64,000 nt of DNA. It comes from an uncultured Pelagibacteraceae bacterium (GTDB lineage Bacteria > Pseudomonadota > Alphaproteobacteria > Pelagibacterales > Pelagibacteraceae). Shown piece by piece: positions 1-64,000 of this stretch (its first letter is position 1; each line of letters starts with the position of its first letter). The DNA is taken from positions 62,001 through 126,000 of the forward strand of contig CACBIY010000003.1 in the NCBI GenBank assembly GCA_902539445.1. The letters are read 5' to 3'. The notes below the pieces were generated by a model that saw nothing but the letters and a program-made list of their open reading frames with translations, ran no database searches and had not been told where the DNA came from. The translations under genes and the position numbers were made by a program.

Positions 1-770
1 GGAAAAGTAAATTTTGACAAATATTCTTCAATTTCTTTATCAGCACCTTCTTGGGCTATTTGAGCAGCTGCATGAAGTTTTTTTGTTTCTAAAGAGCTGT
101 AATCGCTTAATAGTAGTTCTTTTTTATTTTTTTTATAGAGCTTTGAGAAAGGTTTATTTTCTTCAGGAATAACATCTTTTACTGTTATGTCATATTCTGA
201 TTTTAAATAATCGCAAAGAGCTATATATCTAGTTCTATTATTTTTTTGAACTTTCTCAAAAACATCATTTGCGAAATCTTCTAATTTTGGAAAATAGTTT
301 TTATTGTCTTGTAAAAAATCTGAAATAACTTCACCAGGAAAAGAATTCTTTCTATTATCAACAATTTTACCAGATATTGTCTCAATTTTATTAATCATTT
401 CATGATCCTTTTTTTTTAAAATATCTCCTAGTCTAACGATGGCTCTACCAATTTTTGGATTAGTACCAACTAAATCTTTTACTTCTGGACCTAGAATATC
501 TAAATCTTCAAACAATTTATCATCTAGTATTTCTGATAAAGTATTTTCTAAATTGATATCTGATTTTGAGGTTAATTGAGAAAGTTCAATGTTCAATTTT
601 TCACAAATTTTTAATAGTAAATCTCCATCTATTTTTCTTTTTCCACCCTCAATAAGATTTAGATAACTAGGAGATATATTTAAATCCTCAGCCAATTTAT
701 TAGCTTGAAGCCCTAACTGTCTCCTAAAAGCCTTGATTTTTGGTCCTATTTTTAGGTTTAATTGACTCAT
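1..770 (-). CDS. ScfR/RamB-like XRE-family transcriptional regulator (3' end outside window)
   Basis: The gene is partial: it starts with ATG at 770 and runs off the left edge, so the ORF track lacks it. I translated the first ~256 codons. Residues ~8-65 form an XRE-type helix-turn-helix (ISPSYLNLIEGGKRKI). After a helical linker, the stretch ETKKLHAAAQIAQEGA resembles the start of the IrrE/DUF2083-like ligand domain of the short-chain fatty-acyl regulator (ScfR/RamB) family. Members of that family control acetate, glyoxylate and propionate genes. It is divergent to the isocitrate lyase gene, which fits a regulator of acetate assimilation. The family call is inferred from the N-terminal half only. 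Confidence 0.75.
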   Translation of the reverse strand, partial: MSQLNLKIGPKIKAFRRQLGLQANKLAEDLNISPSYLNLIEGGKRKIDGDLLLKICEKLNIELSQLTSKSDINLENTLSEILDDKLFEDLDILGPEVKDLVGTNPKIGRAIVRLGDILKKKDHEMINKIETISGKIVDNRKNSFPGEVISDFLQDNKNYFPKLEDFANDVFEKVQKNNRTRYIALCDYLKSEYDITVKDVIPEENKPFSKLYKKNKKELLLSDYSSLETKKLHAAAQIAQEGADKEIEEYLSKFTF

Positions 771-781
771 ATTTTCTAATA

Positions 782-882
782 GTAAATTTTGTAAATTTAT
801 TTTTACAAGATTTTTCCCTAATTTACAACAGTTTTATCATTTTTAATAGATTTTGTAAATTTTGTAAATTATAAAATTTACA
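782..882. promoter_or_regulatory. Array of six TTTGTAAA-type repeats between regulator and aceA operon
   Basis: Copies of TTTGTAAA or its reverse complement, some with one change, lie at 788-795, 801-808 (reverse), 821-828 (reverse), 852-859, 861-868 and 875-882 (reverse). The last touches the ATG of the 53-aa ORF. RamB/ScfR-family regulators bind TTTGCAAA-like sites, so this is probably the operator region for autoregulation and control of the glyoxylate-shunt genes. The repeats are seen directly. The binding assignment is inference, and AT-richness raises the chance background. Confidence 0.6.
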
Positions 883-1043
883 TGGACGAAAAATTAAAAA
901 ATAACGAAAATGAGGCTCAAATCATAAGACATGAAGACCTTGCTAGACATAATAGCAGGGGTATCTACATGAGAGATGATCATTGTGATTGGGGTTCAAG
1001 TGGAATGAAAGATCTAGTTGAGACACTTAACGACTCAAACTAA
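882..1043 (+). CDS. Small hypothetical protein (53 aa) leading the aceA operon
   Basis: An ORF of 54 codons including the TAA stop, shorter than the ORF-track limit. It begins with ATG just after the TTTGTAAA array and ends 54 bp before aceA, in the same direction. The product is charged and soluble, with no signal peptide or membrane segment. It contains a short His/Asp/Cys/Trp patch (MRDDHCDWGSSG). I do not recognise the family. Its position suggests co-transcription with aceA under the divergent regulator. It could be a real small protein or a leader ORF. Confidence 0.55.
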   Translation: MDEKLKNNENEAQIIRHEDLARHNSRGIYMRDDHCDWGSSGMKDLVETLNDSN

Positions 1044-1097
1044 TTTTCAAACTCTTAACATTCATTTTCAATTACTTGAACATTACAGGGGCCAATA

Positions 1098-2372
1098 ATG
1101 AGTGCAGAAAAGATTTCTTATGATTTAAAAAGATTTGCAGGAATTAAAAGAGACTATACTCCCGAAGAAGTTGAAAGACTAAGAGGCTCAATTAAAATCG
1201 AATATTCAATTTGTAAACAACAATCAACAAAGCTTTGGAAATTATTAAACACAGAAAATTATGTTAACACTTTAGGATCCTTGTCAGGTAATCATGCAGT
1301 TCAGCATGCAAAAGCTGGTTTGAAGGCAATTTATTTAAGTGGTTGGCAAGTAGCAGCTGATGCTAATAGTGCTGGAGAAATGTATCCTGACCAATCTTTG
1401 TATCCTTATGATAGTGCTCCTAAATTAGTAGAATCAATGAATAACGCATTAATTAGAGCTGATCAGATTCAACATATGGAATTAAAAGATGGTGATATGA
1501 AAAAAGAAAAGAGAATTGATTATATGCTACCGATCATTGCTGATGGAGAAGCCGGTTTTGGTGGACCTTTGAATGTATTTGAACTTGCAAAAAAATTTAT
1601 TAAAGCAGGTGCTGCTGGTGTTCATTTTGAAGATCAATTAGCAAGTGAAAAAAAATGTGGTCATATGGGAGGAAAAGTTTTGGTTCCAACTGGTACCATG
1701 ATAAAAAATTTAAAAGCTGCTAGATTGGCAGCCGATATCGCAGATGTGCCTTTAATTATTCTAGCTAGAACAGACGCAAACGCTGCAAAATTAATTACAA
1801 ATGATTATGATGAAAATGACAAACCTTTTTTAACAGGTGAAAGGTCTCCAGAAGGTTTTTATTATGTAAAAGCTGGCATTGAACAAGCAATATCAAGAGG
1901 TCTTGCTTATGCACCCTACTCAGATTTAATTTGGTGTGAAACTGCTACACCGAATCTTGAAGAAGCAAAAAAATTTGCTGATGCAATTCATGAAAAATTT
2001 CCAGGAAAACTTTTAGCATATAATTGTTCTCCATCATTTAACTGGAAAAAACATTTATCAGATGATGAGATAGCATCATTTCAACAAAAAATTAGTCAAA
2101 TGGGTTATAAATTTCAATTCATTACTTTAGCAGGATTTCATACACAAAATATTGCAATTTTTGAGTTAGCTGAAAAATATAAAAAAGAAGGTATGACAGC
2201 ATACTCAAGAATTCAACAACAAGAATTTGCTCGTGAAAAAGATGGATATACTAGTGTTAAACATCAACGTGAAGTTGGTACATCTTATTTTGATGCTGTT
2301 TCCAATACAATAAGTAGTGGAAAAAGTTCTACCACGGCAATGGCAGGTTCAACAGAGTCTGAACAATTCTAA
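1098..2372 (+). CDS. aceA: Isocitrate lyase
   Basis: A 424-aa protein with the isocitrate lyase signature KKCGHMGGK, including the catalytic Cys, at about residues 188-196. Upstream is the metal-binding region ADGEAGFGG, and the C-terminus (GSTESEQF) is typical. It cleaves isocitrate to glyoxylate and succinate in the glyoxylate shunt. The length matches bacterial AceA. The ATG at 1098 follows CAGGGGCCAATA, a plausible ribosome-binding site. No malate synthase gene lies in the window. The adjacent ScfR-like regulator and operator-like repeats suggest control by acyl-CoA or acetate supply. Confidence 0.97.
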
Positions 2373-2401
2373 TAAAACTATCCTTCTTAATTAGAGTTAT
2401 T

Positions 2402-2425
2402 AACTGGCCCAGAAATGGGTCAGTT
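2402..2425. terminator. Stem-loop between convergent aceA and ABC-2 permease genes
   Basis: AACTGGCCC and GGGTCAGTT pair with one G-T mismatch around a 6-nt loop, immediately after aceA and overlapping the stop of the convergent permease. The flanking U-tracts are weak on both strands, so it may act as a poor bidirectional terminator or only as a 3'-end stabiliser. Confidence 0.5.
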
Positions 2426-3191
2426 AAGATTTGATTTTGTAACCTTTTTTAAGAAGAACTGTAACTACTGTTATACAAATGGATAGAAATAAAAACATTG
2501 TTCCAATACTTATCCATATATTGAAATCAGAAACTCCATAAAAAGAAAATCTTAAACCATTTATTAAGTAAACAACTGGATTAAAATAAGTCACAGTTTG
2601 CCAAAATGACGGTAGCATATCTAATGAATACAAACTCCCACCTAAAAATACCATCGGTGTCACAAACAAAGTTGGAATTATAGACATTTGCTCAAAATCT
2701 GAACTAATTAAACCTATTAAAAAACCAAATAAAGCAAAAGTAAATGCCACTAAAATTAATAAAAATATCATAAGCAATGGATATTTGACTTGAACATCAA
2801 CGAAAAATAATGACGTGATAAATATAATTATACTTACTATTAATGTTTTTGTTGCGCCCGCTCCTACAAAAGCTAGTACAACTTCTAATGTTGAAATTGG
2901 AGCAGCTAAAATTTCATAAATTGTTCCATTAAATTTTGGAAAGAAAATTCCGAAAGAAGTATTACTAATTGACTGGGTTAATAATGTTAACATCAAAAGA
3001 CCAGGCACGATGTAAGATCCGTAGCTTATTCCATCAATTTTTTCCACATACCCTCCAATTACTGAGCCAAAAACTATAAAATATAGCGAAGTCGTTAATA
3101 CTGGAGATAATACAGATTGAGTTAAAGTTCTTCTAAAACGATCCATTTCATGAAGATAAATTGCTCTCAACGCATAAAGATTAATTTTCAT
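2424..3191 (-). CDS. ABC-2 type exporter permease
   Basis: A 255-aa inner-membrane protein with about six hydrophobic segments, matching the ABC-2 permease fold. The pattern near residue 200 ([16 protein letters not shown]) is characteristic of the YadH/DrrB-type group. Its start overlaps the end of the upstream ATPase gene by 11 bp, so the two are translationally coupled and form one exporter. The substrate cannot be told from the sequence. YadGH-like transporters are widespread and mostly uncharacterised. Confidence 0.85.
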
Positions 3192-4116
3192 TTTTTTCCC
3201 TTACTAAATTTACAAAAATTTTTTCTAAAGTACTTTGTTCAGTTTTTAAATCTTTTAATTTTAGGCCTGCATCTTTTAAATCTTGTAGTAAATTTGTAAT
3301 TCCTGTCTGTTTCGCCTGAACATTATAAGTATAATTTAAACTCATCAAGTCTGGTGTAAAAGATAAGTTATATTTTTGGAGTGTTGTTGGTATTTGATTT
3401 ATTTTTTCTTGTAAATCTATTGTTAGTTTTTTATGACCCATTTTTTTTAATAGTTCTTTAGTCTCATCAACAACCACAATCTCTCCCTGATTTATAACTC
3501 CAACTCGATCAGCTATAGCTTCTGCTTCTTCTATATAATGGGTAGTTAAAATAATTGTAACACCAGTTTTTCTCAAATTTTCAACAACCTGCCACATTTC
3601 TTTTCTTAGCTCTACATCAACACCAGCCGTAGGTTCGTCTAAAAATAAAATTGTTGGTTCATGAGATAAGGCTTTTGCTATTAAAACTCTTCTTTTCATT
3701 CCACCAGACAATTGCCGAAGTTTGAGATCTTTTTTATCCCATAAACTTAATTGTTTTAAAACTTTCTCGATATGATTTGGATCTGCTTTTTTTCCATAAA
3801 GACCTCTCGAGTAAGAAACATTATTAAAAACTGTCTCAAATTGCTCTAAAGTTAATTCCTGTGGGACTAAACCTATTCTTGAACGAGTTTCTCTGTAATC
3901 TTTTATGATATCATAGTCATCTACACTAACATTCCCTGAGGTCGGATTAACTATTCCACAAATAATACTTATCAAAGTAGTTTTACCTGCTCCATTAGGA
4001 CCAAGCATTGCGAAAATTTCACCTTTTCTAATTTTTAAATTTATATTCTTTAAAGCATTAAAGCCATTGTCATAAACTTTCGATAAATTGTTTATTAAAA
4101 TCTGATTATCTGACAT
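3181..4116 (-). CDS. ABC-2 type exporter ATP-binding protein
   Basis: A 311-aa ATPase with Walker A (GPNGAGKTT, ~residue 39), ABC signature (LSGGMKRR, ~137) and Walker B ([10 protein letters not shown], ~157), followed by the H-loop region [11 protein letters not shown]-terminal extension of ~90 residues is usual for the CcmA/YadG-type subfamily. It energises the overlapping permease. Nothing in the neighbourhood identifies the cargo. Confidence 0.9.
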
Positions 4117-4152
4117 GAGGCATTTATATAGTTATTAATTAATTTAATACAA

Positions 4153-5604
4153 TCAACTTATATGAAGCTTTTTAGCTTTAATAATAAGCAAAGGCAGAAA
4201 GGTCGCTACAATAAAAGATAAAAAAAGCAAAGATTGTGTAACTAAAGATGGAAATAAATCTTTTGGTATGAAAATTCCTACTAATAAACTTTTAGAGAAA
4301 TCGGGTGAAGGGAACAGTAAAAATCCACCTATCAATCCAATCAAAATAGAAATATAAGCTAAATTTTCATTAATTGATTTATCATAAAAACTCAGAAAAA
4401 CAGTTAATACAAAAGCACAACAAAACAGGTCTGCTAATAAAAAAAGATACAAAATATCAAATCCTTTTGATGCAATAATAAAAGAGATAAAAGATAAAAA
4501 TAAAATTATATATTTAGAAAAGTTTAAATAATTAGTTTTTTTACTCAAATTAAATACTGCTTTTCCATCTAAAATTAACAAACTTGAGATTGCATTAATT
4601 AATGTGTCCACAGTTGAAATTGTTAATGCCATCCCCAGTATAACTACAAATAAAGATAAAAAAATTGTTTGCTCTTTAAGAAATAATGAAAAAAATCCTA
4701 GATCTGGTCTAATACTAGGGTCAATTGAGAAAGCTACCATTCCTGAAAAACCCATAAAGAAAACAATAGGAATTATTATTAAAAAAGAAATAATTAAGCT
4801 TTTTTTTAAAGTTTGGTAATTTTTAGCTGCATACACACGTTGCCAATTTCCTTGATGGAACAAATTAGTTGCAGCTACTGCTATAAAAAAAGTTAAGCCT
4901 GCAGTATAATTTGGAATGTAATGACTATTCAGAAGTTGAGGATTTTTTTTTAACACAAAATCAAAAGAAAATTTAGAACCTGTAAACGAGGTAATATAAA
5001 TAAACGAGATAAATAACAAAACTCCTATAACAATCATTTGAATATTATCAGTAAAAATTGAAGCCTTTAATCCACCATATAACGTATAAATTAGAGTAGA
5101 CGAAAGAACTACTAAAGCTGTAATCCAAAATTCAGTGCCAGATATATAATTGATCAAAACTGAAATAGCGGTTACCTCAGCGCACAAAAAAATGAACATA
5201 TAAAATATGGTCATCAACAAAATTAGCTTAAATAAACTTTTACCAAATTTTCTTCTCATAAATTCTATTAAAGAAGATCCTTTGGGGAATTCATTTCTAA
5301 TTTTTTTTCCTAAGTAAATTAAAAAAAATAGTGGAAAAGCTGTACCTAAAGAATAGCCAATAACTGCACCTATCCCTCCCCAAGTCGCAGCAGATGCAGG
5401 TCCAAATAAAATCCAAGCTCCTAATGCTGATGCTGTTAAACTGGTGGTTAATGAAAAGACACCAATATTCCTATTAGCAGTTAAATAATTATTTAATCCT
5501 TTGAATTTTTTAGTGTGATTAATTCCCAAAAAAGCAAATAACAAACTGATTGCAATTATTAAGATTAATGAAGTGGATTGTTCTAAAAAAAAAGAATTAT
5601 TCAT
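4153..5604 (-). CDS. thiV: Sodium:solute symporter under TPP riboswitch control, probable thiamine-precursor (HMP) transporter
   Basis: A 483-aa polytopic protein of the sodium:solute symporter family with about 13 hydrophobic segments. Early motifs are GVFSLTTSLTASALGAWILF and the following glycine-rich helix. The leader carries a TPP riboswitch that runs right up to the start codon. In SAR11, a symporter in this setting has been named thiV and proposed to import the thiamine pyrimidine precursor HMP, for which these cells are auxotrophic. The family and riboswitch are seen; the HMP substrate rests on that precedent. It is a single-gene unit, 36 bp beyond the exporter ATPase start. Confidence 0.85.
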   Translation of the reverse strand: MNNSFFLEQSTSLILIIAISLLFAFLGINHTKKFKGLNNYLTANRNIGVFSLTTSLTASALGAWILFGPASAATWGGIGAVIGYSLGTAFPLFFLIYLGKKIRNEFPKGSSLIEFMRRKFGKSLFKLILLMTIFYMFIFLCAEVTAISVLINYISGTEFWITALVVLSSTLIYTLYGGLKASIFTDNIQMIVIGVLLFISFIYITSFTGSKFSFDFVLKKNPQLLNSHYIPNYTAGLTFFIAVAATNLFHQGNWQRVYAAKNYQTLKKSLIISFLIIIPIVFFMGFSGMVAFSIDPSIRPDLGFFSLFLKEQTIFLSLFVVILGMALTISTVDTLINAISSLLILDGKAVFNLSKKTNYLNFSKYIILFLSFISFIIASKGFDILYLFLLADLFCCAFVLTVFLSFYDKSINENLAYISILIGLIGGFLLFPSPDFSKSLLVGIFIPKDLFPSLVTQSLLFLSFIVATFLPLLIIKAKKLHIS

Positions 5605-5677
5605 TTATTTCCCTTTCTGAATTACCGGACAGGTTCTTAGGGTTTAATCTCAGTCTAAAAAGACACCCCTTTAAATA
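5605..5677 (-). promoter_or_regulatory. TPP (THI-element) riboswitch
   Basis: Reading the minus strand, the core elements come in order: GGGGTGTC, then GACTGAGA, then AAACCCT, GAACCTG and GGTAATTCAG, ending in AAAGGGA. These match the conserved TPP aptamer blocks. A short P1 stem can form between TATTT and AAATA, and its 3' strand lies directly before the ATG at 5604. The terminal GGGA could double as the Shine-Dalgarno. No terminator hairpin separates it from the gene, so translational control is the likely mode. Confidence 0.93.
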
Positions 5678-5731
5678 TAATACTTTAATATTATTAAAAA
5701 AAAAGAAGAATAATGTTTAGAAATTTAATTT

Positions 5732-5911
5732 CTATTTTCTAAAACAATTATTCACTAAAATTGCCATTAAAATCCACATCACAAATACCTCGCCATTTGT
5801 AAATGAATAATCAGCTCCAGCAAATCCCGCTATAAAATTTATTGCATAAATTATTATAGTTGAAATAACTAAACTGGTTACAAGATTTATAAGTCCGCTT
5901 AAGTAGTTCAT
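5732..5911 (-). CDS. Small membrane protein (59 aa), hypothetical
   Basis: A 59-aa ORF below the track threshold, ATG at 5911 and TAG at 5732. Two hydrophobic segments (about residues 7-30 and 41-55) are separated by a short polar loop (GADYSFTNGE), predicting a two-helix inner-membrane protein. I do not recognise the family. It lies upstream of the TPP riboswitch on the same strand, with ~55 bp between its stop and the aptamer, so it may have its own promoter. Confidence 0.55.
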   Translation of the reverse strand: MNYLSGLINLVTSLVISTIIIYAINFIAGFAGADYSFTNGEVFVMWILMAILVNNCFRK

Positions 5912-6003
5912 GATTAATCTTAACTACAATTTAATTGAATGCAAATCAAATTTCTATTTATAGGGGAAGATTTTTTTTGATGCTGGAAGACTACAAAAGA
6001 CCC

Positions 6004-6062
6004 AGGTTGTATTCAAGAAATATATTTTACTAAATTGAAAATTAATATCTTGAATACAACCT
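6004..6062. repeat. 15-bp perfect inverted repeat with 29-nt loop
   Basis: AGGTTGTATTCAAGA at 6004-6018 and its exact reverse complement at 6048-6062 could form a long hairpin in RNA from either strand. The loop is AT-rich. There is no U-tract directly after it, so it is not a standard terminator. It stands in a 355-bp gap (5912-6266) that has no convincing long gene. Confidence 0.7.
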
Positions 6063-6086
6063 ATCTAAAATTTATCTTTTTCATAC

Positions 6087-6128
6087 AAGGAGGTAGTTTT
6101 AATGAATCAAATGCCACCTGACACTTAG
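6087..6128 (+). other. Perfect Shine-Dalgarno plus 8-codon mini-ORF
   Basis: AAGGAGG at 6087-6093 stands 8 nt before ATG 6102, which opens an 8-codon ORF (MNQMPPDT) ending in TAG. The same frame continues with only one more stop (TAA at 6207) to a TAA at 6255. A leader peptide, a decayed small gene or chance are all possible. Such strong SD sequences are uncommon in this window. Confidence 0.35.
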
Positions 6129-6160
6129 CTGGGTAGCTTTATATTTCATAAAAACATAAA

Positions 6161-6188
6161 CGAAAAAAATAAAAGTCCATTAGGACTT
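6161..6188 (-). terminator. Intrinsic terminator of the cytochrome c gene
   Basis: On the minus strand, AAGTCC-TAAT-GGACTT is followed at once by TTATTTTTTT. This is a textbook rho-independent terminator. It ends transcripts that pass the cytochrome c stop at 6267, leaving a ~100-nt structured 3' untranslated region. Confidence 0.8.
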
Positions 6189-6253
6189 AAATGCCAAAAA
6201 GGCGACTAAGGGGAGCTCTTTTGGTTGGAGAACGAAAGAGCGAACCCCTTCGT
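6189..6253 (-). ncRNA. Structured 3'UTR or candidate small RNA
   Basis: Between the cytochrome c stop and its terminator lie two stems. A long one at 6208-6250 pairs AAGGGG with CCCCTT and, inside, GCTCTTT with AAAGAGC. A short GCC/GGC stem lies at 6193-6203. The local GC content is visibly above that of the surroundings. Together with the terminator this makes a compact ~95-nt structured RNA on the minus strand. I cannot match it to a known family. Confidence 0.45.
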
Positions 6254-6266
6254 TTAATCTTAAAAT

Positions 6267-6728
6267 TTAATGTGGTGCTCTAAATTTACTATGACAAGCT
6301 TTGCAATTACTCCACATCATTTGAGTTAAAGTAGCTCTTACATCATCAGCATCCTCAAATAATGATGATAATTTAATCATATCGTCTGATGCTTTTTTCA
6401 TTAAATCATTAAACTCTTTTTTATTTTCCCAAATTAAAGGTAGAGCTTCAGTTTTAAAACCCTCTTTTGAATTATCCGGAAAATATTCTAACAAAGTTTT
6501 ATAATTTTCACTCATTTCTATCATTAAAGATTTAGCCTTATCAAATTCTCCTTTACTAGCCAAAGCTTGTACTCTTTTTGCAGTACTATAATTTTTGCTA
6601 AACAAGGCTTTTCTTCCTTTTATTATTTCCTCAACGGACATTTCAGAATTAGCTGGAAGCGACAATAATACGAAAATTAAAATGCAGAAAAAATATTTAA
6701 ATACATTTATGATATGATTAATTAACAT
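6267..6728 (-). CDS. Periplasmic c-type cytochrome (class II / c556-like)
   Basis: A 153-aa protein with a hydrophobic signal sequence (about residues 10-27) and one haem-binding motif near the C-terminus (CKACH, ~residue 143). C-terminal CXXCH after a mostly helical body is the layout of class II cytochromes (c', c556). It is a periplasmic electron carrier. The start codon abuts that of the divergent cytochrome b561 gene, which suggests a shared redox function. It has its own terminator. Confidence 0.82.
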   Translation of the reverse strand: MLINHIINVFKYFFCILIFVLLSLPANSEMSVEEIIKGRKALFSKNYSTAKRVQALASKGEFDKAKSLMIEMSENYKTLLEYFPDNSKEGFKTEALPLIWENKKEFNDLMKKASDDMIKLSSLFEDADDVRATLTQMMWSNCKACHSKFRAPH

Positions 6729-7256
6729 ATGCGATTAAAAAACACTCTAACAGAATACGGAGCTATTTCAAAAATATTTCATTGGTTAAGTGCCGCAGTA
6801 TTAATAATTCAAATTCCTCTAGGTATGTATCTAGTAGACATGGATTTCAGTGAAAAAAGATTAACCATAGAAAATATTCATGTTGCAGTCGGTATAAGTA
6901 TATTTTATTTAACTATATTAAGACTTATATATAAAACTTTTAATCCTACCCCAAACTTAAATAATAACATTTTTCCTGGGCAAAAAATAATTGCAAGATT
7001 AAATCATGTGTTTTTATATATTTCAATTTTAATAATAACAATCTCGGGTGCTCTAAAAAAATTATATAACGGTGAAGAGCTTAATATGTTTTTTTTCAAT
7101 CTTGAAATTCAAGATAATTTTGAATTAGCAGAAATATTTTATGAAATTCATATCCTGGGCAATTATACACTTATCGCATTAATATCTTTACATATTTTTG
7201 CTGTTTTAATTCATAAAATATTGTTTAAGGAAAATTTGCTTAAAAGAATTTTATAA
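6729..7256 (+). CDS. Cytochrome b561 family protein
   Basis: A 175-aa integral membrane protein with four hydrophobic helices. It has the b561 start pattern (YGAISKIFHWLSA) and later His residues (NHVFLYI, HILGNY, SLHIFAVLIH) suited to two b-haems. It probably passes electrons between quinone and a periplasmic carrier; the adjacent class II cytochrome c is a natural partner. Its ATG begins on the base after the divergent gene's start codon (CATATG). It ends in a 6-bp overlap with the convergent methyltransferase. Confidence 0.82.
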   Translation: MRLKNTLTEYGAISKIFHWLSAAVLIIQIPLGMYLVDMDFSEKRLTIENIHVAVGISIFYLTILRLIYKTFNPTPNLNNNIFPGQKIIARLNHVFLYISILIITISGALKKLYNGEELNMFFFNLEIQDNFELAEIFYEIHILGNYTLIALISLHIFAVLIHKILFKENLLKRIL

Positions 7257-7961
7257 AATAATACAAGTTAACTTATCTTTAAATTTCAGTTGATTTTTAT
7301 AACTTAATTTAATTTCTTCAATCCCTTGGATAAGTTGTTTTTTTGATAATGGTATTAGCGTAGAAATATATCTATTTTTAATCATACCGAGATATTTCTT
7401 TTTGCTTATTCTCACATTAAAAATAAATTTTTTTTGAATTCTTTGAGGATATAAATTTGTAATAATCTTAAATATCTTTTTATCTCTTATAAGAGATTTA
7501 TTAAGTTTTAGTTTCATTAATTTAAAAGTTGGAATTTCATTATTTTCTGTATCTAAAGTAAAAATTATAATTTTACCTTTTGTATTTAATATTTTTCTTA
7601 ATGATTTTAATAATTTTTTTACCTCACTTAATTTTATTAAATGAATAGTTTGTTTAATCAAAATTAAATCGAACTTTTGATTTTTTGTCAAAGAAAGATC
7701 TAAAATATTTGCTTTTTTAAAATTAATTCTTTTATCTCTATCTTTATGATTAACAATATCTATACCTAAAGGTTTATATTTAAGTTTTAACCTTGATTTT
7801 AAAGAACCTAAAATCTTCCCTCTTCCACAACCAATATCTAAAATTTTAAAATTTGAATTAATTTTGGTATTTTTGATTAAAAAATTATTAAATGAATTAA
7901 TATAATTTTGTGAAGATAACCAAGTTTTATTGTCCCAATTTTTAATGACAACTGATGCCAT
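7251..7961 (-). CDS. Class I SAM-dependent methyltransferase, substrate unknown
   Basis: A 236-aa protein with methyltransferase motif I (ILDIGCGRGKILGSL, ~residue 40), an acidic motif II region (LGIDIV) and the motif IV/V area (FDLILIKQTIHLI). This is a Methyltransf_11/25-type fold. The rest is Lys-rich, as is common in this genome. It overlaps the upstream DUF4396 gene by 20 bp, suggesting co-transcription. No substrate can be inferred. Confidence 0.75.
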   Translation of the reverse strand: MASVVIKNWDNKTWLSSQNYINSFNNFLIKNTKINSNFKILDIGCGRGKILGSLKSRLKLKYKPLGIDIVNHKDRDKRINFKKANILDLSLTKNQKFDLILIKQTIHLIKLSEVKKLLKSLRKILNTKGKIIIFTLDTENNEIPTFKLMKLKLNKSLIRDKKIFKIITNLYPQRIQKKFIFNVRISKKKYLGMIKNRYISTLIPLSKKQLIQGIEEIKLSYKNQLKFKDKLTCIIL

Positions 7962-8379
7962 ATTTTTTTAATCTCCAATAATTATATGGCCATGGTGTTA
8001 AAAAACCCACAACAAGCATTAAAGGTACAACCCACCAAGTTAATATTGCTCCACCAGTTAAAAAATAATCGGTTAAATTCATTGTGGTTTCCATGCTTAT
8101 CATTGAAATAAAACTCATCCCCAATGCTGTTTTAAAAGCTTTATTAAATTCCAAATTTTGACGGATTAGAATAATTGTTTCTAAAATTATACTTGTAATC
8201 AACCCATTAATAATTGCTAATATCATAATTGCTAAAACCGGGAATGGTATTTTGGTCAATTGAAAAAATAAAATTGTTCCAAAATCTCCGATCGAACACC
8301 CAAGTAAACACCACGCAGTATTTTTAGCACTCTGTTTCCATGTGTGTGAACAAGACCAATCAAATGTAGTGGATTCCAT
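7942..8379 (-). CDS. DUF4396 family membrane protein
   Basis: A 145-aa protein with about four hydrophobic segments and the hallmarks of DUF4396. These are an N-terminal WKQSAKNTAWCLLGCSIGDF block, the central SMETTMNLTD region, and a C-terminal PYNYWRLKKYG.CH ending. The conserved Cys, His and Met residues suggest metal binding, but the function is unknown. It is divergent to the persulfide-dioxygenase-like gene, with only 22 bp between their starts. Confidence 0.75.
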   Translation of the reverse strand: MESTTFDWSCSHTWKQSAKNTAWCLLGCSIGDFGTILFFQLTKIPFPVLAIMILAIINGLITSIILETIILIRQNLEFNKAFKTALGMSFISMISMETTMNLTDYFLTGGAILTWWVVPLMLVVGFLTPWPYNYWRLKKYGISCH

Positions 8380-8401
8380 TCTTATATGATAATGTTTAGT
8401 T

Positions 8402-9082
8402 ATGATTTTTAAACAACTATTTGATCAAAAATCTAGCACATACACATACTTAATTGCCTCATCTAAAGGAAGAGAAGCTTTGATAATTGATCCAGTTTTA
8501 GAAAACGTAAGTGATTACATAATTTTATTAAAAGAATTAGATTTAAGATTAGTAAAAGTAATTGACACACATATACACGCTGATCATGTAACGGGTGCTT
8601 CAAAATTAAAAGACATTACGAAATGCTCCACAATAATGGGCGATCATACTCCGGCTGATGCTGTTGAAATTAAAGTAAAAGATGATGAATTTATAAATTT
8701 AGAAAATTTAAAAATTAAAGCAATGTATACCCCGGGTCATACTTCAGATAGTTATAGTTTTTTGATGGATAATTATCTTTTTTCTGGTGACACATTGCTG
8801 ATAAATGGAACAGGTCGAACTGATTTTCAAAATGGAGATTCGAAAGATGCATATAACTCAATTTTTAATAAACTATTAAAACTTCCTGATGAAACTTTTT
8901 TATACCCTGCTCACGATTATAAAGGAGAGAAAGTGAGTACTATTGGTAAAGAAAAAAAACAAAATCCAAGATTACAGGTTAGTAGTGTAGATGAATATGT
9001 TGAGTTAATGAACAATCTAAAACTAAAAAAACCCACTGAAATTGATTTTAATGTTGCAAAAAATATTAATCTAGGTGCTTAA
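8402..9082 (+). CDS. Persulfide dioxygenase-like metallo-beta-lactamase-fold hydrolase (ETHE1/Blh type)
   Basis: A 226-aa MBL-fold enzyme. The metal motif is THIHADHVTGA (~residue 57), followed by TPGHTSDSYSF, SGDTLLINGTGRTDF and YPAHDYKG. The GTGRTDFQNGD segment is typical of ETHE1-like persulfide dioxygenases rather than glyoxalase II. These oxidise glutathione persulfide to sulfite in sulfide detoxification. The shared divergent promoter with DUF4396 suggests a joint stress or sulfur function. Its stop is one base from the convergent thioredoxin-like gene's stop. Confidence 0.85.
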   Translation: MIFKQLFDQKSSTYTYLIASSKGREALIIDPVLENVSDYIILLKELDLRLVKVIDTHIHADHVTGASKLKDITKCSTIMGDHTPADAVEIKVKDDEFINLENLKIKAMYTPGHTSDSYSFLMDNYLFSGDTLLINGTGRTDFQNGDSKDAYNSIFNKLLKLPDETFLYPAHDYKGEKVSTIGKEKKQNPRLQVSSVDEYVELMNNLKLKKPTEIDFNVAKNINLGA

Positions 9083-9083
9083 T

Positions 9084-9473
9084 TTAAATTGAGGCTTTTA
9101 ATGCTTCGTAAATTAAATCTTCGGTTGTTTCACCAATACTTCTATAAACTTCTTGATTACCTTTAAAAATTATTAATGTTGTTTGATATTGTACATCAAA
9201 AAAATTAGAGATTTCCTTTTTAGTCACATCAAATGAAAAATATTCAATATTATCAAATTTAATGTCTAATAATTCACCTTTATTTTTTGCATTCTGAAGG
9301 ATTTTCATTTGACCAGCACATGATGGGCAATATTTTATCCAAGAACTGATTACTACAATTTTTCCATCTGATTGGGCTTTATCAAACAACTCTTTCTTAA
9401 AAGTTGTTTCTTTTTCCATTGCATTTGCACTTAAGGAAAATAAAAAGAAAATTGATATTAATATTTTTTTCAT
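9084..9473 (-). CDS. Secreted thioredoxin-like protein
   Basis: A 129-aa protein with a clear signal peptide (about residues 1-18, ending SANA) and a thioredoxin-fold CPSC redox motif (KYCPSCAGQM, ~residue 50). It is probably periplasmic and may reduce or isomerise disulfides. It follows azlD by 6 bp on the same strand and may be the last gene of the long iron/AzlCD transcription unit. Confidence 0.75.
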   Translation of the reverse strand: MKKILISIFFLFSLSANAMEKETTFKKELFDKAQSDGKIVVISSWIKYCPSCAGQMKILQNAKNKGELLDIKFDNIEYFSFDVTKKEISNFFDVQYQTTLIIFKGNQEVYRSIGETTEDLIYEALKASI

Positions 9474-9479
9474 AATTTT

Positions 9480-9794
9480 TTATACCATAAAAATTAAAAA
9501 CCAATAAGAAGCTAGCCCTGAGATAATTGTCGCAATAATATTTTGACTTATTATTCCAATTAACATTGCAATTATTGCTGCCATTATCTTTGGATTGTTT
9601 TCTAATTGGAAATCTCCAGAGTTATCCAAAAAAATAGCAGGAAATATAATCGCAGGAAAAATTGCTGAAGGCACAAAAGAGAGAATTTCTCTTATTCTAT
9701 CATTGAACATTTCTTTCTTTAATAATGCTATCATTGAAAACCTTGTCAAAAAAGTTATCAAACCACAGTATATAATTAATAGCCAGTTACTCAT
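9480..9794 (-). CDS. azlD: AzlD family membrane protein (branched-chain amino acid export)
   Basis: A 104-aa protein with about four hydrophobic helices and the AzlD pattern: an N-terminal helix with TFLTRFSMIAL, then a FVPSAIFPAIIFPA motif. It overlaps azlC by 8 bp. AzlC and AzlD together form an exporter for branched-chain amino acids or their analogues; the true substrate here is unknown. Confidence 0.88.
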   Translation of the reverse strand: MSNWLLIIYCGLITFLTRFSMIALLKKEMFNDRIREILSFVPSAIFPAIIFPAIFLDNSGDFQLENNPKIMAAIIAMLIGIISQNIIATIISGLASYWFLIFMV

Positions 9795-10482
9795 TTTTTT
9801 TATTCAACTTAGTTAAAATTGCTGCTGTCAGTAAAGCAGTTACTCCAGCGACAATTACATATGCTTTATAAGGAACATAATTAAATCCAAACGTTGCCAC
9901 TAACCCTGAAATAATTATCACAATCACATTTATCAATTTTCTAAAATCGTTAACCAATAATGCCAAAAAAGTTAAAGGCACTGCAAAACTTAAACCTAGT
10001 TTTTCAGGAATAAAAGCTCCCAAAACAATTCCTAAAAAAGTGGTTGTCTGCCAAATAACCCAACAAGTAATACCACCACCGAATAAATGAAAATATTTAT
10101 TTTTATCTTTATTTTTTTTAAAATACTCATTTGATCTTGCAAAAGCTTGGTCAACTAAAAAATATGAGATTATAATTTTCCAAATAAGTTTTAAATCTGA
10201 TAAATGTTCTGAAACAACAGCTCCATACAAAAGATGTCTTGAGTTCACTGCTCCAACTGAACTTATTATAACTAAAGATGAGGCGCCTCCTGAAAATAAT
10301 TGCAGTAAAACAATTTGTGAAGCACCGCCAAAGACTATTAATGACATTCCCATTGTTTCTATTGGGCTAAATCCAATATCGATTGAAAGAACCCCAAATA
10401 TTAAACCAAATGGAACAACTGGAATCATCAGTGGGCTAACATCAAAAATACCCTTTAAAAAAACTCTAAATTTATTATTCAT
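9787..10482 (-). CDS. azlC: AzlC family membrane protein (branched-chain amino acid export)
   Basis: A 231-aa membrane protein with the AzlC core (PFGLIFGVLSIDIGFSP, GGASQIVLLQLF, NSRHLLYGA). It lies 15 bp after the iron transporter ATPase gene on the same strand and overlaps azlD. It is the large subunit of the two-part AzlCD exporter. Co-transcription with an Fe(III) transporter is unusual but may simply reflect genome compaction. Confidence 0.9.
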   Translation of the reverse strand: MNNKFRVFLKGIFDVSPLMIPVVPFGLIFGVLSIDIGFSPIETMGMSLIVFGGASQIVLLQLFSGGASSLVIISSVGAVNSRHLLYGAVVSEHLSDLKLIWKIIISYFLVDQAFARSNEYFKKNKDKNKYFHLFGGGITCWVIWQTTTFLGIVLGAFIPEKLGLSFAVPLTFLALLVNDFRKLINVIVIIISGLVATFGFNYVPYKAYVIVAGVTALLTAAILTKLNKKNE

Positions 10483-10497
10483 TTTAGAGAGTTTTTA

Positions 10498-11559
10498 TTA
10501 GAAGCAAACAATATGATCAATATGAATTGGTCTTTTTATGCCAAATTTTTCATTCTCCTCGTGTTGATGAATATGGTGAGAGTGAACAAAAACTGGAATT
10601 AATAAATTACTTGGCGTTTTAAGAGTGTAGATAAAATTTGTGCCCCTAAACTTTCTATCTATAACTTCAAATTTTAAATTGCTTTGGTCATCATGATGTA
10701 AGTCCTCTGGTTGAACCAAAAGTTTTACTTTTGATCCTATTGGAAAAGGTTTATTAAAATTACCCGTAATTGTTCCAAGATCTTTATTTTCTAAACTCTT
10801 AGGACTTGTAACCTCTGCAGGAATTAGGATGCCTCTATTTAAAAAATTAACTACCTCTATTGAGTTTGGTAAATGATAAACGTTATATGGATCATCAAAT
10901 TGTTTGAGCTCCTGATTTAAAATAATTCCACATTTTGATCCTAAATAAAATGCTTCATAAGAGTCATGGGTTACAATTATTGTTGAAATTTTTAATTTAT
11001 TAAGAATTTTTTTTAATCTCACTTGAATTTCTTCTTTAAAACTTTGATCTACATTTGATAAAGGCTCATCTAACAATAATAAATCTGGTTGAGTCATTAA
11101 AGATCTTGCTAATGAAGCTCGTTGTGCCTCACCAGCACTTATCTCATGTGGGTATTTGTTGAGAATATGAGATATATCTAATAAATCTATAATTTCTTTT
11201 ACATCAATTTTTTTTTCAATTTTTTCTTTATTCTTCTCTGTACCTAATAAAATATTTTTTTGAACATCATAATGTGGAAATAAACTATTATCTTGAAAAG
11301 CGAGAGATACATTTCTATTTTCAGGTTCAATATTAATTTTTTCTGATGAAAGAACTTTTCCATTTAATTCTATTGAACCTTTTTTTATTCTCTCTAAGCC
11401 AGCGATTGTTCTAAGTATGGTAGTTTTTCCAATACCAGATGGGCCTAAAAGGCAAATTACATCACCCTCTTTTTCAATCGAAAAAGAAACATTTTTTACT
11501 TTAGTTTTTCCATCAATATTAAAATCAACATTCTTTATTTCAAAAAAATTTTTACTCAT
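10498..11559 (-). CDS. fbpC: Fe(III) ABC transporter ATP-binding protein
   Basis: A 353-aa ATPase with Walker A (GPSGIGKTT, ~residue 39), an ABC signature variant (ISAGEAQRASLARSL, ~142) and Walker B (LLLDEPLSNVD). A C-terminal TOBE-like domain covers about residues 270-340. It belongs to the polyamine/iron/sulfate importer group. The His-rich tail (HSHHIHQHEE) is notable. The first base pairs overlap the end of the permease gene by 8 bp. Confidence 0.88.
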   Translation of the reverse strand: MSKNFFEIKNVDFNIDGKTKVKNVSFSIEKEGDVICLLGPSGIGKTTILRTIAGLERIKKGSIELNGKVLSSEKINIEPENRNVSLAFQDNSLFPHYDVQKNILLGTEKNKEKIEKKIDVKEIIDLLDISHILNKYPHEISAGEAQRASLARSLMTQPDLLLLDEPLSNVDQSFKEEIQVRLKKILNKLKISTIIVTHDSYEAFYLGSKCGIILNQELKQFDDPYNVYHLPNSIEVVNFLNRGILIPAEVTSPKSLENKDLGTITGNFNKPFPIGSKVKLLVQPEDLHHDDQSNLKFEVIDRKFRGTNFIYTLKTPSNLLIPVFVHSHHIHQHEENEKFGIKRPIHIDHIVCF

Positions 11560-13171
11560 TATTATCTCTTAATATATATTTAGATGTAATTATAATGAAA
11601 GAAGTTGCAATTAAAATTAAAAATAACGATGGGACTGCAGCAGCCTCTAATAAATCTTCGGATGCGGATATATAAGCTGTAGTTGCAAAAGTCTCAAAAT
11701 TAAAAGGCCTCAAGATTAAAGTAATAGGTAATTCCCTTATAATCTCTAAAGAAATCAATATACAAACAAATAATAAAGAGTTTCTCAAGAAGGGTATATG
11801 AATATTCATAAATGTTTTTCGTTTTGAATAACCTAGCAAATAAGAACTTTCATCTACTGAGATATTAATTTTTTCATATCCAGATTTAATTCCATTAAAG
11901 GCCAAAGAATAAAATCTTACAAAATACACAAGAACTAATCCTAAAATAGAGCCAATAAATATTTTCTTGATAGAAAATAATCCTAGATTTTTAACAACAC
12001 TCTCGTCGAACCAAGCTATGAAAGTTATAAATGCGACTGCTAAAATTACACCAGGTATTGCATATCCTGAAATTGATAAAGTTGATAAAATATTTAAAGT
12101 TTTATTTTTTGTAACTCTATTTCCATAGTTTGAGATTAAAGAAAACATTATTAATACAAAGCTTGATAAAATAACTAAATAAAGTGTATTACTCAAAAGA
12201 TTAATAATTTGTAGATCAAATAAATTTTCTGGAAATTTAATTGTCCAATACAACATTTGACTTAAAGGAAATAAAAAACTTAAAAAGAAAACAAGAAAAC
12301 AAAAAAGGAAAGCAGCTATTGATTTGGTTCCCTTAAGTTGTAACTTCTGTTTTTGTTTAAAACCTCCTTTTGAATTAAAGTGATATTTCGCCTTATTTCT
12401 TGATAAATTTTCTAATATAAACAAGGCAAATATGAACAATAATAAGAAGAATGATAACTGATTTGCAAAAGCAAGGTCATCAAATGTTATCCATGAATTA
12501 TATATTCCTGTAGTAAGTGTATTTATTGAAAAAAAATCTACTGCCCCAAATTCTGCTAGTGTTTCCATTGCAACTAAAGATAAGCCAGCAACTATTGCTG
12601 GTCGTGCTGCAGGGAGAATAATTGAATATAATGTTTTAAAATTTGTAAAACCCAAGTTTTTACCTAGGTCAATGAAGTTTTGTGATTGATATAAAAACGA
12701 AGCTCTAGCTAAAATATATACGTATGCAAATAATGAAAAAGAAAGAGATAGTATGACTCCAATCATTCCATCAAATTTTGGAATATATAAATTATAATTT
12801 TTATCTCCAAATAAGTTTTTTAAAATAGAATATGCTGTACCGTAATTTTCAAAAAAGGCTGTTAATGAATAAGCATAAATATATGGAGGAACTGCAAATG
12901 ATAGTATCAATGCCCATTTAAAAAAATTACTTAATGGAAATTCATAAAAAGATACCAAGTATGCAGTTCCAGTTCCAATCAAAAAAGTTAATAATAGAAC
13001 ACTTATCAATAAAATTATGGAGTTAGAAATATACTCAAATAAAAAAGTATCTCTTAAAATTCCATAGTAATTTGATGTGGATTCAAAAAAACTTAAAAAT
13101 ACAGTTAGAGTTGGAATAATAACAAAAATAGAAATGAAAAGAGAAGATATATACCAAAAATTTATTCTCAT
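11552..13171 (-). CDS. fbpB: Fe(III) ABC transporter permease (fused two-domain type)
   Basis: A 539-aa inner-membrane protein made of two BPD_transp_1 halves, each with an EAA-type loop (for example NLGFTNFKTLYSIILPAARP and LLGYSKRKTFMNIHIPFLR). About 12 hydrophobic segments are visible. This fused layout is typical of FbpB/SfuB iron permeases. It is separated from the upstream Cys-rich gene and fbpA by a strong hairpin (13208-13237), which may lower permease expression relative to the binding protein. Confidence 0.9.
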   Translation of the reverse strand: MRINFWYISSLFISIFVIIPTLTVFLSFFESTSNYYGILRDTFLFEYISNSIILLISVLLLTFLIGTGTAYLVSFYEFPLSNFFKWALILSFAVPPYIYAYSLTAFFENYGTAYSILKNLFGDKNYNLYIPKFDGMIGVILSLSFSLFAYVYILARASFLYQSQNFIDLGKNLGFTNFKTLYSIILPAARPAIVAGLSLVAMETLAEFGAVDFFSINTLTTGIYNSWITFDDLAFANQLSFFLLLFIFALFILENLSRNKAKYHFNSKGGFKQKQKLQLKGTKSIAAFLFCFLVFFLSFLFPLSQMLYWTIKFPENLFDLQIINLLSNTLYLVILSSFVLIMFSLISNYGNRVTKNKTLNILSTLSISGYAIPGVILAVAFITFIAWFDESVVKNLGLFSIKKIFIGSILGLVLVYFVRFYSLAFNGIKSGYEKINISVDESSYLLGYSKRKTFMNIHIPFLRNSLLFVCILISLEIIRELPITLILRPFNFETFATTAYISASEDLLEAAAVPSLFLILIATSFIIITSKYILRDNNE

Positions 13172-13207
13172 AATTTATATTCCGCCTTATAAATATGGAA
13201 AGTATTT

Positions 13208-13237
13208 GTGTCCACACTTTAAAAAAAGCGTGGACAC
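13208..13237 (-). terminator. 13-bp hairpin between fbpA/small ORF and fbpB
   Basis: On the minus strand, GTGTCCACGCTTT pairs with AAAGTGTGGACAC (one G-T pair) around a 4-nt loop. There is no U-run after it, so it is likely an intercistronic stabiliser or partial attenuator. Such structures commonly keep binding-protein mRNA in excess over permease mRNA. Confidence 0.65.
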
Positions 13238-13248
13238 CCAGAAAAAAA

Positions 13249-13422
13249 TCAAAAATCAAATACTTTTAGGATATGCGGAACCTCCCTAGTTTTAATTTCT
13301 GAAATTTTTCTATCATTTATTCTTTTATCGATTTTTTTACATTCCAAATAACATGGAGTGCATCCCTTAGAGGATTTATTAAAATCAATATCCGAAATAA
13401 ATTTCTTTTTATTTTTCACCAT
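13249..13422 (-). CDS. Small Cys-rich protein (57 aa) coupled to fbpA
   Basis: A 57-aa ORF below the track limit. Its ATG (13422) follows the fbpA stop with one base between, so translation is probably coupled. The product is Lys-rich and carries CTPCYLEC (CxxCxxxC, residues 21-28), a plausible metal or iron-sulfur binding motif. It has no signal peptide. I do not recognise the family. Its place between binding protein and permease of a Fur-boxed iron transporter suggests a role in iron handling; this is inference. Confidence 0.6.
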   Translation of the reverse strand: MVKNKKKFISDIDFNKSSKGCTPCYLECKKIDKRINDRKISEIKTREVPHILKVFDF

Positions 13423-13423
13423 T

Positions 13424-14452
13424 TTACTTCCAGCCAGCAGCTGTCATTACTTCTAACGCATCTGCTTGTTTAGCTCCATAACTAGAAACTTTTGTTTTAA
13501 GATCTTGTTTAAAATCTAAACCAATATTGTTTACCACTAACGGATTTGCTGAAACATTATCAATCATTGGAAACTCAAAGGTATTATTTACAAAATGTTC
13601 TTGAGACTCTGGTGTTAATAAAAACTCTACAAGTTTAATGGCATTAGTTTTATTAGGAGCATTTTTTACTAATGCTGCACAACTAATATTCATATGAGTT
13701 CCTCTATCACCTTGATTAGGAAAAAAAGCTTTAACTTTTTTTGCAGCTTCTTGTTGTTCGGGGCCCTTTTTACCAGACAACATTAATGCAAGATAGTAAG
13801 TGTTGGCTACGGCAATGTCAGCTTCGCCAGCTGCAACTGCCATTATTTGTGCTCTATCATTTCCTTTAGGCGTCCTAGCCATATTAGACACAACTCCTTT
13901 CGCCCATTCAGCTGTTGCTTTTTTTCCATTATTTTTAACTAATGAAGCTACAAGTGATTTATTATAGATATTGTTGGATGCTCTTATAACTAGTCTACCT
14001 TTCCATTTTGGATCAGCTAGACTTTCGTAAGTTAAACCAGATAGCTCAGCTCCGGAAACTCTCTCGGGTGAATAATAAACTATTCTTGCTCTTTTTGCGA
14101 TTCCAGTCCAATGGCTTGTTCTAAAATTTGCTGGCACTGCTGCTTTAATAGCTGCAGATGTTAAACCAGATTGAGTCATTCCCTTTGATTTAAATACTCC
14201 ACATCTTCCTGCGTCAGCAGTAATGTAAAGGTCTGCGGAAGAGTCGACACCCTCTTCTATCATTCTTTTTTCAAGTGCGCCTGCCTTACCATTTATCAAG
14301 TTAACCTTAATTCCTGTTTTATTTGTAAACTTGTTATAAAGTTCAGCGTCAGCCTTATAATGTCTTGCGTTAAAAACATTTACCTCATTTGCCATCACAA
14401 CTGATGAGGTAAATAAAGATGCTATCAATGCAAAAATTGATATATTTCTCAT
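13424..14452 (-). CDS. fbpA: Fe(III) ABC transporter periplasmic binding protein
   Basis: A class II iron-binding protein of the FbpA/FutA/IdiA group. It has a signal peptide (ends VVMANE), an N-terminal NVFNARHYKAD strand, and the paired tyrosines ANTYYLALM used for Fe(III) binding. The ORF track begins at 14473, but the ATG at 14452 is preceded by GGAGAAATA, a good ribosome-binding site, and directly starts the signal peptide. I therefore prefer 342 aa. A Fur-like operator array lies 30-66 bp upstream. It is the first gene of the iron operon. Confidence 0.9.
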   Translation of the reverse strand: MRNISIFALIASLFTSSVVMANEVNVFNARHYKADAELYNKFTNKTGIKVNLINGKAGALEKRMIEEGVDSSADLYITADAGRCGVFKSKGMTQSGLTSAAIKAAVPANFRTSHWTGIAKRARIVYYSPERVSGAELSGLTYESLADPKWKGRLVIRASNNIYNKSLVASLVKNNGKKATAEWAKGVVSNMARTPKGNDRAQIMAVAAGEADIAVANTYYLALMLSGKKGPEQQEAAKKVKAFFPNQGDRGTHMNISCAALVKNAPNKTNAIKLVEFLLTPESQEHFVNNTFEFPMIDNVSANPLVVNNIGLDFKQDLKTKVSSYGAKQADALEVMTAAGWK

Positions 14453-14481
14453 TATTTCTCCATTCTTCCGCATGATTTAAT

Positions 14482-14518
14482 TGAGAATGAGAACTATTCT
14501 CATTGAGAATGATTATCA
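14482..14518 (-). promoter_or_regulatory. Overlapping Fur-like iron boxes upstream of fbpA
   Basis: Four heptamers in alternating orientation: TGAGAAT, ATTCTCA, TGAGAAT, ATTATCA. The last pair, TGAGAAT-G-ATTATCA, differs by one base from the Fur 7-1-7 consensus TGATAATnATTATCA. ATTCTCA-T-TGAGAAT is a perfect palindrome of the same spacing. This strongly suggests iron-dependent repression by Fur (or another Fur-family protein). Confidence 0.85.
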
Positions 14519-14541
14519 ATCGCAAAGATGTCGCAGGCTAA

Positions 14542-15432
14542 CTAAGACTTCCAGTCGCCTATTTTGCTGAACAAAAAGTTCCTAAAAGCCTGAACTCTGG
14601 CTGTGTTTTTTAAAGATTGTGGATAAACGAAGTGTGCCTCTGTGATTGGTCCCTCAGATTTAGGTAAAACTTTAATAATATTGGTCGAATTACTTACTAA
14701 ATATTCAGGCAGTGCTGCTAAACCTACTCCAGACTCCACTGCTAGTAAAAGTCCCATAACACTATTTACCTTCATTATAGGTTTTCTTTTTTTTCCGTCA
14801 TGCATCCCTAACTTTAATGCCCACTCTGGATTATAAACTGGAGAAGGTGCTCCTTTGCCAAATGATATGAATTTGTGTTTATTTAAGTCACTCACAGTTT
14901 TTGGCATACCATATTTTTCTAAATATTTGTTAGACCCATAAATATAATATTTTAGATCTATAAGCTTTTTTTGAATATAATTTAATTGTTTAGGTCTTCT
15001 CATAAAAATACCAATATCTGCTTGTCTTGTACTTAAGTCCAGCTCCTTATCCTCAAAAATCAACTCAATTTCAACCTCGGGATTTAACCGCATAAATTCC
15101 TCAATTCTAGGTGTTAACCAATGAGTTCCAAAACTTCTAACTGTTGTAATTGTCAATTTTCCTGTTGGTTTATTTTTTTGATCTCCTAGTGAAGTTTCCA
15201 CTTCTTTGAGTTTACTTATAACTTCGTGTGCAGTCTTAAATACATACTCTCCATTTTCGGTGAGCGTAAGACCTCTTGCGTGTCTCTCAAATAATTGAAC
15301 TTTTAAGTCTTGTTCCAAAGATTGAATTTGTCTACTTATTGCTGATTGACTAAGATTTAAATTTATAGTTGCATTAGTAAAACTTCCTGCTTCTGCAACT
15401 GCATGAAAAATCTTAAGTTTATCCCAATCCAT
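14542..15432 (-). CDS. LysR family transcriptional regulator
   Basis: A 296-aa protein with an N-terminal LysR winged helix (residues ~1-60, LNLSQSAISRQIQSLE) and a C-terminal periplasmic-binding-like effector domain. The start overlaps the stop of the acuI-like gene by one base (TAATG), so the two are co-translated. The effector is unknown. Acrylate, or control of the acuI/folE unit, is a reasonable guess from position. Confidence 0.88.
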   Translation of the reverse strand: MDWDKLKIFHAVAEAGSFTNATINLNLSQSAISRQIQSLEQDLKVQLFERHARGLTLTENGEYVFKTAHEVISKLKEVETSLGDQKNKPTGKLTITTVRSFGTHWLTPRIEEFMRLNPEVEIELIFEDKELDLSTRQADIGIFMRRPKQLNYIQKKLIDLKYYIYGSNKYLEKYGMPKTVSDLNKHKFISFGKGAPSPVYNPEWALKLGMHDGKKRKPIMKVNSVMGLLLAVESGVGLAALPEYLVSNSTNIIKVLPKSEGPITEAHFVYPQSLKNTARVQAFRNFLFSKIGDWKS

Positions 15433-16433
15433 TATTTATTTAAATCAACTAAAACTCTTCCAGAAATTTCACCCTTTAATATTTTAGGATAAGTTTCAAT
15501 TAACCCCTCCAAACTCACTATTTGAATAGACTTTTCTATTAAGTCAAAATCAATTAATTTAGCAGCTTCTCCCCAAATAAATTCTCTTCTTTTAATACTA
15601 CAATTAGCTGAGTCCATGCCCCAAAGTTTTATTCCACGTAACATGAAAGGAATAACATTTGTGTTAAGTTCATTAGTGTTAGCATTACCACATACAGCAA
15701 TAATCCCATTTGAATTAGTTTGAACAATTGCATTAGCTAAAATTTTACCACCAACTGTATCGACTACCCCATCCCATAAACCTTTATCTATAAGTTTTGG
15801 ATCTTTATCAAATTCACTACGATTTATAACACTTTTGGCACCTAATGATTTTAAATAATCCGCTTTAGAATCTTTTCCTGTTACCGCAGTAACGTTGTAT
15901 CCCATTTTATTTAGTATCATAACTGCAATGCTTCCTACTCCACCAGTTGCACCTGTAACTAAGACATCATTTACTTTTGCACCAAGTAATATTTCTTCTC
16001 GGGCTTTTATTGCAAATGCAGCCATTAAAGATGTAAAACCCGCAGTCCCTAAAATCATTGCTTGTTTAGTTGTTAAATCACTTGGTTTTTTTACTAAGAA
16101 ATCTCCGTTAACTTTTGCTATTTGAGAATATCCACCATAAAAAATTTCGCCGACTCTAAAGCCAGTTAAAATTACATCATCACCTGATTTAAATTTTGAA
16201 TTTTCACTTTCTAAAACAGTTCCAGAAAAATCAATCCCAGGAATATGAGGAAACTCTTTTACTAATCTACCACCATTTTTTAAAATCATTCCATCTTTAA
16301 AATTAAGATCTGAATAATCAACTTTAATAGTTACATCACCGTGTTTTAAAAAACTTTTGTCTAATGATTTTACTTCTCTTGTAAAGTTGTCACCCTCTTG
16401 ATTTAAAACTAATGCTTTAAATTGGTCTGACAC
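15432..16433 (-). CDS. acuI: Zinc-independent MDR oxidoreductase, acryloyl-CoA reductase (AcuI/YhdH)-like
   Basis: A 333-aa medium-chain dehydrogenase/reductase of the YhdH/AcuI group. It has the N-terminal block YSDLNFKDGMILKNGGRLV, HIPGIDFSGTV, and an NADPH-binding GATGGVGSIAV motif (~residue 160). Family members reduce acryloyl-CoA to propionyl-CoA, a detoxifying step in DMSP breakdown, which fits a SAR11-like cell. No DMSP lyase lies in the window. It lies 2 bp after folE. Quinone-oxidoreductase activity is the main alternative. Confidence 0.8.
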   Translation of the reverse strand: MSDQFKALVLNQEGDNFTREVKSLDKSFLKHGDVTIKVDYSDLNFKDGMILKNGGRLVKEFPHIPGIDFSGTVLESENSKFKSGDDVILTGFRVGEIFYGGYSQIAKVNGDFLVKKPSDLTTKQAMILGTAGFTSLMAAFAIKAREEILLGAKVNDVLVTGATGGVGSIAVMILNKMGYNVTAVTGKDSKADYLKSLGAKSVINRSEFDKDPKLIDKGLWDGVVDTVGGKILANAIVQTNSNGIIAVCGNANTNELNTNVIPFMLRGIKLWGMDSANCSIKRREFIWGEAAKLIDFDLIEKSIQIVSLEGLIETYPKILKGEISGRVLVDLNK

Positions 16434-16435
16434 TT

Positions 16436-17050
16436 TTAATCTTTTGAATTACTTATTAACCTTAAATATCTATTTTGATAACTTAAATCTTCTTTGAATT
16501 GACCTAAATAATAATTTGTGACTGTTGTAGCTTGTTCCTTTTTAATCCCTCTCATAGTCATACATTGATGAGTTGAGTCTATTGTAACAGCTACTCCTTT
16601 GGCATCTAGAGATTGCATTAGTGTATTCGCAATCTGCATAGTTAATCTTTCTTGGGTTTGTAATCTTTTAGAAAAAACCTCTACTACTCTTGCTAATTTA
16701 CTTAATCCAACAACTCTTTCATTAGGTATGTAAGCTACATGAGCTTTACCAATTATTGGTGCCATATGATGTTCACAATGACTTTGAACAGAAATATTTT
16801 TTTGAATAACCATGTCATCATACCCATCTACATCGCCAAAAGTTTTATCCAAAACTTGAATAGGATCTTCCTTATAACCTTTAAAATACTCCTTAAATGC
16901 TTTAACAACTCTTTTTGGAGTTTCTAATAATCCTTCACGATTAGGGTCTTCACCCATCCATGATAAAATAGTTTTAAAAGCTTCTTCTGCTTCTTTATCA
17001 GAAATTTTTTTAGAATTTTGATTATTATCTATGTCTTTAACTAACTTCAT
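16436..17050 (-). CDS. folE: GTP cyclohydrolase I
   Basis: A 204-aa protein with the FolE zinc and active-site motifs HCEHHMAPIIGKAHVAYIP (~residue 93) and QCMTMRG (~162). It makes dihydroneopterin triphosphate, the first step of folate synthesis. It is first in a unit with acuI and lysR and divergent to hisI. Folate supply matters here because many neighbouring enzymes use tetrahydrofolate. Confidence 0.97.
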   Translation of the reverse strand: MKLVKDIDNNQNSKKISDKEAEEAFKTILSWMGEDPNREGLLETPKRVVKAFKEYFKGYKEDPIQVLDKTFGDVDGYDDMVIQKNISVQSHCEHHMAPIIGKAHVAYIPNERVVGLSKLARVVEVFSKRLQTQERLTMQIANTLMQSLDAKGVAVTIDSTHQCMTMRGIKKEQATTVTNYYLGQFKEDLSYQNRYLRLISNSKD

Positions 17051-17126
17051 GATTGGCTTTATACATATAAATGCGTATTTTTAAAATATTTAATATATCT
17101 ATATATGTGCTACATAATTACCGAAT

Positions 17127-17594
17127 ATGTTCAAAAAAAGAGAAAATGTGGTTGAAATTGAAGAAGGAAATCTTCTTTCACCTAAATTTGATAATGATGG
17201 TTTAATACCTGTCATTACGATGTGCTCTCAAACAAAAGAAATTTTGATGCATGGTTATATGAATGTTGAGGCATTAAAAAAAACTATTGAAACAAAAGAA
17301 GCTCACTACTACAGCAGATCAAGGCAATCCATTTGGCACAAAGGTAAAACAAGTGGTTTTGTTCAAAAAGTAACTGAGATCAAAATCGACGACGATCAAG
17401 ATTCTATTTGGCTTACTGTTGATATTGGAAATGGAGCTAGTTGTCATGTTGGTTATAGATCTTGTTTCTATAGATCTATACCTCTTGGACCAATTGAAAA
17501 TGGTAGAGAAGTTGAGATGAGATTCACTGAAAAAGAAAAAAAATTTGACCCAGAAAAAGTTTATAAAGGTCAACCAAATCCAACTAAAATTTAA
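17127..17594 (+). CDS. hisI: Phosphoribosyl-AMP cyclohydrolase
   Basis: A 155-aa protein with HisI signatures: YSRSRQSIWHKGKTSG (~residue 56), the Mg-binding DDDQDSIWL, and the zinc ligands in ASCHVGYRSCFY. It performs the third step of histidine synthesis. It is a stand-alone cyclohydrolase without a fused HisE domain. The long N-terminal segment before the catalytic core is usual in alphaproteobacteria. Confidence 0.95.
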   Translation: MFKKRENVVEIEEGNLLSPKFDNDGLIPVITMCSQTKEILMHGYMNVEALKKTIETKEAHYYSRSRQSIWHKGKTSGFVQKVTEIKIDDDQDSIWLTVDIGNGASCHVGYRSCFYRSIPLGPIENGREVEMRFTEKEKKFDPEKVYKGQPNPTKI

Positions 17595-17601
17595 TATAAT
17601 T

Positions 17602-18210
17602 ATGAGAGTCTTAAACCCTTTTGGTCCCAAAATTGCTGTAACTAAAATTCCTAGTAAAATTATAAATCGAATTAATAAAGAAGTTGATCTAATTGTAAAT
17701 AACAGATCAAGATTGAAGAAAAGTGATTACTCTAAAAAGCTTGTTGGTCAAGTTAAACAAGAAATAAGATTACCAAATTCATTTGTTAATAAATATCTTA
17801 TTAAATTTATAAAATTAAATGTAAAAAAATATATAAAAAAAAGCACTAATAAAAATTTAAAAAAAATAAATTTAAAAAGCTTTTGGGTAGTGAGACAATA
17901 TAAAAATGAATATAATCCTGTTCATTTTCATAGTGGGAACATCTCAGGTGTTGGCTATTTAAAAATTCCTAAAAATATTACTAAAGGTACAAAAAGACTT
18001 AAAACAAATGGGACCATAGATTTTATACATGGATCTAAATCGTTTTTAAGTAATAGCTTGTATAACCATAATCCAAAAGTTGGAGATATGATTATATTTC
18101 CAAATTACTTAATGCACACTGCTTACCCTTTTAAAAGAGATGGTGAAAGAAGATCTTTTTCATTTAATTTAGATATTGATAAAAAAACATTTGATGTTTT
18201 CAATGGATAA
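17602..18210 (+). CDS. Putative 2OG-Fe(II) oxygenase
   Basis: The ORF track starts at 17545 inside hisI. The ATG at 17602, 7 bp after the hisI stop, is more likely and gives 202 aa. The motifs NPVHFHSGNISGVGYL and GDMIIFPNYLMHTAYPF, ending with RRSFSFN, match the double-stranded beta-helix of the PF13759-type oxygenases. They supply His and acidic or second-His iron ligands and an Arg for 2-oxoglutarate. The substrate is unknown. It overlaps the DUF2237 gene by 8 bp. Confidence 0.75.
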   Translation: MRVLNPFGPKIAVTKIPSKIINRINKEVDLIVNNRSRLKKSDYSKKLVGQVKQEIRLPNSFVNKYLIKFIKLNVKKYIKKSTNKNLKKINLKSFWVVRQYKNEYNPVHFHSGNISGVGYLKIPKNITKGTKRLKTNGTIDFIHGSKSFLSNSLYNHNPKVGDMIIFPNYLMHTAYPFKRDGERRSFSFNLDIDKKTFDVFNG

Positions 18211-18577
18211 GATTCAAAAAAACGTTCTTGGTGAAAAATTAGAGGAATGTTCTCTAGATCCTTTAACTGGTTGGTATAGAGATGGTTGTTGTAATACTGA
18301 TGAAAATGATCATGGGTTACACACTGTTTGTGCAAAAGTTACAACAGAATTTCTAGAGTGGTGCAAAGAGGCAGGAAATGATTTGATTACACCTCACCCA
18401 GAATATGGTTTTCCCGGCTTAAAAGATGGGGATGGTTGGTGTGTTTGTGCAACTTGGTATGCAAGAGCGGTAGAAGCTGGGAAAGGTTGTCCAATTTTTT
18501 TAAAACGAACTCATGAAAATACATTAAAGATTTTACCAATTGAAACTCTCAAAAAATTTGCGATAGATCTTTCATAA
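18203..18577 (+). CDS. DUF2237 family protein
   Basis: The ATG at 18203 (124 aa) is preferred to the track start, because upstream codons lie inside the preceding gene. It has the DUF2237 pattern GWYRDGCCNTDENDHGLHTVCA and GDGWCVCATWYARAV, rich in conserved Cys, Asp and His. The function is unknown; the Cys clusters suggest metal or redox chemistry. It is coupled to the 2OG oxygenase by the overlap. Confidence 0.85.
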   Translation: MDKIQKNVLGEKLEECSLDPLTGWYRDGCCNTDENDHGLHTVCAKVTTEFLEWCKEAGNDLITPHPEYGFPGLKDGDGWCVCATWYARAVEAGKGCPIFLKRTHENTLKILPIETLKKFAIDLS

Positions 18578-18590
18578 ACAAATTTAGCTT

Positions 18591-18758
18591 ATGGGTGAAA
18601 ATATTTTATCAATAATATATCTTTTGCTAGTAATTGTCCTAGTCTTCCCAGGCTTTTATTATGCAAATAAAAATAAAAAAGTTTTTTTAAAAAATCTTAT
18701 GATTTGGCTTGGCATTATTGGAATAGTAATAATTTTTGTTAATTTTTTTAATAATTAA
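18591..18758 (+). CDS. Small membrane protein (55 aa), hypothetical
   Basis: A 55-aa ORF below the track limit, 13 bp after DUF2237. It has two hydrophobic helices (about residues 6-23 and 36-52) joined by a Lys-rich turn (YANKNKKVFLKN). Its TAA stop abuts the stop of the convergent ETF-QO gene with no space, which argues that the interval is used. I do not recognise the family. Confidence 0.6.
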   Translation: MGENILSIIYLLLVIVLVFPGFYYANKNKKVFLKNLMIWLGIIGIVIIFVNFFNN

Positions 18759-20378
18759 TTACATATTTCCATACTTAGGTCCACCACCACCCTCAGGTGT
18801 AACCCAAGTAATATTTTGGGATGGTTCTTTGATATCGCAAGTTTTACAATGAATACAGTTCTGCGCATTAATAACAAATTTGTTTATATCGTTTTCTTTT
18901 TGAACCTCATAAACTCCTGCTGGGCAGTACCTTTGTGCAGGTTCATCGTACATTTCGAGTGTATAATTTATAGGTAAATCCTTATCCTTTAACTGTAAGT
19001 GTACTGGCTGATTATCCTCATGGTTAGTTCCAGTTAAATAAACTGAGCTTGTTTTATCAAAAGTAATCACATTATCAGGTTTTGGGTAATCAATTTTTGG
19101 CATCTTATTTGCAGGTTTTAACGTCTCATGATCTGCATGCTTATGTTTTAAAGTAAAAGGAAGTTTTCCTCTAAATAAAATTTGATCAATTCCTGTAAAA
19201 ATTATTCCTAAAATTAAACCCCATGTGAAACTTGGTTTAACATTTCTTGCTTTATATAATTCTTTATAAAGCCAACTTTCTTTAAAGATTTTTTCATAAA
19301 CAGATAGATCATCACCTTTCTCAAAATGAAAATTTATTGTTTCAGCAGCTATAATTCCACTTTTCATAGCAGTATGAGAACCTTTTATTTTTGGCATGTT
19401 TAAAGTTCCTGCATCACACCCGATAAGTAATGCTCCTGGCATAAACATTTTTGGTAAACTTTGAATGCCACCTTCAATTAAAGCTCTAGCGCCATAGGAG
19501 ATTCTTTTTCCACCTTCGATAATTTTTTTTATTGATGGATGTGTTTTAAATCTTTGAAATTCATCAAAAGGAGAAAGATGAGGATTTTGATAATCTAAAC
19601 CTATCACGTATCCTAAAAAAACCTGTTTGTTTTCAGCATGATAAATAAAACTTCCACCATAAGTGTTATTATCTAATGGCCATCCAGCTGTATGCATCAC
19701 TAATCCTTCTACATGATTTTTTTCATCAATTTCCCAAATTTCTTTAAATCCAATTCCATATTGTTGAGGATCTTTGTCTTTATCTAGATTAAATTTTTTG
19801 ATCAATTGTTTTCCTAAATGACCACGACAACCTTCTGCAAAAACTGTAACTTTGCCTAGAAGTTCAATACCTGGTTCAAAGCTATCTTTTTTATCTCCTT
19901 GTTTATCTATTCCCATGTCCTGAGTGGCTACGCCCTTAACAGATCCATCGTCATTAAATAAAATCTCACTTGCAGGAAATCCTGGAAATATTTCTACACC
20001 AAGTGCTTCTGCTTGCTCAGCAAGCCATCTGCATAAATTTGCAAGACTAATGATATAATTATTATGATTTTTTTGGACAGAGGGTAACAACCATGTGGGC
20101 CAACTTAATGAATTTTTTTTTCCTAAAAATAAAAATTTTTCTTTTGAAACTTTAGTTTTTATTGGTGCATTTAAATCTTTCCAGTTTGGAATTAATTCGT
20201 CCAGTGCTCTAGTTTCAAAAACATTTCCACTTAATATATGTGCACCGATCTCAGATGCTTTCTCTAAAACACAAATATTTAAATTTGAATTTAATTGTTT
20301 TAATTTAATAGCAGTTGTTAATCCTGATGGTCCTCCACCAACAATTACAACATCGTATTCCATTGACTCTCTGGACAT
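18759..20378 (-). CDS. Electron-transfer flavoprotein:ubiquinone oxidoreductase
   Basis: A 539-aa protein. It has an N-terminal FAD motif (VVIVGGGPSGLTTAIKL), the central membrane-association and quinone region, and a C-terminal ferredoxin-like domain with the 4Fe-4S cysteines (RYCPAGVYEV, NCIHCKTCDIK). It ends in the typical PEGGGGPKYGNM. It passes electrons from reduced ETF to ubiquinone at the membrane. It lies 21 bp after etfA in the DMGDH-etfBA operon and is probably dedicated to that dehydrogenase plus fatty-acid and amino-acid oxidation. Confidence 0.97.
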   Translation of the reverse strand: MSRESMEYDVVIVGGGPSGLTTAIKLKQLNSNLNICVLEKASEIGAHILSGNVFETRALDELIPNWKDLNAPIKTKVSKEKFLFLGKKNSLSWPTWLLPSVQKNHNNYIISLANLCRWLAEQAEALGVEIFPGFPASEILFNDDGSVKGVATQDMGIDKQGDKKDSFEPGIELLGKVTVFAEGCRGHLGKQLIKKFNLDKDKDPQQYGIGFKEIWEIDEKNHVEGLVMHTAGWPLDNNTYGGSFIYHAENKQVFLGYVIGLDYQNPHLSPFDEFQRFKTHPSIKKIIEGGKRISYGARALIEGGIQSLPKMFMPGALLIGCDAGTLNMPKIKGSHTAMKSGIIAAETINFHFEKGDDLSVYEKIFKESWLYKELYKARNVKPSFTWGLILGIIFTGIDQILFRGKLPFTLKHKHADHETLKPANKMPKIDYPKPDNVITFDKTSSVYLTGTNHEDNQPVHLQLKDKDLPINYTLEMYDEPAQRYCPAGVYEVQKENDINKFVINAQNCIHCKTCDIKEPSQNITWVTPEGGGGPKYGNM

Positions 20379-20399
20379 AACAATTTTTTACAGATTATA

Positions 20400-21353
20400 T
20401 TATTTTTGTATAGTGTTTAATTTGTTCAGTTCCTCAATAAATTGGGGTACTGCTTCAAAAAGATCAGCTTCTAGACCATAGTCTGCAACACTAAAAATTG
20501 GAGCTTCGCCATCCTTATTGATTGCGACAATCACCTTGCTTTCTTTCATTCCAGCTAAATGCTGAATAGCACCAGAAATACCAATCGCAATATATAAATC
20601 TGGAACTACAACTTTTCCAGTTTGACCCACTTGATGATCGTTGCTTATATATCCAGCATCCACAGCTGCTCTTGACGCTCCAATAGCAGCATTTAATTTA
20701 TCAGCAACAGATGTGATTAATTTAAAATTGTCTCCACTCTGCATTCCTCTTCCACCAGAAACAACCACTCTTGCAGTTCCAAGTTCTGGTCTATCTGACT
20801 TAATTTCCTCTCTTTTTACAAATTTTGTATTATTAAACTCTTCACTTGGTTCAGCTTTTTCAATTGGCGCAGATCCGCCTGAACTCTCACATGGATCAAA
20901 AGAAGTTGGTCTAATAGTAATACATTTTTTTGGATCCTTGCTTTTTACTGTTGCAAATGCATTTCCAGCATAAATTGGTCGTAAAAATGTATCTGCAGAA
21001 ATTACCTTGATAATATCACTGACTTGAGAAGTATCTAAAGAAGCTGCAATCCTTGGCATCAAATTTTTACCAAATGTATTAGCTGAACAAACAACATGTG
21101 AATAGTTTTCTGCCAATTTCACTATTACTGGTGCAAAATTTTCTGCCACAAAGTTTTCGTAATGAGCTGCTTCTACTTGAATTACTTTTTTGACCAAAGG
21201 TAACTCTGATAATTTTTTTGCTACATCTCCACAGTTATTACCAATAATTACAGCATGAAGATCGGTATTCATTTGAGAGGCCGCAGTTACAGCATTAAGT
21301 GTGAAAGGTTTGAGTTCTTTATTGTTATGTTCTGCAACTAATAAAACTGACAT
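20400..21353 (-). CDS. etfA: Electron transfer flavoprotein alpha subunit
   Basis: A 317-aa protein with the C-terminal FAD domain of EtfA (VVSGGRGMQSGDNF, GASRAAVDAGYI, QVGQTGKVVVPDLYIAIGIS). It carries the FAD that takes electrons from acyl-CoA, dimethylglycine or sarcosine dehydrogenases. Its start shares a base with the etfB stop. Confidence 0.97.
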   Translation of the reverse strand: MSVLLVAEHNNKELKPFTLNAVTAASQMNTDLHAVIIGNNCGDVAKKLSELPLVKKVIQVEAAHYENFVAENFAPVIVKLAENYSHVVCSANTFGKNLMPRIAASLDTSQVSDIIKVISADTFLRPIYAGNAFATVKSKDPKKCITIRPTSFDPCESSGGSAPIEKAEPSEEFNNTKFVKREEIKSDRPELGTARVVVSGGRGMQSGDNFKLITSVADKLNAAIGASRAAVDAGYISNDHQVGQTGKVVVPDLYIAIGISGAIQHLAGMKESKVIVAINKDGEAPIFSVADYGLEADLFEAVPQFIEELNKLNTIQK

Positions 21354-22102
21354 TATATTACTTTAGCCTCATTTTTTAATTTTTGCACTAGCTCAGCCAC
21401 ACTTTTTACTTTTATACCAGCTTTTCTTTTTGGTGGCTCTTCAACCTTAATTTGCTCGATTCTTGGTGATGTATCTACTCCTAAATCTGACGCATTTATT
21501 TGCTCAATAGGTTTCTTTTTAGCCTTCATTATGTTTGGCAAAGACGCATATCTTGGTTCATTAAGTCTTAAATCACAAGTTACAATAGCAGGAATATTGA
21601 TCTCTATTGTCTCTAATCCTTCGTCGATCTCTCTCGTAACTTCAAGTTTTTTATCTTTAATCTCTATCTTTGAAGCAAATGTTGCTTGAGGCCAATTTAG
21701 TAAAGCACTTAACATTTGACCTGTTTGATTACAATCATCATCAATTGCTTGTTTTCCCATAAAAACTAAATCTGGTTTTTCTTTTTCAACAATTTTTTGT
21801 AATAATTTGGAAACGGCTAAAGGTTCTAAAATTCCATCAGCTTTAATAAGAATGCCTCTATCAGCTCCAACCGCTAATGCTTTACGAACAGTTTCTTGAG
21901 CTTTCTCTTCTCCAACACTTACTGCAACTACTTCGGTCGCTTTTCCTGACTCTTTGATTTTTACTGCCTCCTCAATCGCATTATCATCTGGTGGATTGGT
22001 AGACATCTTAACATTTTCAGTTACTACACCAGTGTTATCCTCTTTAACTCTGACTTGAACATTGTAATCAATTACTCTTTTTACTGCGACTAAAATTTTC
22101 AT
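21353..22102 (-). CDS. etfB: Electron transfer flavoprotein beta subunit
   Basis: A 249-aa protein with the EtfB signature and recognition loop ([21 protein letters not shown], ~residue 184). It binds AMP and docks to partner dehydrogenases. It shares a base with the stop of the DMGDH-like gene upstream and with etfA downstream, giving strict translational coupling. Confidence 0.97.
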
Positions 22103-24534
22103 TAGGCTCTCAAAAGTTTATTTTCAGCATCGTATGGACTTTCCTCTACTATTGTAGCCTCATACATTTTTCCTAGAATATCAACTTTAAGTTTTTCTCC
22201 AACATTTGCTAAATCAGGTTTCACCATGGCTAAGGCAATAGATTTATCTAATCTAAATCCGTATTCCCCGCCTGTTGCTCGCCCAACGACTTTGTCATCT
22301 TTATAAATTGGATTGTTACCTAAAACATCTGAGTCTGTTGTGTCATGAACCTCTAGTGTTACTAATTTATTATCAAAACCCTTTTCTCTCCATTTGTTTA
22401 GTGCATCAAGTCCTATGAAATTACCCTTGTTTGGATGAATAAATCTGTCTAGGCCAGACTCATAAGGTGAATACTCAATTGATAGTTCAGTTCCCACAAG
22501 TTTATAAGATTTTTCTACTCTTAAACTGTTCATCGCTCTGATGCCAAAAGGTTTAAGACCGAGATCCTTACCTGCTTCCATTAATTTATCAAAAATATGG
22601 TTTTGATATTCAATTGGGTGATGTAATTCCCAACCTAGTTCACCAACAAAATTTACTCTCATAGCATTTACTGGAGCATATCCAACATTAACATTTTTTG
22701 CAGTTAACCATTTAAAATTTTCATTTGAAAAATCATCAGTTGAAACTTTTTGCATAAGTTCTCTAGCTTTTGGGCCTGCTACAACAAGCACACCTGTACT
22801 ATTTGTTAAGTCTTCAAAAATAACCGAACCATCAGTTGGCATCCATTTTTGAATCCAATCATGGTCTAATCTCAAATTCGCTCCAGCTGAAACCAAATAA
22901 TAACTATTTTCAGCTTCTTTCATAATTGTAAACTCAGAGTGAACACCACCTTTAGTATTTAGCGCATGACACAAATTAATTCTTCCGATTTTTTTTGGAA
23001 GTTTGTTAGCGACTAAGTAGTCTAAAAATTCTTCAGCCTTTGGACCTTTTATTCTACATTTTGCAAAGGCTGTCATATCCAAAAGTCCAACATTCTTTTT
23101 AACGTTTTCACATTCTTTCTTAATTGCATCAAACCATTTTGATCTTCTAAATGACCAATGATCTTTTTGTTCCATGCCATCTGTTGCAAAAAAGTTTGGT
23201 CTTTCCCATCCAAATTTTTGTCCAAAGACAGCACCAAGATTTTTCATTCTTTCATAACAAGGAGATGTTCTTAAAGGTCTTGCAGCTGGTCTCTCTTCAT
23301 CAGGATAATGAACAATAAATACATGACTGTATGCTTCCTCATTTTTTGCTTTAAGATAAGACTTTGTTGCATAATTTCCGTAACGTCTTGGTTCAACACC
23401 AAGCATATCAATCGTTGGTTCACCATCAACGATCCATTCTGCTAATTGCCAACCTGCTCCACCAGCTGCAGTTATTCCAAAACTATGTCCCTCATTAATC
23501 CAAAAATTTTTAAGTCCCCAGGCTGGACCAACAATTGGATTACCATCTGGTGTGTAACATATTGCACCATTATAAACTTTTTTCACTCCAACTTCTCCAA
23601 ATGCCGGAACTCTATGTATTGCTCCCTCAATGTGTGGAGCAAGTCTATCTAAATCTTCTTGAAACAATTCATATTCAGAATCTTTTGAGGGACCTTCTAC
23701 ATAACACGCTGGTGCACCATCTTCATATGGACCTAATATTAATCCACCAGCCTCCTCTCTCATATACCATCTACTATCGCTATCTCTTAATACACCCATC
23801 TCTGGTAGACCTTCTTTTTTTCTTTTTTGTATTTCTGGATGCGGTTCAGTTACAATATATTGATGTTCCACAGGAATAACTGGAATATCTAATCCAACCA
23901 TTTCACCAGTTTGTCTTGCAAAATTTCCTGAGCATGAAATGACATGTTCACATTCAATTGATCCTTTGTCTGTTTCAACAATCCATCCTTCTTTAGTTTG
24001 TCTCATTGATAACACTGTTGTATTTCTATAAATCTCAGCTCCCCTGTTCCTAGCACCTGTGGCAAGTGCCTGTGTTAAGTCTGCAGGTTGGATGTATCCA
24101 TCTTCTGGGTGTTGAATTGCTCCAACTAAATCATCAGTATGACAAAGCGGCCAAATTTCTTTAACTTGTTGAGGTGTCAAAAATTTTACGTCAACACCAA
24201 TTGTTTTAGCTACACCAGCATATTGATGATACTCATCCATTCTATCTTTGGTACTAGCTAAACGGATATTTGAAACAACACTGAAACCAACATTCTTACC
24301 AGTCTCTTCCTCTAACTTTTTATAAAGATTTACTGCATACTTGTGAAGTTGACCAACAGAATAGCTCATATTAAAAAGAGGTAGCAAACCTGCTGCATGC
24401 CAAGTTGAGCCTGAGGTTAATTCTTTTCTTTCAACTAAAACAACATCTGACCAGCCTTTTTTTGCTAAATGATAAAGAGCGCTTACTCCAACAACTCCTC
24501 CACCGACTACGACGACTTTTGCTTTAGATTTCAT
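22102..24534 (-). CDS. Dimethylglycine/sarcosine dehydrogenase-like FAD protein with GcvT domain
   Basis: An 810-aa two-part enzyme. Residues ~5-380 form a DAO-type FAD domain ([17 protein letters not shown], then [11 protein letters not shown], whose His is the usual covalent FAD attachment site). Residues ~430-800 form a GcvT/aminomethyltransferase domain ([29 protein letters not shown]). This is the layout of DMGDH and sarcosine dehydrogenase, which demethylate to methylene-THF and hand electrons to ETF. It leads the operon with etfBA and ETF-QO, supporting an ETF-dependent role. Dimethylglycine is favoured because a sarcosine oxidase exists elsewhere in the window. Confidence 0.88.
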
Positions 24535-24590
24535 TAAATGATTCCTACTAAATTTTTACTTATAACGAAACAAAATTGTATTATGGATAA

Positions 24591-25064
24591 TCAAATTGAA
24601 CTTCCTAGTGCTATTGGGCTAGAAACCATTGTGGTCAACCAACAATCCTTAAGGGGTCCTTCAGCAGTATATTTTTCCACTTGCCAGTTGAACTTATGAT
24701 AAATCTTATCTTTATCTAAAATTATCACCTCAAATTGTGCCCATTTGTCACCACCTCCAACCTGTGTAATTGTATGGCTTAAGTGATTTAAGAGCATTTG
24801 ATATGAGTTGCCTTTAATCATCATTTTGAAATTTGGTAGAGGGCCAGTATTTTTTTTGTTACTGGGATGTGCAAAATTCCAGGTTTGCTCAATCCCACTA
24901 TCTTTATAATTTAAGTCGTTTTTTTGAAGACCACTTAATTGAATCTCAACAACTTTGGAAGGTTTTATATCACTATTAGGTTTCAGTAATTCAGCTTTAG
25001 TTATTGAAATTGAAAAGAAAAGAATAATAAAGACTTTAAATATTATCTCGAATTTTTTTAACAT
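24591..25064 (-). CDS. Secreted DUF4864-like protein
   Basis: A 157-aa protein with a signal sequence (about residues 8-24). A domain follows with the run EIQLSGLQKND, TWNFAHPSN and FKMMIKGNSYQMLLNH. It resembles DUF4864, whose members are small secreted proteins of unknown function. Distance to the DMGDH operon is small (56 bp), but it is downstream of nothing obvious and may be independent. Confidence 0.55.
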   Translation of the reverse strand: MLKKFEIIFKVFIILFFSISITKAELLKPNSDIKPSKVVEIQLSGLQKNDLNYKDSGIEQTWNFAHPSNKKNTGPLPNFKMMIKGNSYQMLLNHLSHTITQVGGGDKWAQFEVIILDKDKIYHKFNWQVEKYTAEGPLKDCWLTTMVSSPIALGSSI

Positions 25065-25087
25065 CTTTTTAAAAATTTAATTATTAA

Positions 25088-25489
25088 TTAATTAAAGTAT
25101 TTTTCGTACTCTATCTTCGTACATTTATTATCAATGTAAATGATGTCATTTGTCTCAACAATTTTTTTTGCTTCTTCGTTGCTAATGTCTAATTGCAACC
25201 ATAATACCTTTGCATTTATTTTGACAGTTTCTTCTGCAATTGTGACAACTTCATTCGATGGCCTAAACACATCTACTATTTCTACTGGATTATCAATCTC
25301 TGAAATATTTCCAAAAACTTTTTCACCTAATATTTTTTCACCTTTCATTGATGGATTGACTGGATAAACTTTAAAACCATTGTCTTGTAGATATTTCATA
25401 ACAATAGATGATGTTTTTGTTAAATCTTTACTTGCACCTACTAGAGCAATATTTTTATATTTTTTTAAAATTTCTTTTATATTTTCCAC
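25088..25489 (-). CDS. CoA-binding domain protein (YccU-like)
   Basis: A 133-aa Rossmann-type CoA-binding protein with IALVGASKDLTKTSSIVMKY at the N-terminus, VYPVNPSMKGEKILGEKVF, and VDVFRPSNEV. It is similar to the YccU/succinyl-CoA-ligase-alpha-like single-domain family. Its physiological role is unknown. It is in a tight same-strand cluster with the crotonase-like gene. Confidence 0.85.
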   Translation of the reverse strand: MENIKEILKKYKNIALVGASKDLTKTSSIVMKYLQDNGFKVYPVNPSMKGEKILGEKVFGNISEIDNPVEIVDVFRPSNEVVTIAEETVKINAKVLWLQLDISNEEAKKIVETNDIIYIDNKCTKIEYEKYFN

Positions 25490-25494
25490 TCTAT

Positions 25495-25683
25495 TTACTT
25501 TTTACTCTTTATCTTTCCTTCACAAAACTTCTTAGCTTCTTCAATAGTCATTGGTTGATCTAACTTTTGACTACCTGCAATACAAGCATCGATAGATCTT
25601 TTAAAATTATGGTCTCTAAAGGTAAAAATAAAATATATACCAATGATTATTAAGATAATTGTTAGAATATTTTTTACTTTCAC
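25495..25683 (-). CDS. Small single-helix membrane protein, hypothetical (62 aa)
   Basis: A 62-aa protein with an N-terminal transmembrane helix (about residues 5-21) and a charged tail with two Cys (DACIAG, KKFCEG). The start is GTG at 25683, overlapping the TGA stop of the crotonase gene as GTGA, which supports real translation by coupling. The family is not recognised. Confidence 0.6.
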   Translation of the reverse strand: MKVKNILTIILIIIGIYFIFTFRDHNFKRSIDACIAGSQKLDQPMTIEEAKKFCEGKIKSKK

Positions 25684-26453
25684 TTATTTCTCCACTTTGG
25701 TTTTCTTTTTTCTAAAAAAGCTGAAATACCTTCTTTTGCATCCATAGCCATCATATTGTATGTCATCATTTGACTGGTATACGAGTACGCTTTTCTTAGA
25801 GGCATTTCTAACTGCTTATAAAAAGCTTGTTTTCCAATTTTGATTGTTAAATTTGATTTTGATGCAATTTTTTTTGCAATTTTCATCGTCTCGCTATTTA
25901 ATTTTGATTTTGAAAAATAATCATTAATTAAACCAATTTCCTTTGCGTAATTTGCTTTAATTGGTTCACCAGTAAGAAGCATCTTCATCATAGGTTTTCT
26001 ATTAATCTTTCTGCTAACTGCAACCATAGGAGTACTACAAAACAATCCAATATTTACTCCTGGCGTTGCAAAAAGTGCATCTTTTGTGCTGTAAGCTAAA
26101 TCACAACTAGCAACTAATTGACATCCTGCTGCATAAGCTGCACCATGAACTTTTGCAATAACTGGTTTTTTACCCTCAACTATTTGAAGCATTAGCTTTG
26201 AACAAAGATTAAATAATTTTTTATATCTTTCTTTTTTCTTTAAGTCTTTTACTTCTTTTAAATTATGACCTGCACTAAAACCTTTTCCAGCACCCTCAAG
26301 AATAATAACTTTAACCTTTTTATCTTTGTCTAATTTTTTTAAAACATTAATTAAATCTTTCAAATTTTTGTAAGATAAAGAGTTGTATGTTTTTGGCTCA
26401 TTAATAATAACTCTTGCTATATCTTTATTCTGATTGATGATTTTGATATTCAT
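25680..26453 (-). CDS. Enoyl-CoA hydratase/isomerase (crotonase) family protein, ECHDC3-like
   Basis: A 257-aa crotonase-fold protein with the oxyanion-hole motifs AGKGFSAGHNLKE and HGAAYAAGCQLVASCD. The two glutamates that catalyse hydration in classical enoyl-CoA hydratase appear as Gln (GCQ instead of GCE) and Gly (PGVNIG instead of PE). The segment LFCSTPMVAVSR resembles ECHDC3-type proteins. Ordinary hydratase activity is therefore doubtful; another acyl-CoA reaction is likely. It is clustered with a CoA-binding protein. Confidence 0.8.
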   Translation of the reverse strand: MNIKIINQNKDIARVIINEPKTYNSLSYKNLKDLINVLKKLDKDKKVKVIILEGAGKGFSAGHNLKEVKDLKKKERYKKLFNLCSKLMLQIVEGKKPVIAKVHGAAYAAGCQLVASCDLAYSTKDALFATPGVNIGLFCSTPMVAVSRKINRKPMMKMLLTGEPIKANYAKEIGLINDYFSKSKLNSETMKIAKKIASKSNLTIKIGKQAFYKQLEMPLRKAYSYTSQMMTYNMMAMDAKEGISAFLEKRKPKWRNK

Positions 26454-26459
26454 TAAAAA

Positions 26460-26834
26460 CTATTTAAGCTTACCCTCTTCTCTCATCTTTGCTCTTATTT
26501 TAGTAGCTGAAATTTTTTGTATTTCCTCAGGTAAAACAATTTCTTCTATTTTGTAACCAACACCTCTTCCATAACAAATGTTTGTAATATTGGGAACTAA
26601 CATAATTTTAAAACGTCCCTCGAATTCTGGATTAAGTTTATCTTCAATATTTTTTTTTACTGTTTCAAAATCAAATGGATTATCATCAACACCTTGTACG
26701 TCTCTGATTTGAATACAAACTTGTCCAGTTTTCTTAATTATTTCTTTAAATAAAGTATAGTGACCATCATGAAATGGTTGCCATCTTCCAAGCATTTGAG
26801 CAGTTGGTTTTTTATTATCCCACTTGTAAGTCAT
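26460..26834 (-). CDS. Cytidylyltransferase-fold nucleotidyltransferase
   Basis: A 124-aa protein with a clear nucleotidyltransferase start motif (GRWQPFHDGHYTLF, HxGH type) and a C-terminal ISATKIRAKM motif. Both are features of the NMN/pantetheine-phosphate/glycerol-phosphate transferase superfamily. It shares a base with the adenylylsulfate-kinase-like gene upstream, so the two very likely act together. The substrate is unknown. Confidence 0.72.
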   Translation of the reverse strand: MTYKWDNKKPTAQMLGRWQPFHDGHYTLFKEIIKKTGQVCIQIRDVQGVDDNPFDFETVKKNIEDKLNPEFEGRFKIMLVPNITNICYGRGVGYKIEEIVLPEEIQKISATKIRAKMREEGKLK

Positions 26835-27241
26835 TATTTTAATTTCTCATATATCTTTGGAGCCCAATTTTTAGCATCTTGAGTTGTTACATGAAAGTCA
26901 TACTTATCAGGTTTTACAAACATTTTATTTGTATCATCAAACCTACCCTCCTTAATTGTATCTACCCAAATAATAAAATCTGCTGGAAATAAACTTCTTG
27001 CCTCAGGAGTAGGACAAATAAAATCTGCTACAACATAATTTCCATCATTTTTCAATTTTACTGCAAAGTCAGCCATTCTTTTTGCTTGTCTTTTTCTTCC
27101 TTCCTCAGAAAAATCCCAATCATTCGCCTCTTTTCTAACTTCATCTGCGTTCAATCTTTTAGCGTTTAACATTGGACCAAGTTCGTTTGCTAACGTAGTT
27201 TTTCCAGATCCAGGTAGTCCCATTATTAAAATTATTTTCAT
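26834..27241 (-). CDS. Adenylylsulfate kinase-like P-loop kinase
   Basis: A 135-aa protein, shorter than typical CysC (~200 aa). It has a P-loop (GLPGSGKTTLA, residues 7-17), RLNADEVRKEANDWDFS and VVADFICPTPEAR, as in APS kinases. No sulfate adenylyltransferase lies near. SAR11-type cells generally lack assimilatory sulfate reduction, so a role other than APS phosphorylation is likely. It is paired with the nucleotidyltransferase. Confidence 0.75.
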   Translation of the reverse strand: MKIILIMGLPGSGKTTLANELGPMLNAKRLNADEVRKEANDWDFSEEGRKRQAKRMADFAVKLKNDGNYVVADFICPTPEARSLFPADFIIWVDTIKEGRFDDTNKMFVKPDKYDFHVTTQDAKNWAPKIYEKLK

Positions 27242-27287
27242 TTGATATTAAATTGACACCTTTTTCAAAAAAGATAAAGATCTTATA

Positions 27288-28016
27288 ATGAAATTTTCTC
27301 TTGAAATAGGCCCTCAGACAGATCTTGATACAGTACCTCAAGTAAAAGATGTTTATATCACAATGCTTCCAGGGGGTGACTATAGAGAAACAGCTCAACA
27401 GGCAGTTGAGTTAGTTAAAAGGGGTTTTAATCCTGTTCCTCATTTTCCTGCAAGGTCAATGCTGGATGAAAAACAACTAAAAGATTATGTCTCTAGGTGT
27501 AAAGATGGTGGGGTTAAACAAGTTTTAGTAATTGGTGGAGGGAGAGAACCAATGGGAAAATTTGATAGCTCGTTTCAACTTTTAGAGACTGGTTATTTTG
27601 AGAAGATGACAATAGGAATTGCTGGACACCCAGAGGGGAGTCCTGATATATCCGACTCAGATTTAGAAAAAGCTATGATAGATAAAAAGCCTTATGCTGA
27701 TTACATCGTAACCCAATGGTTATTAGATCCACAGCCTATTATAGATTTTGTTTCTAAACAAAGTGTACCAGTGCATGTGGGAATTACTGGGCCTCTAAAA
27801 ATATCTAGCTTAATAAAGTTTGCTAATATTGTTGGTGCAAAAAATTCTCTAAATTTTCTTAAATCTAATTTTAGTAAGGCGTTAGATTTATTAAAACCTA
27901 AAGACCCTAATGATTTAATTGGGAAAGTTAAATCGCATACTGATTTCTTCCACATTTATACATTCGGCGGCTTGAAGGAAACAAACAAGTGGTTGAAGGA
28001 GAATGGTTATGTCTAA
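27288..28016 (+). CDS. Methylenetetrahydrofolate reductase-like protein (short MetF homologue)
   Basis: A 242-aa TIM-barrel protein related to MetF but shorter than the usual ~290 aa. It has LEIGPQT near the start, NPVPHFPARSM, VLVIGGGREPMGKF, GIAGHPEG and VTQWLLD. It probably binds FAD and folate and interconverts methylene- and methyl-THF. It overlaps the GcvT-family demethylase by 8 bp. Such pairs usually process the methyl-THF formed by the demethylase. Confidence 0.82.
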   Translation: MKFSLEIGPQTDLDTVPQVKDVYITMLPGGDYRETAQQAVELVKRGFNPVPHFPARSMLDEKQLKDYVSRCKDGGVKQVLVIGGGREPMGKFDSSFQLLETGYFEKMTIGIAGHPEGSPDISDSDLEKAMIDKKPYADYIVTQWLLDPQPIIDFVSKQSVPVHVGITGPLKISSLIKFANIVGAKNSLNFLKSNFSKALDLLKPKDPNDLIGKVKSHTDFFHIYTFGGLKETNKWLKENGYV

Positions 28017-29367
28017 AGAATTTGACTATACTAAACTAAAACATGTTACTTCTGTTGATCAGTCAGATCGAAAAGTACCATACAATTTAAGACAAAGTGG
28101 GCCAACAAAAGTTGAAATGTTAATTTCGACAAGAGTAAGAAAATCTCCATATTGGCATTTATCAATGCAAGCGGGTTGTTGGAGAGCAACTGTTTATAAT
28201 AGAATTTATCATCCTAGGGGATATGTGAAACCTGAGGATGGTGGTGCAATGGTTGAGTATGATGCAATTGTAAATCATGTAACTATGTGGAATGTTGCTG
28301 TTGAAAGACAGATCCAAGTAAAGGGTCCTGATGCAGAAAAATTTGTTGATTACGTGATAACTCGAGATGCAACAAAAATCTCTCCGATGCGAGCAAGATA
28401 TGTAATTTTATGTAACGCTTACGGAGGAGTTTTAAATGATCCAATACTTTTAAGAATTGCAAAAGATGAATTTTGGTTTTCTTTATCAGACTCGGACATT
28501 GGAATGTATTTACAAGGTGTTAATGCAGACGGTAAATTTAATTGCACTATCGAAGAAATAGATGCATGTCCTGTTCAAATTCAAGGGCCTAAATCAAAAG
28601 CTCTTATGAAAGATTTGTTAGGTGATCAGGTTGATTTAGAAAATATGCCTTTCTATGGTTTAGCTGAAGTTAAGGTTGCCGGAAGAAGTTGTGTTATCTC
28701 TCAATCAGGTTTTTCAGGTGAAGCTGGATATGAAATATATTTAAGGAATGCAACTTTATATGCCGATGAGATGTGGAATGCTGTTCTTGAAGCTGGAAAA
28801 AAACACCAGCTAATGGTTATTGCCCCTGCTCACCACAGAAGAATTCAAGCTGGGATTCTTTCTTGGGGTCAAGATATGGATCAACAACATAACCCTTTCC
28901 AGTGTAATTTAGGTTATCAAGTTTCTTTATCAGGAAAAGGAGAATGGAAAAAAACTTCTGATTACGTAGGAAAAAAAGCTCTTGAAAAAATGGGCGCTGA
29001 AATCAAAGCTGGAAAAAAACCATATAAGTTACAGTTGGTTGGTCTTGAGTTAGGAGGAAAACCAATTGATGATTATGCACCAGATTTTTGGTTGATATCT
29101 AATGCAGATGGTGGTGATCCAGTTGGTTTTGTAACATCACCGTGGTGGCATCCTGAAAAGAAAACTAATATTGCTATGGGATATGTTCCATTTGATGGAA
29201 CTTTAAATGCCAATGGCTTTCCTAAAGGTAAAGTTGGAACTAAATTTAAAGTTCATTTACCAGAGAAATATTCAGATAAACCAGGAACACCTGTTGATGC
29301 CGTTATAGTTGATATTCCATTTAAGGAATCTTATAACGCTAACACAAGAGAAGTGGTATCAGGTTAA
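28009..29367 (+). CDS. GcvT-family tetrahydrofolate-dependent demethylase, substrate unknown (DmdA/LigM-like)
   Basis: The ATG at 28009 has GGAG 7 nt upstream and is preferred to 28003, giving 452 aa. It carries the GcvT fold (VERQIQVKGPDAEKFVDYV, GVLNDPILLRI, SQSGFSGEAGYEIYLR, HHRRIQAGILSWG). Length and partner resemble the O-demethylase LigM (~470 aa, beside metF) more than SAR11 DmdA (~370 aa as I recall it). The MetF-like neighbour suggests methyl transfer to THF from an S-, O- or N-methyl compound. DMSP demethylase activity cannot be ruled out. Confidence 0.78.
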   Translation: MSKEFDYTKLKHVTSVDQSDRKVPYNLRQSGPTKVEMLISTRVRKSPYWHLSMQAGCWRATVYNRIYHPRGYVKPEDGGAMVEYDAIVNHVTMWNVAVERQIQVKGPDAEKFVDYVITRDATKISPMRARYVILCNAYGGVLNDPILLRIAKDEFWFSLSDSDIGMYLQGVNADGKFNCTIEEIDACPVQIQGPKSKALMKDLLGDQVDLENMPFYGLAEVKVAGRSCVISQSGFSGEAGYEIYLRNATLYADEMWNAVLEAGKKHQLMVIAPAHHRRIQAGILSWGQDMDQQHNPFQCNLGYQVSLSGKGEWKKTSDYVGKKALEKMGAEIKAGKKPYKLQLVGLELGGKPIDDYAPDFWLISNADGGDPVGFVTSPWWHPEKKTNIAMGYVPFDGTLNANGFPKGKVGTKFKVHLPEKYSDKPGTPVDAVIVDIPFKESYNANTREVVSG

Positions 29368-29376
29368 TTATTTTTT

Positions 29377-29400
29377 TAGGGGAGTTTGCGCTCCCCTTAA
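29377..29400 (+). terminator. Stem-loop after the demethylase gene
   Basis: AGGGGAG and CTCCCCT pair around TTTGCG, 10 bp after the stop. It is GC-rich against the background and preceded by TTTTTTT. The downstream U-tract on the plus strand is weak (TTAAAATC), so termination may be partial. Confidence 0.6.
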
Positions 29401-29408
29401 AATCATAA

Positions 29409-29513
29409 ATGACAAAGAGTTTCATTATTGTAGTTTGCATTATCATTGCTATTGCATTATTACTATTTCCGTTAATTGTATCTTACAAAGAACAAAAAAA
29501 TAAAAAAAAATAA
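29409..29513 (+). CDS. Small single-pass membrane peptide (34 aa)
   Basis: A 34-codon ORF below the track limit. One hydrophobic helix (SFIIVVCIIIAIALLLFPLI) is followed by a Lys-rich tail. Its TAA is directly followed by the ATG of the Yip1-like gene, which suggests coupling. It could be a real small membrane protein or a leader ORF. No family is recognised. Confidence 0.45.
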   Translation: MTKSFIIVVCIIIAIALLLFPLIVSYKEQKNKKK

Positions 29514-30056
29514 ATGTTTGCTGAATTTTTAAATATAATTTTTAAATCTATAAAATTAGATAAAACACTTTATAGTGATAATAAAAATTTTGGTGAAGCT
29601 GCGATATATTTTGCAGGTTTAATAATGATATTAGATGGTGTAGCTGGAGCTGTGGCTGCAAATACTGTAGTAAAAACAGCTGTAGGAATGTCTGGTCTTA
29701 CGGCAATTTTAACATGGTTCATTTGGGCAATTTTTATTTATGTAATCGGTGTAAAATTATTTCCAGATAAACAAACAAAAGTACCTTTTAAAAAAGTTCT
29801 AGTAGCAGTTGGTTTTGCTCATTCACCAGGTTTACTAAGATTTTTTGCATTAACCCCCGAATTAATGATACCAATCATTTTTCTTACTCAATTCTGGATT
29901 TTTGCAAGTTTAATTATTTCAACAAAACAAATCTTAAATTTAAAATCTAATTTTAAAGCGTTTGGCATAATATTTTTATCATTTTTAATTATTGCTTTTT
30001 TATCAATATCTTTTGTTATGAGTAGAATGAATGCTTTACCAATAAATAGTATCTAA
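29514..30056 (+). CDS. Yip1 domain family membrane protein
   Basis: A 180-aa protein with about five hydrophobic segments in the Yip1 arrangement. The pattern KVPFKKVLVAVGFAHSPGLLRFF, near the middle, is typical of bacterial Yip1-domain proteins. The function is unknown. Its stop overlaps the stop of the convergent zinc-ribbon ORF. Confidence 0.75.
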   Translation: MFAEFLNIIFKSIKLDKTLYSDNKNFGEAAIYFAGLIMILDGVAGAVAANTVVKTAVGMSGLTAILTWFIWAIFIYVIGVKLFPDKQTKVPFKKVLVAVGFAHSPGLLRFFALTPELMIPIIFLTQFWIFASLIISTKQILNLKSNFKAFGIIFLSFLIIAFLSISFVMSRMNALPINSI

Positions 30057-30223
30057 ATTGGAAAGATTGTTTTCGAAACCCTGCATGATTTACAAATTTT
30101 AAATCCAGTCAAAATTAAATTTTGGGTAACACTTTCATCAGTTTTTTTACATTCATCACAGATATCATCTAATTCATCAGAGTTTGTGTTATGCTGATCT
30201 TTTATTTTGTCATCCTCAATCAT
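30053..30223 (-). CDS. Small zinc-ribbon protein (56 aa)
   Basis: A 56-aa ORF too short for the track. It holds two CxxC pairs 21 residues apart (CDEC, CKSC), a zinc-ribbon pattern, behind an acidic N-terminus. Its ATG lies within the end of the DUF3726 gene (8-bp overlap), so it is the last member of the operon 33485-30053. Zinc binding is inferred from the motif; the function is unknown. Confidence 0.65.
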   Translation of the reverse strand: MIEDDKIKDQHNTNSDELDDICDECKKTDESVTQNLILTGFKICKSCRVSKTIFPI

Positions 30224-30827
30224 TATCAGTTAAACCCGCTCCTGCTGCCCCTTTTTTTAAACTTTCTGTTTCTTCAACAAAAGTTTTTTCTGATAATTGA
30301 TATAAACTTTTCCAATCTTGCTCAGTAAAATTGTCATTATTTTCTAAAATTTTTACTTCTACGTTGTTTGCAATATTTGGACAATTTTTATTTAATAAGT
30401 TTGTGGAAATATTAACATTAATATTTAATAGAAATTCATTTTTTTCAAACTTAAAAAAAATTTTTTTACCGATAACCTCTGAGCTTCTACTAAGAAATGG
30501 TAAAAATAGTAATGGGTATGCAATTTTAGAAAAATTAATAGTTTTTATTTTTTCAATTTTTTCAATTTGATCTAAAAAACTTACACCTAAAATAATTGGG
30601 CAGTAAGAAAATTCAGCACATTCATTATTTTGATTAATTAAATTAAGATCCTCAAACTTTTTGTCTTTTTTTTCATTTAAATATTGATTTAAATTTTTAA
30701 TTCCCTCAAAGTTAAACATTTCTAGTAATCTTACACTTTTTCCAACTTCTTCGCTTATTCCCCAAGAATAGCCTAATGCTCTACTCGCGCGTTTAGAGGT
30801 TGTTTCAATTTCACTCAAAGATTTCAT
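30216..30827 (-). CDS. DUF3726 family protein
   Basis: A 203-aa protein with the DUF3726 opening (LSEIETTSKRASRALGYSWGISEEVGKSVRLLE). The C-terminal end has an unusual KKGAAGAGLTDND tail. It is soluble, with no signal peptide. The function is unknown. It is 9 bp after the 550-aa gene and overlaps the zinc-ribbon gene, in the operon headed by the M19 homologue. Confidence 0.75.
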   Translation of the reverse strand: MKSLSEIETTSKRASRALGYSWGISEEVGKSVRLLEMFNFEGIKNLNQYLNEKKDKKFEDLNLINQNNECAEFSYCPIILGVSFLDQIEKIEKIKTINFSKIAYPLLFLPFLSRSSEVIGKKIFFKFEKNEFLLNINVNISTNLLNKNCPNIANNVEVKILENNDNFTEQDWKSLYQLSEKTFVEETESLKKGAAGAGLTDND

Positions 30828-30836
30828 AAAATTTAA

Positions 30837-32489
30837 TCAGCAATAAACCCAATGCTGATTATAATCTTTTAATTCATTTGGAAGTGGTGCTCCTTGAAAC
30901 ATGCAAATTCTTAACCATTTGTCTGATCTAGGATCAAATTTTAATGCACCAAAAAAAGATAATTTTAATCTTAACATGTCAATTGGGACAACATTTGCAC
31001 TAATTGTATTATCTTGTATCTCAGCATAAGGAAATTTTTCAATAATAAATGCTCGTCTCACAACGTGTCTTAAATCTGCATTATTCATTAAAAATCTATC
31101 AATAGTTAAATCATCTTTACATGAAATTAATTGATCATTTAGTTTTTTAATATCTCTAGCAATTGCAAGAGGTTGTTCTAATTCTGCACCTCCTTCCTCA
31201 AAACGATCTGCATACCTAGGCTCTTCCTTATTTTTAGAAATAAACCAAAAATTTCTTAAATTTGATTTATCTTTGAAATCAATCTTAAGAATATCTGGAT
31301 ATCTTTGTTTTAAAATATTTTTAAGATCCAAAACTGTTCGTTCTGTGGGAATTCTAAAATACTTTTCCTCATCTGAGCTCATTTTTTTTATTAATGGCTC
31401 AACAATTTTATCAAAAGGTTCCATCATTATAGACACGATATACTCAATAGTTTCCTCACAAGTTTCTTTCTCTAACCATAAATATATTTGATTGAAAGGA
31501 TATGGAGTTGTAAAATCTAGTTGATTTTCGATAAATTCTAAAAATTTTTTTACATTAAAAAGTAGTGAATTTATTTTTTTTATTTGAAATTCACTTTCAG
31601 AATTCCAACTGGTTATATTTTTTAAGGAACCTTTGACACATTTTTTGAATAAATCTGAGTCTTTTGAATTTACATTTTTAATTTCTCTAATTTCTTTTAA
31701 TGCGATTTCTCTTGATAAGATCCAATTATTCAACAAGGTAGGATGATTTACAATAAAAGGTGCCATTCCTAGTCCAGTTGAATTTCCAATGCCAAGGTTT
31801 CTACAAATTTTTGGATCTAAATGAACAGCTTTCTTTGGATTTTTATGCTTTGCTACATGATTAACTTGATCAAAAGTGAATTGCCTTACTAAATATACCA
31901 ACATCATTTCTAATCTAAATGGTCCGTTAATTTCTGCCCTATTTTTTATTCTAAATCTATCTGCTAAACCAAACTTTCCAGAACCATAAACAGCGGTAGT
32001 TCTATATAAGTATCCAACTTTTTCTAATAAATTTAAATCTGGCTGATTACCTTCACTTAACTTCTCAACTACGTGATTAAAAACTCTAACTGATTTATTT
32101 GCTCTAGATAAAGTTAGCTCTTTATATGAAAGTCTACCAACCTCTTGTCTTGGAACTTCATTCTTCAATCTTTCAATATCTTTATTTGAGGGAACTCCGT
32201 CATGCAAAGTAAAGGCAGCATCCCATTTTGTTGCAATAACTCTATCTGATCTATCATTGTCATCTATCTTGTTAGCAAAACAAACTAATGAGTAAACTCT
32301 TTTATTTTTTTTAAAAGAATATATTGCTACTCCAAATCCACCAGAATCTAAATCGAATAAATCTCTTTTGTATTCCCAATCTTTGAATTCATACAAAAAA
32401 CTTCTTAAAAATGATAATTTAGATTGATGAAAAGACCCTAGTCTAGACAATTTCATTATTATGTTTGGATCTCTTAATTCAACTTTCAT
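30837..32489 (-). CDS. Conserved protein of unknown function (550 aa)
   Basis: A 550-aa soluble protein with no recognised domain, signal peptide or membrane helix. Conserved-looking stretches include VIATKWDAAFTLHDG, RQEVGRLSYKELTLSRANKS, GSGKFGLADRF and GIGNSTGLGMAPFIVNHP. It has a high share of Trp, Arg and Lys. It is 3 bp after the M19 gene and 9 bp before DUF3726, so the products probably act together. I cannot name a function. Confidence 0.8.
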   Translation of the reverse strand: MKVELRDPNIIMKLSRLGSFHQSKLSFLRSFLYEFKDWEYKRDLFDLDSGGFGVAIYSFKKNKRVYSLVCFANKIDDNDRSDRVIATKWDAAFTLHDGVPSNKDIERLKNEVPRQEVGRLSYKELTLSRANKSVRVFNHVVEKLSEGNQPDLNLLEKVGYLYRTTAVYGSGKFGLADRFRIKNRAEINGPFRLEMMLVYLVRQFTFDQVNHVAKHKNPKKAVHLDPKICRNLGIGNSTGLGMAPFIVNHPTLLNNWILSREIALKEIREIKNVNSKDSDLFKKCVKGSLKNITSWNSESEFQIKKINSLLFNVKKFLEFIENQLDFTTPYPFNQIYLWLEKETCEETIEYIVSIMMEPFDKIVEPLIKKMSSDEEKYFRIPTERTVLDLKNILKQRYPDILKIDFKDKSNLRNFWFISKNKEEPRYADRFEEGGAELEQPLAIARDIKKLNDQLISCKDDLTIDRFLMNNADLRHVVRRAFIIEKFPYAEIQDNTISANVVPIDMLRLKLSFFGALKFDPRSDKWLRICMFQGAPLPNELKDYNQHWVYC

Positions 32490-32492
32490 ATT

Positions 32493-33485
32493 CTAAATAT
32501 TTCTATAAAAATTATACCAATTGTTACCTAATATCCCATTAGTTTCTTCTTCTGAAAATCCAACTTTTCTTAATCCCTTTTCTATATTAAAAAAACCTCT
32601 AGCATCTTCAAACCAATCTGGTTGTTTAGGAAAGCCCGGTTTGTTTTTAGATCCCTCTCCATAATTTTTACTTTTAGACCAAGTGCCGTTTCTCATCCAT
32701 TCCACAATCTTATCGGGCTGATTCAAACATAAATCAGATCCAATGCCAATATTTTTGATATTCATTATATCCGAAGTTCTGGCAATCATCTCACAGAAGC
32801 TATCTAAGGAACAATTATTATTATTTTTTAAATGATGAGGATATAATGAAAAACCCAACATCCCTCCACTATCACTTAAAACTTTTAATAAATCATTAGA
32901 TTTATTTCTTTTAGCAGCATGCCAAAAGCTAGGGTTAGCATGTGTGATCGCAATAGGTTTTTCACTAATTTCAATTGCATCTAATGTACTTTTTTCAGCA
33001 GAGTGAGACATGTCTATAACTATTCCAACTCTGTTCATTTCTTTTATAACTTCACGCCCAAAATTAGTTACTCCGCTATCAATTTTTTCATAACAGCCAG
33101 TTGCGAGAAGAGATTGGTTATTATAAGTTAATTGCATAAAACGACATCCAAGTTGATGTACTTTTTCAACTAAATATATGTCATCCTCAATTGGTGAACA
33201 GTTTTGAAAACCAAAGAAAATTGAGGTTTTTTTTTCTAATTTAGCTTTCTCAATATCCTTGAAGCTAGTACCATGAAAAATCAAATCAGAGTTTTCTTCA
33301 AAAAGTTTTTGCCATTTCTTAATTTCATTGAGAAGTTCATTATAGTCTTCATGATAAACAATCGTTACGTGGACAGCATCCAGCTCTGCTTGTCTGTTAA
33401 TTTCAAACACTTCTCTTGTCCAATTACAATACTGTAAATTATCAATTTTATATTTCATGAGTTTAATTTTATTAAACCATATCAA
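32493..33485 (-). CDS. Peptidase M19 (membrane dipeptidase) homologue with altered metal site
   Basis: A 330-aa TIM-barrel amidohydrolase of the renal-dipeptidase family. It keeps the His of the two alpha-site motifs (VIDMSHSA, AITHANP) and the later Asp (IGIGSDLC). The family's N-terminal HxD is replaced (IDNLQY where IDGHND is usual), and the bridging Glu is Gln (FGFQNCSP against VEGGH). One metal site therefore seems lost. The true start may be the ATG at 33458. It heads the operon with the 550-aa protein, DUF3726 and the zinc ribbon. Confidence 0.82.
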   Translation of the reverse strand: MIWFNKIKLMKYKIDNLQYCNWTREVFEINRQAELDAVHVTIVYHEDYNELLNEIKKWQKLFEENSDLIFHGTSFKDIEKAKLEKKTSIFFGFQNCSPIEDDIYLVEKVHQLGCRFMQLTYNNQSLLATGCYEKIDSGVTNFGREVIKEMNRVGIVIDMSHSAEKSTLDAIEISEKPIAITHANPSFWHAAKRNKSNDLLKVLSDSGGMLGFSLYPHHLKNNNNCSLDSFCEMIARTSDIMNIKNIGIGSDLCLNQPDKIVEWMRNGTWSKSKNYGEGSKNKPGFPKQPDWFEDARGFFNIEKGLRKVGFSEEETNGILGNNWYNFYRNI

Positions 33486-33558
33486 TATGTATTTGAAATT
33501 CTATTAATTTATTGAAATTTCAACAATTTTTTGAAATAAAGTTTCAATAAATATATTC

Positions 33559-34047
33559 ATGAATAAAAAAAATCTGAAAGTCTCAATAGTGATGGGCAGT
33601 CAATCTGACTTTAAAACAATGAAATTAGCAAAACAAATTTTAAAAAAACTTAAAGTCCCCGTGGAAACAAAGATTATTTCTGCACACAGAACTCCATTGA
33701 GAATGTATAAGTACGCATCTGATGCAGAAAAAAATAATATTGGGGTAATTATTGCAGGTGCAGGAGGCTCAGCACACTTACCTGGAATGATCGCAGCACT
33801 TACTCAAATACCTGTATTAGGTGTTCCAATTGAGAGTAAAAAACTCAAAGGCTTAGACAGCTTGTTATCTATCGCTCAAATGCCAAAAGGTATCCCTGTG
33901 GGGACTTTAGCAATAGGAGATGATGGAGCAATAAATGCAGCGATACTTGCTGCATCAATTATTTCCAACAATAATCCTCTGGTAAGATCTAAACTTAAAA
34001 GTTGGAGAACATCTCAAACAAAATCAGTCAAAAAAAATCCAAAATAA
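33559..34047 (+). CDS. purE: N5-carboxyaminoimidazole ribonucleotide mutase
   Basis: A 162-aa protein with the PurE class I motifs IVMGSQSDFKTM, ISAHRTP and GAGGSAHLPGMIAALTQIPVLGVP. It converts N5-CAIR to CAIR in purine synthesis. It sits 4 bp before purK, its usual partner. Confidence 0.97.
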   Translation: MNKKNLKVSIVMGSQSDFKTMKLAKQILKKLKVPVETKIISAHRTPLRMYKYASDAEKNNIGVIIAGAGGSAHLPGMIAALTQIPVLGVPIESKKLKGLDSLLSIAQMPKGIPVGTLAIGDDGAINAAILAASIISNNNPLVRSKLKSWRTSQTKSVKKNPK

Positions 34048-34051
34048 TTCA

Positions 34052-35098
34052 ATGTCTGAAATTAGATTAGGAATTCTTGGTGGTGGTCAATTAGGTAGTA
34101 TGTTGTCAGTTGCAGCAAAAAAATTAAATATTAAAACTTTGATTTACTCAGATGATCAAGATGCACCTGCACAAAATTTCTGTGATGAATTTATGTTTGG
34201 TGATTACAAAGATAAAAATAAAATTAACGATTTTGTAAAAAAGGTAAGTATAGTTACTTATGAATTTGAAAATATTCCTTATGAAACTTTAAATGAAATA
34301 AATAAATTCAAAACAGTAAATCCAAAGCCATCGATAAATAGATTAATACAGCATCGTTTAGCTGAAAAAGATTTTGTTAATAAATTAAATATCAGAACTA
34401 CAAGATATGTTAGTATAGAAAAAAAATCAGATTTAGAGACCCTTAGTGATTTTTTGCCAGGAATTTTAAAAACAACAACCATGGGTTATGATGGAAAGGG
34501 TCAATATCCTATTAAATCACTAAATGATTTAAAAGGATTAAATATAGATTTTTCAAAAGAATATATTCTTGAAAAACTGGTTAAATTAAAAAAAGAAATC
34601 TCTGTTATAATTACAAGATTTAGCAATAACAGATACGAAATTTATGAGGCAATCGAAAATATTCATGAAAACCAAATTTTAAAAAAATCTAAAATTCCTG
34701 CTGATATAAGTGATAAACTTGTTGATCAATCTAGGGAGTGGAGTAAACAAATTTCCGAGGAATTAAAATATATTGGTACACTTTGTGTAGAATTTTTTAT
34801 TGATAGAAATGATAATCTATATGTGAATGAAATTGCTCCCAGAGTTCATAATTCTGGCCATTTAACTATTAATGCTTTTAATATTAGTCAGTTTGAAAAT
34901 CATATAAGAGCGGTTTGTTCTTTAGAGCAAATTCCATTGAAAAAATTACATAATGCAGAAATGATAAACCTTATAGGTAATCAAATTTCCCCATATAGAC
35001 AAAATATAAGTTTAAAAGATAATGAATTTTTTTTCGATTATCAAAAAAAAGAAATAAAAGATAAAAGAAAAATGGGCCATTTAACAAAAATTTTATAA
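34052..35098 (+). CDS. purK: N5-carboxyaminoimidazole ribonucleotide synthase
   Basis: A 348-aa ATP-grasp enzyme with GILGGGQLGSML at the N-terminus, ATP-grasp motifs TTMGYDGKGQYP, and NEIAPRVHNSGHLT near the C-terminus. It carboxylates AIR using bicarbonate and ATP. It shares a base with the start of the acetyltransferase gene. Confidence 0.97.
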   Translation: MSEIRLGILGGGQLGSMLSVAAKKLNIKTLIYSDDQDAPAQNFCDEFMFGDYKDKNKINDFVKKVSIVTYEFENIPYETLNEINKFKTVNPKPSINRLIQHRLAEKDFVNKLNIRTTRYVSIEKKSDLETLSDFLPGILKTTTMGYDGKGQYPIKSLNDLKGLNIDFSKEYILEKLVKLKKEISVIITRFSNNRYEIYEAIENIHENQILKKSKIPADISDKLVDQSREWSKQISEELKYIGTLCVEFFIDRNDNLYVNEIAPRVHNSGHLTINAFNISQFENHIRAVCSLEQIPLKKLHNAEMINLIGNQISPYRQNISLKDNEFFFDYQKKEIKDKRKMGHLTKIL

Positions 35099-35565
35099 TG
35101 TTTAAAACTATTGAGGGAAACTTTGAAAATTCAGATGTTAATGAACTTTTAAAAAAACATTTTATAGAACTAAGGGCAGCTTCTCCCGAGGGAAGTGCGC
35201 ATGTTTTGGATATCGAAGGCTTAAAAGCACCATCTATTAAGTTTTGGAGCTTGTGGGATAATGATAAATTGATAGGTTGTGGCGCTCTTAAAATTTTAGA
35301 AAAAGATCATGGTGAACTTAAATCAATAAGATTACATGATGATTTTAGAAATAAAGGGAATGGAATAAAGCTTATTGATCATTTGTTTGACGAAGCAAAA
35401 AAATTAAATATTAAACGAATTAGTATAGAGACTGGAGCAGGAATATTCTTTAAACCAGCAAGAAAATTATTTGATTTATGTGGATTTAAGCCTTGTAAAC
35501 CGTTTGCTCACTATAAAGAGGATAAAAATTCTATTTATTTATCAAAGATAATAAACAACACTTAA
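35098..35565 (+). CDS. GNAT family N-acetyltransferase
   Basis: A 155-aa protein with the GNAT acetyl-CoA loop (LHDDFRNKGNGIKLIDHLF, ~residue 82). Further motifs (GCGALKILEKDHGELKSI, ISIETGAGIFFKPARKLF) match the YsnE/PhnO-like group. It overlaps purK (TAATG). The substrate is unknown. Confidence 0.85.
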   Translation: MFKTIEGNFENSDVNELLKKHFIELRAASPEGSAHVLDIEGLKAPSIKFWSLWDNDKLIGCGALKILEKDHGELKSIRLHDDFRNKGNGIKLIDHLFDEAKKLNIKRISIETGAGIFFKPARKLFDLCGFKPCKPFAHYKEDKNSIYLSKIINNT

Positions 35566-35595
35566 AAATTAAATTTTTAGTATTGATCTATTTTG

Positions 35596-35625
35596 TTGAC
35601 AAAACTAATTAAATTATAAAGAAAG
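35596..35625 (+). promoter_or_regulatory. Possible promoter of the cold-shock gene
   Basis: A perfect TTGACA at 35596 is followed by an AT-rich stretch with TATAAA only 13 nt later, shorter than the ideal 17. A TATAA-like or ATTATA box at another offset is possible. It leaves a leader of about 60 nt, common in cold-shock mRNAs. Low certainty. Confidence 0.3.
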
Positions 35626-35682
35626 TCATTGTTACTTAAATATAAGTAATAAATTAACAAACAAAAAAGTAAGAAGAAAAAT

Positions 35683-35889
35683 ATGAGTCTACAAGGAAAA
35701 GTAAAGTGGTTCAATCCAACCAAAGGTTTTGGTTTTATTGAAAGAGATGATAAAGAAAAAGATGTATTTGTACATGTTTCAGCTGTAAGAGATGCTGGTA
35801 TGAACGGTTTAGATGAGGGTCAAGCTTTGACTTTCGATGTTGAAGATGGTCCTAAAGGTCCTTCAGCAGTTAACTTAAAAACTGCATAA
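35683..35889 (+). CDS. Cold-shock domain protein (CspA family)
   Basis: A 68-aa single cold-shock domain with RNP1 (KGFGFIERD) and RNP2 (DVFVHVSAV). It is a nucleic-acid chaperone, likely binding mRNA. The leader has a purine-rich SD (AAGAAGAAAAAT). It is an isolated gene with a large inverted repeat after it. Confidence 0.97.
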
Positions 35890-35904
35890 TTTTCATTACA
35901 TAGA

Positions 35905-35958
35905 TTATTGGCTATAAGATTTACAATTTGATAATATTTGTATATTTGTAGCCAATAA
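35905..35958 (+). terminator. Long-loop inverted repeat after the cold-shock gene
   Basis: TTATTGGCTA and TAGCCAATAA pair exactly across 34 nt, with a possible inner TACAA/TTGTA stem. The arm is followed by GAAAAATTTT rather than U's. It could be a weak terminator or a 3' structure stabilising the csp mRNA. Confidence 0.5.
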
Positions 35959-35989
35959 GAAAAATTTTAAATCAATAAATAAAAATATA

Positions 35990-36736
35990 ATGATTGGAAT
36001 TTTAGGTGGCATGGGCACACAAGCTGGCCTAGACTTTTGTAACAAACTTGCAATCCTTTATCGAGGAAAAATTGATCAAGAATATCCTTTATTTCTTCTT
36101 TTCAACAAATCAAATATTCCTGGAAGACCAGAGTCCATAGGTGTACAAACTAGGAATTTATCAAATCGAAAAAAAAATAAAAAAATTGAAAAAAAATACT
36201 CATTGGTATTAAAAAGTTTATTACATGGATGTAATACACTAAAAAAAAGTAAATGTAAGTTTATTGTTATTCCGTGTAATACAGCACATTATTGGTATGA
36301 TGATTTAAGAAAAAAAATAAAATTACCAATTATAAACATGCCCAAAGAGGTATTTATTCACACAAAAAAAACATGTAAGAAAAATTCATCAATTGGACTA
36401 TTAGCAACTGAGGGTACTTTAAACACTGGTGTTTACAATAAATTTTTTGACAAAAATTATAATCTTATTTTTCCAAATATTTCTTTACAAAAAAATTCTG
36501 TAAATAAAGCAATAAAATTTGTCAAAATGGGAAATGTAAAAGCTGCCAGCAAAATTATTAAACCAGCCATAAATTATTTGATTAAAAAAAGATGTAAAAA
36601 GATAATTTTAGGTTGTACTGAATTACCGATAGCCATATTCGCATTCAAATCTTTTAAAAAAGTAAAGACTTCAAAAATTTTTTTAGATCCAAATTTGATA
36701 TTAGCCAATGCGGCAATGAAAAAATATCGTAAATAA
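35990..36736 (+). CDS. Aspartate/glutamate racemase family protein
   Basis: A 248-aa protein with the Asp/Glu racemase pattern GILGGMGTQAGLDF, a first catalytic-Cys motif IPCNTAHYW (~residue 96) and a second LGCTELPIA (~206). Both cysteines needed for cofactor-independent racemisation are present. It probably racemises aspartate. It overlaps the next gene by one base. Confidence 0.88.
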   Translation: MIGILGGMGTQAGLDFCNKLAILYRGKIDQEYPLFLLFNKSNIPGRPESIGVQTRNLSNRKKNKKIEKKYSLVLKSLLHGCNTLKKSKCKFIVIPCNTAHYWYDDLRKKIKLPIINMPKEVFIHTKKTCKKNSSIGLLATEGTLNTGVYNKFFDKNYNLIFPNISLQKNSVNKAIKFVKMGNVKAASKIIKPAINYLIKKRCKKIILGCTELPIAIFAFKSFKKVKTSKIFLDPNLILANAAMKKYRK

Positions 36737-37152
36737 TGAAATCTAAAGACAAACCATATATTTTATATGTAGCAGAAAAAATATATTTAGAGGTTTCAGA
36801 AATTAAAAAAAAAAATAATGGTTTTTCTAATATAGATGCCATAGATGGTTTTATTGGATCGGATACTTATAAAGAAGTAAGTAGTGGGAAATTTCATGAC
36901 GATTGGTTTGAAGAATTAAAGAAAAAAAAAGAAAAAATTCCTGAAGAGACAATGAAGTTACTAAAAATACAAAGAGAAATGATGATTAAACAATTAATCC
37001 AGTACCCAGAACTCTATTATACTAAAAGTCATTTTCCTTTAGAAATTTCTCAACGTGCATTTGATCACTTATGGAGAATGTGTGAAAGTTATGAGTTATG
37101 GTGCAAAGAAACAAACCAAAAAAAATTGATCCTTTTAAATCTTACTGATTAA
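36736..37152 (+). CDS. Hypothetical protein (138 aa)
   Basis: A 138-aa soluble, Lys/Glu-rich, mostly helical protein with a conserved-looking HLWRMCESYELWCKET segment. No domain is recognised. It is coupled to the racemase (TAATG), and its 3' end overlaps the convergent 132-aa gene by 11 bp. A role linked to the racemase is only a guess. Confidence 0.65.
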   Translation: MKSKDKPYILYVAEKIYLEVSEIKKKNNGFSNIDAIDGFIGSDTYKEVSSGKFHDDWFEELKKKKEKIPEETMKLLKIQREMMIKQLIQYPELYYTKSHFPLEISQRAFDHLWRMCESYELWCKETNQKKLILLNLTD

Positions 37153-37540
37153 TTTTTTGTTGTTTCAGTTTTTTATGCGTAATTTTAACTCTTTTTTCAA
37201 CTAAAAGTTTAAAATCTTTTATTATCTTTGACTCGTTGTTTTGGTCGACCAATTTTTGATGAACTATTTTTACTCTCTTTTCTACTAAATTTTTAAAATC
37301 TTTATTAATTCGCATTTGTTGATTATTTTTTGACACTTCTTCTGTAATATAATTTAAAGAGCTTTTGCCTGTTTTTTTTTTGAATTCATTATCGAAGACT
37401 AGTTGCGCAGTAGCTTTAACCAAATTTCCTGATGTAGCTGCTGTGATTGCAGGACCAACCATAGCTGGTAAAGGAACAAAACCCGTCAAAAATAAAAATG
37501 ATGTAAAAAATAAACTAAGTTTTAAAAATCTCAAAATCAT
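37142..37540 (-). CDS. Secreted/lipid-anchored hypothetical protein with internal repeat (132 aa)
   Basis: A 132-aa protein with a signal-like hydrophobic N-terminus (about residues 5-25). The C-terminal half has two copies of a ~25-residue basic helix, each containing DFK.LVEKRVKI.H.KL. The function is unknown; the repeats may form a coiled coil or bind nucleic acid or envelope. It is convergent to the 138-aa gene. Confidence 0.55.
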   Translation of the reverse strand: MILRFLKLSLFFTSFLFLTGFVPLPAMVGPAITAATSGNLVKATAQLVFDNEFKKKTGKSSLNYITEEVSKNNQQMRINKDFKNLVEKRVKIVHQKLVDQNNESKIIKDFKLLVEKRVKITHKKLKQQKINQ

Positions 37541-37617
37541 AAGTTTAAATTATTTGATTTGGTAAGAGGCTACAATTAATAAATTGTCCAAAATAAGTTT
37601 TTTTTCTTATAGAATGT

Positions 37618-37644
37618 TGTAGTAATTCATCACATTTTACTACA
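37618..37644 (+). promoter_or_regulatory. Inverted repeat just before the EamA transporter gene
   Basis: TGTAGTAA and TTACTACA are exact reverse complements 11 nt apart and end 9 bp before the ATG. It could be an operator or an RNA hairpin near the start codon. No regulator is adjacent. Confidence 0.4.
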
Positions 37645-37653
37645 TTTTTTAAC

Positions 37654-38502
37654 ATGATCAAAATTTTTCCTTTTATTTTTATCATTCTTTGGTCATCTGC
37701 ATTTATAACAACCAAACCAATCATTGATAATAGCGATCCATTTGCTGCTTTAGCTTTTCGATTTTTTTTTGTAGCAGTTGGATTCTTGTTATTTTCAATT
37801 TATTCTAAATATTCAATTATAATAAAAAGAAAAAACTTAATTGAATCAGTCCTAAGTGGTGTTCTTTTCCATGGTTTATATCTAGGAGGAGTTTTTTACT
37901 CAATTTCTATTGGTATGCCTACAAGTATTGCTGCATTAATTGTAACTCTTCAACCAATCTTAACAAATATTCTTAGTGGACCAATCTTAAATGAAAAGGT
38001 TACTTTTAAACAATGGATTGGAGTTTTGCTTGGATTTTTTGGTGCAACACTAGTTTTAGGATTAGATCTAGGATCGAAGATTCCATTGCTTGGGCTAGTT
38101 GCAACAATAATAGCGTTAATTTCAATAACAGCATCAACAATTTGGCAAAAAAAATTAAGTTATAATTTACCTTTGTCCGTAAGTAATTTTTATCAAGCTG
38201 TAGGAGGCTGTTTTTTTCATATCCTCGTAGTCATATTTTTTACAAAACCCTATATAGCCTTCACAAAAACATTTTTTCTAGCAATGGGTCACCAAATACT
38301 TCTTGTGTCTTTTGGTGCTTTTACAATTTTAATGTTTTTAATCAAAAAAAATTCCGCAAATAAGACAGTCTCAATTTTTTTTCTTATCCCTGCAACATCT
38401 GCTTTGATGGCTTGGTTTTTTTTAGGGGAAACCTTAACAGTAATTGATCTCTTAGGTTTTTTGATAACGTCAATAGGAGTTTATATAGCTACTAGAGATT
38501 AA
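37654..38502 (+). CDS. EamA/DMT family transporter
   Basis: A 282-aa protein with ten hydrophobic helices arranged as two EamA halves. The N-terminal motif IILWSSAFITTKPIID and the second-half LIPATSALMAWFFLGETLT are typical of the drug/metabolite transporter superfamily. It probably exports an amino acid or other metabolite. The substrate is unknown. Confidence 0.9.
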   Translation: MIKIFPFIFIILWSSAFITTKPIIDNSDPFAALAFRFFFVAVGFLLFSIYSKYSIIIKRKNLIESVLSGVLFHGLYLGGVFYSISIGMPTSIAALIVTLQPILTNILSGPILNEKVTFKQWIGVLLGFFGATLVLGLDLGSKIPLLGLVATIIALISITASTIWQKKLSYNLPLSVSNFYQAVGGCFFHILVVIFFTKPYIAFTKTFFLAMGHQILLVSFGAFTILMFLIKKNSANKTVSIFFLIPATSALMAWFFLGETLTVIDLLGFLITSIGVYIATRD

Positions 38503-38508
38503 TCTAAG

Positions 38509-39096
38509 CTATTTATTTTCGTATCCAAACTCTAATGATGCATCAGTAATAGAATGGTATAAAGACTCCCCAAAACTCCTTAATGTGAATAACCTTACTT
38601 TGGATGGCTTATCATTAAGTAAGTCTACTGTAAAAGCAATATTATTATAAAGAGAATTTATTGAATTATTTTTTTTTAAAATATCAAAATTAAATGGTGA
38701 TCCTTTTTTTAAAACTTCTAATACATAATTTCCCTCTATTTCAATTACAGCTCTTGAATGAGATAAATCAGTAACTGCAAAATCAGTTTCTTTACATGTT
38801 AAAGAAATATTTTTAATTAGATCTTTTTTTGAGGATACTAACAGCCAATTTTTTGGGCCATTCCATAAGATTCTTGTATTTTCATTGAAAGCCACATTCA
38901 ATGAAAAGTCTTTTAGTTTTAAACCGTCAATATCAATACTTTCAATTTGAATATTAGAATTTTTGAACTGTACTATTTGAACAATTAATAAATTTTTTTT
39001 TTCTGAAATTTTTAATAAGTCATCGCCTTTTTTGTCCTCAAAGTCTCCAAATTGTCCTTGATGATGAACATTGGCTAGCGCAGAAATTAAACTCAT
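38509..39096 (-). CDS. soxG: Sarcosine oxidase-type gamma subunit
   Basis: A 195-aa protein like the gamma subunit of heterotetrameric sarcosine oxidase: weak similarity to GcvT, with DLSHSRAVIEIEG and FGESLYHSITDA. It overlaps soxA by 4 bp as the last gene of soxBDAG. The same order is used by mgdABCD (N-methylglutamate dehydrogenase), so assignment to sarcosine is not certain. Confidence 0.82.
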   Translation of the reverse strand: MSLISALANVHHQGQFGDFEDKKGDDLLKISEKKNLLIVQIVQFKNSNIQIESIDIDGLKLKDFSLNVAFNENTRILWNGPKNWLLVSSKKDLIKNISLTCKETDFAVTDLSHSRAVIEIEGNYVLEVLKKGSPFNFDILKKNNSINSLYNNIAFTVDLLNDKPSKVRLFTLRSFGESLYHSITDASLEFGYENK

Positions 39097-42089
39097 GATC
39101 TCACTCGCTCACCTTTTGGGTCAACATAATGTGAAGACACTATCTCAACTGGAATTACTTTATTTTTAAGAGGTGACATTACGAATAGCTTTTCTCCTAT
39201 CATATTCTTACCATCTTTTAAAATTGCTAAAGAAAATGGATTATCGTGTTCAACACTCCAACATGAAGCTGAAATATAACCTAATTTTGGATTTGGAAGT
39301 GGTGCATTTGAATCTTTAACTAAATGAGATCCTTCCGGAATACTTGTTTTTTTATCTAATGGGACAACACCAACAATTTTTTGTCTATCTTCAGCTGCAA
39401 AAGCTTTTCTTGATAAAGATCTTTTTCCAATAAAATCTTTCTTTTTGCTAAGAAGTCCCTCAAGAGAATTGTCATAAGGAATAGTTCTTCCATCAAGCTC
39501 TGAACCTGCGACATGTCCCATCTCAATTCTTAATGTTGAAAGTGCTTCTGTTCCATATGGTTGAATTCCAAACTCTTCACCAACTTCTATTATTTTTTCC
39601 CACATAAAATATCCATAATCTGACTCAACATTTACTTCGTATGCAAGTTCACCAGAGAATGAAATTCTAAAAATTTTAGCTTTTACTCCAAACAAATCAC
39701 CTTCCATATAACCCATAAAAGGAAGTCCTTCATTCGTAACATCAGACTTTGGAAAAAGTTTTTTTAATACTTCTCTTGATTTTGGTCCAGCAATTGCTGC
39801 TCCCGCCCACTGTTCTGTCGTTGAAACTACATTTACATTTAATTCTGGCCAAACAAGTTGTAAGTAATATTCTAGATGTGATAGAACATTAGCAGCTTGA
39901 GCAGTTGTTGTAGTCATATGGTAATGATTTTCTGATATTCTTGTTGTTGTTCCATCATCCATAACAATTCCATCTTCTCTCAACATCACACCATATCGTG
40001 CTTTGCCGACCGGTAATTTTAACCATGCATTTGTATAAACTCTATTTAGAAGCTCTGCTGCATCTGGTCCTTTAATATCAATTTTACCTAAAGTGGTAAC
40101 GTCACAAACACCAACATTAGTTCTTACATTTTTAGCCTCTCTTTTTGATGCCTCAAATAAATTTTCATCACCACGTTTGTAATACCTTGGTCTTAACCAT
40201 ACACCCGCATCAACAAAGACTGCGTTATTTTTTTCATGCCATGAATGCATTGGAGATTTTCTTGTTGGTTTTGAATGTTTTCCTACTTCCCTTCCAACAA
40301 TTGCTCCAATAGAAACTGGTGAGTAGGGTGGTCTAAAGGTTGTATGCCCAACTGCTGGTACAACTTTATTTTCAATTTTCGACACTAGTTGTAAGCCATT
40401 AAGATTACTTGTCTTACCTTGGTCAGTAGCCATACCAAGTGTAGTATATCTTTTTACATGTTCAATAGATCTATACCCTTCTTTAAGAGCTATCTCTATA
40501 TCAGAAACTGCAACATCATTTTGGAAATCTAAAAATCTTTTGTAGTTTTTTCCCTTTGGTAAGGGTACACACCAAAATTTATCATGTACTGTAGATTTCT
40601 TTTCAACAACATTGGGGAAAGAAACCTTATTCTCTTTATTTGTTATTTTTTTTGATAATTGGTTTCCTTTTTCAAATGAGTCTTTTAATGTCTCTTCTAA
40701 AGTGTAAATTCCATTTGCAGCCCCTAAGGTTTTTTCTTTTTGTTTAGATATACCAGGAACAAATGCATCAATTTCCTCATTAAATTTTGTTTTATTTCCA
40801 GATTGTGATGCCAAATGAATTGTAGGTGTCCAAAAACCAGAAACACAAATACAATCACACTCAATATTTTCAATTGATCCAAGTTCCTCTTTATTATCTG
40901 AAATTTTAGCTATGTCAGCTGATTTTACTTTTTTATATCCTTGAGCAGCTACAACTACATATGAATTTTTAATATTGATATTCATATTTTTTGCCTCTTC
41001 AATTATTTCTGATTGAGGTTCTTTTCTTGTATCTAAAATTATTGGATCAATACCATTTTTTTTAAATTCAATTGCTGTTTCATAACCACTGTCATTATTT
41101 GTAAAAACAAGCGGTTTTTTTCCAACTAATACTCCGTACACTTTCATGTATTCCTTAGCGGCTGAAGACAACATTACGCCAGGAGTGTCATTATTACCAA
41201 ATACAATAGGTCTCTCTATAGATCCAGATGAGATTAATACTTCTTTTGCTCTAATATACCAAAGTCTTTGTTTTGGATGATATTTTTTTGTTTTTGGTAA
41301 ATGGTCACTAATTCTTTCAGACATAACCAACATGTTATGATCATAATAACCAAAAACTTGAGATCTGTTTTTTACAGTAACATTAGGCATTTCTTTAAGC
41401 TCTGAAATGATACTATCTGCCCACTCTTTACCTGATTGATTCCCTATATTTACTTCACTAGTTAATAAAGTTCCTCCAAATCGTGATTTGTCTTCAGCAA
41501 GAATAACTTTTGCACCATTTTTTGCGGCTGAGTAGGCACTTGCTAATCCCGAAGGACCTGAACCTGTTATTAACAAATCACAATATTCATATTTATGTTC
41601 ATATCTTTCTTTATCATGTTTTATAGATGCTGTACCCAAACCAGCAGCTCTTCTGATAAATGGCTCATAAATTTTATACCAAAAACTTTTTGGCCACATA
41701 AAAGTCTTGTAATAAAAACCAGCTGGGAGAAATATCTTTAAAAAATTATTTATAGCTCCCACATCAAAATTCACACTTGGCCAACAATTTACACTTTTTG
41801 CTTCTAAACCCTCAAAAAGTTCCTGTTCAGTAGCTTTTATATTTGGTTCTGTTTCACCATTTCTATATAATTGAACTATCGCATACGGCTCATCAACTCC
41901 GGCACCAAAGAAACCTCTGGGTCTATGATATTTGAAGCTTCTTCCAATAAGATGAACTCCATTAGCAATTAATGCAGAAGCAAGGGTATCGCCCTCATAA
42001 CCAAAATAATTTTTACCATTAAATTTAAAAGAAATTTTTTTATCTCTATTTATTAATCCACCACTTTCTAATCTAAAACTTTGTGTCAT
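39093..42089 (-). CDS. soxA: Sarcosine oxidase-type alpha subunit (or MgdC)
   Basis: A 998-aa protein. The N-terminal ferredoxin-like fold has DTLASALIANGVHLIGRSFKYHRP (shortened here to the key motif GRSFKYHRPRG). A central NAD-binding region follows (LLITGSGPSGLASAYSAAKN), then a C-terminal GcvT-like THF domain from about residue 600 (RISFSGELAYEVNVE). The last part takes the methyl carbon to methylene-THF. It shares a base with soxD. It oxidises sarcosine, or N-methylglutamate if this is an Mgd complex. Fhs is divergent just beyond soxB. Confidence 0.9.
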   Translation of the reverse strand: MTQSFRLESGGLINRDKKISFKFNGKNYFGYEGDTLASALIANGVHLIGRSFKYHRPRGFFGAGVDEPYAIVQLYRNGETEPNIKATEQELFEGLEAKSVNCWPSVNFDVGAINNFLKIFLPAGFYYKTFMWPKSFWYKIYEPFIRRAAGLGTASIKHDKERYEHKYEYCDLLITGSGPSGLASAYSAAKNGAKVILAEDKSRFGGTLLTSEVNIGNQSGKEWADSIISELKEMPNVTVKNRSQVFGYYDHNMLVMSERISDHLPKTKKYHPKQRLWYIRAKEVLISSGSIERPIVFGNNDTPGVMLSSAAKEYMKVYGVLVGKKPLVFTNNDSGYETAIEFKKNGIDPIILDTRKEPQSEIIEEAKNMNINIKNSYVVVAAQGYKKVKSADIAKISDNKEELGSIENIECDCICVSGFWTPTIHLASQSGNKTKFNEEIDAFVPGISKQKEKTLGAANGIYTLEETLKDSFEKGNQLSKKITNKENKVSFPNVVEKKSTVHDKFWCVPLPKGKNYKRFLDFQNDVAVSDIEIALKEGYRSIEHVKRYTTLGMATDQGKTSNLNGLQLVSKIENKVVPAVGHTTFRPPYSPVSIGAIVGREVGKHSKPTRKSPMHSWHEKNNAVFVDAGVWLRPRYYKRGDENLFEASKREAKNVRTNVGVCDVTTLGKIDIKGPDAAELLNRVYTNAWLKLPVGKARYGVMLREDGIVMDDGTTTRISENHYHMTTTTAQAANVLSHLEYYLQLVWPELNVNVVSTTEQWAGAAIAGPKSREVLKKLFPKSDVTNEGLPFMGYMEGDLFGVKAKIFRISFSGELAYEVNVESDYGYFMWEKIIEVGEEFGIQPYGTEALSTLRIEMGHVAGSELDGRTIPYDNSLEGLLSKKKDFIGKRSLSRKAFAAEDRQKIVGVVPLDKKTSIPEGSHLVKDSNAPLPNPKLGYISASCWSVEHDNPFSLAILKDGKNMIGEKLFVMSPLKNKVIPVEIVSSHYVDPKGERVRS

Positions 42090-42358
42090 TATGAAATTTC
42101 TTCGTTTGCTTTTAGAGTTTTAAAAATTTCATGAGTAGCTGTATCTCTCTGAACTTTTATCCATTGTCTGCAACCTGATAAATGTTGCCATAACTCCCAA
42201 TGCTTCCCTCTTAAACTTTTCCTATTATAAACAAAATTATCCCAATCTTGATCGGATATTTCTTTTCCTAATTCTGGCCGTTTAATAGTTGCATCACCAC
42301 CATATGAAAATTCATTCTGTGATCTCATTCCACAATGTGGACATTTTATATGAAGCAT
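42089..42358 (-). CDS. soxD: Sarcosine oxidase-type delta subunit
   Basis: An 89-aa zinc-binding subunit with CPHCGMRSQNEF near the start and a downstream GCRQW motif. These form the typical four-ligand zinc site of SoxD. It follows soxB without a gap and shares a base with soxA, in the canonical soxBDAG order. Confidence 0.93.
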   Translation of the reverse strand: MLHIKCPHCGMRSQNEFSYGGDATIKRPELGKEISDQDWDNFVYNRKSLRGKHWELWQHLSGCRQWIKVQRDTATHEIFKTLKANEEIS

Positions 42359-43615
42359 TTATGAAATCCAGGTTTTGGTACCAAGTCCCTTTTCGTCAAG
42401 TAAGTGACCAGTATTAAATCTATTTAAACTATAGCCAGCATTTAATTCATGAACTCTATCTTGCGCGATTGTATGTGCAAATGTCCAACCAGATGCAGGT
42501 GTTGCTTTAAATCCACCATAGCACCAACCACAATTTAAATACAAACCTTCAATATGGGTTTTGTCTATTATTGGTGAGCCGTCCATAGACATATCCATTA
42601 TCCCACCCCAAGTTCTAAGCATTTTTAATTTACTTAGGAAAGGCATCATTGCGATCCCTTCAGTCAGAACATGTTGAAGAGTTGGAAGATTGCCTCTTTG
42701 TGCATAACTATTGTAGCCATCAAGATCACCACCCATAACCATTTCACCTTTATCAGACTGGCTTATATAAAAATGTCCAGCACCAAAAGTAACTACTTTA
42801 TCTAAAACTGGTTTTACTGGCTCAGATACACATGCTTGTAGTAGATGCGTCTCAATTGGCAATGTCATATTTAATTTTTCAGCTAAAATATTTGTACTAC
42901 CTGCAACACATAATCCAATTTTTTTTGCTTTAATTTCTCCACGAGAAGTTCTCACTCCATTAATTTTTCCTGCAGACACATCAAATCCAATTACTTCACA
43001 ATTTTGAATTATGTCCACACCCATATCGTCTGCCTGACGTGCATAACCCCAAGCTACAGCATCGTGTCTAGCTGTTCCAGCGCTAGGTTGCATTAATCCC
43101 CCAAAGATTGGAAATCGTACATTCTCAGAAAAATCAGCCATAGGAATAATTTCTCTTACTTCTTCCCTATTTAAGAGAACTGCATCGATACCGTTTAATC
43201 TCATTGAATTTCCTCTTCGAGCATAAGTATTCATTTGTGCATCTGAGTGAGCAAGATTTATTATTCCTCTTGGAGAAAACATCACATTGTAATTCAAATC
43301 TTGACTCATTCTTCTCCAAAGATCCATTCCGAATTCGCTGAATAATGCATTGTCATCATGCATATAATTTGACCTAATTATTGTAGTGTTTCGACCAACA
43401 TTACCTCCACCAATCCAACCTTTTTCGATTATAGCAACATTGGTAATATTATGTTCTTTAGCTAGATAATATGCTGTTGCTAAACCATGTCCACCGCCAC
43501 CAATAATAACAACATCATACTCTTTCTTAGGAGTTGGATCTTTCCAAGCTAAGTCCCAATTTTCGTGATTTGAAAGGGCATTTTTAACAAGACTAAAAAC
43601 TGAATATTTTTGCAT
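42359..43615 (-). CDS. soxB: Sarcosine oxidase-type beta subunit
   Basis: A 418-aa FAD protein. It has VVIIGGGGHGLATAYYLAKEH at the N-terminus and the region RNTTIIRSNYMHDD, typical of heterotetrameric sarcosine oxidase beta, which also binds FMN near the alpha interface. It heads soxBDAG and is divergent to fhs over 126 bp. It could equally be MgdA-like; gmaS and mgsABC lie 14 kb away and would need such an enzyme. Confidence 0.9.
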   Translation of the reverse strand: MQKYSVFSLVKNALSNHENWDLAWKDPTPKKEYDVVIIGGGGHGLATAYYLAKEHNITNVAIIEKGWIGGGNVGRNTTIIRSNYMHDDNALFSEFGMDLWRRMSQDLNYNVMFSPRGIINLAHSDAQMNTYARRGNSMRLNGIDAVLLNREEVREIIPMADFSENVRFPIFGGLMQPSAGTARHDAVAWGYARQADDMGVDIIQNCEVIGFDVSAGKINGVRTSRGEIKAKKIGLCVAGSTNILAEKLNMTLPIETHLLQACVSEPVKPVLDKVVTFGAGHFYISQSDKGEMVMGGDLDGYNSYAQRGNLPTLQHVLTEGIAMMPFLSKLKMLRTWGGIMDMSMDGSPIIDKTHIEGLYLNCGWCYGGFKATPASGWTFAHTIAQDRVHELNAGYSLNRFNTGHLLDEKGLGTKTWIS

Positions 43616-43741
43616 AACTAAATTTTATAATAATGAGTATAAATAGTTCATATTTTTTTTATATATAATTTTTAGATATTTCCAAAGGCTTTAAAAAGAG
43701 ATACTAATCGACCAGTTTTTTATTATTTTTTATAAAATTCA

Positions 43742-45427
43742 ATGAGCGACATAAAATCAGATATTCAAATTGCTCGTGAAGCAAAAATGCTTCCAATAAA
43801 GGAAATCCTAGCGAAAGTAAATGTTCCAGACGAAAGTTCAGCTTTTAGCCCGATGGGAAGACATATTGCAAAAATAAACTTGGAATACTTAAATACATTA
43901 AAAGACAAGCCAGACGGTAAATTAATTTTAGTTACGGCAATAACTCCAACTCCTGCTGGAGAAGGTAAAACAACCACCTCCGTTGGATTAAACGATGGAC
44001 TAAATAAAATTGGAAAAAAATCTATTGTATGCTTAAGAGAACCAAGTCTAGGTCCATCCTTTGGTATGAAAGGTGGTGCTGCAGGAGGAGGATATGCTCA
44101 AGTAGTCCCAATGGAGCAAATTAATCTTCACTTTACTGGAGATTTTCACGCAATAACATCAGCACATAATCTTTTATCTGCTTTAATTGATAATCATATC
44201 TACTGGGGAAATAAATTAAACATAGATGTCAGAAGAATTGTTTGGAAAAGAGTTATGGATATGAACGACAGAGCTTTAAGATCAATTAATATTAATCTTG
44301 GCGGTGTTGCTAATGGTTTTCCAAGAGAAGATGGTTTTGATATCACGGTTGCTTCTGAGATAATGGCTATCTTTTGTCTTGCTAATAATCTTGAAGATTT
44401 AGAAAAAAGGATCGGAAATATTACTGTAGCATACACTCGAGAAAAAAAACCAATCTACGCTAAAGATTTAAATGCACATGGACCAATGACTGTTTTGCTT
44501 AAAGAGGCAATCAGACCTAATATTACACAAACACTAGAAAATAATCCTGCGATAATTCATGGTGGACCATTTGCAAATATTGCTCATGGATGTAATTCTG
44601 TAATTGCAACTAAAGCTGGATTAAAACTTGCTGATTATGTTGTAACTGAAGCAGGTTTTGGTGCAGATTTAGGAGCTGAAAAATTTTTAGATATCAAATG
44701 TAGGAAATCAAATTTAAAACCAAGTTGCGTTGTTATAGTAGCAACCGTTAGAGCCTTGAAGATGCATGGTGGTGTTACAAAAGATGATTTAAAGAATGAA
44801 AATGTAGATGCACTAAAAAAAGGATTAATAAATCTTGAAAGACATATTGAAAATGTGAAAAAATTTGGTTTACCTGTAGCAGTAGCTATAAATCATTTTA
44901 TAAAAGACACTGATAAAGAAGTAAATGCTTTAGTAGAATTTTGTAAAAAGCTAGGGGTTAAAGCTAGTATTTGTAAGCATTGGGCTGATGGTGGTGAAGG
45001 TACAAAGGATTTAGCTAAACATGTAACAGATTTATGTGAGAAGAATGAAGCTAAGTTTAAATTTTTATATGAAAGTAAAACTCCACTTTTCAAAAAAATA
45101 GAGACCATAGCAAAAGAGATTTATAGAGCTAATGAAGTTATTGCAGATACTAAAATCAGAGATCAATTAAAAAACTTTGAAGAAGCTGGTTATAGTGAGT
45201 TACCTATATGTGTTGCAAAAACTCAATATAGTTTCTCAACAGATCCAAATCTGAAAGGGGCTCCGACTGGTCATTCACTACCAATTAGAGAGATTAGGTT
45301 ATCATCTGGCGCGGAGTTCATTGTTGTTGTTTGTGGAGCAATCATGACAATGCCCGGACTTCCTAGAGTGCCAGCAGCTGACTCTATTAAGCTAAATAAA
45401 GACGGTGATATAGAAGGTCTATTTTAA
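43742..45427 (+). CDS. fhs: Formate-tetrahydrofolate ligase
   Basis: A 561-aa enzyme with the Fhs nucleotide-binding motif [38 protein letters not shown] and the C-terminal [18 protein letters not shown]. It interconverts formate and 10-formyl-THF with ATP. In this setting it probably runs towards formate and ATP from methyl groups oxidised on THF. It is divergent to soxBDAG and overlaps the convergent gpsA-like stop by 4 bp. Confidence 0.97.
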
Positions 45428-46386
45428 ACTTTTATCTTAAGTTTTTTATTTTCTTTAATTGTCTTAAGTAAATTAATCATTAGTGGGATTTTTTTCTTAT
45501 CAATTTTTTTTAAAATAAATGGTGTGATCTCTCTTGCAAGTTCTTCACCTTCAACAGTTTCTTTGGACATAAATCTTTTTTTTGCAGTTTTAAATGTAAA
45601 TCCTTTACCTAAATAACTACCCATTTTGCTATTTCTTCCACCAGCAGCACTAACATAAAGGTCACCCACTCCAGCGAGCCCAAGGATTGTTTCATCTTTA
45701 CCTTTAAAATATCTATTTAAATATTTCATTTCAAGAACTGCTTTTTGAAATAAATTAGATGAAGAGTTAAGACTTTGACCAGCTCCAATGATCATTGAAT
45801 ATATATTTTTTATTGCTGAACAGACCTCTACTCCTACTACATCACGGGAGTATTCTGTTAAATAATATTTTGTAGAAATTTTTCTTCCTATAGATTTTGC
45901 AATATTAATATTTTTATTTGCTATAATTACACTAGTTTGATTTTTTCTGGCTAATTCCTTTGCCAAGCAAGGTCCTTTTAGTACTGAAATATTTTTTAGA
46001 TTGTAGTTTTTCTGAAGTTGTTCTGAAATTGTTAAGATCTTATTCTTTTTTTTTTCAAATTTTAATCCTTTAGTCAAAACCAAAATTGGTGATTTAACTC
46101 TTAAATCTTTTAATTCTTTACCAATAAAGTCTATACCTGGAAGACTTAAGGCTATTACTATTAGATCAAAATTTTCTTTTAATAAATTTTTAGAAAATTT
46201 TCTAAACTTCAATTGTTTTGGTAATTTTATCTTAAGAGCAGAATGAAACTTTTTTTTAGAAGATAAATCTTTAATAAATCTTTTGTTATAGGGCTCAGTA
46301 ATTGTAACATTATTTTTATTTTCTAAACTTGGGATTGTAAATGCAGAGCCCATTGCACCTCCACCAATAACTAAGATATTTTTCAT
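45424..46386 (-). CDS. NAD(P)-dependent glycerol-3-phosphate dehydrogenase-like protein
   Basis: A 320-aa protein. It has an N-terminal Rossmann motif ([11 protein letters not shown]), [11 protein letters not shown], the catalytic-Lys region [20 protein letters not shown] and a [21 protein letters not shown] block. Sequence and spacing are GpsA-like, but details differ from classical GpsA (CLAKEL, not SFA.E). It may be a paralogue acting on a different hydroxy-acid or phosphate. It is divergent to tmm. Confidence 0.78.
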
Positions 46387-46463
46387 AACAAATAATTATT
46401 TTATTGTAATTGTCATCATTTTGTTAGTAAAATACAGAATTAATTATTTAATTTGGTAGATTA

Positions 46464-47795
46464 ATGACAAAAGTAGCAATTATTGGTGCAGGACCTTGTG
46501 GACTATCAATGTTAAGGTCTTTTGAGCTAGCAGAAAAAAATGGTGAAAAAATCCCTGAAGTTGTTTGTTTTGAAAAGCAAGACGATTGGGGTGGCCTATG
46601 GAATTATAGTTGGCGAACAGGATCTGATCAATACGGGGACCCCGTACCTAACAGTATGTATAGATATCTTTGGTCAAATGGACCAAAAGAATGTTTAGAA
46701 TTTGCTGATTATTCTTTTGATGAACATTTTGGAAAGCCGATACCATCCTTTCCACCTAGAGAAGTTTTATATAACTATATTGTTGGAAGAGTAAGTAAAG
46801 GAAATTTAAAAAAAAAGATTAAATTTAACACAAGAGTTATAAATACTATTTTTAAAAACAACAAATTTGAACTTAGTTATCAAGATAAAGTTAAAAATAA
46901 AGTGTTAAAAGATAATTTTGATTTTGTTGTTGTTTCTACAGGTCATTTTTCTGTTCCATTTATTCCAGAATACAAAGGAATGGATACATTTCCTGGAAGA
47001 ATAATGCATTCTCATGATTTTAGAGATGCAGAAGAGTTTAGAAATAAAAATGTAATAGTACTAGGTAGCAGTTATTCAGCAGAGGACATCGCACTTCAGT
47101 GTAATAAATACGGAGCTAAAAGTGTTACCATTGGTTATAGACATAACCCAATGGGATTTAAATGGCCTGATGGAATGAAAGAGGTTCATTATCTTGACAA
47201 ATTAGTAGGAAAAAAAGCAATCTTTAAAGATGGTACTGAACAAGAGGCTGATGTTGTAATTCTATGCACTGGTTATCTTCATCATTTTCCATTTTTAGAG
47301 GAAAATTTACAATTAAAAACTAGAAACAGACTTTATCCACCAAAATTATATAAAGGAGTGGTTTGGCAAGATAATCACAAACTTTTATATCTTGGCATGC
47401 AAGATCAATTCCATACATTTAATATGTTTGATTGCCAAGCTTGGTATGCAAGAGATGTAATTATGAATAAAATCAAAATACCTAGTAATGATGAAATTGA
47501 GAAAGATATTAATAAATGGGTTGCAATGGAAGAAAAACTAGAAAACCCTGATCAAATGATTGATTTTCAAACTGAGTATACAAAAGAGCTTCATGAAATG
47601 TCTGATTATCCAAAAATTGATTTTGAGTTAATAAGAAAACACTTTAAAGAATGGGAACATCATAAAGTAGAGGATATTTCAACATATAGAAATAAATCTT
47701 TTTCATCTCCCGTAACTGGTTCAGTTGCTCCTATTCATCATACGCCATGGGCAACTGCTATGGACGACTCTTCAAAAACTTTTTTAGACAAATAA
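46464..47795 (+). CDS. tmm: Trimethylamine monooxygenase (flavin-containing monooxygenase family)
   Basis: A 443-aa FMO. It has an FAD motif (AIIGAGPCGLSML), the class B fingerprint FPGRIMHSHDF, a second nucleotide motif (VIVLGSSYSAEDIALQC) and the ILCTGYLHHFPFL segment. Length and motifs fit bacterial Tmm, which oxidises trimethylamine to TMAO with NADPH and O2. The neighbours are TMAO transport and demethylation genes, which strongly supports the call. The gap to tmoW, convergent, is 7 bp. Confidence 0.92.
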   Translation: MTKVAIIGAGPCGLSMLRSFELAEKNGEKIPEVVCFEKQDDWGGLWNYSWRTGSDQYGDPVPNSMYRYLWSNGPKECLEFADYSFDEHFGKPIPSFPPREVLYNYIVGRVSKGNLKKKIKFNTRVINTIFKNNKFELSYQDKVKNKVLKDNFDFVVVSTGHFSVPFIPEYKGMDTFPGRIMHSHDFRDAEEFRNKNVIVLGSSYSAEDIALQCNKYGAKSVTIGYRHNPMGFKWPDGMKEVHYLDKLVGKKAIFKDGTEQEADVVILCTGYLHHFPFLEENLQLKTRNRLYPPKLYKGVVWQDNHKLLYLGMQDQFHTFNMFDCQAWYARDVIMNKIKIPSNDEIEKDINKWVAMEEKLENPDQMIDFQTEYTKELHEMSDYPKIDFELIRKHFKEWEHHKVEDISTYRNKSFSSPVTGSVAPIHHTPWATAMDDSSKTFLDK

Positions 47796-47802
47796 TCTAA
47801 GA

Positions 47803-49956
47803 TTAATCAATACCTAAATGTTTTTTTCTTTTTTGGACATAGGCTCTAATTAAATTATCAAAAATTAAAGCTATGAAAGCTACACAGATACCAAGTGTTA
47901 ATCCAATTCCAGCACCTTTTTTATCTGATAATGCTTTTAATATATATTGACCTAAATCCTCTGTCCCAATAAATGCCCCTATGATCACCATAAATAAAGC
48001 AAACACAATCGTTTGATTAATACCAAGCATCATATGAGGAAATGCCAAAGGAAATTCTATTTTAGTTAATCTTTGGAATTTATTCACACCTGACATAGTT
48101 GCAGCATCATGCAGTCCAGCCGGAACGCTTCTGAGTCCCTCAATTGTATACCTTGTGGCAGGTATTGTTGCATAAACTATAACTGCAATAAGTACAGATG
48201 TATCTGTTATACCAAATAACATCATTACTGGAATTAAATAAACGAAAGACGGAAATGTTTGAAAAATATCGCAAACGCCTAACATAAAGTTAGCTGAATG
48301 TTTATTTTGGAAACATAAAGTTCCTACTGTAAATCCAATGATACAAGAAACTATAACTCCAAAAGTTGCCATATATGCTGTGACTAAAGCTCTATCCCAC
48401 CAAGGGCTGAATGCAATAAAAAGTGTTAAAGCACAAACTACCAATGCTGAACGTAAGCCACCAATTAAATATCCTGCACCAACAACTAAAACTATCGTAG
48501 CGATTGCAGGCATTCTTAAATACAATGCTCTCATTGGCTGAAGTACATCTTGTATCAACCATGTATTGAACGCTTTAATATAAACAAAGAAAGTCTCAAA
48601 AATCCAATCTACTCCTTTGTTCCAAAAATCAGCAGTTGATATTCCTTTGTTATGTGGAATTTCAAATAAATAATTAAAAGTATCTTTGAATAAAAAAGTT
48701 CCAATGTAAGCTAATATTATTCCAACAACAAATATAACCCCAAAAAATATAAGATTTTTGTTTCTTTGATAGAAGGTAAGATTACCAAAATAATCTGTTT
48801 GTTTATTTGCCCAAGCTAAAGACATTTTATCTAAAAGAATTGCAATTAAACTGATACATAAGCCCGCCTCTAAAGCTAGTCCAATGTTTAATTGGTTTAG
48901 AGCTAACAATAAATTAAACCCTAAACCTTTTGCTCCAATAAATGCAGAGATAACTGCCATTGAAAAACACACCATGATGACTTGATTAACTCCAATTAAA
49001 ATATCTCTCCTAGCAGTTGGAATTAATACTTTAAACATTAATTGAAAATTATTACATCCGCTCATCCTTCCAGCTTCAATAACTTCTGGAGGCACTGCTC
49101 TTAGACCTAAAAGAGTTAATAATATCATCGGTGGTATTGCTACAACCATAGTAATAATTACAGCAGCATGGTCACCTACTCCAAAAAGAACTAATGCTGG
49201 AACCAATACAGCATATTGTGGCATCGTTTGCATCACTAGCAATATTGGATATAAAGCTTTTTCTACACGTTTACTTTTAAAAGCTGCTATTCCTAATCCA
49301 AGTCCAAAAATAAAAGATAAAGGAGCAGCGACTAATATAAATGAAAGAGTTTGCATGGAAGGTTTCCATTGACCAAACACAGAAATGTAAACCATGGTTA
49401 AACCTGCAAACAAAGCTAGACCTTTACCGCTTAACTTATAAGAAAGTAATGCTGCACCTGCTGCAACAATAGTCCAAGGTAATCCTGGTAATTCAGCCCA
49501 TGGGTTTTTATCTATCCAATCCCAACTGGTGAAGGCAACAATTGTTTCGAGACCTCCCAGTAAAATCTCTCTTATTAATTCTATTAAAAAAGTCATAAAG
49601 GCAGTCAAATTTCTACTAATTTGTAAAACTATAGGTCGACTTTTAAATTCTTGAGTATCTTCATTCCAAACTTCAATTGGCATCCATTCGTTCATTAAGA
49701 AAAACAATGAGTCATTAATCCAGATGGGCAACCATCCAAGCAATGGAGGTAATCTCCAAAAGACATCAAAAGCGTAATATCTTACCTCTTTACCTAAAAA
49801 TACATAACTACTTTGATTTGGATCTTTGACAAATTCTGCTTGCCCCCTAATAAACTTATATGTTTCAGGAACATCAATCGCAAAGCATAAAGCAAAAAAT
49901 ACAATTAATAAAAATAACCACTGAAAAGTTTTCGGATATTTCTTTAAAAATTCCAT
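47803..49956 (-). CDS. tmoW: TMAO/betaine ABC transporter permease (fused double domain)
   Basis: A 717-aa membrane protein with two BPD_transp_1 domains (about residues 190-390 and 510-700). Each has an EAA loop (EAGRMSGCNNFQLMFKV and DAATMSGVNKFQRLTKI). It is an OpuAB-type fold with an unusual long N-terminal part. The fusion of two permease copies is also seen in TmoW. It is convergent to tmm and next to tmoV, giving TMAO import as the best function; glycine betaine is the alternative. Confidence 0.88.
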   Translation of the reverse strand: MEFLKKYPKTFQWLFLLIVFFALCFAIDVPETYKFIRGQAEFVKDPNQSSYVFLGKEVRYYAFDVFWRLPPLLGWLPIWINDSLFFLMNEWMPIEVWNEDTQEFKSRPIVLQISRNLTAFMTFLIELIREILLGGLETIVAFTSWDWIDKNPWAELPGLPWTIVAAGAALLSYKLSGKGLALFAGLTMVYISVFGQWKPSMQTLSFILVAAPLSFIFGLGLGIAAFKSKRVEKALYPILLVMQTMPQYAVLVPALVLFGVGDHAAVIITMVVAIPPMILLTLLGLRAVPPEVIEAGRMSGCNNFQLMFKVLIPTARRDILIGVNQVIMVCFSMAVISAFIGAKGLGFNLLLALNQLNIGLALEAGLCISLIAILLDKMSLAWANKQTDYFGNLTFYQRNKNLIFFGVIFVVGIILAYIGTFLFKDTFNYLFEIPHNKGISTADFWNKGVDWIFETFFVYIKAFNTWLIQDVLQPMRALYLRMPAIATIVLVVGAGYLIGGLRSALVVCALTLFIAFSPWWDRALVTAYMATFGVIVSCIIGFTVGTLCFQNKHSANFMLGVCDIFQTFPSFVYLIPVMMLFGITDTSVLIAVIVYATIPATRYTIEGLRSVPAGLHDAATMSGVNKFQRLTKIEFPLAFPHMMLGINQTIVFALFMVIIGAFIGTEDLGQYILKALSDKKGAGIGLTLGICVAFIALIFDNLIRAYVQKRKKHLGID

Positions 49957-49959
49957 AAT

Positions 49960-50988
49960 TTAATTATTATTTTTTCTTCCCCCAAAGACTGTATTGATTA
50001 TTTTTGTTGGATTGATAGAGCCTATAATCTCATTATTGTTATCAACTACAGCGACTATTTTTTCCTGTGTAAGAATTTTTTCTGCAACATTTTCTATGAT
50101 TTCATTTTTAGAGACTTTTAAATCACCTAAATTATCTTTCGATGTATCCATAACATCCTTAATCAATAAAACTTTTTCTCTCGGCACTTCTTCAGTAAAT
50201 TTTCTTACATACTCAGTGGCTGGATTTAAAACAATATTAGCTGGTGTATCTAACTGCTCAATTATTCCATCTTTCATAATTGCAATTCTGTCAGCAAGTT
50301 TTAAAGCCTCATCAAAATCATGTGTAATAAACATAATTGTTTTTTGTAACTTATCTTGAAGTCTTAAAAACTCATCTTGCATCTCTTTTCTAATTAACGG
50401 ATCCAAAGCTGAAAAAGGCTCATCTAGGAACCAAATATCTGGCTCAACTGCTAAAGATCTTGCTATACCTACTCTTTGTTGTTGTCCTCCTGAAAGTTCT
50501 CTAGGAAAATAATTTTCTCTACCTTCAAGTCCAACTAATTTAACCATATCCATTGCTTTATTTATGCTGTCTTCAGTTTTGACTCCTTTAATTTGAAGTG
50601 GGAAAGCAATGTTTTCCACAACTGTTTTGTGCGGAAGTAAAGCAAAGCTTTGGAAAACCATTCCCATTTTATTTCTTCTAAGATCTATAAGATCTTTATT
50701 ATTTAATTGTAATAAATCTTGGCCTTCTATAAAAATTTTACCACCCGTTGCATCAGTCAATCTAGAGATACATCTTAACAAAGTCGATTTACCTGAACCA
50801 GATAAACCCATAACAACTAACATTTCTCCTTTTGAAACTTCAAAAGAGGCGTTGTTTACACCAACAATACAACCATTTTCTTGAAAAGTTTTAGCATCAA
50901 CATTCCCATTCGAGTCTTGAAGCATCTTTTGAGCATTTGCTCCAAATATTTTGTATACATTTTCACATTTGATAACTGGCTCGGACAT
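49960..50988 (-). CDS. tmoV: TMAO/betaine ABC transporter ATP-binding protein
   Basis: A 342-aa ATPase of the OpuAA/ProV group: Walker A (GLSGSGKSTLL), ABC signature (LSGGQQQRVGIARSL) and Walker B (IWFLDEPFSALDP). A C-terminal CBS-like region (about 270-335) may sense ionic strength or nucleotides. It lies 3 bp before tmoW. The binding protein tmoX lies upstream, beyond three unrelated genes. Confidence 0.9.
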   Translation of the reverse strand: MSEPVIKCENVYKIFGANAQKMLQDSNGNVDAKTFQENGCIVGVNNASFEVSKGEMLVVMGLSGSGKSTLLRCISRLTDATGGKIFIEGQDLLQLNNKDLIDLRRNKMGMVFQSFALLPHKTVVENIAFPLQIKGVKTEDSINKAMDMVKLVGLEGRENYFPRELSGGQQQRVGIARSLAVEPDIWFLDEPFSALDPLIRKEMQDEFLRLQDKLQKTIMFITHDFDEALKLADRIAIMKDGIIEQLDTPANIVLNPATEYVRKFTEEVPREKVLLIKDVMDTSKDNLGDLKVSKNEIIENVAEKILTQEKIVAVVDNNNEIIGSINPTKIINTVFGGRKNNN

Positions 50989-51051
50989 AAATTTTAATTA
51001 AGTTATATGAAATTAGGATAAAATTAAATCGATAATATTGTTACTTTCCCC

Positions 51052-51603
51052 CTAAAAATTTTTAATATAATAAACTCTAGTATCAATTCCGGTACTTAGA
51101 AAACTTAATGCTTCGCCACTTACAGTTATTGACTCGTCTATCCCAACATTATTTCCACTCACTGTGAACCCGGCAAAACACTTATTTTTCTCCTCATCCC
51201 ACTTAACAAATGTTTCATCAATTTTATTACCATTTATAGTGTAAATTTCATGTGCTCTAAAATTAAGAAAATTTGCTCCCATAATTGCACGTTGAGGAAT
51301 TAATTTTGTAGCTTTACAAACTTGCTCATAAACTTCATCCGTTAACTTAAAATGATCTGTGCCATCAAAGGTTACTAATATTCCTGAAGGCAATTTAGAA
51401 ATTAATTCACTTAATTTTTTCTCTTTGGCAATCCTCTCCTCTTCAAGTTTCATTTTTCTGACTAGTTCATCACCACCACCAAACATTATGTTAAGTACAA
51501 AAAACGATAATGATATTATTAGAATTATTAGTACCAAGCCACCAAACTGTTTTGTAGTCTCAGGTAAATATTTTACTTTATTTAAAAAATTCTCTTTTGA
51601 CAT
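51052..51603 (-). CDS. Membrane-anchored hypothetical protein (183 aa)
   Basis: A 183-aa protein with one transmembrane helix (about residues 20-42). A short charged helix follows (KMKLEEERIAKEKKLSEL) and then a soluble C-terminal domain. The family is unknown. It follows the MORN-repeat gene stop directly and lies between tmoX and tmoV, but nothing in it suggests transport. Confidence 0.65.
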   Translation of the reverse strand: MSKENFLNKVKYLPETTKQFGGLVLIILIISLSFFVLNIMFGGGDELVRKMKLEEERIAKEKKLSELISKLPSGILVTFDGTDHFKLTDEVYEQVCKATKLIPQRAIMGANFLNFRAHEIYTINGNKIDETFVKWDEEKNKCFAGFTVSGNNVGIDESITVSGEALSFLSTGIDTRVYYIKNF

Positions 51604-51981
51604 TTAATCTTGTAACTTTCCATTTTTCCATATTCCTGATTTTTGAGTGCCATCAGACCAAGTGAAAGTTCCCTTGCCGTTCATAAAACCTTTTGCCCAT
51701 TCACCTTCATAAGTTGAACCATCTGGAAAAGTTAAAACACCTATGCCACTCCATTCACTATTTTTAAACTCACCTTTGTATATGTATCCGTTAGGCCAAG
51801 TTTCAACTCCTTGTCCATTTTTCTTAGTACCTACCCACTCACCTTCATAGGTAGTTTTATCTGTGTAAACCCATTTACCAAAACCGTTTTCACAATTTCC
51901 TTCTTTGCATCCTGTACTTCGAGCTGTCGCAACCGAGCTAATAAATAAACTTAAAATTATTGTTAGAAGATATTTTTTCAT
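51604..51981 (-). CDS. Secreted MORN-repeat protein (125 aa)
   Basis: A 125-aa protein with a signal peptide (about residues 1-20). Several MORN repeats follow in a row (motifs such as TYEGEWVGTKKNGQG, YKGEFKNSEWSGIG, TYEGEWAKGFMNGKG). MORN repeats form beta-hairpins that bind lipid or protein. The pair of cysteines (CKEGNCENG) near the mature N-terminus may form a disulfide. It is unrelated to TMAO transport as far as can be seen. Confidence 0.88.
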   Translation of the reverse strand: MKKYLLTIILSLFISSVATARSTGCKEGNCENGFGKWVYTDKTTYEGEWVGTKKNGQGVETWPNGYIYKGEFKNSEWSGIGVLTFPDGSTYEGEWAKGFMNGKGTFTWSDGTQKSGIWKNGKLQD

Positions 51982-52015
51982 AATAATATTTTACACAAAA
52001 TTATTTAAAAAAAAA

Positions 52016-52477
52016 TTATACTTTTTTGTCATCTTTGTTACATGAATAAATATAAATATATTTTTCAGAGTTTTCACTTTTCATATTTTTCGTTATTTCA
52101 TGAATTAATTCACCTGTTTTCCTTGTAATTATACCTGACTCAGAATAATTTTTTTCTTGATCAATTGATTTAAATAAAACCACATCTTTATTGACTACTT
52201 TGACATTAAGTTTTGATGAAACTGAGAGAAATGATGATAAACCTTTGATTAAAAGTGTTTCTGGTTTTTTTGATAAAATTTTAAAACTATCTAAACCCTT
52301 TTCATTTAAATCTTTAGCTAAAAAAGTTTGATAATTATATTCTGGATTTTTAATTATTTTTTTCTCTAAATCACAAACAAACTCGAGTTCAATATCTTCA
52401 TTTATACTTACATCTTTTGCTAAAGTTTGATTAAAAAATAACAAACTAATTAGTATAGTAAAAAAATATTTGATCAT
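52016..52477 (-). CDS. Secreted hypothetical protein (153 aa)
   Basis: A 153-aa protein with a signal peptide (about residues 1-20, ending TLAKD). It contains two cysteines far apart (FVCDLEK and YSCNKDD) that could form a disulfide. No domain is recognised. It lies beyond the tmoX terminator on the same strand and shares the small-gene cluster with the MORN and membrane-anchored proteins. Confidence 0.65.
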   Translation of the reverse strand: MIKYFFTILISLLFFNQTLAKDVSINEDIELEFVCDLEKKIIKNPEYNYQTFLAKDLNEKGLDSFKILSKKPETLLIKGLSSFLSVSSKLNVKVVNKDVVLFKSIDQEKNYSESGIITRKTGELIHEITKNMKSENSEKYIYIYSCNKDDKKV

Positions 52478-52489
52478 TTAAATTTGTTT

Positions 52490-52524
52490 AAAAAAAAATC
52501 TCCCCCAACGTAGTTGGGAGAGAT
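52490..52524 (-). terminator. Intrinsic terminator of tmoX
   Basis: On the minus strand, ATCTCTCCCAAC pairs with GTTGGGGGAGAT around a short loop (with one G-T pair), directly followed by eight T's. It is a strong rho-independent terminator 25 bp after the tmoX stop. It separates tmoX from the genes downstream. Confidence 0.93.
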
Positions 52525-52548
52525 TTAAAGATTTAATTGCTGTTTACC

Positions 52549-53493
52549 TTATTTGGTAAAAGCTTTCCAAACTTTCTCGTTATCTTTCAGCCATTTTTTA
52601 GCTGCATCTTCGTGAGTCATTTTATCAATGTCCACTAAAGCTGCCATTGCTCCAATTTGACTTGTTGAGAAAGAAAGTTTTTTAAACATCTTAGCTGCAT
52701 CTGGATGAGTTTTTGGAAAGTCAGCGTTAACTGCTTTTTTCAAATAACCATCAGGCGAACCACATTTTCCATCTCCACCATCCTCAGGTCTGCAACCTGC
52801 AGTGTACGGAGGAAAGTCGATAAATGTAAAACCAGCACCATCTGTAAAGTTTGGTGTCCAGTTAAAGATAATTGTTCCTCTTCCTTCTTTTTCAGCTGCT
52901 GCTAACTCTGCCCAAAGTGCGTCTGCACTTCCAGCAAATTTAACCCACCAAAGATCTCCTAGACCTAAAGCGTCAACCCTCTGAGGGATTAAGTCACCGT
53001 GCCAAGTTTGTGGACCTTCCAACATTCTTCCTTTTCCGTCTGGAGAGTCAGGTGTTGTAAAGTTTTTAGCACAGTCTGGGTTTTTCAAAGCAGTCCAGTC
53101 TGGTAATCCTGGGCATAGACCTTTTTCAGCAACCCAGTTAGGATATCCCATATCCTCTAGAGTTCTAGCTTCATGATCACCCCAGTCAAGTAAACCACCT
53201 TTATCTAAAGCTGTTGTAAATGATTTACCAAAAGCAGATTCCCATACCTCGTGAGAGATAGTTACGTCACCAATTCTAATTGACTCGTATACTGCTTGTG
53301 AGTCAGCATTTACGTATTTAACGTTATTACCCATACTTTCCATTATTCCACCAATAACGTAAGCCATTACAATTTGACTTGACCAGTTATGAGTTGGGAT
53401 AACGATGGGTTTTTTGCTATCTGCATTTGATAAACCAGCAAAACTTACTGCTGAGATTATAACTGCAGAAATTAAAGATATTATTTTTCGCAT
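52549..53493 (-). CDS. tmoX: TMAO/betaine ABC transporter binding protein
   Basis: A 314-aa periplasmic protein with a signal peptide (about residues 1-24) and the OpuAC-type fold. It has several Trp/Tyr-rich motifs (PTHNWSSQIVMAYVIGG, HEVWESAFGK, HGDLIPQRV, FNWTPNFTDG) that could form the aromatic cage for a quaternary amine or TMAO. It is divergent to tdm, which supports TMAO as ligand. A strong terminator follows. The SD GGGGAATAA precedes the ATG. Confidence 0.9.
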   Translation of the reverse strand: MRKIISLISAVIISAVSFAGLSNADSKKPIVIPTHNWSSQIVMAYVIGGIMESMGNNVKYVNADSQAVYESIRIGDVTISHEVWESAFGKSFTTALDKGGLLDWGDHEARTLEDMGYPNWVAEKGLCPGLPDWTALKNPDCAKNFTTPDSPDGKGRMLEGPQTWHGDLIPQRVDALGLGDLWWVKFAGSADALWAELAAAEKEGRGTIIFNWTPNFTDGAGFTFIDFPPYTAGCRPEDGGDGKCGSPDGYLKKAVNADFPKTHPDAAKMFKKLSFSTSQIGAMAALVDIDKMTHEDAAKKWLKDNEKVWKAFTK

Positions 53494-53593
53494 TTATTCC
53501 CCTTTCTTAATATTAAGTGCATTGAGTATGTGCCTAAGTAAAATGATAGTCAACTACAAGATTTATATATATTATGTAGAGAGAATTATAAAA
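53494..53593. promoter_or_regulatory. Divergent promoter region between tmoX and tdm
   Basis: A 100-bp gap shared by both starts. It contains a perfect 12-bp palindrome CTTAATATTAAG (53506-53517) and a spaced inverted repeat CTACA...TGTAG (53554-53579). These are candidate operators for co-control of TMAO uptake and demethylation, perhaps by the MarR-like protein at 55933. AT-richness makes chance palindromes likely, so confidence is limited. Confidence 0.4.
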
Positions 53594-55933
53594 ATGTCGC
53601 AAACTACTTTAGATATTAAAGAGCCTGGTCTGAATGTTTTACCACCTGGAGTTGAAAGACATGTCGTTAACGCTGGTGGTCTTACAGGTTTGCAAATATT
53701 TCCGGATGATGAAATAGAAATCATTAATGAGGAAGGAAATCAAATTTGTGAAATCATTTGTTTTGATAAAGATGGAAAATCTGAGCTTGGAATTTTAAAT
53801 CAAAAAGAAAATTGTAAAAAAAGTTTTATTAAAGAGTTACTTAAAAGTAAAGATGAAAGCTCTTTAATAACAAACCTACAATTAAAAAAAAGAAATTTAG
53901 ATATTAATAAATCAAAATCATCAATTTTGTTTGATGAACAAACTCCAAGTGGTGAAAAAATTAAGATAAAATCTAAAGATAAATGCTACGTTATTTTTGC
54001 AGCTCCACAAAACAATATGCTGGTATCTGAGCAAAATCCCTCAAGCGATTTAACATTATATATTAAAAGATATAAAATAATTAATGATAAAGAATTATCA
54101 ATAATTCCTGATCCTATTTATGAGCCAAATTATGAGGAAAATATTGAGAGACAAACTGCAATTTCATTCGAAGTTAAAGAGGGAGATTTTATTCAAGTAA
54201 TAAGTCCAGCCGGTAGACAATGTTCTGACTTTGTGGCGTTCGATACAAAAAAACTTGATAAAAAAGTTGAAAAAGGTCTTGATTGGCAAACAACGAGGAC
54301 TTTTATGGGAAATACTTTTCCAGGTCCTGGTTTATTTTCAAAATTTTACGACACCGATCATGAACCATTAGTTGAAGTCATAAGAGATACTGTTGGAAAA
54401 CATGACACATTTAATCTTGCTTGTACTTCAAAATATTATGAAGACGCTGGCTATTTTGGTCATCCTAATTGCTCTGAAAACTTAAATAATGCAATGGCAA
54501 AATATGGTGTTCAAAAACAAAAAGGATGGCAGGCTATCAATTTATTTTTTAATACTTCAGCAACAGGTTTAAATTCGGTAATTTCAGACGAGTCTTACGC
54601 AAGACCTGGGGATTATGTAATGTTCAGAGCTTTAAAAGATTTAACAATTGGTACAACAGCTTGTCCTAGTGATATCGATGCATGTAATTCATGGAATCCA
54701 ACAGATATTTTTGTTAGAACCTATGATAAAAAAAAAGAATTTTCAAAATCTTTTGCATTTAGAATGAAAACAGACTCTGAAAAAAAACTTACTAGAAACT
54801 CCGGCTTTCACGAAAAAACCTCTAAGCTTACTAGAAATTTTATTGATGCTAGAGGTTTTTGGTTACCTAATGATTATACCAAGCATGGAGTTGTTGAGGA
54901 GTATAATGCTTGTAGAGAAAAAGCAGTATTAATTGATTTATCTGCTTTAAGAAAATTTGAAATTATAGGTCCTGATGCTGAAGAATTGATGAATTATACA
55001 TTAACTAGAAATATTAAAAAGCTTGCAGTTGGCCAAGTTGTTTACTCTGCGATGTGTTATGAAAACGGAATGATGTTTGATGATGGTACATTGTTGAGAT
55101 TAAGTGAGACAGGTTTTAGATGGATTTGTGGAGACGAATATGGTGGTGAATGGCTTAAAGAAATAGCTAAAAAGAAAAACTTTAAGGTCAATGTAAAAAA
55201 TTCAACAGATCAAATTAGTAATGTATCAATACAAGGTCCAAAAAGTAGAGAGATATTAAAAAAAATGATTTTTACTCCACCAACGCAACCTTCTATAGAT
55301 GAACTGGAATGGTTCAGATTTACTATTTGTAGAATTGAAAACCTTCAAGGTATTCCATTGATTGTTTCAAGAACAGGATATACTGGCGAACTTGGTTATG
55401 AAGTATGGTGTCATCCGAGTAATGCTTCTGAGGTTTGGGATAAACTTATGGAAGCTGGAAAAAATGAAGGCTTAATTCCAGCTGGATTTGCAGCTTTAGA
55501 CAAGCTTAGAATTGAAGCTGGTTTAATTTTATTTGGTAATGAATTTGATGGTCAACAAGATCCTTTTGAGGCCGGAATAGGTTTTGCTGTTCCATTAAAA
55601 ACTAAAGAAGAAGATTTCATTGGTAAAGAGGTTTTAAAAGAAAGAAAAGCAAATCCTCAAAAAAAACTTGTGGGTTTAGAACTTATTGGAAAAGAGGCAG
55701 CTGGACACGGTGATTGTGTACACGTTGGAAGATCTCAAGTAGGTGTGATAACTAGTGGTTGTTTATCCACGACTTTAAATAAAAATATAGCTTTATGTAG
55801 AATCGATACTCAATATTCAAGTGAAGGGACTGAAGTTGAGGTTGGTAAAATTGATGGTCATCAAAAAAGAATTGCTGCAAAAGTAGTTGGATTTCCGCAT
55901 TTCGATCCGAAGAAAACAAGAGTCAGATCCTAA
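53594..55933 (+). CDS. tdm: TMAO demethylase
   Basis: The track ORF extends to 53405 and overlaps tmoX, but the ATG at 53594 (779 aa) begins the family-like sequence. Residues ~10-390 form two-part DUF1989-type domains with Cys residues (GRQCSDFVAFD, ACPSDIDACNSW) expected to bind zinc. Residues ~400-770 form a GcvT-type THF domain (RTGYTGELGYEVWCHP, ALDKLRIEAGLILFG). This matches Tdm, which cleaves TMAO to dimethylamine and formaldehyde, the latter captured by THF. It is divergent to tmoX and coupled to the MarR-like gene. Confidence 0.92.
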   Translation: MSQTTLDIKEPGLNVLPPGVERHVVNAGGLTGLQIFPDDEIEIINEEGNQICEIICFDKDGKSELGILNQKENCKKSFIKELLKSKDESSLITNLQLKKRNLDINKSKSSILFDEQTPSGEKIKIKSKDKCYVIFAAPQNNMLVSEQNPSSDLTLYIKRYKIINDKELSIIPDPIYEPNYEENIERQTAISFEVKEGDFIQVISPAGRQCSDFVAFDTKKLDKKVEKGLDWQTTRTFMGNTFPGPGLFSKFYDTDHEPLVEVIRDTVGKHDTFNLACTSKYYEDAGYFGHPNCSENLNNAMAKYGVQKQKGWQAINLFFNTSATGLNSVISDESYARPGDYVMFRALKDLTIGTTACPSDIDACNSWNPTDIFVRTYDKKKEFSKSFAFRMKTDSEKKLTRNSGFHEKTSKLTRNFIDARGFWLPNDYTKHGVVEEYNACREKAVLIDLSALRKFEIIGPDAEELMNYTLTRNIKKLAVGQVVYSAMCYENGMMFDDGTLLRLSETGFRWICGDEYGGEWLKEIAKKKNFKVNVKNSTDQISNVSIQGPKSREILKKMIFTPPTQPSIDELEWFRFTICRIENLQGIPLIVSRTGYTGELGYEVWCHPSNASEVWDKLMEAGKNEGLIPAGFAALDKLRIEAGLILFGNEFDGQQDPFEAGIGFAVPLKTKEEDFIGKEVLKERKANPQKKLVGLELIGKEAAGHGDCVHVGRSQVGVITSGCLSTTLNKNIALCRIDTQYSSEGTEVEVGKIDGHQKRIAAKVVGFPHFDPKKTRVRS

Positions 55934-56283
55934 TGCCAAAATCAGCAAAGGATTTATTGGAATTTTGGGAAGATCAGATGAAACTTTCTCATACCTCTAG
56001 TAATTACTTTTTTAGAAAATCGCCTTCACATTATCATATGATGCTTTTAGTAATGCATGCATATAAATATAAAGAAAATCTCACTGTTGAAGAGCTTAAG
56101 ACTAAACTATTTAAAACTTCACGTCCAAAGTCAGCTTTGATGATAAATGAGGCTTGTGAAAAAGGTTTTTTCTTCTTAGAAAAAACCTCAAATGACCAAA
56201 GAAAAAAGCACATTAAACCAAGTGAGAATTTTATTAACGAGTTCAATAATTATTTAGAAACGCTAAAACATCTGAGTTTTTAA
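55933..56283 (+). CDS. MarR-like winged-helix regulator (116 aa)
   Basis: A 116-aa protein with a winged-helix pattern: LTVEELKTKLFKTSRPKSALMINEACEKGFFFLE, then QRKKHIKPSENF (wing and C-terminal helix). It is small, with a shortened N-terminal helix set. It is coupled to tdm by one base (TAATG), so it probably regulates the TMAO genes. The function is inferred from fold and position. Confidence 0.7.
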   Translation: MPKSAKDLLEFWEDQMKLSHTSSNYFFRKSPSHYHMMLLVMHAYKYKENLTVEELKTKLFKTSRPKSALMINEACEKGFFFLEKTSNDQRKKHIKPSENFINEFNNYLETLKHLSF

Positions 56284-56306
56284 TATTTATACAAGTTTTA
56301 CTTATA

Positions 56307-56326
56307 TTTTTTATATATATAAAAAA
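56307..56326. repeat. 20-bp perfect AT palindrome
   Basis: TTTTTTATATATATAAAAAA is its own reverse complement. It lies between the MarR-like gene and the FAD oxidoreductase. It may be an operator, a promoter UP-like element or a weak terminator. Low complexity argues for caution. Confidence 0.35.
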
Positions 56327-56363
56327 CTATATATTTAAGTCGCACGAAAAATAAAGTTTGCAT

Positions 56364-57689
56364 ATGTCATTACCGACAAAAGCAAAAGTAGTAATAATCG
56401 GTGGGGGTATCCACGGTTTAAGCACTGCTTGGAAGTTATCTGAAACTTATAAAAATCCTGGTGACATCGTAGTCCTTGAAAAAAAAGACACTGCTGCTGG
56501 AGCAAGTGGAATTGCATGTGGAGTAGTTAGAAATAATTATTTTCAACCAGCAATGAGAGAATTGATGGCCCACTCAGTCTCTGTTTGGGAAAGTGATCCA
56601 AAAGCATTTAAATATAATCCAGTTGGTTATTTACAAATATCACCTGAGGTTATGCATGAAGACGTAGCAAGTATTTATGAGCAACAAAAAGCAATTGGGT
56701 ATGAGTCTGATTTTATAGAAGGTGAAAAGGATTGCATGAAATACATGAAGGGAATGTTTGATGACTGGCAAGCTAAAGGCATAACTTCAATTCTTCATGA
56801 AAAAAAGGGTGGATACGCCTTTAATAAAGACTCTATTAAAGCTCTAGAAAATAAATCTACTTCTAATGGTGTTCAAGTGATGAAAGGTGTAAAAGTTACA
56901 GGATTTAAAAGAGGAAGCAATAGTAAGGCGGTTACAGGAGTTGAAACAGATAAAGGCACAATCGATTGTGAGCAAGTAGTGATCGGGGCAGGACCGTGGG
57001 CTAGAGATTTTTGGAATATGCTTGAACTTCCTAAAACAGCAAACATCAAAGGTAAAGATGGTAAAATGCATGTAACTGACATGTGGACTTACTGGATGCT
57101 CCAAGAAGGGGTAATTGGTGTCGAACCAGATTACTTAAAAACAAATGATGGAAAACAGCCACCAGTGGTTCACGTAGACTCAACTGCACCACTATATTCT
57201 GATAAAACAAAAAAATTAATTACAGATAAAATTTGGGGAATTTATTATAAACCTGATATTGAAGGTTTAGGGGTTCAAGGTGGAACATCTCCTTACATTG
57301 TTAAAAAACATTTTGATCAGGTAAATGTTGATCCCTATGGAATTGAGTCTCCAGAGTATCAAACTACTGATGCATTTAGTGATATGTGGTGCTCTGCTTT
57401 AGCTCATTGTCAAAAAAGATTTGAGGGAAAATCTGATTTATATAGAAAAGGTCCATCAGGTGGTCTTGGATGCATGACACCGGACTCATTTCCAATCTTT
57501 GATAGATTTTTTGAAAACGTATACATGATTGCTGATGCTAACCACGGATATAAAATGATTGGTGTTGGTGAACTTGTGGCCAAAGAAATTCTTGGTACCG
57601 AAAGTGATTTATTAAAACCGTTTAGATTCAACCGTTACGAGAAGGGCGAACTTCACCCTACTTCGAACAGTCCGTTTCCTTGGAGTTAA
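56364..57689 (+). CDS. DAO-family FAD-dependent oxidoreductase (SoxB-like)
   Basis: The ATG at 56364 (441 aa) is preferred to the track's TTG at 56358. It has an N-terminal FAD motif (VVIIGGGIHGLSTAWKL), GASGIACGVVRNNYFQPAM and the C-terminal ADANHGYKMIGVGELVAKEI. It resembles sarcosine-oxidase beta and other DAO-type amine dehydrogenases, but has no covalent-FAD or partner signature I can see. It starts the gmaS-mgs unit (gap to gmaS 70 bp). It may oxidise N-methylglutamate or another N-methyl amino acid. Confidence 0.75.
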   Translation: MSLPTKAKVVIIGGGIHGLSTAWKLSETYKNPGDIVVLEKKDTAAGASGIACGVVRNNYFQPAMRELMAHSVSVWESDPKAFKYNPVGYLQISPEVMHEDVASIYEQQKAIGYESDFIEGEKDCMKYMKGMFDDWQAKGITSILHEKKGGYAFNKDSIKALENKSTSNGVQVMKGVKVTGFKRGSNSKAVTGVETDKGTIDCEQVVIGAGPWARDFWNMLELPKTANIKGKDGKMHVTDMWTYWMLQEGVIGVEPDYLKTNDGKQPPVVHVDSTAPLYSDKTKKLITDKIWGIYYKPDIEGLGVQGGTSPYIVKKHFDQVNVDPYGIESPEYQTTDAFSDMWCSALAHCQKRFEGKSDLYRKGPSGGLGCMTPDSFPIFDRFFENVYMIADANHGYKMIGVGELVAKEILGTESDLLKPFRFNRYEKGELHPTSNSPFPWS

Positions 57690-57759
57690 ACTCTTAGCCT
57701 AGACACTAATAAATTTTTCAGTTACGCTTGAATAAAATTATAATTCATTGAGGGGAAAA

Positions 57760-59229
57760 ATGACGGATCTAGAAAAGCACGTAAACCGACCTGGTAGAGA
57801 CAAACAAGTTAAAAAAGTTAGAGAAAAAATTAACGAATTAGGAATTACTTATATTTATTATCAATTTATTTCTGTAACAGGAAGAGTTGTAGGTAAAGGA
57901 ATACCTGCAGATCATTGGGAAAGAACTGCAGAAAAAGGTTTTCAATTAGTATACGGAGCTACTGCAAACTTATTTTTAGATCGTCATAATAATTATATAG
58001 GTTATGGACCTGAAGCAATGGAATTAGTTGGTATCCCTGATCCAGAAACTTTCTGTCAATTACCATGGGACAAAAGAGTAGGAAGAGTTTTTGTAACATG
58101 TTTTAGAAATAGAGAAGAAAGACAAAATCCAGGTGGACATTTAACTTCTGACTGTAGAGGAAATTTGAGAATTTTTATGGATGAATTCCAGAAAAAGCAT
58201 GGTTTAGAATTAAGAGTTGGAACTGAGCCTGAAATGATGTGGTTGACAAAAAATGATGACGGTACTCCTACAGGAAAAGGGTTTTCTAAACCATTCTGTT
58301 ACCATATAGATCAATTTGAATCATTGAGACCAGTATTCATGAAAGTTATTGAATACGCAAAAGCTATGGGTTTAGACATGATTCAAGGAGACCATGAAGA
58401 TGCTCCAGGTCAATTAGAATTAAATTGGACTTACGACAACGTACTTCGAAATGCAGACAGACTTTCAACTTATAGACAAATATGTGCTCAAGTTGCTAGA
58501 GAACATAATCTAATTGCATGTTTTATGACCAAACCATTCATGGGAGTTTCTGCAAGTGGTTGTCATACAAATATGTCTTTGTGGAAAGGTGGAAAAATTA
58601 AAACAAACAAACTTGGACACAAATCTTTACCAGGAGTTGAAGAAGTTTTTGGTTATGTTGAAGGTGGAACTAATACATTTATGCCTGATACGAAAGATAT
58701 GCAATTGCCAGGTAAAATTGGATTACAATCAATAGCGGGTATTATGGAACACCTTCCTGCTTTAACAGCCTTAGGATCTTCAACAGTAAATTCTTATAGA
58801 AGATTATGGGATCAAGGTTTTTGGGCGCCTGTTTATGCTGATTGGGGTTATCAAAATAGAACTTGTGGATTAAGAGTATCGGCTCCAGGAAGATTTGAAT
58901 ATAGATCTGTTGACTCAATGCATAATCCTTATTTATTAGGTGCTGCATTATTAAAAGCTTGTGATCATGGAATAAGTAATAAAATGAAACCTGCTGATCC
59001 TGAATCTAGAAATATTTACGAAGCTCAAAAAGCTGGTAAGGATGTAAAAAAACTTCCTTTAAGTTTAGGAGAGGCTTTGGAAAGGTTATCAGAAGATGAG
59101 GTAATTAAATCAGCTATGCCTGATGAAATGTATAAAGTTTTTCATTGGTATAAAAATGATGAATGGGAAAGATTTTTAGGAGCAACAACTCAATGGGATC
59201 TAGATACTTATCTAGATTGCTTACCATAA
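57760..59229 (+). CDS. gmaS: Gamma-glutamylmethylamide synthetase
   Basis: The ATG at 57760, after GAGGGGAAAA, gives 489 aa; the track start (TTG 57748) is unlikely. This glutamine-synthetase-like enzyme carries GTEPEMMWLT, QGDHEDAPGQLELNW, the GVSASGCHTNMSLW block, and a late YEAQKAGKDVKKLP. The motif set fits GmaS, which joins methylamine to glutamate with ATP. It is directly before mgsABC, supporting the call over glutamine synthetase. Confidence 0.9.
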   Translation: MTDLEKHVNRPGRDKQVKKVREKINELGITYIYYQFISVTGRVVGKGIPADHWERTAEKGFQLVYGATANLFLDRHNNYIGYGPEAMELVGIPDPETFCQLPWDKRVGRVFVTCFRNREERQNPGGHLTSDCRGNLRIFMDEFQKKHGLELRVGTEPEMMWLTKNDDGTPTGKGFSKPFCYHIDQFESLRPVFMKVIEYAKAMGLDMIQGDHEDAPGQLELNWTYDNVLRNADRLSTYRQICAQVAREHNLIACFMTKPFMGVSASGCHTNMSLWKGGKIKTNKLGHKSLPGVEEVFGYVEGGTNTFMPDTKDMQLPGKIGLQSIAGIMEHLPALTALGSSTVNSYRRLWDQGFWAPVYADWGYQNRTCGLRVSAPGRFEYRSVDSMHNPYLLGAALLKACDHGISNKMKPADPESRNIYEAQKAGKDVKKLPLSLGEALERLSEDEVIKSAMPDEMYKVFHWYKNDEWERFLGATTQWDLDTYLDCLP

Positions 59230-59253
59230 GAAATACAGAAAGAGGAAAAGTAT

Positions 59254-60198
59254 ATGTGTGGAATTGCGGGATTAATTCATAGAGGGAAATCTTCGAAAGT
59301 TGGTCATGAGCTTCAAGGTATGTTGCAAGCTCTGAAACATAGAGGAGAAGACTCTACAGGTTATGCTTTATATGGAGATACCGATGGAAAAAATTTTATC
59401 ATGCGTTTTAAAGTTGGAGAAAACGTTGGTGAAGGTAGTACATCAGTTGCTGAAGATGTGTCTGTTTATGATGAAAGAAAAAAAATTGTTGATAGTTATC
59501 TTAACGAAATGGGTGCAAAAATTATTAAAGAGGAAAGAATACTCCCCTACTCATTAAGATATGAAATAGAATATAATAAAAAAGATTTATTAGAATTTTC
59601 ACAAAAGATTGAGAGCATTCCAGGAGTAGAAATACTTTCAATGGGTAAATCATTAGAAGTAATTAAGGATCTCGGAAACGCTAAGATGGTTTGTGATAGA
59701 TATAATTTAGATAAGCTTGTTGGTACTCACGCAATTGGGCATGCAAGAATGGCAACTGAGTCTGGTGTAGATATCAAATCTGCTCACCCGTTCTGGGGTT
59801 ATCCGTTTAGCGATGTATCAGTTGTTCATAATGGTCAGCTTACAAATTATTGGAACAATAGAAGAGCTCTAGAAAATAAAGGAATGAGATTTATGTCTGA
59901 GTGTGACTCAGAACTTATTGCTGTTTATTTAGCAGAAAAAATGAGAGATGGCGCATCTTTAGAAGAAGGTATGAAAGAGTCTCTAACTGGTTTAGATGGT
60001 GTCTTTACTTATTTTGTAGCTACAAAAGACTCTTTAGGTATGGCAAAAGACACTATGGCTGCTAAACCTTTAGTCTTGTATGAGTCTGATGATTTAGTAG
60101 CGATGGGTTCAGAGGAAATAGCAATAAGATCAATTTTACCACAAGAAATTGATACTTATGATCCATTCGATGGAGAGGTAAAAGTATGGCAAATATAA
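59254..60198 (+). CDS. mgsA: N-methylglutamate synthase subunit A (glutamine amidotransferase-like)
   Basis: A 314-aa class II glutamine amidotransferase domain. The N-terminal MCGIAGLIHRGK gives Cys2 as nucleophile, with LKHRGEDSTGYALYG and a GHARMATESG region. An inserted segment (~70-140) is less conserved. It is like the amidotransferase part of GltB. In Mgs it releases methylamine or ammonia from gamma-glutamylmethylamide. It overlaps mgsB by 13 bp. Confidence 0.88.
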   Translation: MCGIAGLIHRGKSSKVGHELQGMLQALKHRGEDSTGYALYGDTDGKNFIMRFKVGENVGEGSTSVAEDVSVYDERKKIVDSYLNEMGAKIIKEERILPYSLRYEIEYNKKDLLEFSQKIESIPGVEILSMGKSLEVIKDLGNAKMVCDRYNLDKLVGTHAIGHARMATESGVDIKSAHPFWGYPFSDVSVVHNGQLTNYWNNRRALENKGMRFMSECDSELIAVYLAEKMRDGASLEEGMKESLTGLDGVFTYFVATKDSLGMAKDTMAAKPLVLYESDDLVAMGSEEIAIRSILPQEIDTYDPFDGEVKVWQI

Positions 60199-61040
60199 AA
60201 AGTGTTTCAAAGAAAACTAAAGCCCAAGCAATGGGTATGCACACTGAGGTTTTAACAGGAAGAACTCAACAAAAATTTTTCAATCCTGATGAGGCAGAAA
60301 ACTTTTATTACTTTGGAACTCATGATGTTGATTTTAATAAAAGAACTGACCTAGATGTAAAAGATATGACTGCTGCAGAAGCAAATAAAGAAATAGATAA
60401 TTTGATGGGACAAGGTTATGGAACAATCGTAATTAAAAACCCACAAGGTAAACATAGTTTAGGTGTTGGTATTTTAAATAAATTAAATTTAATTTTTGAA
60501 GGAAGTTTAGGATATTTTGGAATGGGTTCATGTGATGGTCCAATAGTTCGAATCAATGGAAGAGTTGGATGGTCTTGTGCAGAAAATTTGATGGCAGGTA
60601 AAGTTGTAATTGAGAAAAATGCTGGATCCTGTTTTGGAGCTGCTATCAGAGGTGGTGATTTAATCTGTAAAGGTAGTGTTGGTGCAAGAACAGGTATTGA
60701 TATGAAAGGTGGAACAATAATTATTGGTGGTGATGCGGGTGCGTTTACTGGATTTATGATGCAAAGAGGAAGAATCATCATTCTGGGTGATGTCGGTATA
60801 AATTTAGGTGACTCGATGTATGATGGGACAATTTTCGTAGGTGGAGAAATTGGCTCTTATGGTAGTGATGCTGTAGATGCCGAGTTGACTAAAAGTGACC
60901 AAGATTGGTTAAAAAGAAAATTAAAGGTTGCTGAGATCGGTGAAAATTTTGATGTAAGTAAAATGAAAAAAATTGTAGCGGGTAAAAAACTTTGGAATTA
61001 CGATAACTTAGAACCTACTGAGAAAAAAGGAGCAATTTAA
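60186..61040 (+). CDS. mgsB: N-methylglutamate synthase subunit B (GXGXG domain)
   Basis: A 284-aa protein with a parallel beta-helix of GXGXG repeats (AGKVVIEKNAGSCFGAAIRGG, GARTGIDMKGGTIIIGGDAG, GDSMYDGTIFVGGEIG), like the GltB C-terminal domain. It is structural, joining the other subunits. It overlaps mgsA and shares a base with mgsC. Confidence 0.92.
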   Translation: MANIKSVSKKTKAQAMGMHTEVLTGRTQQKFFNPDEAENFYYFGTHDVDFNKRTDLDVKDMTAAEANKEIDNLMGQGYGTIVIKNPQGKHSLGVGILNKLNLIFEGSLGYFGMGSCDGPIVRINGRVGWSCAENLMAGKVVIEKNAGSCFGAAIRGGDLICKGSVGARTGIDMKGGTIIIGGDAGAFTGFMMQRGRIIILGDVGINLGDSMYDGTIFVGGEIGSYGSDAVDAELTKSDQDWLKRKLKVAEIGENFDVSKMKKIVAGKKLWNYDNLEPTEKKGAI

Positions 61041-62458
61041 TGGCTAAGAAAAAAAAGAAAAAAAATGGTAAATTAAAAACTAACGGTAACGTAGGTGGAA
61101 AAGCTGACGTTCATTTAAGTTCTAACGGTGGCAGAAATAAAAGTTTATTAGGTCACAATGCTATTTTCACACCAGAAGTAATTGATGATATTCATATTAA
61201 ATCTCAGTTAGGAAGATACAGAATGCGTGGAATGGCACTGATGAAAAAGATTCCAACATTTGATGATTTAGTTTTCTTACCAGGAACACTTACAAGGTTT
61301 GTAATCGAAGGTTACAGAGAAAAATGTGAAACTAAAACTGTTATTGGACCAAGATGTGAAAATCCAATTGAATTAGATATACCAGTTTATATTACTGGTA
61401 TGAGTTTTGGTGCTTTATCTTATGAAGCAAAAACTGCGTTAGCAAGAGGAGCTACAATGGCAGGTAGCGCAACATGTTCAGGTGAGGGTGGAATGATACC
61501 TGATGAAAGAAGATATTCTGAAAAATGGTTTTATCAATGTATTCAATCAAGATATGGGTTTAACCCACATCATGCACAATTGGCTGATGGAATAGAAGTT
61601 TTTATCGGACAAGGACAAAAAGTTGGTATGGGTGGTCACTTAATGGGTCAAAAAGTAACCGACCAAGTTGCTGAAATGAGATCACTACCATCAGGTATTG
61701 ATCAAAGATCTCCTGCAAGACATCCTGACTGGTTAGGTCCAGATGACTTAGCATTAAAAGTAGAGGAGCTTAGACAATTAACAAAAAATAAAGTTCCAAT
61801 TCAATTAAAATTAGGTGCATCAAAGGTTTATGACGATGTTCGTATGGCTGCAAAATGTGATCCTGACTCTATTTATCTAGATGGAATGGAAGGATCTACA
61901 GGAGCAGGTCCACACATCGCTGCTGCTAACACTGGTATTCCTGGAATTGCAGCTATTAGAGAAGCAAGAAGAGCGTTGGACGATGTTGGAAAAACTGGAA
62001 AAGTTACATTAATTTATGCTGGTGGAGTTAGAGATGGTGCTGATATGGCAAAAGCATTAGCCTTAGGTGCAGATGCAATAGCTATTGGTACTGGTTCTAT
62101 GATTGCACTAAACTGTAACAAAGATATACCAGAGGCAAATTTTGAGAAAGAAATGGGAGTAAAAGCAGGTGAATGTTATCACTGTCATACTGGAAGATGT
62201 CCAGTAGGAGTTGCTACACAAGATCCAAAATTAAGAGCTAGATTAAATCCTGATGATGCAGCATTGAGAGTTTATAATTATTTACATTCAATGACTCTTG
62301 AAGCTCAGTTGTTAGCTAGAGCTTGTGGAAAAACAAATATACATTCTTTAGAACCTGAAGATTTAGCGGCACTTACTTCTGAAGCATCGGCTTTAGCAAA
62401 AGTTCCTTTAGCAGGTACTAATTATACTGTTGGGGTTGATAACTTTCATAAAATTTAG
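61040..62458 (+). CDS. mgsC: N-methylglutamate synthase subunit C (FMN-binding GltB-like)
   Basis: A 472-aa TIM-barrel FMN domain of the glutamate synthase type. It has YITGMSFGALSYEAKTALARGA, IYLDGMEGSTGAGPHIAAAN, VTLIYAGGVRDGADMAKALALGADAIAIG and the iron-sulfur Cys cluster CYHCHTGRCPVGVATQ. It makes N-methylglutamate from gamma-glutamylmethylamide with MgsAB. The N-terminus is a run of lysines (MAKKKKKKNGK), shared with the next gene. Confidence 0.93.
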   Translation: MAKKKKKKNGKLKTNGNVGGKADVHLSSNGGRNKSLLGHNAIFTPEVIDDIHIKSQLGRYRMRGMALMKKIPTFDDLVFLPGTLTRFVIEGYREKCETKTVIGPRCENPIELDIPVYITGMSFGALSYEAKTALARGATMAGSATCSGEGGMIPDERRYSEKWFYQCIQSRYGFNPHHAQLADGIEVFIGQGQKVGMGGHLMGQKVTDQVAEMRSLPSGIDQRSPARHPDWLGPDDLALKVEELRQLTKNKVPIQLKLGASKVYDDVRMAAKCDPDSIYLDGMEGSTGAGPHIAAANTGIPGIAAIREARRALDDVGKTGKVTLIYAGGVRDGADMAKALALGADAIAIGTGSMIALNCNKDIPEANFEKEMGVKAGECYHCHTGRCPVGVATQDPKLRARLNPDDAALRVYNYLHSMTLEAQLLARACGKTNIHSLEPEDLAALTSEASALAKVPLAGTNYTVGVDNFHKI

Positions 62459-62466
62459 ATGTAAAA

Positions 62467-62883
62467 ATGGCTAAGAAAAAAAATAAAAAAAAAGTTTCTA
62501 AATCAGTAGTCGTTAAAGACCAACAGCTAGGAAAGAAAAAAGAAACTGCTAGAGAAAAGATGATTGGCCAATCTATTGGCTATAGATATGACGTTAATCT
62601 TCTGCCAGATTACAAAAAAATGACACCATTCCTTAAGAAGTATGTAGAAGCAATGGGCTGGGATGATTTGAATTGGTTAGAAGATGTTCATATGGGTTAT
62701 GAAGAAGGAAGACCAGCTGTATTTTGTAGAAATGCTAATGGTTGGGTTACAATTCCATCATCAATCAAGTTGCCAGATAACCAACAAGACAGAGATATGA
62801 TAGCAAGAGAACTTTTAGTGAAATTTCAAATGTCACCAAAACATCCTCTTGTTGATTTGAAAAAAGCATACCTTAAATTTTAA
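62467..62883 (+). CDS. Conserved protein of unknown function in the mgs operon (138 aa)
   Basis: A 138-aa soluble protein 8 bp after mgsC. After a Lys-rich start (MAKKKNKKK, like MgsC) comes a folded domain with YRYDVNLLPDYKKMTPFLKKY, WDDLNWLEDVHMGYEEGRPAVFCRNANGWVTIPS. No family is recognised. Position suggests a subunit or assembly factor for N-methylglutamate synthase or the transporter that follows. Confidence 0.75.
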   Translation: MAKKKNKKKVSKSVVVKDQQLGKKKETAREKMIGQSIGYRYDVNLLPDYKKMTPFLKKYVEAMGWDDLNWLEDVHMGYEEGRPAVFCRNANGWVTIPSSIKLPDNQQDRDMIARELLVKFQMSPKHPLVDLKKAYLKF

Positions 62884-62887
62884 TTAC

Positions 62888-62947
62888 ACAATCTAAAGTT
62901 GATTATTTTTTAAAATCTATTGTCAATATTAGGTTTTATTAGATTGT
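62888..62947. repeat. 9-bp inverted repeat in the leader of the ammonium transporter gene
   Basis: ACAATCTAA and TTAGATTGT are exact reverse complements 42 nt apart, between the 138-aa gene and amt. It may be a weak attenuating structure or an operator pair. Confidence 0.35.
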
Positions 62948-63007
62948 TTCGTTTGTAACAACTTTCATAATTTTATAGGATTTTGAAAACTAATATGGAG
63001 AGAGAAT

Positions 63008-64000
63008 ATGACTGATCAGTTAGGCGCTCTTACTACTATATTTACGGAATTTTACTACTGGATTACAGTGGTGCTGATGTTTTTAATTCACGTCGGTTTC
63101 TGTATGTATGAAGTTGGAGCTTCTCGATACAAACACCATCAACATACTCTTATGAAAAACACGATGCTGATACCTTTGGTAACAGTAACTTGGTTTTTAT
63201 TTGGTTGGTGGATTTACTGGGCTTTCCCAACAGGACCGGGAATAGCACCTTCAATAATGAATGAAAGTACAGCATTAATCACTGATGAAACATTGTTTAG
63301 TGCTATGTGGCAAGTACCAACAAGTGATATAATGGCGGTTAATCTTGGAGATCACATTAATGGTGTTTTCTGGGCTGCCTTTTTATTATTTTCTTGGACT
63401 GCTGCCTCAATCGTCTCTGGAGCAATAATTGAGAGAATAACTACTTTTGCTTTTGGGATTTTAGCAATAGCGATTGGTTCGGTATTCTGGACAATTGATG
63501 CTGCTTGGGGATGGCACTTTGATGGTTGGATGCTGAAAATTTTAGGATACCATGATGCTTATGCATCAGGAGTAATTCACGCTATAGCTGGTGGATTTGC
63601 TTTAGGTGTTCTAATGGTTTTAGGACCAAGAATTGGAAAATTCTCATCAAGTGGTGAACCAAGAAATATTGGACCAAGAAATCCATGGCTAGTAACAATT
63701 GGATTATTTCTAATTTATACTGGTTTCTGGGGATTCTATGCGGCATGTAATATACCAATATTTGATCTTGGACCAGAGTACGGCATGGAAGGTATATCTT
63801 ATTGGACGGCTACAAACATTTATGTAACGCCTACTACACTTAGCGGTATTACTTTTAACTTCTTGATGTCACTATCAGGAGGATTATTAGCTGGATACTG
63901 GATTGCAAAAGGTGATCCATTCTGGACTTACTCAAGTGGACTAGCAGGTATTATATGTGCTTCAGCTGGAAATGATTTATATCATCCAATTCAATCAATG
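63008..64000 (+). CDS. amt: Ammonium/methylammonium transporter (Amt family), 3' end outside window
   Basis: The gene is partial; I translated 331 codons from the ATG at 63008, after GGAGAGAGAAT. Helices and motifs fit Amt/Rh: MYEVGASRYKH, NLGDHINGVFWAAF, SGVIHAIAGGFALGVLMVLGPR, and ICASAGNDLYHP. The sequence is divergent from typical AmtB: a GD-H motif and AIAGG near the pore replace the usual His-Ser-Gly run. Its place after gmaS-mgsABC suggests methylammonium or ammonium uptake for that pathway. Confidence 0.85.
   Translation, partial: MTDQLGALTTIFTEFYYWITVVLMFLIHVGFCMYEVGASRYKHHQHTLMKNTMLIPLVTVTWFLFGWWIYWAFPTGPGIAPSIMNESTALITDETLFSAMWQVPTSDIMAVNLGDHINGVFWAAFLLFSWTAASIVSGAIIERITTFAFGILAIAIGSVFWTIDAAWGWHFDGWMLKILGYHDAYASGVIHAIAGGFALGVLMVLGPRIGKFSSSGEPRNIGPRNPWLVTIGLFLIYTGFWGFYAACNIPIFDLGPEYGMEGISYWTATNIYVTPTTLSGITFNFLMSLSGGLLAGYWIAKGDPFWTYSSGLAGIICASAGNDLYHPIQSM

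Follow-up and report, generated by a model that had tools for sequence, protein, structure and literature searches.

The question raised by this locus is which methyl donor feeds a small one-carbon (C1) gene pair carried by SAR11 bacteria, which outnumber all other heterotrophs in the surface ocean, where glycine betaine ranks among the main osmolytes. The window, i.e. the whole stretch of 64,000 nucleotides analysed, comes from a SAR11 (Pelagibacter) genome of 1.10 Mb that is 92% complete, and it contains a gene for a MetF-like protein followed by a gene for a methyltransferase of the GcvT fold (Table 1). The pair itself has been known since 2011, when Sun et al. described SAR11_1264 (metF) and SAR11_1265 (an aminomethyltransferase that is close to DmdA and had no assigned substrate) in Ca. 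Pelagibacter ubique HTCC1062, a strain that oxidises the methyl groups of betaine to CO2 (PMC3160333). The transcripts of the two genes drop together in stationary phase (PMC5069961). Judged by family, gene order and description, SAR11_1264/1265 is the orthologous pair, with dmgdh, sox and fhs in the same region. A role with a DMSP methyl group was guessed there, whereas glycine betaine is proposed here. We propose that the 452-residue protein is a glycine betaine:tetrahydrofolate (THF) methyltransferase and that MetF oxidises the methyl-THF it would form, a reading to which we assign a probability of roughly 0.75 from comparison of sequences.

Table 1 Features of the window, in order of position
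Feature	Position	Strand	Basis or remark
ETF-ubiquinone oxidoreductase (ETF-QO)	18759..20378	-	PF05187, PF21162
Electron transfer flavoprotein (ETF) alpha subunit	20400..21353	-	PF01012, PF00766
ETF beta subunit	21353..22102	-	PF01012
Dimethylglycine dehydrogenase (DMGDH)	22102..24534	-	810 aa; matches rat DMGDH over 2-799 (E 6e-197); would act next in the proposed pathway
Small APS-kinase-like P-loop kinase and small nucleotidyltransferase-like protein	26460-27241	-	1-nt overlap
MetF-like gene	27288..28016	+	242 aa; proposed methyl-THF-oxidising partner
Shine-Dalgarno AAGGAG for the methyltransferase, inside metF	27996..28001	+	Read from the sequence
GcvT-fold methyltransferase gene	28009..29367	+	452 aa; proposed glycine betaine:THF methyltransferase
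Clade-specific N-terminal motif VDQSDRxVPxNLRQSG	28054..28101	+	Residues 16-31; not in DmdA
Phe235 codon, position of the DMSP-contact Trp of DmdA	28711..28713	+	Alignment
SoxA	39093..42089	-	PF17806, PF01571
SoxD	42089..42358	-	PF04267
SoxB-like FAD subunit, heterotetrameric sarcosine-oxidase type	42359..43615	-	53% to soxB of L154 (passes TIGR01373); PF01266
Formate-THF ligase (fhs)	43742..45427	+	PF01268, 899 bits
DUF1989 + GCV_T + GCV_T_C fusion	53405-55933	+	842 aa

The gene pair

The preliminary description of the locus had given a short MetF and a 452-aa GcvT-family protein, and both reading frames were confirmed on the forward strand; they overlap by 8 nt. The longest reading frame of the methyltransferase, from 28003, encodes 454 aa, but the ATG at 28009 is the likely start, since AAGGAG precedes it by 7 nt and the reading frames of the SAR11 loci L263 and L264 open at the same MSKEF. 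The 8-nt overlap is seen again in L264 (metF 9807-10535, methyltransferase 10528-11886). They lie side by side in every one of 80 named SAR11 contigs and also in a second Pelagibacterales family, where a formate-THF ligase gene lies divergently beside them, which indicates that the pairing is not due to chance. No orthologue of the methyltransferase was found in the Pelagibacteraceae genomes G138 and G415. The kinase-like and nucleotidyltransferase-like genes that precede metF in the window are kept in L262.

Genomic neighbourhood

The pair had been called an orphan C1 module, a label that does not fit a pair described in HTCC1062 in 2011 (PMC3160333) with betaine-type C1 genes 3-16 kb away. 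The dimethylglycine (DMG) dehydrogenase-ETF-ETF-QO module lies 2.8 kb from metF, and sarcosine oxidase and formate-THF ligase lie 10-14 kb from the pair. The DUF1989 fusion was rejected as a second DMGDH because its Pfam domains include no FAD domain, and it is not counted as evidence. In 62 SAR11 contigs the sequence extends for 5.5 kb or more upstream of metF, and 61 of these contigs carry a gene of the DMG dehydrogenase type there; the window-type DMGDH is present in 52 and a DMGDH-like gene (~36% identity) in 9, and BHMT is visible in 9. For instance, L264 has the order OpuAC, ProW/ChoW-like permease, MetF, methyltransferase, with BHMT and the DMGDH-like gene divergent. In that contig the window's DMGDH-ETF cassette is replaced by another one upstream of the pair (L264:1125-7512), made up of a Rieske oxygenase, a small methyltransferase, an amidinotransferase-like protein, the DMGDH-like protein and BHMT.

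Beyond SAR11, where the carriers include other Alphaproteobacteria, orthologues of the window's DMGDH and/or soxA/soxB occur at 9 of 16 loci of the methyltransferase; of the 20 loci around DmdA-like proteins that served as controls, none has them (Fisher p 1e-4). These loci are not all independent, as families f32 and f77 contribute three genomes each; counted by family, the figures are 5 of 12 and 0 of 13 (p about 0.015). The other seven loci are without a DMGDH or sox neighbour. Linkage to the genes of DMG and sarcosine oxidation thus goes beyond chance (9/16 vs 0/20, and 61/62 in SAR11), as would be expected of a putative glycine betaine demethylase. Three loci (L153, L154, L156) form one directional cluster soxB-soxD-soxA-DMGDH-MetF-methyltransferase, and L165 has the order methyltransferase-MetF-fhs-DMGDH. 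Three genomes of family f206, of the same phylum and probably Gammaproteobacteria, have methyltransferase-MetF-fhs. In at least one of them (L240) a regulator above the GbdR cut-off and an L-serine ammonia-lyase stand beside fhs and MetF; GbdR is an activator responsive to betaine and DMG.

Homologues that are 53-57% identical to the methyltransferase are found on haloarchaeal megaplasmids of Haloarcula, Halobellus, Haladaptatus, Salinigranum and Halomicrococcus, next to MetF and varying sets of formate-THF ligase, FolD, GlyA, folate-synthesis genes, DMG-oxidase-like enzymes and a BCCT transporter. In Haladaptatus, the genes around the homologue include candidate enzymes for the conversion of betaine to pyruvate, and none is annotated as a Rieske oxygenase; in the H. 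marismortui cluster a Rieske oxygenase is present beside the pair, and Haloarcula halophila has a shorter homologue without such C1/DMG neighbours. As early as 2011 it was pointed out that DMG oxidases of haloarchaea lie close to BCCT transporters, with no enzyme named for the first step (PMC3102087). On the megaplasmids L270-L274, the methyltransferase is accompanied by folate islands (folP, pabB, DHFR, FolD, fhs, glyA, MetF).

Oxygenases are a further feature of several clusters. A PhyH-like oxygenase (19.7 bits to PhyH, just below the cut-off) recurs directly upstream of the methyltransferase (L155:7950-8849), beside soxB in three genomes (L154:30-860, L153:18906-19736, L156:19215-19808) and between fhs and DMGDH (L165:11308-12066). 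In two complete SAR11 genomes, G247 and G337, a Rieske oxygenase gene is divergent from metF at a distance of ~60-100 bp (L262:10260-11489, L263:10331-11527), and in a third SAR11 genome one lies near BHMT (L264:1125-2300). The protein beside the pair in G247 and G337 was rejected as GbcA (125 bits vs 670); its nearest solved relative is carnitine monooxygenase, and it may be some other betaine oxygenase.

Such genes bear on the most durable alternative, namely that the methyltransferase acts on a different betaine or quaternary ammonium substrate (carnitine, gamma-butyrobetaine, proline betaine, homarine or a choline derivative) and has only the later C1 steps in common with the glycine betaine pathway. 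The same fold could accept other donors, and both the recurrent PhyH-like oxygenase and the carnitine-monooxygenase-like neighbour in G247 and G337 would suit such a substrate. However, the constant companions are the DMG and sarcosine enzymes and the GbdR regulator, most clusters lack the oxygenases, and a search of the window's genome revealed no Rieske alpha subunit; we therefore regard this alternative as unlikely. Glycine betaine had been one of six candidate substrates in the preliminary description, and the comparative evidence now singles it out.

Relationship of the methyltransferase to DmdA

The methyltransferase belongs to the GCV_T family (PF01571; 139.8 bits, cut-off 25.6). Against the DmdA model NF009133 it scores 233 bits, below the equivalog cut-off of 410, and against the TMAO demethylase model NF053776 it scores 149 bits (cut-off 1100), with the C-terminal domain alone aligned and the protein short of the two-domain length. 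In the phylogenetic tree, 27 homologues, the haloarchaeal ones included, are split from 22 DmdA and DmdA-like proteins by a branch with 100/100 support, so that the methyltransferase stands opposite DmdA and does not cluster with it. This tree alone is used for our conclusions, as a wider tree with GcvT, DMGDH, SoxA and LigM has very long branches. In the bacterial set 56 positions tell the two sides apart, those of the N-terminal motif VDQSDRxVPxNLRQSG among them. At the position that contacts DMSP, Trp is present in all 22 DmdA and DmdA-like proteins and Phe in 26 of the 27 homologues, the sole exception with Trp being the most distant of them (L167). The contact residue was taken from PMC7487153 (W171 in its alignment numbering) and was equated with the Trp at protein position 197 via its spacing to a conserved Glu and Tyr.

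The AlphaFold model of the methyltransferase (mean pLDDT 84; residues 1-41 unreliable) has DmdA as its best match (3tfh), with a TM-score of 0.76 by query and 0.93 by target, and its fold also matches T-protein. THF-domain residues such as Asp144, Glu242 and Tyr244 are shared with DmdA, and methyl transfer to THF would be expected of both. In contrast, the two proteins are only 30-40% identical and belong to different clades, and the methyltransferase has an N-terminal extension, Phe for Trp and different neighbours. The window's genome encodes DmdA as a separate gene of 369 aa, in line with the earlier remark that the present protein is longer than the SAR11 enzyme.

DmdA membership is thus rejected on the score, the separate clade and Phe235. 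DmdA is nevertheless the nearest characterised relative, which would favour DMSP or methylmercaptopropionate (MMPA) as the substrate, in keeping with the guess of Sun et al. for SAR11_1265 that it takes the second methyl group of DMSP (PMC3160333). The same score, clade and Phe residue argue against this, as do the separate DmdA gene, the presence of homologues in haloarchaeal islands of the betaine type and the handling of MMPA by DmdB/DmdC in SAR11 (PMC5069961), and we consider a role with either compound very improbable.

Known betaine demethylases

The step proposed for the methyltransferase, from glycine betaine to DMG, is also that of BHMT, MtgBCD (PMC12478193) and GbcAB. These are unrelated proteins that use homocysteine, cobalamin and O2, respectively, whereas the methyltransferase would use THF directly. 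No report of a GcvT-type betaine demethylase was found in the literature searched, the scope of which excluded preprints and most subscription journals.

No BHMT was detected in the genome of the window, in G247 and G337 (both complete SAR11 genomes), or in G201, G160, G404, G115, G326, G298 and G056. Of the 21 genomes searched for MttB-family proteins (MtgB), 18 yielded none, among them G138 and G415, which are without the methyltransferase; G482, G542, G575 and G770 yielded none either. In four genomes (the window's, G201, G542 and G575) none of BHMT, MttB-family proteins and the GbcA-type Rieske alpha subunit was found; the window's genome being 92% complete, absence there could be a gap, while G542 and G575 are rated 100% complete. 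G542 and G575 do have PF02574 proteins, but these are MetH and short forms whose identity to BHMT, where they can be aligned, does not exceed 23%. In the window's genome the single PF02574 protein is of the short MmuM type and was rejected as BHMT, as it groups with short SAR11 homologues and is missed by a BHMT query at 1e-30; a SAM-V riboswitch lies upstream of its gene, as reported for mmuM. Other carriers of the methyltransferase have a known enzyme too, i.e. BHMT in many SAR11, GbcA in G770 (854 bits) and MttB in G341.

BHMT has been proposed as the SAR11 betaine demethylase, although the SAR11 Bhmt has not been experimentally validated (PMC12478193). It could be argued that BHMT performs all first-step demethylation of betaine in SAR11 and that the pair serves a minor, different C1 substrate, as BHMT occurs in many SAR11 genomes and at times adjoins the pair. 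The window's genome, G247 and G337, however, keep the pair and DMGDH with no BHMT found, which leaves this explanation with little probability.

The MetF partner

The MetF-like protein passes the gathering cut-off of PF02219 (26.8 bits vs 24), and the only solved relative found is 7xg9, a MetF of 288 aa that is similar over nearly the full length (E 6e-33). The window's protein is shorter and, as in the SAR11 genus, has GGG where related short MetF proteins have GGD, at a site that we take to be Asp120 of E. coli MetF. Changes at E. coli Asp120 alter the flavin potential, which for GGG is only a lead. MetF evolves much faster than the methyltransferase, with 52% vs 83% identity to family f2. 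The partnership is not universal, as a short MetF is found at only 4 of the 16 non-SAR11 loci. The protein is the only MTHFR-family match in the window's genome and SAR11 is without MetH and MetE (PMC12478193), and therefore the reductive direction has no known use. A search of the window for Rfam riboswitches gave none, as opposed to the SAM-V element at the mmuM-type gene, which fits a catabolic role of the pair. The earlier suggestion that methyl-THF is fed to MetF is supported by comparison.

LigM likewise pairs with MetF, and LigM and DesA share with the methyltransferase the GcvT fold and a similar length; yet a LigM-like O-demethylase of lignin-type aromatics is scarcely credible, given 41 bits to the LigM model NF047885 (cut-off 580) and 47 to the DesA model NF047633 (cut-off 800), a long separate branch of LigM in the wider tree, a TM-score of 0.58 against 0.76 for DmdA, and no aromatic genes at the loci examined. 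The preliminary description, which had itself recorded none near the pair, had left the choice between a methylated osmolyte and a lignin-like compound; the comparative evidence favours a THF-dependent osmolyte demethylase distinct from DmdA, and the lignin-like half is not supported.

Proposed mechanism and implications

We infer substrate, reaction and the direction of MetF from these comparisons, and propose the following series of steps. The methyltransferase would bind THF in its DmdA/GcvT-type fold and transfer one N-methyl group of glycine betaine to it, yielding DMG and 5-methyl-THF. The co-translated MetF would run oxidatively, from methyl-THF to methylene-THF. The remaining two methyl groups would then leave as methylene-THF through the action of sarcosine oxidase and of DMG dehydrogenase (via ETF and ETF-QO). 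Oxidation of the C1 units to CO2 by FolD, Fhs and formate dehydrogenase would bring a gain of ATP and reductant. Unlike the reaction of BHMT, the first step would thus yield energy without using homocysteine. Somewhat less firmly than the function itself, we hold that a THF-dependent relative of DmdA together with a methyl-THF-oxidising MetF probably constitutes a further betaine route, without cobalamin, homocysteine or O2, in SAR11, other Proteobacteria and haloarchaea, the last on megaplasmids with folate genes.

The first step in SAR11 is now assigned to the unvalidated BHMT, which ties each methyl group to methionine, and the window's genome and two complete relatives appear to be without it. 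If our proposal is true, a THF-dependent demethylase would explain how the methyl groups of betaine are burned for energy, its gene would serve as a marker of betaine use in metagenomes beside mtgC and bhmt, and the DmdA/GcvT fold would gain a new substrate.
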